A DNA stretch of 36,602 bases, taken from positions 1-36,602 of the forward strand of contig JANXMC010000431.1 in the NCBI GenBank assembly GCA_025354825.1. The letters run 5' to 3'. Source of the DNA: Myxococcales bacterium (GTDB lineage: Bacteria > Myxococcota_A > Polyangia > Polyangiales > Polyangiaceae). Shown piece by piece: positions 1 through 36,602 of this stretch. The notes below the pieces were generated by a model. It saw only the letters and a program-made list of their open reading frames with translations. It was not told where the DNA came from and made no database searches. Both the position numbers and the translations under genes were made by a program. Within the stretch, counting starts at the first letter, position 1. Every line of letters starts with the position of its first letter.

Positions 1-1017
1 CGGCCGGAAGCCCGCGCGCGACGCCCCACGCCCCGCAAGCCCTAGGTAGAGCAACACCGCGATGAACAGCGTCGCGCCCACGCCGCGCTTAACGCTGGAG
101 GGGACGCTCGACCCCGACCAGAACCCTTCGATGGCGGCGGCCATGAGAAGCATCACCGCCGCGCCGAAGACGATGACGATGATGTCGCTCGCGACGTCTT
201 GCACCGAGGCGAGGCGCGTCTTCGCGCCGGGGGCGACGATGCTCCAGCCGAGCGCGAGCCCCGCGCCGCCCGCGATGACGATGGCGCCGAGCTCCAACGT
301 GCCGTGGCCGACGATGAACGTGACGATGTTGTCGCCCGCGCCCTGGGACGCGACGTAGCCGAGGGTCGCGCCGATCGAGAGGCCGTTCTCCACCAGGTAG
401 AACGCCGATCCGATGCCGCCGAAGATGCCAAGGGCGAAGCAACGGAGCGCGATGCCCACGTTGTTGTTCACGTAGAAGCCCGCCATCAACGTCCCCTCGC
501 CGCTTCCACGACCGTCGTCGAAGCCACGGGCGTAGGCCTCGGTGAGCGGGCGAAGCATCGCTTCGGGCACCACGCGAAACGCGAACATCGGGTCGTGGAG
601 CGCGCCCGCCACGCCAGCCGTGAACGGAATGAAGAAGAGCGCAAAGGCGAAGAGCATCGCCCACGGGTGCCTCCGGAGCGCGCGCGGAAACGCAGCGAAA
701 GCCCGGCGAAAACCAGACACGCGCGCGGCGACACCCGACCTGCGGCTACGCCCTTGGGCGCCGTAAAACATCGTGTGGGCGCTCGCCGTGAGCCCTTGGA
801 GGTACTCGACGAGGGGCGCGCTGTAGCGAGCACCTTGGGCGCGCGCGAGGTCGGCGCAGACGTCGCGATAGAGCGACGGCACGCGGGCAACCTCGTCGGC
901 GCTGAGCGTGCCGAGACCCCGCGCGGTGGCTCGGCGCGTCAGGCCGTCCAGCTCGGACCAGTCGCGTTGGCGATGGGCGCCGAACGCCGCTTCGGTGACG
1001 GTCGACGTCAGCGCCAC
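1..1017 (-). CDS. SpoIIM family (DUF95) integral membrane protein, C-terminus beyond window
   Basis: The frame is open from a GTG at 1017 to the window edge, giving about 339 residues without a stop. Its start overlaps the stop of the upstream RDD gene (1008-1010), so the two are probably translationally coupled. The N-terminal ~110 residues are soluble and basic. Several hydrophobic segments follow, with the run VNNNVGIALRCFALGIFGG and then FYLVENGLSIG, the glycine-rich conserved core of the stage II sporulation protein M family. In non-sporulating bacteria this family commonly sits beside RDD, MoxR and DUF58 genes. No biochemical function is established for that setting, and a role in membrane or envelope organisation is inference. 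The 3' end lies outside the window. Confidence 0.85.
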   Translation of the reverse strand, partial: MALTSTVTEAAFGAHRQRDWSELDGLTRRATARGLGTLSADEVARVPSLYRDVCADLARAQGARYSAPLVEYLQGLTASAHTMFYGAQGRSRRSGVAARVSGFRRAFAAFPRALRRHPWAMLFAFALFFIPFTAGVAGALHDPMFAFRVVPEAMLRPLTEAYARGFDDGRGSGEGTLMAGFYVNNNVGIALRCFALGIFGGIGSAFYLVENGLSIGATLGYVASQGAGDNIVTFIVGHGTLELGAIVIAGGAGLALGWSIVAPGAKTRLASVQDVASDIIVIVFGAAVMLLMAAAIEGFWSGSSVPSSVKRGVGATLFIAVLLYLGLAGRGASRAGFRP

Positions 1018-1847
1018 GTGCCTTGCCTCCGGTCTTGATGCTGCGGGTGCTGCGGCTCGCGCGACGACGGCGGCGCTTCGCTTCGTCCGGCGTTGGCCGC
1101 GCGGTCGTAGAGAAGGGCGAGCGTGCGCGCCGGATCGGGGACTCGGAAGCCGTACCGCGCGACGAGCGGCGTCAGGATGATGAGGGCGAGCTCTTGCTCG
1201 CGTGCGGCGCCGAGCCGCGTGCGGCGGCGCAAAAAGAGCTCGAGAGCCGCACGCTCGTCGGCGTCGAGCGAGACGACCTCGGGCAACGCCGCGAGCTCGT
1301 GGGGCTGGGCCGGCGGGTGCAGGTAGAGCGGCGAGGCGACGCCCGCTTGGTCGGGAACCACGACCATCGTCCCCGCGACGAGGTCGCCCAGGCGCTGAAA
1401 GCGCGACGTGAGCGCCATCGACACGAGGCCGACGACGTAGCCCGTGGGGAGCGCGTCGGCGGCGCGCAGAATGTTGCGAAGGGCTGCCGCGGCGAAACCG
1501 ATGGGACGCGCGCGGGTTGTCACGACGCGAAGCCCAAGGGCCATTTTGCCGGGCGTGCGGCCGTAAAGCCCTTCCCACACGACGAAGTAGACCCACTGCA
1601 CGCAGAACAGAATCACGAGCAGGAGGCCGATGCTCGCCTTCACGATCGACTCGCTCGCCGAGCTCACGCCGGCGGTGCCGAGCGTGATGAGTAGGCAGAA
1701 GACGCCGACGATTGCGACCACGCCGTAGCAGATGGCGAGGTCTAAGATGTACGCGAGGGAGCGCCGCGCTGGCCCCGCGACGCGATGCCGAAAGACGATG
1801 TGCTCGGGCGTTTCGATCGCAACGAGGGTATCGAGGGCAAGGGGCAT
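1008..1847 (-). CDS. RDD family membrane protein
   Basis: A 279-residue protein. After a short N-terminal strand region (TPEHIVFRHRVAGPARRSLA) it has an R..D-containing first membrane helix at about residues 28-52 (ILDLAICYGVV), a second helix at about 67-92, and the conserved GLYGRTPGKMALGLRVV segment that marks RDD proteins. The C-terminal half is soluble and charged and ends in a Glu/Arg/Gln-rich tail. RDD proteins are small polytopic proteins; some act as ion/proton exchangers, but most have no known role. Its stop overlaps the GTG start of the SpoIIM-like gene by 10 nt, so the pair is one operon. It is transcribed divergently from the kinase at 2034 across a 186-bp spacer with no clear promoter motif. 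Confidence 0.88.
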   Translation of the reverse strand: MPLALDTLVAIETPEHIVFRHRVAGPARRSLAYILDLAICYGVVAIVGVFCLLITLGTAGVSSASESIVKASIGLLLVILFCVQWVYFVVWEGLYGRTPGKMALGLRVVTTRARPIGFAAAALRNILRAADALPTGYVVGLVSMALTSRFQRLGDLVAGTMVVVPDQAGVASPLYLHPPAQPHELAALPEVVSLDADERAALELFLRRRTRLGAAREQELALIILTPLVARYGFRVPDPARTLALLYDRAANAGRSEAPPSSREPQHPQHQDRRQGTWR

Positions 1848-2033
1848 AGGGGTGGGCGCGGAACGAGCGGAAGAGGTCGCAGCTTACGACGCCGCTCATG
1901 TAGCAGCCATGGCGGAGTGGTGCCGGCGCACGCGACCGAAGGTCGAAATCGGCACGAGCGCCAGGGTGGGTGCGTACGTTCGCTCCGCTTGCGCTTGCGG
2001 AGGCCGTTTTCCCGCGAGATCATTGTTCAATCT

Positions 2034-4226
2034 ATGTCGCTCCGCGCGAATATCCTTCTCGTCGACGACAACGCCGCGAACCTGCTGGCGCTCGAAGCGA
2101 CGCTCGACTCCCTCGGCCAGCGGCTCGTGCGGGCGCGCTCCGGCGAAGAGGCCGCGCGCATCGCCCTCGAGGAAGACTTCGCCGTCATCCTTCTCGACGT
2201 CGAAATGCCCGGCATGGACGGCCACGAGACCGCCGCGCTCTTGAAGAGCCGCGAGCGCTCGCGTCACACGCCTCTCATCTTTCTGACGGCGAACGACATG
2301 ACGGCGTCGGGCCTTTCGTTCGCCTACAAGAGCGGCGCCGTCGACTTTCTCGTGAAGCCGTTCGACCCCGTGATTCTCCGCTCGAAGGTCTCGGTTTTCG
2401 TCGAGCTCTTTCTTCGTGGCGAAGAGATCAAAGACAAGGACATCTCGCGGAAGAAGGCCGAGGCCCTCGCCGATCATCTGTCGCGCATTCACGCGCTCAC
2501 GTCGTCGCTGGCCGAGGCGTTGACGTCGAAGCAGATTGCCGACGTCGTCGTCGACCACGGTCTTCAGGCGCTCGGCGCCGATACGTGCTCGCTCTACGCC
2601 CTCGCCGACGAAGGCGGAACTCTCGAGCTGATTGGCCATCACGGCATCGCCGAGTCGGTGGTGAAGGCGATCGGGCGCATCGATATCGACGACGATTTGC
2701 CGAGCGCCATGGCGTTGCGAAAGCTCGAGTCGGTCTTCGTGGAGACGCCCGAAGAGTACGCGGCGCAGTTCCCGGCGCTGTGGGCGCGCGCGGAAAGCGG
2801 CGAGCTTCGCACGCGCGCGTTTTGGTGCGCGCCGCTGGTGATGCACGGGCGAGCGATCGGGCTGCTCGGCATCGGCTTTTTTAAAGCGCACACGTTCGGC
2901 GACGAAGACCGCTCGTTCATCACGACGGTTGCGCGGCAGTGCGGCCAGGCCCTCGAGCGGGCTCGCCTTTACGACGCCGAGCGCCGCGCCAACGACCGGC
3001 TGCAGCTCATCGCCGAGGCGTCACGCGTCCTGTCGTCGACTCTGGATTTTCAGGAGACGCTCGAGAACTTCACCCGCTTCCTGGTGCCCCTCGTTTGCGA
3101 TTGGTGCGCGGTCGACATGCCCGAGGTGGGCGACGTGCCGAAGCTCGCGACCTATGCCCATGCCGACGACGCGAAGACGGCGCTCGTTCGTGAGCTGCGC
3201 GAGAGCTATCCGCCGCGGGCAACCGATACCGAGGGGGTGATGAACGTCCTTCGCACGGGCGTGTCGGAGCTCTATTCGGAAGTGACAGACTCCACGCTGC
3301 GGGCGGTGGCGAACGACGACCGCGAGCTCGCGCTCCGTCGTGGCCTCGGCTTCGCGTCGGCGATGCTGGTGCCGCTCCGAGGTCGCGCGGGGATTCTTGG
3401 CGTGCTGACGCTCGTCTCGACGCGCGAAGGGCACCGCTTCGGAGGTTCCGACTTGGTGCTGGCCGAGGAGCTCGCCGCGCGCGCAGGGCTCGCCGTCGAC
3501 AATGCGCGGCTTCACCGCGAGGCGCAGGACGCAATTCACTTCCGCGACGAGTTCCTGTCGATCGCCTCTCACGAGCTCAATACGCCCCTCACGCCGCTGA
3601 AGCTGCAGCTCGGCACGCTGCGTCGGCATACGCACACGCCCGAGAAAACGGCGGCCAAGCTGGAGATCGCCGAGCGCCAGGTCGATCGTTTGACGAACCT
3701 CGTGCGGCAGCTTCTCGACGTGTCGCGCATCACGGCGGGGCGCCTCGAGCTCGAACGCGAGCACTTCGATTTGCGCGCTGTCGTGCAAGACGTCACGGCG
3801 CGCCTCGAAGAGCAGCTCGCCCGGAGCGGCGCCCGCGTGGCGATCACGCCGGGGCCGCCGGTGCTCGGGTTTTGGGACAGGCTACGCATGGACCAGATCG
3901 CGACGAACCTCGTGAGCAACGCCGTGAAGTACGGGGACGGCAAGCCGGTGGAGGTCGAGGTCTCGACGCGGGCTGGGATAGCGAGACTGGCGGTCTCGGA
4001 TCACGGCATCGGCATCGCGGCCGATCACCAGGCGCGGATTTTCGGCCGCTTCGAGCGCGCGGTCTCGAGCCGCAACTTCGGCGGCTTCGGCCTCGGCCTG
4101 TGGATCGTGCGGCAAATCGTCGAAGCGTCGGGCGGCACGATCGCCGTGGCGAGCACGCCGGGCCTCGGCTCGACGTTCACCGTGGAGTTGCCAACGGGCG
4201 TGTCGAACAGCGAATCGGCGGCGTAG
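2034..4226 (+). CDS. Cytosolic hybrid sensor kinase: receiver - GAF - GAF - HisKA - HATPase
   Basis: The frame is open from 1785, but the ATG at 2034 starts directly before the receiver domain (SLRANILLVDDN), giving 730 residues. The domains in order are a receiver (about 1-125; acidic pair D11/D12, phospho-acceptor D55 in ILLDVEMPGMDG, conserved Lys in FLVKPFD) and two GAF-like sensor domains (about 150-320 and 325-490). A HisKA helix carries the H-box SHELNTPLTPLK (His513), and a HATPase_c domain (about 610-725) has the N-box NLVSNAVKYGDG, DHGIGIA and GFGLGLWIV. There is no membrane segment or signal peptide, so it is cytoplasmic. The receiver at the N-terminus suggests it is phosphorylated by, or passes phosphate to, another kinase. 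No partner regulator is adjacent. The GAF ligands cannot be predicted. Confidence 0.92.
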   Translation: MSLRANILLVDDNAANLLALEATLDSLGQRLVRARSGEEAARIALEEDFAVILLDVEMPGMDGHETAALLKSRERSRHTPLIFLTANDMTASGLSFAYKSGAVDFLVKPFDPVILRSKVSVFVELFLRGEEIKDKDISRKKAEALADHLSRIHALTSSLAEALTSKQIADVVVDHGLQALGADTCSLYALADEGGTLELIGHHGIAESVVKAIGRIDIDDDLPSAMALRKLESVFVETPEEYAAQFPALWARAESGELRTRAFWCAPLVMHGRAIGLLGIGFFKAHTFGDEDRSFITTVARQCGQALERARLYDAERRANDRLQLIAEASRVLSSTLDFQETLENFTRFLVPLVCDWCAVDMPEVGDVPKLATYAHADDAKTALVRELRESYPPRATDTEGVMNVLRTGVSELYSEVTDSTLRAVANDDRELALRRGLGFASAMLVPLRGRAGILGVLTLVSTREGHRFGGSDLVLAEELAARAGLAVDNARLHREAQDAIHFRDEFLSIASHELNTPLTPLKLQLGTLRRHTHTPEKTAAKLEIAERQVDRLTNLVRQLLDVSRITAGRLELEREHFDLRAVVQDVTARLEEQLARSGARVAITPGPPVLGFWDRLRMDQIATNLVSNAVKYGDGKPVEVEVSTRAGIARLAVSDHGIGIAADHQARIFGRFERAVSSRNFGGFGLGLWIVRQIVEASGGTIAVASTPGLGSTFTVELPTGVSNSESAA

Positions 4227-4240
4227 CTTGCAGGCTTTCG

Positions 4241-4262
4241 TGAGCGCGAACGTGCGCGCTTA
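4241..4262. terminator. Possible bidirectional hairpin between convergent genes
   Basis: An inverted repeat AGCGCG-aacgtg-CGCGCT at 4243-4260 can be extended by a G.T and a T-A pair. It lies in the 33-bp gap between the kinase stop (4226) and the lipoprotein stop (4260-4262). There is no U-tract, as is usual in very GC-rich genomes. The position argues for a shared terminator; the stem is short. Confidence 0.4.
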
Positions 4263-4943
4263 GCGACGACGCGGCAGCGCGGGCGACTCGCGCGGGACGG
4301 ACTCGAGCACGTTGTCGAAATGGATCGCCGGAATCACGCGGCTTCGCACGAGGGCGAGGCGCGCAGAAAGCTCCTCGCCGTCGCTCGCCGACGCGACGCG
4401 CGTCTCGTAGCGGACGGTCATGCACTTGTGCATGTGCGCGCCGAACGCGAAGACGTAACCGGTCACCGGCGAAGCGTCGTTCACGCCAGGTTCGAGCGCC
4501 ACCCAGATGCGCGTGTCGAGCTCGTCGGGGCCGGCGATGTTCGCGCTCTCGACCGTCTTGAGCGACGCCGCGGCCTTCCCCGTGGGGGCGAGCCCGAGCT
4601 GCTGCGCGCGCTCTTCGCACTTCGCGCGGTTCATCAGCTCGGGCTCGATGGACGAATGCACGACGAGCTTCGACTCGGTCGGCGGGTGCTCCGCCACGAA
4701 ATCCGGCGTGGAGCGGTCGTCGACGAGCCACGCCGCGCCGTCGGGTAGGGGGACCGAGACGTGCAGGCGCGACGAATGCCGCGCCACGAACGACCCGGGC
4801 TCCGAGCTGAGCGACGGCGCCGAAGGCGAGCGCGCGATTGTCGCGCTCTCGACGTGCCCCGAAGGCGCGCCACACGCCGAAACGAGCGCGGCCACGGCGA
4901 CCGCCATGCCCACGCCGGCTCCACCACCCTCGCAAACGCGCAT
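4260..4943 (-). CDS. Predicted lipoprotein of unknown function, coupled to the aminotransferase gene
   Basis: The frame is open further upstream, but the ATG at 4943 shares one base with the aminotransferase stop (TGATG) and is followed by a lipoprotein signal with lipobox LVSAC (Cys24), giving 227 residues. The mature protein has a Ser/Ala/Pro-rich linker and then a compact domain containing HVSVPLPDGAAWLVDD, VVHSSIEPELMNRAKCEE and KCMTVRYETRV. I do not recognise the family. It resembles small periplasmic alpha/beta domains that carry a few cysteines (two after the lipidated one). The coupling to a cytosolic aminotransferase is more likely an economy of expression than a shared pathway. Confidence 0.8.
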   Translation of the reverse strand: MRVCEGGGAGVGMAVAVAALVSACGAPSGHVESATIARSPSAPSLSSEPGSFVARHSSRLHVSVPLPDGAAWLVDDRSTPDFVAEHPPTESKLVVHSSIEPELMNRAKCEERAQQLGLAPTGKAAASLKTVESANIAGPDELDTRIWVALEPGVNDASPVTGYVFAFGAHMHKCMTVRYETRVASASDGEELSARLALVRSRVIPAIHFDNVLESVPRESPALPRRR

Positions 4944-5863
4944 CAGACCTTCGTGAGCCACTCGGGGTGCGACGAATCCGACCCCTTCACGATGTCGAAG
5001 AAGCGCGCCTGAAGCCGCTTCGTGATCGGCCCCACCACGCCGTCGCCGATGGCGCGGTTGTCGACTTCGCGGATCGGGGTGACCTCGGCCGCGGTGCCCG
5101 TGAGGAACACTTCGTCGGCGAGCCAGAGCTGCTCGCGCGTGATGCGGCACTCGTTGACGGTGATCCCCTCTTCGCGGGCGATCGTCATGATCGTGTCGCG
5201 CGTGATCCCTTCGAGGATGGAGCTCGACAAGTCCGGCGTGTGGAGCACGCCCTTCTTCACGACGAAGATGTTCTCGCCGGTGCCCTCGGAGACGAAGCCG
5301 TTCACGTCGAGCATGATGGCCTCGTCGTACCCGCCGAACTTCGCTTCGCGCTTCGCGAGAACGGAGTTCGTGTACTGCCCCATCATCTTCGCCTTCGCGA
5401 GGCTCACGTTGATGTGGTGGCGCGCGAAGGAGCTAATTTTGCAGCGAATGCCCGACTTGAGGGCCTCGTCGCCGAGGTACGCGCCCCATTTCCACGCGAT
5501 GACCGCGGTGCGGATGGGGTTATTGGGCGCGTAGATTCCCATGGCGCCGTCGCCGATGAAGATGATGGGACGGAGGTACCCCTCGCTCATGTTGTTCGCG
5601 CGGAGCGTGTCGATGCATGCCTGCTTCACCTGCTCGCGCGTGAACTTCGGCTGGCAGAGGGTGAGCTTCGCGGTGTCGAAGAGGCGATCGACGTGCTCGT
5701 TCAGGCGGAAGACTTCGACCGACCCGTTCGTGCGCTGGTACGCGCGGATGCCTTCGAAGGCGCCGACGCCGTAGTGAAGCGAGTGCGTGAGGAGGTGGAC
5801 GTTGGCGTCGTCCCAATTCACGAGCTCGCCGTCCATCCAGACTTTCTGAACCTTGTCGACCAT
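4943..5863 (-). CDS. ilvE: Branched-chain-amino-acid aminotransferase (class IV, PLP)
   Basis: A 306-residue protein, the usual length for bacterial IlvE. It carries out the reversible transamination between 2-oxoglutarate and Leu/Ile/Val, the last step of branched-chain amino acid synthesis, in the cytosol. N-terminal motifs include WMDGELVNWDDANVHLLTH and YGVGAFEGIRAY. The PLP lysine is K159 in LAKAKMMGQYTNS, and the class IV signature reads LDVNGFVSEGTGENIFVV. The ATG at 5863 is preferred over an in-frame start 36 nt upstream because of an AAGGAG Shine-Dalgarno (5871-5876) seven bases ahead. Class IV also includes D-amino-acid transaminase and ADC lyase, but this sequence matches IlvE throughout. 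Confidence 0.95.
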   Translation of the reverse strand: MVDKVQKVWMDGELVNWDDANVHLLTHSLHYGVGAFEGIRAYQRTNGSVEVFRLNEHVDRLFDTAKLTLCQPKFTREQVKQACIDTLRANNMSEGYLRPIIFIGDGAMGIYAPNNPIRTAVIAWKWGAYLGDEALKSGIRCKISSFARHHINVSLAKAKMMGQYTNSVLAKREAKFGGYDEAIMLDVNGFVSEGTGENIFVVKKGVLHTPDLSSSILEGITRDTIMTIAREEGITVNECRITREQLWLADEVFLTGTAAEVTPIREVDNRAIGDGVVGPITKRLQARFFDIVKGSDSSHPEWLTKV

Positions 5864-5870
5864 CCTCGGG

Positions 5871-5876
5871 CTCCTT
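5871..5876 (-). promoter_or_regulatory. Shine-Dalgarno fixing the ilvE start
   Basis: AAGGAG on the minus strand lies seven bases before the ATG at 5863. It is one of the few strong ribosome binding sites in the window, and it decides between 5863 and the upstream in-frame start at 5899. Confidence 0.8.
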
Positions 5877-5985
5877 AAAAGGCGCGCAAACAAGCGCAAA
5901 TACAGCCTTAGCTCAATAGATCCGCAGGGGCCGCGAGGCTAGGGCCAATCCACCGGGCGGCGCGTTCGCGCAGACGTTCCGCGCG

Positions 5986-6801
5986 TCACTTGCGCAGAAG
6001 GACGTACACGGCCCCTTCGCCGCCATCGCCGTCGACCGCCGTCGCGAAGGCTGCGACGTGATCGGCCGCGCGCGTCTGCGAGAGCCACGCGGCGATCTCG
6101 CCGCGGAGGATCCCCTGCCCGGCCGGCGAGTGGTCACCCTTGCCGTGAACGAGGAGCACGCAGCGCTCGCCGCGGGAGCGCTTGTCGCGGAGGAACGCTT
6201 CGACCTGATCGCGTGCTTCGCCCGCACGTAGCCCGTGGAGATCGAGCCGCGCGTCGATGGGCATCATGCCGCGCCGGAGCTTGCGGACGACGTCGGCGGG
6301 GATCTCGACGCGGCGACCTTCGACGCGGTGGCCGTCGTCGCTCACCTCGAAGCGAGCGCCCCCTTCGACGAGGGCTCGCAGGTGGTCGTGCACCGCTTGC
6401 GCCTCGCGCTCGGCCGTTTCGTTCACCGCGGCGCGGCGCTTCGCCTGCTCGGCGGCGGCCGCGACGTCGGTCGGCTGCTGCGACTTGGGGATCCGCTTGC
6501 TTGGCGTATCGAGCGGCGTGACGCCGCTCACGAGCCTGTGGAACGCGATCGCTTCGTCGGCCGCGGAGACCTTGTCGATGCGCGCCGACGCCTGCGACGA
6601 GCCGCCGCGCGTGGTGCGGGCCGCGAGGCTGTCGCGCATCGCGGACGAGGACGACGACGCGCCGCTCGCAACGCCGGCCTTCGCCGCGGCGCGCTTCGCC
6701 TTCTCGGCCGCTTCATCGGCGACGAGCTTCTCTTTGACCGCCTGCAGCTTCGCGAACGGCGAGCCCGGGTCGGGCTTTTGCGTTTTGTCTTTCTTCGTCA
6801 C
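5986..6801 (-). CDS. Smr-domain protein
   Basis: A 271-residue protein from a GTG at 6801 that overlaps the upstream stop by 4 nt (GTGA). The frame is open further upstream, but that part is a shadow of the neighbouring gene. The first ~130 residues are Lys/Ala/Ser-rich and low in complexity, probably disordered or coiled coil. The C-terminal ~90 residues are an Smr domain with the LDLHGL motif, the RCVLLVHGKG motif and a closing AVYVLLRK strand. Smr domains (MutS2 C-terminus and stand-alone forms) bind or nick nucleic acid, and several act in recombination control or ribosome rescue. The exact substrate is unknown here. It is the last gene of a three-gene operon. Confidence 0.88.
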   Translation of the reverse strand: MTKKDKTQKPDPGSPFAKLQAVKEKLVADEAAEKAKRAAAKAGVASGASSSSSAMRDSLAARTTRGGSSQASARIDKVSAADEAIAFHRLVSGVTPLDTPSKRIPKSQQPTDVAAAAEQAKRRAAVNETAEREAQAVHDHLRALVEGGARFEVSDDGHRVEGRRVEIPADVVRKLRRGMMPIDARLDLHGLRAGEARDQVEAFLRDKRSRGERCVLLVHGKGDHSPAGQGILRGEIAAWLSQTRAADHVAAFATAVDGDGGEGAVYVLLRK

Positions 6802-7103
6802 GGCCCTCTCCGTTGCGCGCGTAGCGCCGAAAGCACGCTCTGAATGCCGGTGAGAATGCCGTCTTCGTAGTGCCAGTCGGTGTCGTTCAGCTCGGGAAAA
6901 TCGTGCGGATTGCGCATGTCTTCCAGGGTGAGCCCGGGCTTTAGGCGGCGGGCGAGCTCGAAGACTTTGCGAATCTGCAACTCCTCCATCGACGCGACCA
7001 TTGCCTCGAAGCCGTCCCACGTGGGGGCGCGCTGGGGCGTCTGCGCATCGCTGTTCTCGCTCTCGTTCTCGTGCTCGTTCGGGTTGCTCTCACCGGTGCT
7101 CAT
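6798..7103 (-). CDS. Small conserved-looking protein of unknown function
   Basis: A 101-residue acidic protein from the ATG at 7103, four bases after the ferredoxin stop. Its own stop overlaps the Smr start. The first ~30 residues are rich in Glu, Asn and Ser and look disordered. The rest (WDGFEAMVASMEELQIRKVF, then LARRLKPGLTLEDMRNPHDF) looks like a small helical domain with a DWHYEDGILTGIQSVL end. There is no signal or membrane segment and I recognise no family. It is supported by its tight position in the operon and by low coding plausibility of the other frames. Confidence 0.72.
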   Translation of the reverse strand: MSTGESNPNEHENESENSDAQTPQRAPTWDGFEAMVASMEELQIRKVFELARRLKPGLTLEDMRNPHDFPELNDTDWHYEDGILTGIQSVLSALRAQRRGP

Positions 7104-7107
7104 GGGA

Positions 7108-7428
7108 TCATTGCTCCGTCGTCTTCGTGAGCGCGCGTGCATACGCCTGCTCGAACAGCGTGGGCGCGTCGCCCGGGGCAACCTCTGACACGACGCTCTG
7201 CTGCGGGTAAAGCGCCACCGTCGCCCCGTGCTTCGGACAGATGCCGAGGCACTTCGTCTGCGTGACCCACACCGCGCGGTACGCCGAGCGGCGCGCGACT
7301 TCGTTCTTCATTGCGTCGAACACGGCCTCGCCGGCGTCGCCGCACCCCGCGCCGAGGGGCGAGCCGGCTTCGCGCCGATTCGCGCACACGAAGACGTGCA
7401 GCGCGGGGACGAGGGGGCTCGGCTTCAT
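7108..7428 (-). CDS. Thioredoxin-like [2Fe-2S] ferredoxin domain protein
   Basis: A 106-residue protein. The N-terminal strand HVFVCANRRE, Cys15 and Cys29, and the later C60-x3-C64 (QTKCLGICPKHG) followed by a strand and VALYPQ match the thioredoxin-like 2Fe-2S ferredoxin fold (the Azotobacter shethna/Aquifex Fd type and the NuoE C-terminal half). The four cysteines fit ligation of one [2Fe-2S] cluster, so it probably carries electrons. The partner is unknown. It is the first gene of the operon with the small unknown protein and the Smr protein, which does not point to an obvious redox pathway. A divergent 252-bp spacer separates it from the kinase at 7681 and must hold both promoters. Confidence 0.85.
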   Translation of the reverse strand: MKPSPLVPALHVFVCANRREAGSPLGAGCGDAGEAVFDAMKNEVARRSAYRAVWVTQTKCLGICPKHGATVALYPQQSVVSEVAPGDAPTLFEQAYARALTKTTEQ

Positions 7429-7680
7429 CGGAACAGCTTAGCGCACACGACGAGCACGATGCGGGTGGGGACGTGGATCGCGAGCGGTCGGATCCCACGC
7501 GATCCAAGGCCCGGGGCGCCGCCTCGTAACACCCCCGTTCTGACGAGCTGACGCACGAAAGGCTCTTGGGACAGCCTCGGTTCGGTCATTGCAGCGAGGG
7601 TGGCGTACTCGCAACCGCAGCCTGCCAAATTCCTTCGTGGACGGCCGCGGTCCGCCTTCCCCTCAGAGGTTCTCTCAATC

Positions 7681-8796
7681 ATGGGACACCCCCATTTCCG
7701 CCTAACGCGCCAGGAGACCGACACCGCGTTCGGAGACGCGGCTGCGGGGCGGACGGTCGTTCTCGGCGACGAGATCGGAAGCGGGAGCAGCGCCACGGTC
7801 TACCGGGCGAAGCTCGTTCACGCGTGGGGGATCGAGCGGCCGATCGCCGTGAAAGTCTTCGACGCCACGGCGAGCGACGACCGCGATGCGGTGCTCGGGA
7901 CGATGGCCGCCGCCGCCCGCGGTGTCGCGCAGCTCCACCACCCGAACGTCGCGCAGGTTTACGAGTTCGGTGTCCTCGACGGCGCGCGCCCCTTCGTTTT
8001 CGAAGAGCTCGTCGACGGCGCGAGCCTACCTACGCTGATCGCCGATTACGAGTCGAAGGGGCAGCGCGTTCCGCTCGATCTCGCGCTGTTTCTCGGCGTC
8101 GAAATCGCCGAAGGGCTCGACGGCGCGCGCACGGGAGCGGGCAGCTGCGACGGCGCGAGCGGCGGTCGGATGTGCCTCGTCCACGGCGACCTTTCGGCGC
8201 GCGAAGTCCTGCTCTCGAAGCTCGGCGAGGTGAAGCTCACAGACTTCGGCGGCGCGTCGGCGGCGCGCGTGGTGTCGAGCATTCGGTCGTATTCGTCGGT
8301 CGCGAAACGGGCCGCGACGATTGCGCCGGAGGTCATCGGCGGCGACGAGCCGGGGCCGCGATCCGACGTTTTCTCCCTCGGCACGCTCCTCTGGGAGATG
8401 CTTGTCGGACCGCGTTTTCCGCGAGATCTCGAAGACGCGAGCGTTCTACTCCACGCGCGCGCGGGCTACGTCCACACGACGGTCTTCGACCCGCAGCTTC
8501 CGGCGCCTCTCAAGGCCGTCCTTCGCCGAGCGCTCGACCCCGATCCGTCGAAGCGCTTCCCCCACGCCGGCGCCTTCGCCTTCGAGCTACGCCGCATCGC
8601 GCTCGCGATGGGCGTGGGCGATGGGCGCGTGTTTCTCCGCTACGCCGTGAAGCGCCTCCGCGGCGAAGGTGCGCCGGACGACGCGATGCCGACAGGTGAG
8701 ATCGAGGCGGTCCCCACATCGAGCGATCTCGTCGTCGCGACACCGGCGAGCGGAACGGTGCGCAAGGCGACGCGGGCGGAGCCGCCGGTCTCCTGA
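7681..8796 (+). CDS. Atypical Ser/Thr protein kinase (eukaryote-like fold)
   Basis: Translation could begin at 7600, but the ATG at 7681 gives a compact 371-residue kinase. Visible features are a glycine loop GSGSSATVY (33-41), the ATP-anchoring lysine K58 in IAVKVFD, catalytic aspartate D170 in VHGDLSAREVLL, D188 of DFG, the APE motif (215-217) and D229 in RSDVFSLG. The catalytic-loop asparagine that normally helps bind magnesium (HRDxKxxN) is a glutamate here (E175), HRD is HGD, and the +2 lysine is Ser. The domain ends near residue 310. The tail is Ala/Thr/Pro-rich with no membrane helix or PASTA repeats, so it is soluble. It may be a weak kinase or a pseudokinase. Substrates are not predictable. 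Confidence 0.86.
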   Translation: MGHPHFRLTRQETDTAFGDAAAGRTVVLGDEIGSGSSATVYRAKLVHAWGIERPIAVKVFDATASDDRDAVLGTMAAAARGVAQLHHPNVAQVYEFGVLDGARPFVFEELVDGASLPTLIADYESKGQRVPLDLALFLGVEIAEGLDGARTGAGSCDGASGGRMCLVHGDLSAREVLLSKLGEVKLTDFGGASAARVVSSIRSYSSVAKRAATIAPEVIGGDEPGPRSDVFSLGTLLWEMLVGPRFPRDLEDASVLLHARAGYVHTTVFDPQLPAPLKAVLRRALDPDPSKRFPHAGAFAFELRRIALAMGVGDGRVFLRYAVKRLRGEGAPDDAMPTGEIEAVPTSSDLVVATPASGTVRKATRAEPPVS

Positions 8797-8797
8797 T

Positions 8798-8810
8798 CGC
8801 GTTACACGCG
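8798..8810. terminator. Possible short bidirectional hairpin
   Basis: CGCGT-TAC-ACGCG forms a 5-bp stem with a 3-nt loop, directly at the junction of the convergent kinase and Nudix genes (gap 5 bp), with CTTT following on the plus strand. It overlaps the Nudix stop codon. The stem is short, so confidence is low. Confidence 0.3.
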
Positions 8811-9380
8811 CTTTCGAGCTGTTTCGCGCCGTAGAAACGTCTCGAGGCTCGCCGCGATGAGGCCGTGTTTGACGTGGCCGCCGTCGAGCAGCTCGCCGAG
8901 GTGGGCGACGGGAACGAGCACGACCTCACACTCTTCGTGCTCGTCGAACGATGGCGGTCGCGCGAGGCGCGCCCCTCGCGCCACGAAGGAGAAACAGCGG
9001 TTCGGTTGCATCGCCGGGTTCGCCTCGAGAACGCTTAGCGGCTCGAGGGACGCGGCCTCGTACCCCGTCTCCTCGACGAGCTCGCGGCGCGCGGCTTCGA
9101 GAGGCGTTTCGCCCGCGTCGATGACGCCGCCCGCGGTTTCGAGGGAGAACGACTCGGTCCCGAAGCGGTACTGCCAGACAAGCACCAGCTGGTCGTCGTC
9201 CGTTAGGGCCACGATGTTCGTCCAGTCGGGGCACTGCACGGTGTAGAAATCGCGCGCGTCGCTCTTGCCGGGCTGCATGAGCCGGAGGCGATCGACCGCG
9301 AACGCGGTGAACTGGGCCGCTTTCACCCGCTCGACGCGAGGCCACGCCAATATGCGCGGCGCGGGGGGGACGAATGCCAT
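8802..9380 (-). CDS. Nudix hydrolase, ADP-ribose pyrophosphatase-like
   Basis: A 192-residue protein with a complete Nudix box from G85 to Y107: G-x5-E91-x7-R99-E100-L-x-E103-E104-x-G106-Y. The catalytic metal ligands are present. Upstream, the strand LVLVWQYRFGTESFSLETAGG is the 'YR...E.PAG' layout typical of ADP-sugar hydrolases such as NudF. The C-terminal ASLETFLRRE helix fits that group. It probably hydrolyses a nucleoside-diphosphate sugar or related metabolite in the cytosol. Nudix substrates cannot be assigned firmly from sequence. It is divergent from smpB across 45 bp. Confidence 0.9.
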   Translation of the reverse strand: MAFVPPAPRILAWPRVERVKAAQFTAFAVDRLRLMQPGKSDARDFYTVQCPDWTNIVALTDDDQLVLVWQYRFGTESFSLETAGGVIDAGETPLEAARRELVEETGYEAASLEPLSVLEANPAMQPNRCFSFVARGARLARPPSFDEHEECEVVLVPVAHLGELLDGGHVKHGLIAASLETFLRRETARKRV

Positions 9381-9425
9381 TTGATCTTCCTAACGCGAAG
9401 ACGAGAGTGTAGCGAACCCCAGACG

Positions 9426-9950
9426 ATGGCGACGAACGGAGCAGCAGCAGGAGCACGACCGGCCTCGTCGAAGAAGCAGGGCGACGGTCAGGAGAAGCTG
9501 ATCGTCAAAAACCGGCGCGCGACGTTCGACTACACCATCGACGAGGTCTACGAGGCGGGCCTCTCGCTCTTGGGGAGCGAGGTGAAGTCGCTTCGGGCGG
9601 GCAAGGTCGACATCGTCGATGCGTACGCGTCGGTCGATGCGGGGCAGATGTTCTTGAAGCAGCTGAACATCGCGCCGTTCGAGATGGCGCGGGCCTTTCC
9701 CCACGACCCTCGACGCGCGCGGAAGCTGCTGCTGCACCGGCGCGAAATCGACAAGATTCAGAGGGCTCTCGCGCGCGACGGCGCGACCGTCATCCCGCTT
9801 CGCCTCTACTTCCGAGACGGCAAAGCGAAGGTGGAGCTCGGCATCGCCTTCGGGAAGAAGACCTACGACAAACGGCACGATCTCGCGAAGAAGACGGCCG
9901 ACAGAGAAGCGAAGGCTTCGATGGCGCGCGGTCGCAAAGGAGACCGGTGA
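9426..9950 (+). CDS. smpB: SsrA-binding protein SmpB
   Basis: A 174-residue protein from the ATG at 9426; the upstream in-frame start at 9381 would add a non-conserved leader overlapping the Nudix promoter. It binds tmRNA and delivers it to stalled ribosomes in trans-translation. The core starts with KLIVKNRRATFDYTI, followed by GLSLLGSEVKSLRAGKVDI, the RKLLLHRREI helix, and the C-terminal GKKTYDKRHDLAKKTADRE with its basic tail, the part that follows the mRNA path in the ribosome. The N-terminal ~20 residues are an Ala/Gly-rich extension. tmRNA (ssrA) is not visible in the window. Its stop shares a base with the next start (TGATG). Confidence 0.96.
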   Translation: MATNGAAAGARPASSKKQGDGQEKLIVKNRRATFDYTIDEVYEAGLSLLGSEVKSLRAGKVDIVDAYASVDAGQMFLKQLNIAPFEMARAFPHDPRRARKLLLHRREIDKIQRALARDGATVIPLRLYFRDGKAKVELGIAFGKKTYDKRHDLAKKTADREAKASMARGRKGDR

Positions 9951-10234
9951 TGGCAGACTTTCCGATCGCTTGGGCCAAAGGCGGCAGCGCGCGCGTCGTG
10001 AGCGTGAGCGCCGACGCCATCGTGCTCCAGTCGACGATCCCGTCGCCGCCGGGCTCGCGAATCGATGGCCTCATCGCGAAGACCGAAGCGGCCGCGGAGA
10101 CGGCCGTGAAGGTGAAGATTCACGTATCGCGCCGCGAGGCCGACGGCACGTTCCGCCTCGAAGGCCGCCCCCTCGACATGACGCGCGAGGTTCGCGACGT
10201 GCTCGTGGCCATGGCGGGCGCCCCCGCGGCCTGA
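9950..10234 (+). CDS. Small protein, possibly PilZ-like, coupled to smpB
   Basis: A 94-residue protein; the GTG at 9947 is an alternative start one codon earlier. It is predicted to be mostly beta, with strands SARVVSVSADAIVLQST, AVKVKIHVSRRE and TFRLEGRPLDMTREVRD followed by a terminal helix. This order of strands and the small size resemble a stripped-down PilZ barrel, but the c-di-GMP-binding RxxxR and D/NxSxxG motifs are not evident. I therefore assign no function. The one-base overlap with the smpB stop suggests joint translation. Confidence 0.7.
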   Translation: MADFPIAWAKGGSARVVSVSADAIVLQSTIPSPPGSRIDGLIAKTEAAAETAVKVKIHVSRREADGTFRLEGRPLDMTREVRDVLVAMAGAPAA

Positions 10235-10247
10235 ACGACGGGCGCCG

Positions 10248-10940
10248 CTAGCGCGGAACGCGCGACGCACGCCCGACGGCGAGCGTCGTGAGGATCACCG
10301 CGAGGAGCACGAGAGCGACGCCGCTTCCGGCGGGCGCGAGATCGAGGTGGCTGCGGTCGCCCAAGAGGCTTCGCAGGTGGCCGCGCGGGACGAAAAACGC
10401 GGGGACGCCGCGACCGCTGCCGAGAATCCAGTCGATGACGAAGACGGCGCTACGCCCCGAGCCCTTGGGCCCGAAGGCCGAGCCGAAGGCGAAGAGGCCG
10501 GCGTAGGCCGCGCCCCCGAGGGCGCCCGCATACGCGCTCGCCGCAACGTCGACGCCGATGGGCAAGCGTCCCGCGCCGGCGATGACGACGATGAGCGCCG
10601 CGAGCGCCGCGCCCGCCGCGGCGCACACGACCATCGCGACCGCGACCTGGGCGAGCGCCACGCGCGCCGGGGGGGCGCCGAAGCCGACGAGCGATGCGCC
10701 CGCGGTGTCGAGGCGGTCGTTGCGAAGCACGACGGCGACGATGCCGAGGCAGAAGAGCGGCAGCGCGAGCTCGCTGTAGGCGCCGAGAAGGACCGTGTCT
10801 ACGGCGTGGCTTCCCCCACGGACACGGGACGCGAAGGCGGCGGCGATGCCGAGGGCGACGAAGGCCGCGGGCGCGAGCAGTGTGCGCGGCAGCCGCGTGA
10901 GACGCGCGACGGGGAGCTGGAGAAGCGCTCGTGTGCTCAC
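10248..10940 (-). CDS. ABC-2-type membrane subunit, polytopic
   Basis: A 230-residue hydrophobic protein from a GTG at 10940 that overlaps the ATPase-like gene by 4 nt (GTGA). Roughly six membrane segments are visible, including LLAPAAFVALGIAAAFA, LALPLFCLGIVAVVLR, VALAQVAVAMVVCAAAGAAL and VALVLLAVILTTLAVG. The layout and gene order (permease, ATPase, permease) suggest an ABC exporter half or a related membrane complex. It is small for an ABC-2 permease and I see no ligand clue. A convergent gene ends 13 bp away. Confidence 0.78.
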   Translation of the reverse strand: MSTRALLQLPVARLTRLPRTLLAPAAFVALGIAAAFASRVRGGSHAVDTVLLGAYSELALPLFCLGIVAVVLRNDRLDTAGASLVGFGAPPARVALAQVAVAMVVCAAAGAALAALIVVIAGAGRLPIGVDVAASAYAGALGGAAYAGLFAFGSAFGPKGSGRSAVFVIDWILGSGRGVPAFFVPRGHLRSLLGDRSHLDLAPAGSGVALVLLAVILTTLAVGRASRVPR

Positions 10941-11794
10941 GGGAAGCGTTCCATCGGGCTGGTGTCGGCGCGCATCTCCCGAAGGGCGACGCCTGCGCGG
11001 CCGGCGGCGCGGGCGATGGCTGCGGCGACGCGAGGCTCGCTCGACCCCACGGCGACGACCGTATCGCCGCGGCTGGCGAGGGAGAGCACGTCGGCGTCGC
11101 CGGCGAGAGCGGCGACGAGGGCGCGGGCGTCGTCGACGACGACGCGCAGGCGCACAGCGCCGATGCGGGAGGCCTCTTCGGCAACGACGGCGCCCTGGGA
11201 AAACGTGACGAGCTCGTCGGCGAGATCCCGTGCGTCGCGGAGCGAAGCGGTCGTGACGAGCACGCACGCCCCCGCCTCCGCGCGGGCTCGAAGCGCGCCG
11301 CCCAGCAGCTTCGCCATGCGCCCGTCGAGGGCGATGAGCGGCTCGTCGATGAGGACCACGCGCACGACCTGGGAGCTCAACGCCTCGACGATGGCGACAG
11401 CGCGTGCTTCCGACGGCGAGAGCGACGCGACACGCCGCTGCGCGAGGGGGGCGAGCTCGAACGGCCCGAGACGCACCTCGGCGGGCTGGAGGGCATCGCC
11501 GCGAATCGCCGCCGCCGTTGCGAGCGCCTCGTCGACGCGGAGCGCATCGGGGAGACGCGGCACCATGGGAATGTAGGCCACGGCCCGACGGATCGTCTCG
11601 TGACCCGCGGGCGCGCCGAGCACCTGGAGGTGACCTGCAACGGGGGCGCGCACGCCGGCGATGACCGCGAGCGCCAACGCGACGCCATCGGCGGGCGTCC
11701 CGACGAGGGCGTGGGTCCCCGCCGCGAGGGAGAAGGTCACGCCGCGAATCATGAGCGGCGCGGCGCGTGCGGAGAGCGCTTGGGCGCGGATCAC
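10937..11794 (-). CDS. Degenerate ABC transporter ATPase subunit
   Basis: A 285-residue protein with the overall ABC ATPase order but damaged motifs. The Walker A position reads VGTPADGVALAL (about 31-42) with no GKS/T. The signature is LSPSE (125-129) instead of LSGGQ. Walker B is intact, VVLIDEPLIALD with D150/E151. The switch histidine region reads VTTASLRDA with no His. The C-terminal ~90 residues resemble the accessory region of drug or bacteriocin exporter ATPases. It starts with GTG at 11794 inside the upstream permease stop and overlaps the downstream permease start. ATP binding looks unlikely, so a regulatory or structural role, or pairing with another ATPase, is inferred. Confidence 0.8.
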   Translation of the reverse strand: MIRAQALSARAAPLMIRGVTFSLAAGTHALVGTPADGVALALAVIAGVRAPVAGHLQVLGAPAGHETIRRAVAYIPMVPRLPDALRVDEALATAAAIRGDALQPAEVRLGPFELAPLAQRRVASLSPSEARAVAIVEALSSQVVRVVLIDEPLIALDGRMAKLLGGALRARAEAGACVLVTTASLRDARDLADELVTFSQGAVVAEEASRIGAVRLRVVVDDARALVAALAGDADVLSLASRGDTVVAVGSSEPRVAAAIARAAGRAGVALREMRADTSPMERFP

Positions 11795-12606
11795 GACGGC
11801 GCCTCGGTCTCGGCGCGGCGAACGTCACGCACGGAGAACGCGAACGCGAGGGCGACGACGACTGCGAGCACGAAGGCACCGCGCGCGGCACGAAGCAAGT
11901 CGACGCCGTCGCTCGACATCGCGTCGAGGCCGCTGCGAAGGGCCACGAGGGCGCCGGGGATCGAGAGGACGTCGCGCGCGGAGACCGGCAGCGCGTCGCC
12001 AAGACCGCGGGCGACGACGTCGGGCACCACGAGGAGCGCGACGAGGGCGAGGTACCCGCCCATTCGCGTGCGCGCGCCGAGCGCCGCGAGGGCGACCGAT
12101 GCGAGGACGACGGCATAGGCCGCCGCGAACGCGAGGGGTGCGCCGAGGCCGGCGAAGGCCGCGAGGGCATTTTTTGCGGGCGATGCCGCGACGCCAACGA
12201 GCCCGGCGACCAGCGTCCCCCCACCGACGACAGCGGCGAGAAGCGCGGCGAGCCCGACGGTGCGCGACGCGGCGTAGGCCGTGGGGCTCGTGCCGCGCGC
12301 ACGGGCGAGGCCGAAGACCCCGTCGTCGCGGTCGCGATGCCATGCGCGCGACGCGCCGGTGGCCGCCAGCGCGACGCCGGCGCCCCACGCGAGTGCGCTG
12401 GCGGTGAGGCTCGTGGCGCTCGCCGACGCGCCCTCCGATGCGCCGCGGGCCGCGGACGCGCACAGGCCGGTGCACGCAAGGGTCGTCACGCCGGCGGCCA
12501 CCAGCGCCGCGACTTGAAGCGGCCCCGCCATCGCGCGACGAAATCCGAGCGCGCACGCGCCACGCGACGGCGTCGCGAGCGTGGCCAAAGTCGAACGCTG
12601 CGGCAT
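11791..12606 (-). CDS. ABC-2-type membrane subunit, first gene of the operon
   Basis: A 271-residue polytopic protein with hydrophobic segments LQVAALVAAGVTTLACTG, ALAWGAGVALAATG, TVGLAALLAAVVGGGTLVAG, LAFAAAYAVVLASVALAAL and AFVLAVVVALAFAFSV. The segment between the second and third helices (WHRDRDDGVFGLARARGTSP) resembles the 'R.R.G.FGLA..RG.S' loop of ABC-2 permeases that sits before the core helices. I chose the ATG at 12606, which follows a GAGGAG run placed unusually close. A GTG at 12666 would add 20 residues. It ends in a 4-nt overlap with the ATPase-like gene. Substrate unknown. Confidence 0.75.
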   Translation of the reverse strand: MPQRSTLATLATPSRGACALGFRRAMAGPLQVAALVAAGVTTLACTGLCASAARGASEGASASATSLTASALAWGAGVALAATGASRAWHRDRDDGVFGLARARGTSPTAYAASRTVGLAALLAAVVGGGTLVAGLVGVAASPAKNALAAFAGLGAPLAFAAAYAVVLASVALAALGARTRMGGYLALVALLVVPDVVARGLGDALPVSARDVLSIPGALVALRSGLDAMSSDGVDLLRAARGAFVLAVVVALAFAFSVRDVRRAETEAPS

Positions 12607-12687
12607 CTCCTCTTCTTGTAAGAGGTCCCGGGCGCTCCCGTCCAGCGCGGCCCGCGGCAACCGCACGTGAGGCTCGGCCCCGCGTCC

Positions 12688-13872
12688 CTAATTCGGCCGG
12701 CGCGGCGTCGGGTAGGTCACGTCGCGGTCGCGAATGGCCAGATCGCCCAGCGGATAGGTGGAAAGGCGGTTGCCGAGGCCGTCGAAGCCCGACGCCGTGA
12801 CGCGCCACGTCCCCGGCCCCATTCCCAACGCCATCCGCGCGGCGGCGGTGAGCCGCACGATATGCTTCGACGAGCCCCGTTCCGCCACGACGTCGCGGAC
12901 GACGTGCTCGATGGGGTGGGGCACGCCCTCGCGCTGAAAGACGAGGAGCGCTACGACCCGATCGGCCGTGTCGCCCGCATTTTCGAAGGTAAATTCGGCT
13001 TCGAAGTCTTGCTCGCGACCGATGGCGTGGAGAATCGAGGGCGCGTCGGCGAGCGTGACGCCGATGGCGCCGATCGTGAGCGCCGTCCCCGCATAGGTCT
13101 CGACGCGATTGAAGGCGCCGTCGAAGGCCGTCGCCGTGACGAGCCACGGCCCCGGCGCAATTCCGAGCGCCGTGCGCCGCGCCGAATCGACCACCGCGGT
13201 GTGCGTCGAGGTGCCGGGCTTCACCATGAGATCGGGGAAGTAAACTTCGACCCCTTTGGTCTCTCCTGGCTTGGTGAACACGAGAAGCGCCGTCACTTTC
13301 GCCACCGTGTCGCCGTCGTTCGTGAAGGTGAACGGCACCGTGAGCGCGTCGCTCCGCCCAATTCCGGGCGGAATCGGAGGCGCCGTCGGAAGCGCGACGA
13401 CGCTCGAGCCGAACGTGAGGGGATTGCCATAAAAGCCGTCGCCGACTTTTGCCCCTTTCGAATCGTAAATGGCAAACGTAACGGCATATACGCCAGGCGT
13501 GATGTTGGCTTTGAGGAGCTCGGCATTCGTGAGGACGACGTCGCGCGTCGACGCCCCCGGCGCGAACGTGATTTTCACCGATCGCTCGCGCGTTGCCGTC
13601 GTGGCGGGAGGCGTAAAGCCCATGAGAAGCGTCACCGTCTGCGGGCAGGCGGCGCCGTTCTCGAGCTCGACGGAGACTTTGAAGTCCCCTTTTCGCGAGA
13701 GCTCTTTCGAATACGTGGGGAGCTTCGTAAACGTCAGCGGACCGGGCGCGCACGGCGGCGCGGCGAGGGCCGAGACGACGGGGCCGTCGGCGCCGGCGAC
13801 TGCCCACGATGCGGCCCACGCCGTGGCGACGGCGACGAGAGCACGAGCGGTCTTCGAACGAGCGGGGCGCAC
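12688..13872 (-). CDS. Secreted protein with three tandem beta-sandwich repeats
   Basis: The frame is open from 13944, but a GTG at 13872 gives a better signal peptide (basic start RPARSKTAR, then ALVAVATAWAASWAVAG), for 394 residues. The mature protein consists of three copies of a domain of about 114 residues. Equivalent positions are VTLLMGF / VTALLVF / VVALLVF, then LKANITPGVYAVTFAIYD / TALGIAPGPWLVTATAFD / MALGMGPGTWRVTASGFD. Each looks like an Ig-like or filamin-like beta sandwich. There are two cysteines near the start of copy 1 (PPCAPG and AACPQ). It is divergent from the exopolysaccharide-like operon across 165 bp, so it may be a co-regulated envelope or adhesin protein. The family is not recognised. 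Confidence 0.8.
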   Translation of the reverse strand: MRPARSKTARALVAVATAWAASWAVAGADGPVVSALAAPPCAPGPLTFTKLPTYSKELSRKGDFKVSVELENGAACPQTVTLLMGFTPPATTATRERSVKITFAPGASTRDVVLTNAELLKANITPGVYAVTFAIYDSKGAKVGDGFYGNPLTFGSSVVALPTAPPIPPGIGRSDALTVPFTFTNDGDTVAKVTALLVFTKPGETKGVEVYFPDLMVKPGTSTHTAVVDSARRTALGIAPGPWLVTATAFDGAFNRVETYAGTALTIGAIGVTLADAPSILHAIGREQDFEAEFTFENAGDTADRVVALLVFQREGVPHPIEHVVRDVVAERGSSKHIVRLTAAARMALGMGPGTWRVTASGFDGLGNRLSTYPLGDLAIRDRDVTYPTPRRPN

Positions 13873-14037
13873 GCGCCGATAAGTGTGACACGGGCGCGGC
13901 TGCGCGCGCGGCCGACTGAACGTGGTGCCGCGTAGGGCGACCACGCACCCGCGCTCGCGCGGCCGCTTCGCGGTCGTGCTTGGCAGACCCCTGAAGCGCT
14001 CTTAGCGTGAAGCGGGTCGATTCATGCACATCGATAC

Positions 14038-15366
14038 ATGCAAATAGCGCGTATGCCGACGATGCGCGTGCGGACCCTCGCCGCGGCCATGCTCGCTCTC
14101 TCCTTCGTGCTCGCACGCACAGACTCGCGCGCGCTCCCGCCGCCGTTCGTCGTCCCGAGCCCGGGCGCTTCGACCGTGACGACGCCGACAGCCTTCACCG
14201 ATGGGCTCGTCAAGCCGTGGCCCGACAGCGCCGGGCCGCAAATCATCGCCCTCACCAACGCCGCCCGGCCGAGCGTTTCCGTCTACGACAACGCCCTCGC
14301 GACACTCGTATTTTTGCGCCTCGGGCGGCGCGCCGATGCCGAACGGGTGCTCACCGCGCTTTCGCAGCTGCAGCGCGACGACGGTAGCTTTCAATTCACG
14401 TTCCCCTACCCGAAGCCCGACGGCAGCCCCGCCTACGTGCGCGCCGGCGCGGTCGCGTGGGTGGGCTACGCGGCGACGGCGTTTCTCGACACCGGGCGCG
14501 GCGATGCGGGGCGCCCGGCGATCACGGCGATGGCCCACCGCGCGGCGGCGTACCTGGTATCGAAGCAGGTGCACGCCGCGAACGATCCGCGGGACGGCCT
14601 CGTCCTCGCGGGCGAAGGGACGTACCGCTACGAGGTCGACGGCGAGACGCTCCGCGAAACTCTGATTCCGGGTGCGCTCACGTTTGCGTCGACCGAGCAC
14701 AACATCGACGCATACTTCTTTTTGAGCTACTTCGCGCGTGTCACCGCGAATGCCAACTACGAGCAAGCGGCGAGCCGCGTTGCGCGGGCCGTCTCGACGC
14801 ATTTGTGGAATTCCACGACGGGGCAGTTTCATCGCGGGATGCTCGAAAAAGGGCCCGACACGGCGCTCGCCCTCGACTGCGCGTCGTGGGGGTCGGTTTT
14901 CCTATTTGCCATTGGCGAACGGACCCGCGCCGAAACGGCCTTTGCCGTGGCCGATGCGCGGTATGCATCGCGCGACCCGAAGACGGCGGTAAGCGGCCAC
15001 GTCCCTTATGCCCACGCGAAAGTCTACGAGAACATCAAGCTCGGCGAGCACTTCCGGCGTGAGGTGCCGGTGAACGACTGGGACGCCATCGAGGGCGTCT
15101 GGGCCGAAGGGAGCGCGGGGGTCGCGCTCGCCGCGCACCGACTTGGCAAAGTCGCGCGCGCCCGCGCGATACTCGGTGAGCTCGACAAGCTTCGGCCCCG
15201 TGGCGGCGGCCTGCCGATGTTTACGTCGGTGATCCCCCAAGAGCTCGATACCGCGCCGAGCGTCACCGGCACATTGTGGGTCGAGCTCGTTCGCTTCGAG
15301 CTCTCGCGCCCACCCACGTCGCAGACGTTCTGGACCGAGCCGCCCGCCCCGGCCCACGCGCGCTGA
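14038..15366 (+). CDS. Exported alpha/alpha-toroid (six-hairpin glycosidase-like) protein
   Basis: A 442-residue protein with an N-terminal signal peptide (VRTLAAAMLALSFVLA then SRA). Starts at 14038, 14053 and 14062 are all possible, and the last still leaves a full signal. The mature part is helical, with repeated helix-turn-helix units and acidic/aromatic motifs expected in an (alpha/alpha)6 toroid active site: YDNALATLVFLRLGR, LQRDDGSFQF, E220-H-N-I-D224-AYFFL, and VWAEGSAGVALA near residue 353. Such folds hold glycoside hydrolases, polysaccharide lyases and epimerases; BcsZ of cellulose synthesis is one example. The substrate is unknown. It is the first gene of the long plus-strand run, and its stop shares a base with the next start. 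Confidence 0.83.
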   Translation: MQIARMPTMRVRTLAAAMLALSFVLARTDSRALPPPFVVPSPGASTVTTPTAFTDGLVKPWPDSAGPQIIALTNAARPSVSVYDNALATLVFLRLGRRADAERVLTALSQLQRDDGSFQFTFPYPKPDGSPAYVRAGAVAWVGYAATAFLDTGRGDAGRPAITAMAHRAAAYLVSKQVHAANDPRDGLVLAGEGTYRYEVDGETLRETLIPGALTFASTEHNIDAYFFLSYFARVTANANYEQAASRVARAVSTHLWNSTTGQFHRGMLEKGPDTALALDCASWGSVFLFAIGERTRAETAFAVADARYASRDPKTAVSGHVPYAHAKVYENIKLGEHFRREVPVNDWDAIEGVWAEGSAGVALAAHRLGKVARARAILGELDKLRPRGGGLPMFTSVIPQELDTAPSVTGTLWVELVRFELSRPPTSQTFWTEPPAPAHAR

Positions 15367-16727
15367 TGCGACGCTCTCGCGCTCTCGCAGCTGCTGTCTG
15401 CGCCTTTTCATCGCTGCTCGCGGCAACCGGCCACGCGTTTCCGCCGCCGCGTCTCGCCCCCCTTCCGCCGCGACGTGCAACCGCGCCGCTCCCCTCGTTC
15501 GCCCCCGAGCGCGTCATCGAAACGCTCCACGCCGCCGCGCTTCGCATGGCCCACGAGCACGCCGTCGCCCATCGCTACGACCTCGCGCGCGAGGCATACC
15601 AGAAGCTGCTTCGCGCCCGTGCGAACGACGACGAAGCGCGGGTCGGCCTCGCACGCGTCGAAGCGTGGGACGGCGACTACGAAAATGCCGAGCGCCACTA
15701 CCGCGAAGTTCTCACGCGCCACCCCGAGAGCAGCGAAGCCCGGGCGGGGCTCGCGGACCTCTTGATATGGCGCCAGCGTGCAGGTGCGGCCGAGACCGAG
15801 ATCGATCTCGGATTGGCCAAAACGCCCGACAGTGCCGATCTGCTCACACGCAAAGCCCGTCTGCTGCAGTGGCGCGGCGATATCGCGATTGCGCGGCGGC
15901 TGATCGCGCGCGCCGAAGCGCAAGAGCCCGACAACGAAGACGTGCAGCGGGTCCGCGAGCGGATGCCCCTCGGCGAAGTCCGCGTGACGGGGCACGCCGA
16001 GCAGTTCCCCGGCCGGTACAAGAACCTCTACGGCGGCACCGTGCTTCTCACGCAGACCCTCGGCCGCTTCCGTTTTACGTTGAGCCACGAGCTTCTTCAG
16101 CGGTACGTCACGCAGGACGGCACGCGGGGTTTCGACGGCGTCCGCACGTTCGGTGCACATTACACGTTTGGGGTCGGAGGCTCTCTCGGCGTCGAGCTCG
16201 GCTACGCATCGCCGGCCAACGCCGTGCCGCGCTACACCGGCCGCGCCGAGGGGACGTACCCCTTGCCGATCCGTCTGACGGCGACAGCGTCCTACGCGTT
16301 CTGGCTCTTCAAAGACGACCGCACCGTTCACGTGATTTCGCCCGGCCTAGGCTTCGCTGCGAGCGAGAGCCTCGATTTCGGCCTGCGCGGCTATCTCGGT
16401 ATCGTGAGCGTTCCGCGGCGCGACGGCCGCGGGACGGGCGTGCTCGGAAGCGTCGTCCCTTCGATCAACGTCTGGGGCATTTGGCGGGCGTCGCGGCGCC
16501 TCACGATGGGCCTCGCGTACACGTACGGAACGCAGGTCGACAAGAACCCGGCGTTCTTCCAGCTCATCGATTTACGCTCCCACATTGGCACCTCGTATGC
16601 CGATTATCTCTTTTCGCGCACCTTTGGTGTGCGCCCCACGTTCGGTGCAGAGCTGCGTTACAACGCCACGCGCGGGCAGACTTTGCTCATTTATACCTAC
16701 GAGCTCAGCTCCTACGTGCGTTGGTGA
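15366..16727 (+). CDS. TPR plus outer-membrane beta-barrel protein (YaiO-like)
   Basis: A 453-residue protein starting in the TGATG overlap with the previous gene. It has a signal peptide (RRSRALAAAVCAFSSLLAATGHA) and about four TPR-like helical pairs (roughly 50-190; AREAYQKLLRARANDDEARV, AERHYREVLTRHPESSEARA). A C-terminal beta barrel of about 245 residues follows, with alternating strands such as RFRFTLSHELLQRYV and SLGVELGYA. The protein ends with an aromatic residue (SSYVRW), the expected C-terminal beta signal for BAM insertion. This is the layout of YaiO and, at smaller scale, of the PgaA and BcsC exporters, in which TPRs in the periplasm bind polymer or enzymes and the barrel exports. 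Export of the nearby synthase's product is inferred. Confidence 0.88.
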   Translation: MRRSRALAAAVCAFSSLLAATGHAFPPPRLAPLPPRRATAPLPSFAPERVIETLHAAALRMAHEHAVAHRYDLAREAYQKLLRARANDDEARVGLARVEAWDGDYENAERHYREVLTRHPESSEARAGLADLLIWRQRAGAAETEIDLGLAKTPDSADLLTRKARLLQWRGDIAIARRLIARAEAQEPDNEDVQRVRERMPLGEVRVTGHAEQFPGRYKNLYGGTVLLTQTLGRFRFTLSHELLQRYVTQDGTRGFDGVRTFGAHYTFGVGGSLGVELGYASPANAVPRYTGRAEGTYPLPIRLTATASYAFWLFKDDRTVHVISPGLGFAASESLDFGLRGYLGIVSVPRRDGRGTGVLGSVVPSINVWGIWRASRRLTMGLAYTYGTQVDKNPAFFQLIDLRSHIGTSYADYLFSRTFGVRPTFGAELRYNATRGQTLLIYTYELSSYVRW

Positions 16728-17980
16728 TTTTCGTGGCAAAGTTGGCATTCGTGCAGCGGCTTTCTTGGTGGCGTGCCTTTGCGACGATCGCGCTTTCGGC
16801 CTTGGCTGCGGGAGCCATCGGCTGCCGCAGCGATCCGTCGGCGGATGCCGCGGTCGACGCCGGCGATCCGGTGATTCCCCATTTCCCACACCCGCCCGTG
16901 CCGGTCGTCGCCGTGGCGCCCGGGTCGGTGCACACGTGCATGCTCCATTCGGATGCGACGGTCTCGTGCGTCGGCGCCGATTACGGCGGCCAGTTCGGCG
17001 ACGGCGTGCGCTCGCCCGAGCTCCGGCTACAGCCGGTCTTCGTGCCCAACGTGAAGGGCGCTGTCGAATTGGTCTCGGGGGAAAACCACGCGTGCGCGCG
17101 CCTCGCGGGCGGCACGGTCTCGTGCTGGGGCGCGAACGACCGCGGGCAGATGGGGCTCGGCCCCGATGCATCGACCGACCTGCCCGCCGTGTCGGGGCAA
17201 ACCGTCGTGGGGTTGAGCAACGTCGTCGGTATATCGTCGGGCTACCTTCATGTGTGCGCCGTGAGGGGCGACGGGACGGCGTGGTGCTGGGGCGGCAACC
17301 GCGCCGGGCGCCTCGGCGACGGGACTGCCGACGACCGATCGTCCCCTGTCCCCGTAAAGACGATTGCGAACGTCGCCGAGGTCGCTGCGGGGAACTTCCA
17401 CACCTGCGCGCGCCTCGGCGACGGGACCGTGACGTGCTGGGGTAGTAACGACTACGGCCAGCTCGGCGACGGAACGATTACGCCCACACGTCTGCCGGTC
17501 GCCGTCGCAGGGCTCGCGGGCGCCGTTCAGCTCGCGGCGGGCGCCTACCACGTCTGCGCGCGTACGGCGGACGGCCACGCATGGTGCTGGGGCGAAGGCG
17601 ATTTCGGCGCGATCGGCGACGGCGCCGGGGTCGACCGCCACGCGCCCGTCATGGTCCCAGGGCTCGAGCACGTAGCCGAGGTCAAAGCAGGCTTTCGCCA
17701 CTCGTGCGCCCGTACGGACGACGGGCAGGTCTACTGCTGGGGCGACAACGGCAACGGCGAAATCGCGCTCGCAACGTTGAAGCCCGTGCTCCTCCCGACG
17801 GCCATCGTCGGCATTCCGCTTTCAACCGCGGTTGGCCTGGGGATGAAGCACTCGTGCAGCGTGAAGAACGGTGGGACAGAGACCAGCGAAGTGTGGTGTT
17901 GGGGGTCGTCTTCCGACGCGCAGCTCGGAGATGGCGACAGGGGCGACGCGTTCCCAATTCCGCGCGCCATGCTCTGGTAA
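16724..17980 (+). CDS. Lipoprotein with seven RCC1-like repeats
   Basis: A 418-residue protein from a GTG overlapping the previous stop by 4 nt; GTG at 16733 is also possible. The signal ends in lipobox AIGC (Cys34). Seven repeats of about 50 residues follow with the pattern V-x-AGxxHxCA-x-DG-x-CWGxNxxGQLGDG, typical of RCC1 (seven-bladed propeller) repeats. Each repeat has a paired H-x-C and C-WG cysteine (one pair reads SCVG), suggesting one disulfide per blade and fitting an extracytoplasmic location. Such repeats are common in myxobacterial surface lipoproteins and usually mediate binding. Its position between the outer-membrane barrel and the glycosidase suggests a scaffold for the polymer machinery. 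Confidence 0.88.
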   Translation: MIFVAKLAFVQRLSWWRAFATIALSALAAGAIGCRSDPSADAAVDAGDPVIPHFPHPPVPVVAVAPGSVHTCMLHSDATVSCVGADYGGQFGDGVRSPELRLQPVFVPNVKGAVELVSGENHACARLAGGTVSCWGANDRGQMGLGPDASTDLPAVSGQTVVGLSNVVGISSGYLHVCAVRGDGTAWCWGGNRAGRLGDGTADDRSSPVPVKTIANVAEVAAGNFHTCARLGDGTVTCWGSNDYGQLGDGTITPTRLPVAVAGLAGAVQLAAGAYHVCARTADGHAWCWGEGDFGAIGDGAGVDRHAPVMVPGLEHVAEVKAGFRHSCARTDDGQVYCWGDNGNGEIALATLKPVLLPTAIVGIPLSTAVGLGMKHSCSVKNGGTETSEVWCWGSSSDAQLGDGDRGDAFPIPRAMLW

Positions 17981-17989
17981 GCTGGTAAG
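17974..17989 (+). repeat. Tandem 8-bp direct repeat across the RCC1 gene stop
   Basis: CTGGTAAG occurs twice back to back. The first copy contains the final TGG and TAA of the RCC1 gene. It may be a slippage product; no function is evident. Confidence 0.6.
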
Positions 17990-18025
17990 TCGAACCTCGC
18001 GCGCTACGATCATCGATTAGCCACT

Positions 18026-20395
18026 ATGGGATTTGCATCGTTCACGCGGCGCCGAGCGAGCGCGCTGTTACCGCTCGTCACCGTTGCCCTCGCGGCGTGC
18101 GTCCCCGCCTGCGAGTACATCAACCCCGACGACGACGAGGGGACCGAAGGGCGCCTTTCGTACGTCGCCCAGGCGCCGGTGTTCGAAACGCGCGCGTCGG
18201 ATCGCGGGTTCCAGCTTCGGCGGCCGGGGCGCGACTGGGAGGACTTTTACGCCATCGGGATGAACTTCGGAACAACGATTCCGGGGATGAATCCAGGCGA
18301 TTTCGCGGCAACCGGCGAGCAAATCGCGCGGTGGATCGAGGCAACGGCCGATCTCGGATGCAACTCGATTCGCACGTATACCGTGCAGTCCCCCGCGTTC
18401 TACGTGGAGCTTCGTAAGTGGAATTTGGCCCACCCGGATCGCGCGCTGCTGCTGCTTCAAGGCGCGTGGCTCGACGAGCCCGAGCACGTTGGCAACGAGC
18501 TGCCGGACTATTTGTCGGCGTACATGCACAACTGGTTTCGCGACGAGATCGAGCGCGTGATCGACGTCGTTCACGGCAATCGCATCATCGCCGAGCCGAG
18601 CGCCGAGAAGCCGTTCAACCGCGGGCGCGCCCACGGAACGTTCACGGCCGACGTGTCGCCGTGGCTTCTGGGCTGGCTAATCGGGCGAGAGGTGGAGCCC
18701 TATACGATTCAAAACTCCCACGCGCTCCACCCGAAGGACCGCCACTACGCCGGCGCGTACTTCACCCTCGACGACGGAATGCCTATCGAGGCCTTCATCG
18801 TTCAATATCTCGATTACACGGTTGCCTACGAGACGACCTATTACAAGCATCAGCACCCCGTCGGCTTCTCCAACTGGCCGACGCTCGATCCACTTCACCA
18901 CGCGACGGAGCCGCCCTTTCCCGAATCGTCCGAGGACGCGTACGACGTCGACCTCGTGAAGGCGAAAGTCGACACAACCAAGTTCGATCGCGGGGTTTTC
19001 TATTCGTACCACGCGTATCCGTACTACCCGGACTTTCTCCTCAATTCGCCCGATTACCAAGTAAGCGACGACGAGGGGCTCAACTCGTATCTCGGCTACC
19101 TTCGCGATCTACGGCAGCACTACAAGGGGATGACGCTCATCGTCGGCGAGACGGGCGTTCCGTCCAGCCAGGGGACGGCACACTTCGCAAAATCGGGGCT
19201 CAACCACGGCGCGCTCAACCAGGAGCAGCAGGGGAACGGCTTCGTCCGCGAGATTAAAACCGTCACCAACGCGGGCCTCAACGGGACGTTTCTGTTCGCG
19301 CTCATCGACGAATGGTTCAAGCGAACGTGGATCGTCGACCGCGTCGCCTTTCCGCCAGAGCGCCGACCGATGTGGCATAACGTGATGAGCCCCGAGCAGA
19401 ACTTCGGAATCATCGCGCTGAGGGCCGGCGCCGAAGGTAATTTCCATACGATCGACGGCAACATCGACGACTGGAAGTCGGCGCCGAATACGAAGAAGAG
19501 CGATCCGGTCGTGGTGCCGGCGAACGATGGGCAAGACGCGGCGCGGAACATTCGCGCGCTCACCGTCGAGCACGACGAGGCCTACGTTCACGTGAAGCTC
19601 GACGTAGAAAACCTCGACCCCGACGGGGACGGCAAAGTCGACTGGGACAAGCTCGATTACGTTGTCGCGTTCGACACCATCGACCCCGATCGCGGCGATT
19701 CACGCATCGTGGCGGACAAAACCGTCGGCGTCGAACGGCGCGCCGAGTTCATCGTGCGGATCCATAGCGACTCGGACGTGCAATTTCTCGTCGATCGCCC
19801 CTATGACACCTTTGGTATTTGGCACAAGCGCCGCGAGCCTTGGCAGATGTACCGGACGGTGAAGAACGACGACGGCCTGTGGAACATCACGCAGACGCTG
19901 ACGAACGTCGAATACATCTACAAGGACGTCTCGTTCGCGCCCGAGCAACATCAGATTACCGGCCAGCTCCCCGTGGGGGTCGAAGAGGCCAATTCGCTCA
20001 CGAACTTCTGGTACTCGATTGCGAACAACACCATCGAGCTCCGCATCCCGTGGAACATGCTTCTGTTCTCCGACCCGTCGATGCGCCGGGTCATCGACGA
20101 CTTCGGCAAGGCGCAAGGCGGCCCCGAGGTCGACACCACCGAAACCCCTGAGATTGCCGTGGTGGCCGCGAGCTTTGCGGGGACGGGGGAAGACGAGAAC
20201 TCCTTCGCCGACTCGCTGCCGAGGGCCAAGCTGAAAGACGGCGTCTACTGGATCCCCGCGGCGGGCGCGGCACGTCACGCTTGGGACAAGTGGGATACGC
20301 CGACGTTCCACGAATATCGGAAAAAGGGGTTCGATATTCTCAAGGCGCAAATCCCCAACGTGACGCCGCCGAGCATCAAGCTACCTGCGCCGTAA
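18026..20395 (+). CDS. Glycosidase-like lipoprotein: TIM-barrel (clan GH-A type) plus CBM9-like domain
   Basis: A 789-residue protein with a lipoprotein signal (LVTVALAAC, Cys25). Residues about 60-440 look like a (beta/alpha)8 glycosidase: FYAIGMNFGTTIPG, LGCNSIRTYTVQSPAFY, WLLGWLIGREVEPY with a candidate acid/base at E222 or E224, VFYSYHAYPYYPDF, and LIVGETGVPSSQG with candidate nucleophile E375. The spacing of about 150 residues fits a retaining clan GH-A enzyme. From about 475 to 730 it has a CBM9/DOMON-like beta domain, starting IDGNIDDWKSAP and continuing VEHDEAYVHVKLDVENL. It is probably anchored in the envelope and acts on, remodels or branches the polymer made by the locus. Family and linkage cannot be named; the acid/base is preceded by Arg rather than the usual Asn. 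Confidence 0.87.
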   Translation: MGFASFTRRRASALLPLVTVALAACVPACEYINPDDDEGTEGRLSYVAQAPVFETRASDRGFQLRRPGRDWEDFYAIGMNFGTTIPGMNPGDFAATGEQIARWIEATADLGCNSIRTYTVQSPAFYVELRKWNLAHPDRALLLLQGAWLDEPEHVGNELPDYLSAYMHNWFRDEIERVIDVVHGNRIIAEPSAEKPFNRGRAHGTFTADVSPWLLGWLIGREVEPYTIQNSHALHPKDRHYAGAYFTLDDGMPIEAFIVQYLDYTVAYETTYYKHQHPVGFSNWPTLDPLHHATEPPFPESSEDAYDVDLVKAKVDTTKFDRGVFYSYHAYPYYPDFLLNSPDYQVSDDEGLNSYLGYLRDLRQHYKGMTLIVGETGVPSSQGTAHFAKSGLNHGALNQEQQGNGFVREIKTVTNAGLNGTFLFALIDEWFKRTWIVDRVAFPPERRPMWHNVMSPEQNFGIIALRAGAEGNFHTIDGNIDDWKSAPNTKKSDPVVVPANDGQDAARNIRALTVEHDEAYVHVKLDVENLDPDGDGKVDWDKLDYVVAFDTIDPDRGDSRIVADKTVGVERRAEFIVRIHSDSDVQFLVDRPYDTFGIWHKRREPWQMYRTVKNDDGLWNITQTLTNVEYIYKDVSFAPEQHQITGQLPVGVEEANSLTNFWYSIANNTIELRIPWNMLLFSDPSMRRVIDDFGKAQGGPEVDTTETPEIAVVAASFAGTGEDENSFADSLPRAKLKDGVYWIPAAGAARHAWDKWDTPTFHEYRKKGFDILKAQIPNVTPPSIKLPAP

Positions 20396-20411
20396 GGGGT
20401 CCGGGTAACCC

Positions 20412-20439
20412 GATATCCGCGATATCCTACGATGTCGTA
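20412..20439. promoter_or_regulatory. Cluster of dyads before the GT2 gene pair
   Basis: The 99-bp gap between 20395 and 20495 holds GATATC-CGC-GATATC (20412-20426) followed by TACGA-TG-TCGTA (20428-20439), two adjacent inverted repeats, with related CGATA/CGATG words at intervals of about 10 bp. It is the largest gap in the 14038-23148 run. It could be an operator, an internal promoter or an attenuating hairpin. No regulator is identified. Confidence 0.4.
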
Positions 20440-20494
20440 CGCGCGATAGCGCCTCGCAGTCCGCAGCGGCGCGGTACGCTTATCGCTCGCCACC

Positions 20495-21634
20495 GTGAAG
20501 ATTCCCGAGAAGGTCGCCGACGCCGCGCGCATCGCGCTCGCTGTGGCGGCTGTCTTTCTCCTTGTCGAGGGGCCCTACCTCGCGTGGCGCCTCAAAAAGC
20601 CCAAGACCCTCGGCGTCGTCGTCGTGGACAAGACCATCCCCTTCCCAAACTTTCGTGAGCACGAGTCGGTCGCGTGGCTCCTCCACGCGCTGAAGATCGA
20701 AATGCCGCGCGGCGGCTTCATGGACGCCAGCAAAAACTACGTCGGCTTCGACCCGTACACCAAGACCGGCCGCGAGCTCACGTCGGCCGATCTCGAAGGG
20801 GCCGACGCCGTCGTCGTCGCCGACACCTACGGCGTGTACCGCGGCGACTACGAGCGAGCCGATCAAACCGCCGCCCTCGAACGGTCGCCGATTCTCTTCG
20901 GCGGCCTCGCCCCGAACGAAGCTGTCCTGCTGCGCGATTTCGACGCCCGCGGCGGTATCGTGATTGCCGAGTTCAACACGTTCGGCTCGCCCACCGGCAG
21001 AGAAGCGCGCAGCACCATGGAAGCGCTGATCGGCGCGCAGTGGACGCGCTGGGTAGGGCGGTACTTTCGCGATTTGGCCGACGCGAGCGAGGTGCCCCAG
21101 TGGGTCAATCGCATGTACGAGCAGCAGTACAAAAAGCCGCTCGACGTCCGCGGCGGCGGCTTCGTCATGGTTCGTGAGGATCAGGACATCGTCGTCCTCG
21201 AACGCGCGACGCACTTCGTGGAAGACGAGCTTGTCACCATCGACAAGACCGACGCGGGTAAGAAAATCGCCGGGTTGCCGGGCGATAGCCGTTTTTCCTA
21301 TTGGCTCGACATTCTCACGGCCATCGATTGCGACGTTCTCTACGAATACCGACTTCATACGACCGACGCGGGGAATGAGGTTCTTAAAGCCCACGGCCTC
21401 GACGCCAAGTTCCCCGCCGTGATGAAGCGCAAGGGCGCCCACAACGTCTGGTACATGGCCGGTGACTTCGTCGACGCCACCGAGGAACGTGGCGATCCGG
21501 AGCGCCTCGGCCTCTTGGGCTTTCGCCGCTCGAAAGCCGTGATTGGCGCGGCCCCCGAAGACGCGCAATTTCTCTGGGGGTTCTACGCGCCACTTCTCGA
21601 GGCCATTTTGGCCCCCCGCGCGAGGCTCAAATAA
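20495..21634 (+). CDS. Membrane-anchored extracytoplasmic protein of unknown function, coupled to GT2
   Basis: A 379-residue protein starting at GTG 20495. One N-terminal membrane helix (about 8-30, ARIALAVAAVFLLVEGPYLAW) is followed by a soluble alpha/beta domain outside the cytoplasm. Visible motifs are TLGVVVVDKTIPFPNFREHE, DAVVVADTYGVYRGDY, ILFGGLAPNEAVLL, FDARGGIVIAEFNTFGSPTG and WVGRYFRDL. The alternation of strands and helices resembles a glutamine-amidotransferase-like or DUF4350-like Rossmann fold, but I see no catalytic Cys-His pair and assign no reaction. The stop shares one base with the glycosyltransferase start (TAATG), so the two are surely made together and may form a complex. 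Confidence 0.83.
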   Translation: MKIPEKVADAARIALAVAAVFLLVEGPYLAWRLKKPKTLGVVVVDKTIPFPNFREHESVAWLLHALKIEMPRGGFMDASKNYVGFDPYTKTGRELTSADLEGADAVVVADTYGVYRGDYERADQTAALERSPILFGGLAPNEAVLLRDFDARGGIVIAEFNTFGSPTGREARSTMEALIGAQWTRWVGRYFRDLADASEVPQWVNRMYEQQYKKPLDVRGGGFVMVREDQDIVVLERATHFVEDELVTIDKTDAGKKIAGLPGDSRFSYWLDILTAIDCDVLYEYRLHTTDAGNEVLKAHGLDAKFPAVMKRKGAHNVWYMAGDFVDATEERGDPERLGLLGFRRSKAVIGAAPEDAQFLWGFYAPLLEAILAPRARLK

Positions 21635-23148
21635 TGTTCGTCTTTTCGTACATTCTGCAGTTTCTCGACGCGGCCATCGTGCTTTATGTCACCGCGTTCT
21701 TCGGAATGAACCTCGCGTTCATTTTCATAAGCCTTTTCAGCATTCACAAAGACTTGCGGCTCGAGCAGACGAAGCCTGCGATGTCGCTCGAGAACCACAA
21801 GTTCTTCCCGCACATCACGCTCCTCGTCCCCGCCTACAACGAGGAGGTGACCATCGAGGAGAGCGTCCGCTCTCTCCTGCGACTCCGGTATCCGTCGTTC
21901 GAGATCATCATCTGCAACGACGGCTCGAAAGACCGCACCGTCGAGGTTTTACGCCGCGCGTTTCAGTTCGTGCGAACCGAGATCGAATACGATGATCACC
22001 TTCAAACCTCGAAAATTCGTGCCTTTTACGTCTCCCGCGCGCCGCTCGTTCCGGGCCTCAAAAAGCTCGTCCTCATCGACAAAGAGAACGGCGGCAAGGC
22101 CGACGCGCTGAACGCCTGCATCAACGTTTCGCAAGGCGACTTCGTCACGAGCATGGACGCCGACAGCCTGCTCATCCCCGACGCGCTGCTGCTCGCGGCG
22201 CGCCCCATCGTCGAGAACCCCGGCGGCATCATCGCCGTCGGCGTTCAGGTGGGAATCTCCAACGGATCCATCGTCGAAGACGGGCGCGTCGTGGACATGC
22301 GCTTGCCCCATACGTGGATTGGCAAGTTTCAAATCGTCGAATACATGCGTTCGTTCTCGCAGGGGCGCGTCGCCTTTGCCTGGCTCAACTCGCTCTTGAT
22401 TCTGTCCGGCGTCTTCGCCCTCATGCGGCGCGACCTCGTCGTCTCCATCGGCGGCTTCCTCACGAAGCACATGAAGAACCGCGTCTGCCTCGAATACTGC
22501 GGCGAGGGCGCCCACACGGTTTGCGAGGACATGGAGATCGTCGTGCGCCTGCACCGCTACGTTCTCGACAAGAAGATCCCCGGCAAGGTCACGATGCTTC
22601 CGTTCGCCACGGCGTGGACCGAAGCGCCGGAGAACTACCGCGACATCGGCAAGCAACGCTCGCGCTGGTACCGCGGCCTGCTCGAAGTGCTCGTTTACCA
22701 CCGCGCCGTCATGCTCAATCCGCGTTTCCGGCAGATCGGCCTCTTCTCCCTCCCCTATCAGCTGGTCTTCGAAGCGTTGGCGCCGGTCTTCGAAGTGATG
22801 GGGTACGTTCTTTTGCTCGGGACGCTGCTTTTGGGCACTCTGTCGGGCCGAGCGCTTCTGTCGTTCCTCGCGCTCGCGACGTCGATGCACTTATGCCTAA
22901 GCTCGCTCTCCGTCCTCCTGTGCGTCTTCACCGCCCGTGCCGTCCCGAGCGAGGTCGAAGGGATTGCGCTCTTCTCGTACACCCGCCTTCGCGACGTGGT
23001 GACGCTACTTCTCGCCGGGTTCATCTCAAATTTCGGGTATAGGCAATACCTGGTAGCGTGGCAGATCAAAGGTCTCTACGACTTCTTCAAAGGCAAAAAG
23101 GGATGGGACAAGTTCGCTCGCAAAGGCTTTGCGCCAGGTAAAGCATGA
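21634..23148 (+). CDS. Processive family 2 glycosyltransferase (polysaccharide synthase-like)
   Basis: A 504-residue integral membrane enzyme. One or two N-terminal helices (about 5-36) precede a GT-A domain with PAYNE, NDGSKDRT (D96), MDADS (D175/D177, the metal-binding DxD), CEDME (E298/D299, the catalytic TED-like acid) and QRSRW (341-345, the QxxRW acceptor motif of processive synthases). About four helices follow (roughly 352-490), with the interfacial segment RQIGLFSLPYQLVFEAL. This layout is shared by cellulose, hyaluronan and PgaC synthases. No C-terminal PilZ domain is present. It probably polymerises a nucleotide-sugar and extrudes the chain through the inner membrane. The sugar is unknown. 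It overlaps both neighbours (1 nt and 4 nt). Confidence 0.93.
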   Translation: MFVFSYILQFLDAAIVLYVTAFFGMNLAFIFISLFSIHKDLRLEQTKPAMSLENHKFFPHITLLVPAYNEEVTIEESVRSLLRLRYPSFEIIICNDGSKDRTVEVLRRAFQFVRTEIEYDDHLQTSKIRAFYVSRAPLVPGLKKLVLIDKENGGKADALNACINVSQGDFVTSMDADSLLIPDALLLAARPIVENPGGIIAVGVQVGISNGSIVEDGRVVDMRLPHTWIGKFQIVEYMRSFSQGRVAFAWLNSLLILSGVFALMRRDLVVSIGGFLTKHMKNRVCLEYCGEGAHTVCEDMEIVVRLHRYVLDKKIPGKVTMLPFATAWTEAPENYRDIGKQRSRWYRGLLEVLVYHRAVMLNPRFRQIGLFSLPYQLVFEALAPVFEVMGYVLLLGTLLLGTLSGRALLSFLALATSMHLCLSSLSVLLCVFTARAVPSEVEGIALFSYTRLRDVVTLLLAGFISNFGYRQYLVAWQIKGLYDFFKGKKGWDKFARKGFAPGKA

Positions 23149-23861
23149 GCGCGCCCGACAGCATGGCTCCGCCGCCTTTTGCCGGTGAGAGCGAGCCCAA
23201 AGCCAGCGTTTCGCCGGAGACTGCCCACGATTTGCGATCGCTTCTGCAAATCATCGTCGGGTATGCCGCAAACCTCCGCGACGGCGTGACGGGCCCCCTC
23301 ACGCCGGAGCAGGTCACCCAAGCGACGCGCATCGTCGAAGCCGCCGACAGCGCCGGCGCGCTCCTGTCCTCGGGAGGCGGCGAAGCGAAGAGCGTCTCGA
23401 TCGAAGAGCTCGTACGCGAGGTCGTCTCGCTCTTCGAAGAAAGCGCGAGCTCGCTGCCGGTGAAGCTCGTCGTCACGTGCGATCCGAAGGTCGGCCTCAC
23501 AGATCAAGGGGCGCGCGTTCGTCGCGTGACGCTGAACTTGCTGTCTAATGCCCTCAAATTCAGCCCGCCGAATGGAACCGTTTACGTGAGCGTCGAGCAC
23601 CTCGCCCGCAGCGAGGGCAGAGCGGCAACGGGCGTTCGCATCACCGTCGCCGACCAGGGGCCCGGCATTCCCGAGGGCGATCGTGGGCGCGTGCTCGAAA
23701 TGGGCAAACGGCTCGAGCGCGACCGCCTGCTGCCAGGCTCGGGCATCGGCCTCGCGGTCGTGAAGCGCGGCGTCGAGCTTTCGGGTGGAACTCTCACCAT
23801 TGGCGACTCTGTCGGCGGCGGAGCAACTTTCGTGGTCGAGCTGCCCGCCTTCGCCGGGTGA
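23145..23861 (+). CDS. Small soluble histidine kinase without sensor domain
   Basis: A 238-residue protein whose ATG overlaps the glycosyltransferase stop by 4 nt (ATGA). It has a dimerisation/phosphoacceptor helix with AHDLRSLLQIIVGYAANL (His28) and a HATPase_c domain containing NLLSNALKFSPPNG, DQGPGIP and GSGIGLAVVK. There is no sensory or membrane domain, so it must receive its signal through a partner. That could be the neighbouring membrane proteins or the HEAT scaffold. Coupling to the synthase gene suggests control of polymer production. The stand-alone receiver gene 87 bp downstream is the obvious phosphotransfer partner. Confidence 0.9.
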   Translation: MSAPDSMAPPPFAGESEPKASVSPETAHDLRSLLQIIVGYAANLRDGVTGPLTPEQVTQATRIVEAADSAGALLSSGGGEAKSVSIEELVREVVSLFEESASSLPVKLVVTCDPKVGLTDQGARVRRVTLNLLSNALKFSPPNGTVYVSVEHLARSEGRAATGVRITVADQGPGIPEGDRGRVLEMGKRLERDRLLPGSGIGLAVVKRGVELSGGTLTIGDSVGGGATFVVELPAFAG

Positions 23862-23948
23862 TCTAGACTTGAGGGTGACGCGCGATGGCAGCGCGCCACG
23901 AGGCTCGAAGTCAGTGATGATGCTTGGCAGTCGAGGATCGCGGACGGG

Positions 23949-24323
23949 ATGAAGGGTGGTGCGCACATCCTTCTCGTGGACGACAACCCTCACATGTTGG
24001 AGTTCTTGGACGTGCGCCTGCGAGGGTTGGGCCTCCGCACGACGATCGTCGACAACGGCGCCGCCGCCCTCGACGTAGTTCGCGACGATCCGCCGAACCT
24101 CGTGATTCTCGATATCGCGATGCCCGAATTGAACGGCTACCAAGCGTGCCGCGCCATCAAGGCGCAGAACGCGAAGCTGCCCGTGATCATGCTCACGGGC
24201 AAAACCGAAAAGGCCGATCGGTTTTGGGCGCAGCAGTGCGGCGCCGACGACTTCCTCTCGAAGCCCGTCGATCCGACCGTCGTCGTCCAGCGGATCGCCG
24301 ACCTCTTGGAGAAGGCGCGGTGA
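23949..24323 (+). CDS. Stand-alone receiver domain (response regulator without output domain)
   Basis: A 124-residue receiver: HILLVDDN with acidic pair D11/D12, phospho-acceptor D55 in LVILDIAMPELNGYQ, the switch Thr in IMLTGKT, and Lys in FLSKPVDP. It ends after the last receiver helix with no DNA-binding or enzymatic output, so it probably acts by protein contact, like CheY or Spo0F. It lies between the histidine kinase and the HEAT-repeat gene and overlaps the latter by 4 nt (GTGA), suggesting the HEAT protein as a binding target. Confidence 0.93.
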   Translation: MKGGAHILLVDDNPHMLEFLDVRLRGLGLRTTIVDNGAAALDVVRDDPPNLVILDIAMPELNGYQACRAIKAQNAKLPVIMLTGKTEKADRFWAQQCGADDFLSKPVDPTVVVQRIADLLEKAR

Positions 24324-27300
24324 GCCCGAGGACAGTTCTCCTCATTACGCTCTTCATCGTCGTCTCGACCGCCCTTCCGACTCTCTACGTTTTCCTCCGC
24401 GAGATTCTCCGCCGGCGTCGGAGCAAGCGCGCGATCAGCGAGCTCGAGGCGGCCAAGGCCGTCATCACGGGCGACACGAGCCTCCTCACGACCGCCGAGC
24501 GCGACGCCCGCATAAAAGAGCTTCGCGAGCGCTTCGACCCGCTTACCGTAGAGCGCGCCGTCGAGGCGCTCATCGCCGACACCGACCCGGCGCGCCGCAC
24601 GCTCGGACGCACGGTCTTCGACGCCCTCGGCTTTTTCGAGATTTATACGACACGCCTCCGCGTCGCCAAGGCGTGGAGCGCGCGGGCCCACGCCGCGGGC
24701 GTCCTCGGTCACCTCGCCGTCCCTTCGGCGGTGCCCGCCCTGGTCGCCTGTCTGCGTGATCCCCACGAAGACGCGGCCACGGTGAAAATCGCCGCCGCAA
24801 ACGCCCTCGCCGCGATTCACGACGACAGCGCCATTCCTCTGCTCGTCGAGCAGCTTCGTGAGATTGACGAGTGGTCGTCGCCGCGCGTCGCCGAGGCGCT
24901 CATCACCTTCGGCAAGCCGGCCGTGGGGCCCCTCATCGAGATGCTCGACGGGCAAACGCCTGCCGCCGCCCGCGTCTGGGCCGCCCGCGTCCTCGGCCGC
25001 ATCGGCGACAAAGAGGCCGTCGACGTTCTCATGGGGCGTCTTCATGAAAGGCACGATCTGCTTCGCGTCGCCGCGGCGCAGGCCCTCGGCCTCATCGGCG
25101 ATCCTCGCGCGCTCCGGCCGCTGATGCAGGCGTCTCTTCGCGACCCGGCGCCGCAAGTGCGCGCTCACGCGGCCGCCGCCCTCACGAAAGTGGGCGGCGA
25201 AAAGGCCATCGACGTCTTCGTCGCCGCGCTCTCCGACCCCGACTACGGAACGCGCCTCCGCGCGCTCGAAGCGCTCGAGAGCGTCGAGCTCACCGACACC
25301 AGCGTTCTCGAAATCGGGCTCCGCGATCAGAACCTCGAAGTCCGCCGCCGCGCCGCCCTCGCCCTCGAGCGCGTGGGGCACCTCGCGCGCGTGGTCGAGC
25401 GCCTCGCATCGGACGACTACAACGACGCGAAGAACGCCTACCTCGCGCTCCTCGAGCTCGGTCGCGCGGGGCTCATCGACAGCGTTGCGGGCCACTTGCA
25501 TCATGCACGTTTCGAGGTACGCGCCTACGTCGCCATGGCGTGCGGCGAGCTCGGCGCCGCGCGCACCGGGGCGCTTCTTTTGGCGGCCCTCGACGACCCC
25601 GCATGGCCCGTACGCGCGCGCCTCGCCGAAGCCATTGGTCTCTTGAAGCCCGAAGGCGCGACGGAGGCCCTTGCGAAGCTTCTCGTGGACCCCGAAGCGC
25701 CCGTCGCCGAAGCGGCTTCCGAAGCGCTCACACGCTTCGGCGCGAAGGATCTCGAGCCCATTTACGAGGTGCACATCATCCCCGCTTACGACCGCGGCTC
25801 GGTCATCGTGCGAAGCCAAGTGCTCGCCCTCGCCAACCGCTTCGAACGCAAAGAGACAACTGCGCTTTTGATCCGCGCGGTCGACGATCCGAGCGAGCGC
25901 GTCCGCGAAATGGCCGTGCGCGCCTTCGAGGGGCGAAGCGCCGAAGCGCCCATCGCGCTGCTCGCGGGCCGCTTGATGGATACGTCGCTGCAGGTGCGCG
26001 TCGCCGCGGTCGCGGCCCTTGGGAGCGACGTCTCGACGGAATCGTTCGAGATGCTCCTACGGGCGCTGCCCGGCGCATCGATCGAGCTACGGGAGAGGAT
26101 CACGAGCGCCCTCGCACGGGACGCGCGGCGCCTCGTGTGGCTGAAGGCCGCGGAGATGGTCTCGTCGGACAACGCCGACGTGCGCCTCGGCCTCGCATGG
26201 ACCTTAGGAAAAGTCGGCGATCCCGAAGGGGTCGGCTACCTGCGCGAGCTTCTCACCGACGGCGTGTCGGTCGTGCGGGCGAGCGCCGCGGGCGCGCTCG
26301 GGAAGATCCCCGGCACCGAGACGACGAAGGTTCTCCTCGCGGGTGTCGCAGACCGCGACGCGCGGACGCGAGCGGCCGTCGTCAACGCCCTCGGCAAGGT
26401 AGGCTCCTCGAGCCGCGCGACCCTCGCGGCCCTTCGCGGCCGGCTCATCGACCCCGACGCGTTCGTGCGCGACCGCGCGGTCCTGGCCCTTGGTCGGCTG
26501 GGCGACGTAGACCTCGAGAACGCCCTCGCCGACGCCCGCGTTCGAGGCTTCGTGAGCGACATTCCGTCGCGCATCGCGCTGGTCTTGAGCGGCAGCACGA
26601 AGGCCGTCGGCTCGGCGATCGACGCCCTCGCGAACGAGACCGAGCGGCGCGCCCTCACGGAGTTTCTCGCGCGCGAAGAGCCTGCGTTGCGCCGCGCGTT
26701 CTACGGCAAAGTGGGGCTCGACGACGGCCACGGCGCCGTCCCCACCGATCTCGAGCCGCCGGGGCTCGTCGCGCACTACGAGCAGACGCTCCATACGTCC
26801 GCCGATGTGGCGGCACGTCAGGTCGCCGTCGAAGCGCTCACACGTCTCGGAGGCGCGTCGAGCGGGCAGGTGTTGGCCGACGTCGTCCGGTCCGATCCGT
26901 CGGCGCCCGTTCGCCTCGCCGCCGCGAACGCGCTCGCCGGCTCCGACTTCGATGTCGCCAACGGCGCGCTCCTCGGTGCGGTCTCCGATCCGAGCGAAGA
27001 CGTCGCGCTCGTCGCCTTACGCGCCGTCCACGCGCGCAGGCTGCCCGGAACACGCGATGCGCTTCTGAGGCGCCTGGGTTCGGGCTCCCCCGAGCTTCGC
27101 GCCGTGCTCGAAGGGATCGTCGCCGAGCTTTACCAGTCCGACGGCATGGCGTTCCTCGACTGGATGATGGGCATCGAGGACACGGCCACCATCGTCGCCT
27201 GCGTGAACGTTCTCGCGCGCCTCGCCGATGCGTCCCACGTCCCGCTCCTCGTCGAGCTTGGTCGCACCCGCGACGCACACGTGCGAAGCGCCGTCGTGAA

Positions 27301-27967
27301 GGCGGTCGCTCAGTTTCCCGATGGCGACGCGCGCGACGCGGTCGACGACGCCCTCCTCGACCCCGACGAGATCGTGCGCGAGACCGCGGTCGTCGCTCTT
27401 CTCGGGTCGCGGCACGACCGAAGCTACGTCCGCGCCGAAGCTGCGATTCGCGACCCGTCGACCCGCGTCCGTCGCGCCCTCGCGACCCTCCTCGGCGGCG
27501 CAGCGACACCGGCGGTTCTCCCCCTGCTCATCTTGCTCGCCGAGGATCTCGACGCGGTCGTGAGCGGCACTGCCCTCGCTTCTCTGCTCACGATCGGCAA
27601 CGCCGCGTTCGAGCTTTATCGAAGTGCTTATGAGCGCGCCTCGACGGACGCGCGCTATCATCTGCGCCGCGACGCGCGCGTTCCGGCAATCTGCGCGGGC
27701 CTGGCCCTCGTCGTCGGTGCGAGCCGCATCGAAGCCGACCGCAGAACCGCCGTCGAGACGGTCGCGGCTCTCGCCCCCGAGGGGTATGCGAAGCTCCTCG
27801 TGGGAGCGCTCCGCGACCCTTCGGCGCGCGTCCGCGAGGCCGCGATTCTCGCCCTCGCCCCCGTCGACGACGCCGACGTTCGAAAGCGGATCGCAGAGCT
27901 CCTCGGCGACCCCGACAGGAACGTGCGAGAGGCCGCGAAGCGCTCACACCTGCGCGTCGTTTCGTGA
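24320..27967 (+). CDS. Giant membrane-anchored HEAT-repeat protein
   Basis: A 1,215-residue protein from GTG 24320, coupled to the receiver gene. One membrane helix near the N-terminus (about 5-26, TVLLITLFIVVSTALPTLYV) is followed by a basic stretch LRRRRSKR, placing the bulk in the cytoplasm. From about residue 120 to the end it is almost entirely HEAT or PBS-lyase-like helical repeats of about 31-37 residues. Recurrent words are VPALVACLRDP, VRAHAAAALTKVG, AAANALA, VREAAILALAPV and DPDRNVREAA. Such solenoids bind proteins and have no catalysis of their own. With the kinase and receiver it looks like an inner-membrane docking platform. An alternative is a phycobilin-lyase-type HEAT enzyme, but length and anchor argue against it. 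Confidence 0.9.
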   Translation: MSPRTVLLITLFIVVSTALPTLYVFLREILRRRRSKRAISELEAAKAVITGDTSLLTTAERDARIKELRERFDPLTVERAVEALIADTDPARRTLGRTVFDALGFFEIYTTRLRVAKAWSARAHAAGVLGHLAVPSAVPALVACLRDPHEDAATVKIAAANALAAIHDDSAIPLLVEQLREIDEWSSPRVAEALITFGKPAVGPLIEMLDGQTPAAARVWAARVLGRIGDKEAVDVLMGRLHERHDLLRVAAAQALGLIGDPRALRPLMQASLRDPAPQVRAHAAAALTKVGGEKAIDVFVAALSDPDYGTRLRALEALESVELTDTSVLEIGLRDQNLEVRRRAALALERVGHLARVVERLASDDYNDAKNAYLALLELGRAGLIDSVAGHLHHARFEVRAYVAMACGELGAARTGALLLAALDDPAWPVRARLAEAIGLLKPEGATEALAKLLVDPEAPVAEAASEALTRFGAKDLEPIYEVHIIPAYDRGSVIVRSQVLALANRFERKETTALLIRAVDDPSERVREMAVRAFEGRSAEAPIALLAGRLMDTSLQVRVAAVAALGSDVSTESFEMLLRALPGASIELRERITSALARDARRLVWLKAAEMVSSDNADVRLGLAWTLGKVGDPEGVGYLRELLTDGVSVVRASAAGALGKIPGTETTKVLLAGVADRDARTRAAVVNALGKVGSSSRATLAALRGRLIDPDAFVRDRAVLALGRLGDVDLENALADARVRGFVSDIPSRIALVLSGSTKAVGSAIDALANETERRALTEFLAREEPALRRAFYGKVGLDDGHGAVPTDLEPPGLVAHYEQTLHTSADVAARQVAVEALTRLGGASSGQVLADVVRSDPSAPVRLAAANALAGSDFDVANGALLGAVSDPSEDVALVALRAVHARRLPGTRDALLRRLGSGSPELRAVLEGIVAELYQSDGMAFLDWMMGIEDTATIVACVNVLARLADASHVPLLVELGRTRDAHVRSAVVKAVAQFPDGDARDAVDDALLDPDEIVRETAVVALLGSRHDRSYVRAEAAIRDPSTRVRRALATLLGGAATPAVLPLLILLAEDLDAVVSGTALASLLTIGNAAFELYRSAYERASTDARYHLRRDARVPAICAGLALVVGASRIEADRRTAVETVAALAPEGYAKLLVGALRDPSARVREAAILALAPVDDADVRKRIAELLGDPDRNVREAAKRSHLRVVS

Positions 27968-27980
27968 GGAGTCGCGCGTT

Positions 27981-27994
27981 TGCCCACGTGGGCA
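27981..27994. promoter_or_regulatory. Perfect 14-bp palindrome in the HEAT/DUF4388 gap
   Basis: TGCCCACGTGGGCA is a perfect 14-bp palindrome 14 bp after the HEAT gene stop and about 120 bp before the next gene. It contains a CACGTG core. It could be an operator for the downstream gene or, as RNA, a short 5-bp hairpin (loop ACGT) followed by TATCTCT ending the upstream transcript. Confidence 0.45.
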
Positions 27995-28104
27995 TATCTC
28001 TCTGCAAGAGCGCGTACGCCGCGAGCCCAACGTACTGAGATTGGCATTCGCATTTGTTCGGCTCATCGATGTACGATCGGGATTCCCGGGGGTGCAGGTC
28101 GAAT

Positions 28105-28110
28105 GGAAGG
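28105..28110 (+). promoter_or_regulatory. Shine-Dalgarno-like GGAAGG choosing the DUF4388 gene start
   Basis: GGAAGG lies four bases before the ATG at 28115. It favours that start over the in-frame ATG at 28103, which has only a weak AGGTCG upstream. Confidence 0.5.
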
Positions 28111-28114
28111 CGGC

Positions 28115-29701
28115 ATGACGACGAAGCGAAAGCGTCCCGAGCCGTCCGCTCGCGGCCAACTTCAAAAGTCACCCCTCGCCCATCTGCTCGCGTACTCGTA
28201 CGAGCGTCAGATCAACGGCAGTATCGAGCTTGTCACCCCCGACGGGCGCGCCGGCGACATCGTGATTGCCGACGGCTACATCGCCAAGGTGCGAACGAGC
28301 GAGCCCGTGGCGCTCTTGTCGCGCGTGCTCCTCGAGCTCGGGTACGCCAACAACGCGACCCTCGAGCACTACTCACGTAAGGGCGATGTCCACGGCGAGC
28401 TGCTGCTCGAGGCGCAGGAGGTCACCGAAAAGCAGCTCAATCATGCGCTGCGCGTGCAGCTCGTTCGCAAGCTCTCGCACCTGTTCTCGTTACCCCCCGA
28501 GACGCGGTTCACGTTCCTCCGCGAGTTCAACGTGCTCCACGATTACGGCGGCCACTTCTTTCATACGACCCACCCGTTTCAAGTGATCTGGACCGGCACG
28601 TGCGAGCACCCGCCCTGGGAGCACGTGAAGGCGACGCTGACGCCGTTGAAGAGCGCGCGGCTCCGCACGACGAAAGACTCGAAGATGTTCCGGTTTCAGT
28701 TTCAAAGCGACGTACAGCGCATTGCCGACGCGATTCAGACGCGCGCGTTCACAATGCAAGATATTGCCAATTCGGGATTACCTCCCGCTATTGGGCAGCT
28801 GTTTCTTTACTGTCTACTCATCACGAAGCAGATCGAAATCGCCGAGACGACCGCCGCCACGGCGGCTCCGTCGGGCCCGTTGGGGGCTTCCGAAGACAAG
28901 GCGGCGGCAGTCCTGGGAAGCGGCGGTTTGATCAACGACGAGACCGTCGCCGCGCTTCGAGCCGCGGCTGCGACGCCGAAGAAAAACGTTCCGCCCCCCG
29001 GCAGCCCCGCCGCCGCCAACGCCGCGGCCCTTCGGCAGACGGGCGAGCACGCGGCGCCGATCAGCGCGCCGCCCGCGGCCGGCAACAAGCGGAGTATTCC
29101 GCCCGATCTCACGACGCTGCCCCCGGGTGGAATGGGCGATATCACCCTCGAGCTCGATATGTCGCCTGGCGGCGCGCAGAAGGGCGGGAACGCGAAGCCC
29201 TCGCGGCAGACGATGCAGCCCGCCCGTAAACCGATGCCGAGCTCGATGGGCTTCGAATCGCAAATGGGTGAAGTCGCCAAAGGCGACATTCGGCGAACAG
29301 GCGAAAACCTCTCCGTCACAGAGGGGGGCATCGCCTTCGACAGGGCCGAGCAGGCGCTCCGCTCGGGCGACCTCGCCAACGCCGAAGCGTGGTGCCGCAA
29401 GGCGCTCGACACCGAGCCCGCCCAGGCAAAATTCGTCGCTTTTTTGGCCTGGATCGACTCGAAACGGCCCGAGCGCCAAAACCAAAAAGGGATGCTCGAG
29501 TGCATCGCGGCGATCGACCGCGCGATTGCCGTCAACGACCGTTGTGCCGAGGCGTTTTACTACCGTGGGATGCTCTTCAAACGCGTATCGGAGAGCGCCA
29601 AAGCGGTGCGCGATTTCCGCCACGCCGCCGAGCTGAATCCGCGTTTGGTGGAAGCCGTCAACGAAGTTCGATACTACGAAGAACGGACGCGCGGCCGCTG
29701 A
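28115..29701 (+). CDS. DUF4388 (PATAN-type) protein with C-terminal TPR-like region
   Basis: A 528-residue cytosolic protein (ATG 28103 would add four residues). Residues 14-125 are a DUF4388 domain: GQLQKSPLAHLLAYSYERQI, NGSIELVTPDGRAGDIVIAD, GYIAKVRTSEPV and the second half GELLLEAQEVTEKQLNHALR. A middle domain (about 130-250) ends in IGQLFLYCLLITKQI. A Pro/Ala/Gly-rich linker (about 250-390) and a TPR-like or J-like helical end (about 400-525; RAEQALRSGDLANAEAWCRK, EAFYYRGMLFKRVSESAK) follow. DUF4388 proteins are abundant in myxobacteria and Deinococcus and are tied to signalling and motility complexes, including receiver-linked ones. The exact role is unknown; it is probably an adaptor. 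The gap after it holds a GGCGCC-9-GGCGCC hairpin (29704-29724). Confidence 0.88.
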   Translation: MTTKRKRPEPSARGQLQKSPLAHLLAYSYERQINGSIELVTPDGRAGDIVIADGYIAKVRTSEPVALLSRVLLELGYANNATLEHYSRKGDVHGELLLEAQEVTEKQLNHALRVQLVRKLSHLFSLPPETRFTFLREFNVLHDYGGHFFHTTHPFQVIWTGTCEHPPWEHVKATLTPLKSARLRTTKDSKMFRFQFQSDVQRIADAIQTRAFTMQDIANSGLPPAIGQLFLYCLLITKQIEIAETTAATAAPSGPLGASEDKAAAVLGSGGLINDETVAALRAAAATPKKNVPPPGSPAAANAAALRQTGEHAAPISAPPAAGNKRSIPPDLTTLPPGGMGDITLELDMSPGGAQKGGNAKPSRQTMQPARKPMPSSMGFESQMGEVAKGDIRRTGENLSVTEGGIAFDRAEQALRSGDLANAEAWCRKALDTEPAQAKFVAFLAWIDSKRPERQNQKGMLECIAAIDRAIAVNDRCAEAFYYRGMLFKRVSESAKAVRDFRHAAELNPRLVEAVNEVRYYEERTRGR

Positions 29702-29765
29702 CGGGCGCCGCACGATCGGGCGCCGCCGCCTTGACGGATCCGCGAAAACTCAGCATGACGGCGGG

Positions 29766-32096
29766 GTGATAGGTCCCGGCGAGCCCGAAGGCGCGGTCCC
29801 CGCTGCGCAAGGGCGCGAGGGCGAAGGGCGCGACGACGACGCGGGAGGCGTGCGGCGCTCGCGCGTGCCGCTGCTCGCCGTCACGGCCTACGTCGCCGCG
29901 GCCTCGATTCGCGCCGAGTTGGGCGTGGGGCTACGGCCTTGGGCGCTCGGTGCGCTGTCGCTGATCCTCGCGTGGAATGCCGGCGGCCAAGCCAACGGGC
30001 TGCGCGCCGCATCGCTCGGAGCCCTCGCCGTCACCTGCGCGGCGCTCGGCGCATCGCCGCTCTCCCCAGGTACCTCCTGGACCGACGTCTTCGCCGCCCT
30101 CGCAGCGCTCGTCAGCACGGCCGCCGCATGCATCGCCATCGCGCGCATCACGGCGCCACCAAGCCTGCTGTCGTCGCAACCGCGGGCCCTCTCCGCGCGC
30201 GTGCCCGTCGCGCTCGTCGCGCTTGCGTGGTCGTTCGCGGCCCTCACCTCGGCGGCCCAGGCCCTCGGCTTCACGCCCGAGTTTGCCGACAACGCCGGCG
30301 AGGCGACGTTCACGGCGTCGACGACGACGTTCATGGTCCTCATGGGCACGCTTGGCCTTACCGCCTACCGGAGGCGCCTCGAGCTCGGCGTCGGCACGCG
30401 GGCGGGCGCGGCCGTCGCCCTCGTCGCCGTGACGGCGAGCGCGGCGTTCGCGGCGTGGGCGTTCGACATCGCCTCGGCGAACCGCGCAGCGCGCACCGCC
30501 GTCGTCCTCGCCGCCACGGTCACGACAGCCGTCGTCCTGCAGAAAGACGCGGTCTCCATCGCCCGCGGCGCACGCCGCGCCTTCGTCATCTCCATGGCCG
30601 GCGGCTCGGTCGCCGTTTTCGCCGCCATGCTCGCCGCCGGTCGCCCGTTCCATGCGAGCTTCACCGCCGTGCTCGCGTCGATCGCGGCGACGATCATCGG
30701 CTCGTACGCGTCGGTTTTCGAAGCGCCGCTTCGTCCGTTGCAAGGCGCGTGGCTCGACGCCATCGCCGACGCATCCGAAAAGCTCACACGGCAAGATCCG
30801 GAGGACGGCCTCCGTGCCGCGCTCTTCGCACTGCGTGCGCCCGCGGGGCCGGCCGCGGCGTCCGCCGAGCTGTGGACGTTCGACCCTCCGCGCGTGCTGT
30901 TGGTCGACGGCGCGGGGTACGGGCGCGAGCGCGAAGCCGCGCTCCCCGCGGGTCTCCTTGCAATCGTCGCCGACGAGCCGGAAGCGACGCTGCGCCGCGA
31001 GGTGCTCGAAGCGCTCGCCGTTCGCCGCCCCGACCTGCGACTCGTGTCGAAATGGATGGAGGATCGCGGCGCGCTCACCGCCACGGTGATCACGCGCGAG
31101 CGCGAAGCCGAGGGGCTTTTGGTTCTCCCCCACGGATCGCGAAATGAGCCGCTGGCGCTCGAGGAGGTCCGTGCGATCAAGCGCCTCGCCGACAGCCTCG
31201 CGTCGGTCTGCAGCGCCCGCGCGATGCTCGCCCGCAGCATGGAGCGCGAACGCGTGGAGCGGGCTCGTCGCGAGTCGCTCGAGGGCGACGCCGCGCGCAT
31301 GGCCCACGAGCACGATCTGGAAATCGGTCGCCACTTGCACCTCGCGGAGCGGCTCGCGCGGAGCGCCTCCATCGGCCTCTACTCGGCACCCGTGCGCATG
31401 GCCGAGGGGGCGATCGAGCGGCGGACGAAGGCCCAGGCGCCCATCGCGCTGATCACACCGAGCGGCGTCGACCCGATTCCTTACCTTGCGCGCGCGCACA
31501 TCGAGGGGCCGCGAAGTCGAGGTCCTTTCGTCGTCGTCGACGGCACGTCGACACGCGAGCACGACCTCGCGCTGTGGACGCACGAAGCGACCTCGCCGCT
31601 GTCCCTCGCCGACCGCGGAACGCTGGTGCTCCTCGACGCCGCGGCGCTCCCGCGCGACGTGCAGCGCGCGATCGCCCGCGCCCTCGCCGAGAAGCGCGCA
31701 CCCGGAGGGCGGGCCGAGCCGCTCGACGTGCTCCTCGCCGTGACCAACGCGGACTCGCCCGATGCGCTGCTCGAAGCCGGCCGGCTCGATCCTCTGTTGG
31801 CCACACGCCTCGGCGACGCGCAGCACGAGGCCATCGCGCTGCCGCGCCTTCGCGAGCGCGCCGAAGACTTGCGCGCCATCGTCGCCGATCGCATCGCGCG
31901 CGAGGGGCTGCGCGCAAAAGGCGTCCCCGTCGGCATCGACGCCGCGGCCTTCGGGCGCCTCGTCGACTACGAATTTCCGGGCGAAGGGGCCGAGCTCGAC
32001 GCCATCGTGCAGCGGCTCGTCGCCTCGTGCGACGGCGATCTCGTTCGCCGCAAAGACGTCGACGCCCTCGGTCTGGTGCTCCCCGACGACGCGTGA
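29766..32096 (+). CDS. Polytopic membrane protein with GAF-like region and degenerate NtrC-type AAA+ domain
   Basis: A 776-residue protein from GTG 29766. The first ~320 residues contain about nine hydrophobic helices (PLLAVTAYVAAASI, ALGALSLILAW, VALVALAWSFAALTSA, AAVALVAVTASAAFAAWAFD and others). A GAF-like region (about 325-475) follows, then a coiled stretch and an AAA+ module of the sigma-54 activator type (about 545-760). In that module Walker A is TPSGVDPI (564-571, no GK), GAFTGA is absent and Walker B is LVLLDAA (D624, Glu replaced by Ala). The RLRER motif (694-698) and the LADRGTLVLLD frame are recognisable. No DNA-binding helix-turn-helix is seen. ATP hydrolysis and sigma-54 contact are therefore unlikely; a membrane sensor or scaffold is inferred. 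Confidence 0.85.
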   Translation: MIGPGEPEGAVPAAQGREGEGRDDDAGGVRRSRVPLLAVTAYVAAASIRAELGVGLRPWALGALSLILAWNAGGQANGLRAASLGALAVTCAALGASPLSPGTSWTDVFAALAALVSTAAACIAIARITAPPSLLSSQPRALSARVPVALVALAWSFAALTSAAQALGFTPEFADNAGEATFTASTTTFMVLMGTLGLTAYRRRLELGVGTRAGAAVALVAVTASAAFAAWAFDIASANRAARTAVVLAATVTTAVVLQKDAVSIARGARRAFVISMAGGSVAVFAAMLAAGRPFHASFTAVLASIAATIIGSYASVFEAPLRPLQGAWLDAIADASEKLTRQDPEDGLRAALFALRAPAGPAAASAELWTFDPPRVLLVDGAGYGREREAALPAGLLAIVADEPEATLRREVLEALAVRRPDLRLVSKWMEDRGALTATVITREREAEGLLVLPHGSRNEPLALEEVRAIKRLADSLASVCSARAMLARSMERERVERARRESLEGDAARMAHEHDLEIGRHLHLAERLARSASIGLYSAPVRMAEGAIERRTKAQAPIALITPSGVDPIPYLARAHIEGPRSRGPFVVVDGTSTREHDLALWTHEATSPLSLADRGTLVLLDAAALPRDVQRAIARALAEKRAPGGRAEPLDVLLAVTNADSPDALLEAGRLDPLLATRLGDAQHEAIALPRLRERAEDLRAIVADRIAREGLRAKGVPVGIDAAAFGRLVDYEFPGEGAELDAIVQRLVASCDGDLVRRKDVDALGLVLPDDA

Positions 32097-32262
32097 GCGC
32101 GGGGCGCGCCGTGCGGGCGACGCCAACATGCGCTTCCAAAGCCATCATTTTCCGCACAGAGCAGAGCCCGAGCGCATCTTCGCGGCCTCTCGTTCCGGTC
32201 TCAAACAGAAGGCCGGAGATGCGCTTGTCGAAGCGTTTCGACGCGTGGTACTCGTCTCGGCC

Positions 32263-32976
32263 ATGCACACGCGTCCGGCCCGGCTGGGGCTCACGGCTGC
32301 TCTCGTTACGTCCCTCACGGTTTCTGCTGTCGCGCTCACGGCGTGCGGCGGCGACGAGCAGCCCTACAAGGCCGCTCCCGCGTGGTCGGGCAAAAAGGCC
32401 AATCTCCCCGCTCCGCCGTCGCTACCGTCGACGCCGATCAAGGCGGGCGACGCGTATACAATCTTCGGCGCGATTCACCACTTGCGCAGCCGCATTCACG
32501 AGAAAGAAGTGAACGGCAAAGAGATCACGATCACAGGCTACATCGTCGATTCGAACATCACGACGGCGCCCCTCTGTGCAGTCCACCCCGCCGGCAAAAA
32601 AGATCCGGACGACTGCAAAGACATCCCGATTCCGAGCTTCGCCATTGCCGATGCAAAGGGTGCCGACCCCAAGCAGCCGCGTATTCGCGTCCTCGGCTGG
32701 GCGTCGAACTTCGCCAACGTCTTCGAGGCGGACAAGAAGTACAAAAACCTCAAAGAAGCGCCGAAAGAGCTCTACAAAGACGAGCTCTGGGCCGTCGACG
32801 TCCCCTACCCGCTCCCCGCCAACGGAGCGAAGGTCAAGGTCACGGGAAAGTACGGCTATACCTTCGGCAAGTCGTCCGCTGGGCTCGTGTCCGAGCCGCT
32901 CACGGGCGTTCTCACGTACACGAAGATCGAAGTCGTCGAGCCCGCGCCCGAGCCGGCCGTCCTTCCGAAGAAGTAA
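32263..32976 (+). CDS. OB-fold-like lipoprotein
   Basis: The frame is open far upstream, but the ATG at 32263 starts a lipoprotein signal (RLGLTAALVTSLTVSAVALT, lipobox LTAC, Cys28), for 237 residues. After a Pro/Ala linker a single beta-rich domain follows (about 55-230): EKEVNGKEITITGYIVDSNI, a Cys-containing loop APLCAVHPAGKKDPDDC, then IRVLGWASNFANVFEA and KVKVTGKYGYTFGKSSAG. The strand order looks like an OB fold with a long insertion, as in small periplasmic tOB or YgiW-like proteins. Ligand unknown. The 166 bp upstream contain a CGCTT-gtcg-AAGCG hairpin (32222-32235). Confidence 0.83.
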   Translation: MHTRPARLGLTAALVTSLTVSAVALTACGGDEQPYKAAPAWSGKKANLPAPPSLPSTPIKAGDAYTIFGAIHHLRSRIHEKEVNGKEITITGYIVDSNITTAPLCAVHPAGKKDPDDCKDIPIPSFAIADAKGADPKQPRIRVLGWASNFANVFEADKKYKNLKEAPKELYKDELWAVDVPYPLPANGAKVKVTGKYGYTFGKSSAGLVSEPLTGVLTYTKIEVVEPAPEPAVLPKK

Positions 32977-32998
32977 CTCGTTCGCGAAGCGACGCACG

Positions 32999-33026
32999 AA
33001 GGCGCGGCTTACGTAAGCAGCGCCTT
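32999..33026. terminator. Strong bidirectional terminator between convergent genes
   Basis: A 28-bp inverted repeat with a single mismatch. AAGGCGC and GCGCCTT flank GCTTACGTAAGC (perfect palindrome), followed by a third T on the plus strand. It lies between the lipoprotein gene (stop 32976) and the minus gene ending at 33009, and contains that gene's stop codon TAA. It is the best hairpin in the window. Confidence 0.65.
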
Positions 33027-34115
33027 TAGCTCTCCCGCGCTGGCCGAAACCAGCGCCGGCTCGAGCACCCCCAAGATTCGCGTGCGGTCGTCCTCGGTCA
33101 AACCGTGCGCCGCACCGAGCAGCCTCCGTTGCGCGACAATCGCGCCCGCCGCGCGCGCGAAGCTTCCGTCGGTGGGGGCCGCTTCGCGCGGAAGCGTCGC
33201 CCCCTTCACGCCCTTTGCGAGGACGGCCTCCGCCGCCGCGAGCGCGCGATCGGCGAGGAGCTCGAGAGCCACCATCGCCGGCTGCCCCGCCTTCCCCGCG
33301 ACGAGCGCCCGGGTCGCGCGGCCGAGCGCGTGATCGACCGCCTCGGTGCTCGCACGCGCCATCGCCCGCTGCGCGAGCGTGCTGCCGCCGCGGGTCGACG
33401 CCAGGGCAAGCGTCGCCGCCGTCCAACGAAACTCGGGCGTTGCGCGGGCAAGCGTCGCCAGGTCCGTCAGCGGCGTGCGCGCGAGAAACGCGGCGAGACT
33501 CTGCTCATAGAGCGCGGGATCGACGCCTCCACCCGCCGTAGGTAGCTCGGTAAGCGGACGCGACGTCGTGTCGACATGAACGCGCCGAAGCTCGGGCCAC
33601 GCCGCCAAGCGTGCCGACGGCGTCGTGCCGAGAAACGTCTGCGATCCGGTCCACCACGAGACGACCGTATCGGTGCGCGCGATTTCGAAGAGGCGCGAAA
33701 ACCACGTGTGGCGCGCGAGGGCTTCGCGAACGCTCGTCACCTGGGGCACGTGCTCGAGGGCCGCGTCGACGTGGGCGATGAGCTTTGCGGGAGCGCTGGC
33801 ACGCAAGAGGCTTGGCAGCCGAGGGTTGGTGCTCTGAACGAGATCGTGGAGCACTACGGCGAGCGCCCACTCGTGCACGCTCGCAGCCTCGACGTGGTCG
33901 ACGGCGACGAGCCTTCGCGCGACACGAATCCGGGCGAGGTCGACGTGGGCGATAAGCTCCGGATCGGCCACGCTGCGGTCGCGCGCGACCCCCACCGCAA
34001 GGGCCGCCCGCGCGCCAATTGGCCGCCCCGCGACGAGGTCACCACCGAGCACCAACGGCGCCATCACGTCGCGAAAGACGCGGTCGGCGACAGCGCCGAG
34101 GGAGACCTTCGCCAT
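33009..34115 (-). CDS. Conserved-looking soluble helical protein of unknown function
   Basis: A 368-residue Ala/Leu/Arg-rich protein with no signal peptide or membrane helix. The N-terminal ~150 residues are helical (LGAVADRVFRDVMAPLVLGG, LARIRVARRLVAVDHVEAAS). A segment with VVSWWTGSQTFLGTTPSARL and LRRVHVDTTSRPLTELPTA looks like a small conserved core. The C-terminal third is a helical bundle or repeat (ATEFR-like runs, LALASTRGGSTLAQRAMARA). I recognise no family. It starts nine bases after the stop of the 512-residue gene upstream, so the pair is an operon and the products may form a complex. Confidence 0.75.
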   Translation of the reverse strand: MAKVSLGAVADRVFRDVMAPLVLGGDLVAGRPIGARAALAVGVARDRSVADPELIAHVDLARIRVARRLVAVDHVEAASVHEWALAVVLHDLVQSTNPRLPSLLRASAPAKLIAHVDAALEHVPQVTSVREALARHTWFSRLFEIARTDTVVSWWTGSQTFLGTTPSARLAAWPELRRVHVDTTSRPLTELPTAGGGVDPALYEQSLAAFLARTPLTDLATLARATPEFRWTAATLALASTRGGSTLAQRAMARASTEAVDHALGRATRALVAGKAGQPAMVALELLADRALAAAEAVLAKGVKGATLPREAAPTDGSFARAAGAIVAQRRLLGAAHGLTEDDRTRILGVLEPALVSASAGELKALLT

Positions 34116-34124
34116 GCCTCGCCG

Positions 34125-35663
34125 TCAGCCCTTGCCGCTCGTGTCGTGCGTGTCGCGTGCAGGCGGCAACGCGGGCACTGGCTTCGCCTCGGGGAGCTCG
34201 GCGCCTCGCATCGGGAACGCGCCGAGAGGGGCGAGCTTCAACTCCAAGACCTTCTCGTCGAGCGCCGCTTCGATCGACTCGGCGACGATGTGCTCGAACG
34301 GTTTCGCCTCGAGAATCGCCGTGTCGAGCGGCACGAACGCCTTGGAGTCGACAGCGAGGGCGCGCGCCTCGGTCGTGACGAAGATCACCTGCGCCGGCGT
34401 CGCGCCCAGCGCGCGATAGAGCACGTCGGGCGAGACGGCGGGGGTGACGTCGTAGCCGGCCGGGATGAAGAGCCCCGGGTGGATCTCGATGAAGAACGTG
34501 CCGAGAGGGATCGCCTCGATGCCCGCGGGGGAGCGTAAAAAGACGCCTCGTGGCGTGACGGCGATGGTCGTCCGCGCGATCGTTTGGTGAGGAAGCGCGT
34601 AGGCGAGGCGACGCAGCAACGGCAGCTGCTCCATCGGGATCCACGTGGCTGTCACGTTGCGCCACGGCGCTGCCGACGGGAGCACGCGAAGCGGCACGCG
34701 CACGGCATCGGGCGCGACCACGCGCTTCGCCGTCGACGTCGCGGGTGCATCTTCGGGGCGCAGCTCGACCCGGGCGAACGCGCTCACCGCGCCCATTTGC
34801 GGCAGTCTATCGAGGCTCCACGCTTCATCGCCGCGCCCACGCAAAAGCACGAGGCCGTTGGGGTCGAAGACGGGGCACGCGCGAAGCTCGACGGGGTGGC
34901 GAAAGCCAATTTCGACCGCCACGCCCGGCCCTGCCGGCAAGAACGACGTGATCCCGGGCGTGTCTCGCATGAGCGCGCGCATGCGCGGCGGCAGCTCGGG
35001 GACGCGCAAAATCGTGCGGCGGGTCGGGCCGTCGTCGAATGCGCTCGCGGGCGGCCACTCGCCGACGCAAACGTCGGCCTCCACGCGCGATCGCACGAAA
35101 TAGTGCACGAGCGCAGGGCCGAGCCCCTGTTCGGCGACGATGTAGCGGAGCCCCTGATCGCCGTGGGTTTTCGGCTCCTTGTGAGGCATCAGCCGCAGGA
35201 GCAGCGCCTTGAGATCGACCGGCTTCTCGACGTCGTAAACCTGCGTGAACTTGTCGTGGTAAATCGCAAGCGCCGCGTCCGTCGTGAGCAGCTGCGTGGC
35301 GTCGTAGCCAAACGGCGCGTTCGCATCGCGGTACTGCACGAAGTGGCGGCTCGTCCCCGTGAAGGTGAAGCCGCCGACGAGGCGCGCGGTCTCGGCGACG
35401 CGATCCATGCGGTCGCTCGATTCGGCGGCGAGCTCGATGGTGATTTCGCGCGTGCCGAGCTTCGATCGCACGAATTTGATGGCGAGGCTCGGCATCAGGT
35501 CTTCGAGCGAATGCTCCCGCGTGTAGACCGACAGCAGCGCGACGAGCCGGTCGATCGACGGCAACAGCACGAGCCCCTTCGCGCCGAGCGCCACGCCTTT
35601 CGCCTCGAGGCCGAGCCCCGGCGTTCGCAGGCGCGTCTGGTGAAGGGCAATCCGCTCGAGCAT
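34125..35663 (-). CDS. 512-residue soluble protein of unknown function
   Basis: The frame extends further upstream, but the ATG at 35663 starts the natural sequence LERIALHQTRLRTPGLGLEA. There is no signal peptide or membrane segment. The composition is mixed alpha/beta with conserved-looking words FTFTGTSRHFVQYRDANAPF, GLRYIVAEQGLGPALVHYFV, RPEDAP and GTFFIEIHPGLFIPAGYDV. The Pro/Ala/Asp-rich tail looks disordered. It could be a client-binding or assembly factor, but I cannot name the family. A divergent 45-bp spacer with a CGTTAACG palindrome separates it from the dehydrogenase gene. Confidence 0.78.
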   Translation of the reverse strand: MLERIALHQTRLRTPGLGLEAKGVALGAKGLVLLPSIDRLVALLSVYTREHSLEDLMPSLAIKFVRSKLGTREITIELAAESSDRMDRVAETARLVGGFTFTGTSRHFVQYRDANAPFGYDATQLLTTDAALAIYHDKFTQVYDVEKPVDLKALLLRLMPHKEPKTHGDQGLRYIVAEQGLGPALVHYFVRSRVEADVCVGEWPPASAFDDGPTRRTILRVPELPPRMRALMRDTPGITSFLPAGPGVAVEIGFRHPVELRACPVFDPNGLVLLRGRGDEAWSLDRLPQMGAVSAFARVELRPEDAPATSTAKRVVAPDAVRVPLRVLPSAAPWRNVTATWIPMEQLPLLRRLAYALPHQTIARTTIAVTPRGVFLRSPAGIEAIPLGTFFIEIHPGLFIPAGYDVTPAVSPDVLYRALGATPAQVIFVTTEARALAVDSKAFVPLDTAILEAKPFEHIVAESIEAALDEKVLELKLAPLGAFPMRGAELPEAKPVPALPPARDTHDTSGKG

Positions 35664-35672
35664 GGGGTACCG

Positions 35673-35680
35673 CGTTAACG
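35673..35680. promoter_or_regulatory. Palindrome CGTTAACG in the 45-bp divergent spacer
   Basis: CGTTAACG, within GTAC-CGCGTTAAC-GTAC, sits between the divergent 512-residue gene and the dehydrogenase gene. In a gap this short both promoters must overlap, so it may be a shared operator. An 8-bp palindrome can occur by chance. Confidence 0.3.
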
Positions 35681-35708
35681 TACTACAGGGTGCTAAGGTC
35701 GACGCGAC

Positions 35709-36467
35709 ATGCGCCCCCGCACGGTTTTCCTCTCCGGTGCATCGAGCGGCATCGGCCACGCGCTCGCCCTCGAATACGCTCGCCGCGGCGCTCACGTCGC
35801 CCTGGCAGCTCGCCGCAAAGAGCCCCTCGAAGAGCTCGCCCGCGCCATCGAGGGGGCAGGCGGCAAGGCGTTCGTCGTCCCCGTCGACGTGAGCGATCCG
35901 GCCGCCGTCAAAGAGGCCGTGATCGCGGCAGAGCGCGCGCTCGGCAGCCTCGACATGGTCGTCGCCAACGCCGGCATCGGCCACTCGGGGCATGCGGCGC
36001 GGCTCACCATGGACTCGGTGAACGAGATCATCGACGTCAACATCCGCGGCGCCTTCGCGACGATCCTCGCGGCCGTGCCGATCATGCTGCTTCAAGGGCA
36101 CGGCCACCTCGTGGGCGTGTCGAGCCTCGCGGGGCGCCGCGGGCTGCCCACGTCGGGCGCCTACAGCGCGAGCAAGGCGGCGCTGTCGGTCTTTTTGGAG
36201 ACGCTTCGCATCGATCTCGCGCCGTCGAAAATTCGTGTGACCGACGTGCAGCCAGGCTTCGTGGCGACGCCGATGACCGAGAAAAACAAGCACCCGATGC
36301 CGTTCAAGTGGACCCGCGACAAGGCCGCGCGGGTCATCGCGACGCGCCTCGAGCGCGCGCCCGCGATGATCGCGTTTCCGTGGCAGCTCACGCTCGCGAC
36401 AAGCTTCGCGCGGCTCTTGCCGTCGTGGATCTACGACCGCGTCGTGGGCGGCGCGGCAGACCGGTAA
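35709..36467 (+). CDS. Short-chain dehydrogenase/reductase (SDR)
   Basis: A 252-residue classical SDR: cofactor motif FLSGASSGIGHAL (residues ~7-19), adenine-ring DVSDP, NAGIG, and the catalytic set Ser (VGVSSLAG), Tyr and Lys (GAYSASKAALSV). The Arg-rich end of strand 2 (ALAARRKEP) favours NADP(H). The C-terminus has a hydrophobic helix (FPWQLTLATSFARLLPSWI), so it may associate with the membrane, as in lipid-acting SDRs. The substrate is not predictable. The 3' end overlaps the convergent rsmE gene by 37 bp. Confidence 0.92.
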   Translation: MRPRTVFLSGASSGIGHALALEYARRGAHVALAARRKEPLEELARAIEGAGGKAFVVPVDVSDPAAVKEAVIAAERALGSLDMVVANAGIGHSGHAARLTMDSVNEIIDVNIRGAFATILAAVPIMLLQGHGHLVGVSSLAGRRGLPTSGAYSASKAALSVFLETLRIDLAPSKIRVTDVQPGFVATPMTEKNKHPMPFKWTRDKAARVIATRLERAPAMIAFPWQLTLATSFARLLPSWIYDRVVGGAADR

Positions 36468-36602
36468 ACCGACGCCGAGCCGACGAGGCACGCGCCGAGA
36501 ACCGCTGCGGCGACGGTCTCCGTGCGCAAGATGAAGCCGCCGAGCGACACCGTCGCGAACCCGAGCGCCTCGGCCTGGGCGACCTCGCTCGCGTCGATTC
36601 CC
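36431..36602 (-). CDS. rsmE: 16S rRNA (uracil-1498-N3)-methyltransferase RsmE, C-terminal fragment
   Basis: Only the last ~56 codons are in the window; the frame is open to the right edge and stops at 36431. GIDASEVAQAEALGFATVSL followed by GGFILRTETVAAAVLGA is the C-terminal SAM-binding knot of the RsmE family (GPEGG...E...A...G...V.LG..ILR.ETA). The enzyme methylates U1498 of 16S rRNA. An extra ~20 residues after the usual end (CLVGSASVYRSAAPPTTRS) read into the SDR gene's antisense strand. Confidence 0.85.
   Translation of the reverse strand, partial: GIDASEVAQAEALGFATVSLGGFILRTETVAAAVLGACLVGSASVYRSAAPPTTRS

Follow-up and report, generated by a model that had tools for sequence, protein, structure and literature searches.

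A nine-gene myxobacterial operon with a HEAT-repeat partner, a probable synthase-dependent polysaccharide system of undescribed type

Much of the biofilm matrix comes from synthase-dependent systems, such as those for cellulose, poly-N-acetylglucosamine (PNAG), Pel and alginate. The operon described here resembles several of them. It shares with the PNAG systems PgaABCD and IcaABCD a processive GT2 synthase, an exporter combining TPR repeats with a barrel, and a periplasmic modifying enzyme, and with the Bcs cellulose systems a GT2 synthase, a TPR-barrel protein and a glycosidase. Likewise, NfrAB/YbcH of Escherichia coli, the N4 glycan receptor (PMC8669469, PMC8669472), has a GT2 synthase whose outer-membrane partner contains TPR. 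There is also a likeness to Pel and to the Agd3-like bacterial operons (CE18), which have been linked to GAG/Pel-like clusters with GH114 genes (PMC7229062), in that deacetylase proteins adjoin sister loci of our system. A search limited to open-licence papers, which is weak evidence, retrieved no description of an exopolysaccharide locus combining HEAT with GT2 or GGDEF.

The window, as we call the whole stretch of 36,602 nucleotides that was analysed, is the complete contig G000:C152 of an 8.98-Mb genome. It contains nine close-packed plus-strand genes, spanning positions 14038-27967 (Table 1), in the order TOR, TPR, RCC1, GH, P5, GT2, HK, RR and HEAT. Overlaps join TOR/TPR, TPR/RCC1, P5/GT2, GT2/HK and RR/HEAT; the GT2/HK junction at 23145 is an ATGA overlap, and the HEAT start at 24320 lies inside the RR stop codon, in a GTGA overlap. 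A preliminary description of this DNA had listed six plus-strand genes, almost without gaps and ending at 23148. All six are present, after correcting the starts of the TPR/barrel gene (ATG at 15366 instead of 15276, with a 1-base overlap with the preceding stop) and of the RCC1 gene (GTG at 16724, overlapping the stop of the barrel gene), but the end was set too early, as HK, RR and HEAT extend the operon to 27967. The GT2, TPR and RCC1 domains that it named were recovered in Pfam scans (7e-25, 3e-15 and 1e-89, respectively) and, in agreement with it, these gave no PilZ match. Consensus scans yielded few promoter-like sites, and terminator-like sites were rarer than in shuffled sequence. The flanking genes at 12688-13944 (minus strand) and 27980-29701 (plus strand) were considered as parts of the system and rejected, because related loci contain no homologues of them. 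Downstream of the operon, positions 29766-32096 and 34125-36491 showed weak matches to AAA lid and bpX2, from MoxR-vWA-beta-propeller ternary systems.

Table 1. Genes of the operon in the window, and GATase-like plus deacetylase proteins at sister loci (locus:positions)
Feature	Positions	Strand	Basis
TOR: secreted, toroid-like	14038..15366	+	no Pfam family; homologues at related loci
TPR repeats and C-terminal outer-membrane beta-barrel	15366..16727	+	Pfam TPR_19, 3e-15; barrel read from sequence
RCC1-repeat lipoprotein	16724..17980	+	Pfam RCC1-like, 1e-89
GH lipoprotein: clan GH-A (beta/alpha)8 and beta-rich C-terminal part	18026..20395	+	model; no Pfam family
P5: inner-membrane-anchored periplasmic GATase1-like domain (predicted)	20495..21634	+	model; no Pfam family
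GT2: processive membrane polysaccharide synthase (predicted)	21634..23148	+	motifs; Pfam Glycos_transf_2, 7e-25
HK: soluble histidine kinase without sensor domain	23145..23861	+	HATPase_c, 1e-22; HisKA
RR: single-domain response regulator	23949..24323	+	Response_reg, 1.2e-28
HEAT: membrane anchor and long HEAT-repeat array	24320..27967	+	HEAT_2, 12 stretches, 6.5e-95
GATase-like + deacetylase protein	L185:329-2527		
GATase-like + deacetylase protein	L185:12227-14308		
GATase-like + deacetylase protein	L186:12068-14773		
GATase-like + deacetylase protein	L187:10811-13942		
GATase-like + deacetylase protein	L096:7671-9887		

The GT2 product carries the complete set of processive motifs (D96, D175xD177, E298-D299 and Q341RSRW, at 341-345), which marks it as a predicted processive membrane GT2 with D, DxD, ED and QxxRW, and no PilZ domain was found on it in the Pfam scan. 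Relatives occur in Bacillota, Bacteroidota, Acidobacteriota, Gemmatimonadota, Aminicenantes and Sericytochromatia. The nearest ones come from the same family as the window (locus L185), from the same order (L186) and from a Myxococcales MAG (L096/L154), and a GT2 tree joins the window to L185, L186 and L096 with full support. Full-length members of the group score about 445-750 bits against its own profile, compared, on a similar profile of the group, with 122 bits for E. coli PgaC, 35 for BcsA and 20 (19.9) for NfrB. The GT2 from locus L086, labelled as a Klebsiella pneumoniae MAG, falls inside the Myxococcales and the locus carries their GT2-P5 fusion (see below), so this label looks wrong.

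On model scores and domain scans, membership of the window system in Pga, Bcs, Pel or Nfr was rejected. The window GT2 scored 111.8 bits against the PgaC/IcaA synthase model (TIGR03937; cut-off 422.3) and the barrel protein 33.1 bits against the PgaA porin model (TIGR03939; cut-off 366.7), no polysaccharide-deacetylase match corresponding to PgaB/IcaB was found among the scanned operon proteins and, relative to Pga/Ica, the HEAT, P5, GH-A lipoprotein, TOR, kinase and REC genes are extra. The differences from Bcs are equally wide: 40.8 bits for GT2 against the CelA model (cut-off 699) and 23.1 bits for the barrel protein against BcsC (cut-off 858), no PilZ, no BcsB domain found and no GH8 match in TOR or GH. 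NfrB differs by its 19.9 bits against the GT2 profile, by the lack of a match to a c-di-GMP-binding domain in the window GT2 and by its other partner set. In contrast to Pel, the synthase is a GT2, with no PelF-type GT4 among the scanned operon proteins; unlike the Agd3-like operons, ours has a processive GT2 as its synthase and gave no GH114 match. Alginate systems were compared through NCBIfam only, with no Alg8, Alg44 or AlgE among the matches. Likewise, none of the E. coli Pga, Bcs and Nfr proteins that were tested matched the P5, HEAT, GH or TOR profiles. Judging from sequence, the window system works like the tested known systems but is a member of none of them, as already proposed for Bcs and Pga in the preliminary description.

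To evaluate linkage across genomes we used P5, whose lack of a Pfam family made it the most suitable probe. A species-level genome collection contained 264 P5 relatives, and we fetched the loci of 80 of these, from Myxococcota, Bacillota, Bacteroidota, Acidobacteriota, Gemmatimonadota, Sericytochromatia and Aminicenantes. GT2 and HEAT lay nearby in 57 of the 80; these, one more plasmid locus and the window make up 59 GT2 loci, 28 from Bacillota and 31 from other groups. A HEAT homologue occurs within 6 kb of GT2 in all 59 (28/28 and 31/31), compared with only one of the 23 fetched loci without GT2 (L093, a 3.5-kb contig); these GT2-less loci are the main control for a profile that was trained on the same loci and for repeats that are promiscuous. 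As a further control, HEAT adjoins GT2 in 12 of 13 GT2 loci that lack P5, the thirteenth being a 3.4-kb contig, and the same 13 loci contain TPR in 10 cases, TOR in eight and GH in four. HEAT is the most constant partner of the GT2 synthase.

A profile search of 284 genomes of the phylum found P5 in 29 and GT2 in 45, with GT2 present in all 29 P5 genomes; the chance expectation for co-occurrence is about 4.6, to be read knowing that relatedness inflates the counts, since a single family supplies most P5 carriers in this sample and the events lack independence. P5 was missing from 16 of the 45 GT2 genomes. Where P5 had no GT2 nearby, GT2 was found elsewhere in the genome in 16 out of 17 cases. 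Moreover, GT2 and P5 are fused into one protein of about 830 residues in one Myxococcota family, and P5 and GH into one of about 1,075 residues in Bacillota, which ties parts of the system together. The core machine is found in six or more bacterial phyla, some with an outer membrane and some lacking one. The proposal, made at the outset from gene order and overlaps, of a single synthase-dependent polysaccharide system thus gains from the conserved neighbourhood, the genome-level co-occurrence and the two gene fusions, and the anchored protein encoded from position 20495 (P5) does belong with the synthase, given the 29 of 29 genomes and the GT2-P5 fusion. Against it, P5 and GH are not universal, and GH exists also as orphans.

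The run GT2-HK-RR-HEAT is conserved in L096, L185, L186, L192 and L193, and L185, L186 and L096, the last being the closest relative with P5, keep TOR as well; RR is 63% identical in L096 and L185. Because a basic run follows its anchor, the HEAT array is placed in the cytoplasm by topology prediction. In Bacillaceae, the gene preceding HEAT codes for a GGDEF-REC protein whose GGEEF motif is intact, and the P5-GH gene is followed by genes for a REC protein and a hybrid kinase; Paenibacillus and Sericytochromatia also contain GGDEF-REC proteins, with weaker GGDEF scores. The initial statement that there is no c-di-GMP subunit is therefore true of the window but does not extend to the Bacillota and Sericytochromatia versions, with GGDEF-REC beside the HEAT gene. 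A REC gene lies within 6 kb of GT2 at 31 of the 59 GT2 loci, versus none of 13 GT2-less control loci. The HEAT subunit may relay signals.

The structure model of P5 (pLDDT 93.3) consists of an N-terminal anchor and a GATase1-like domain. In structure it most resembles the trimerisation domains of GH42 beta-galactosidases (Z 15.4 over 192 residues, 2.8 A), followed by ThuA-like and other GATase1-like proteins (Z 12-15 across all, GH42 domains included), so that by its modelled fold P5 is a GATase1-like superfamily protein; a PDB profile search gave nothing useful. Amidotransferase chemistry is unlikely, because no cysteine occurs in the invariant or nearly invariant columns of P5 that could correspond to the conserved nucleophile of GATase1 amidotransferases. 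The invariant residues (H56, D110-x-YGVY, E159-x-N161, W186 and R189) mark what is, from the alignment, a conserved site. Taken with the predicted topology of the GT2-P5 fusion, the anchor would put the domain outside the cytoplasm. The pairing of P5 with GH recalls GH42 enzymes, where both folds lie in one chain.

GH, detected at 26 of the 28 Bacillota GT2 loci, was modelled with AlphaFold2 (pLDDT 75), and the model supports its initial assignment to the GH-A type. The barrel matched best a GH157 endo-beta-1,3-glucanase (Z 27.7, with 16% identity), followed by GH2 glucuronidases (24.8) and GH72 (23.7). Two acids are invariant: E222, which directly follows strand beta-4, and E375, within strand beta-7. 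In the model GH is a clan GH-A protein, with a (beta/alpha)8 barrel and putative catalytic acids after strands 4 and 7. There was no PDB sequence match at E 1, and PDB profile searches gave nothing useful. A CBM9-like domain had been suggested for the C-terminal part, which is predicted to be beta-rich; Pfam did not confirm it.

From its sequence, TOR is a probable hydrolase or lyase built as an (alpha/alpha) toroid, and its family has no named relative. The toroid, part of the original reading, is plausible from the sequence pattern, but the profile matches are weak (E 0.13 or worse) and a Pfam search with the TOR family gave nothing over the cut-off. Its homologues, with the conserved motifs YDNAL, TEHNID and ALD, occur at 16 of the 31 non-Bacillota GT2 loci, and the L096 copy is 50% identical. 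The TPR/barrel protein, likely an export channel to judge from its predicted architecture, was detected at 23 of the 31 non-Bacillota GT2 loci and at none of the 28 from Bacillota, which fits a role in outer-membrane crossing. In one Myxococcota family, the genes preceding TPR belong to the riboflavin pathway or to housekeeping and were left outside the system. RCC1, in turn, had been counted as a member of the system, but no related locus contains a homologue, so it is probably a local passenger.

At sister loci, a different type of protein combines a GATase-like/GH42M-like part with a polysaccharide-deacetylase part (Table 1), as if an alternative modifying module were replacing or joining P5; this suggests that related polymers may contain N-acetylated sugars. 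No such protein was found in the window's own genome. Sequence kinship between P5 and the GATase-like part was considered and discarded, with an hhalign probability of only 8.7%.

We estimate a probability of around 0.8 that the nine-gene operon encodes a single polysaccharide synthase system, and its type is very probably undescribed; for the relatives that we found, there is no record of a polymer, a product or a phenotype. GT2 would build a linear polymer and extrude it through the inner membrane. From its anatomy, the HEAT array, in the cytoplasm and with its anchor next to the synthase, could tentatively be seen as a docking platform, through which phosphorylated REC (in the window) or GGDEF-REC (in Bacillota and Sericytochromatia) would switch the synthase on or off. 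P5 would sit in the periplasm where the chain emerges and, more doubtfully, might act together with GH, by analogy with the pairing of a GATase1-like domain and a GH-A barrel in GH42 enzymes, or else with the toroid protein, in trimming, cutting or guiding the chain. The TPR/barrel protein would then carry the chain through the outer membrane, which would account for Gram-positive versions without it.

A divergent Pga-type system, in which GT2 would be a relative of PgaC, the barrel a relative of PgaA and the polymer PNAG, appears improbable to us. PgaC/IcaA is indeed the closest named model for GT2, and among three E. coli synthases PgaC comes closest, at 122 bits; the barrel protein has PgaA as its first NCBIfam match, and polysaccharide-deacetylase proteins occur at sister loci. 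However, both proteins fall far below the cut-offs (112 versus 422 bits, and 33 versus 367), GT2 family members reach about 445-750 bits on their own profile when PgaC reaches 122 on a similar one, and the operon lacks a PgaB-type deacetylase and contains P5, HEAT, GH and TOR, whose profiles miss the tested E. coli proteins. We give slightly less credit to the GT2 module making a glycolipid or membrane-anchored glycan, with HEAT, HK and RR controlling envelope glycosylation; its long-range conservation in Gram-positives, where no export protein is visible, and the lack of a known product agree with this, but the complete processive motifs, QxxRW included, the TPR/barrel partner specific to outer-membrane bacteria and the secreted hydrolase-like partners argue against it.

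The variable gene order among lineages, the occasional location of GH and P5 elsewhere in the genome and the passenger status of RCC1 could also mean that two modules were read as one, namely HEAT-GT2-signalling and an unrelated envelope sugar-hydrolase cluster with TOR, TPR, RCC1 and GH. This is the least probable of the alternatives, because the P5-GH and GT2-P5 fusions join the two halves, and TOR and TPR remain near GT2 even where P5 was lost. Returning to a single polysaccharide system, the chances are about even that it constitutes a further major synthase-dependent class in Myxococcota, Bacillota, Bacteroidota, Acidobacteriota, Gemmatimonadota and others, where a membrane HEAT subunit, receiving its input from response regulators and diguanylate cyclases, would replace PilZ-type control, and whose polymer is not yet described. 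If so, a system conserved across spore-formers, Bacteroidota and Myxococcota, with relatives in cultured, harmless strains such as Rossellomorea marisflavi, Anoxybacillus flavithermus or Algoriphagus, would bring a new polymer and three protein families (P5, GH and TOR) that lack a Pfam entry, and how HEAT proteins may link a glycan synthase to phosphorelay and c-di-GMP signals would become a testable idea.

GH homologues were also observed on their own. The window's own genome contains an orphan, 35% identical (G000:C803:1-1599, L140:1-1599), and genomes of the same family or order contain others without a nearby homologue of GT2, P5 or HEAT (L138:10386-12611 and L139:481-2388). In Ammoniphilus, a second, stand-alone GH homologue (L105:18512-20674) lies about 5 kb past the P5-GH fusion.
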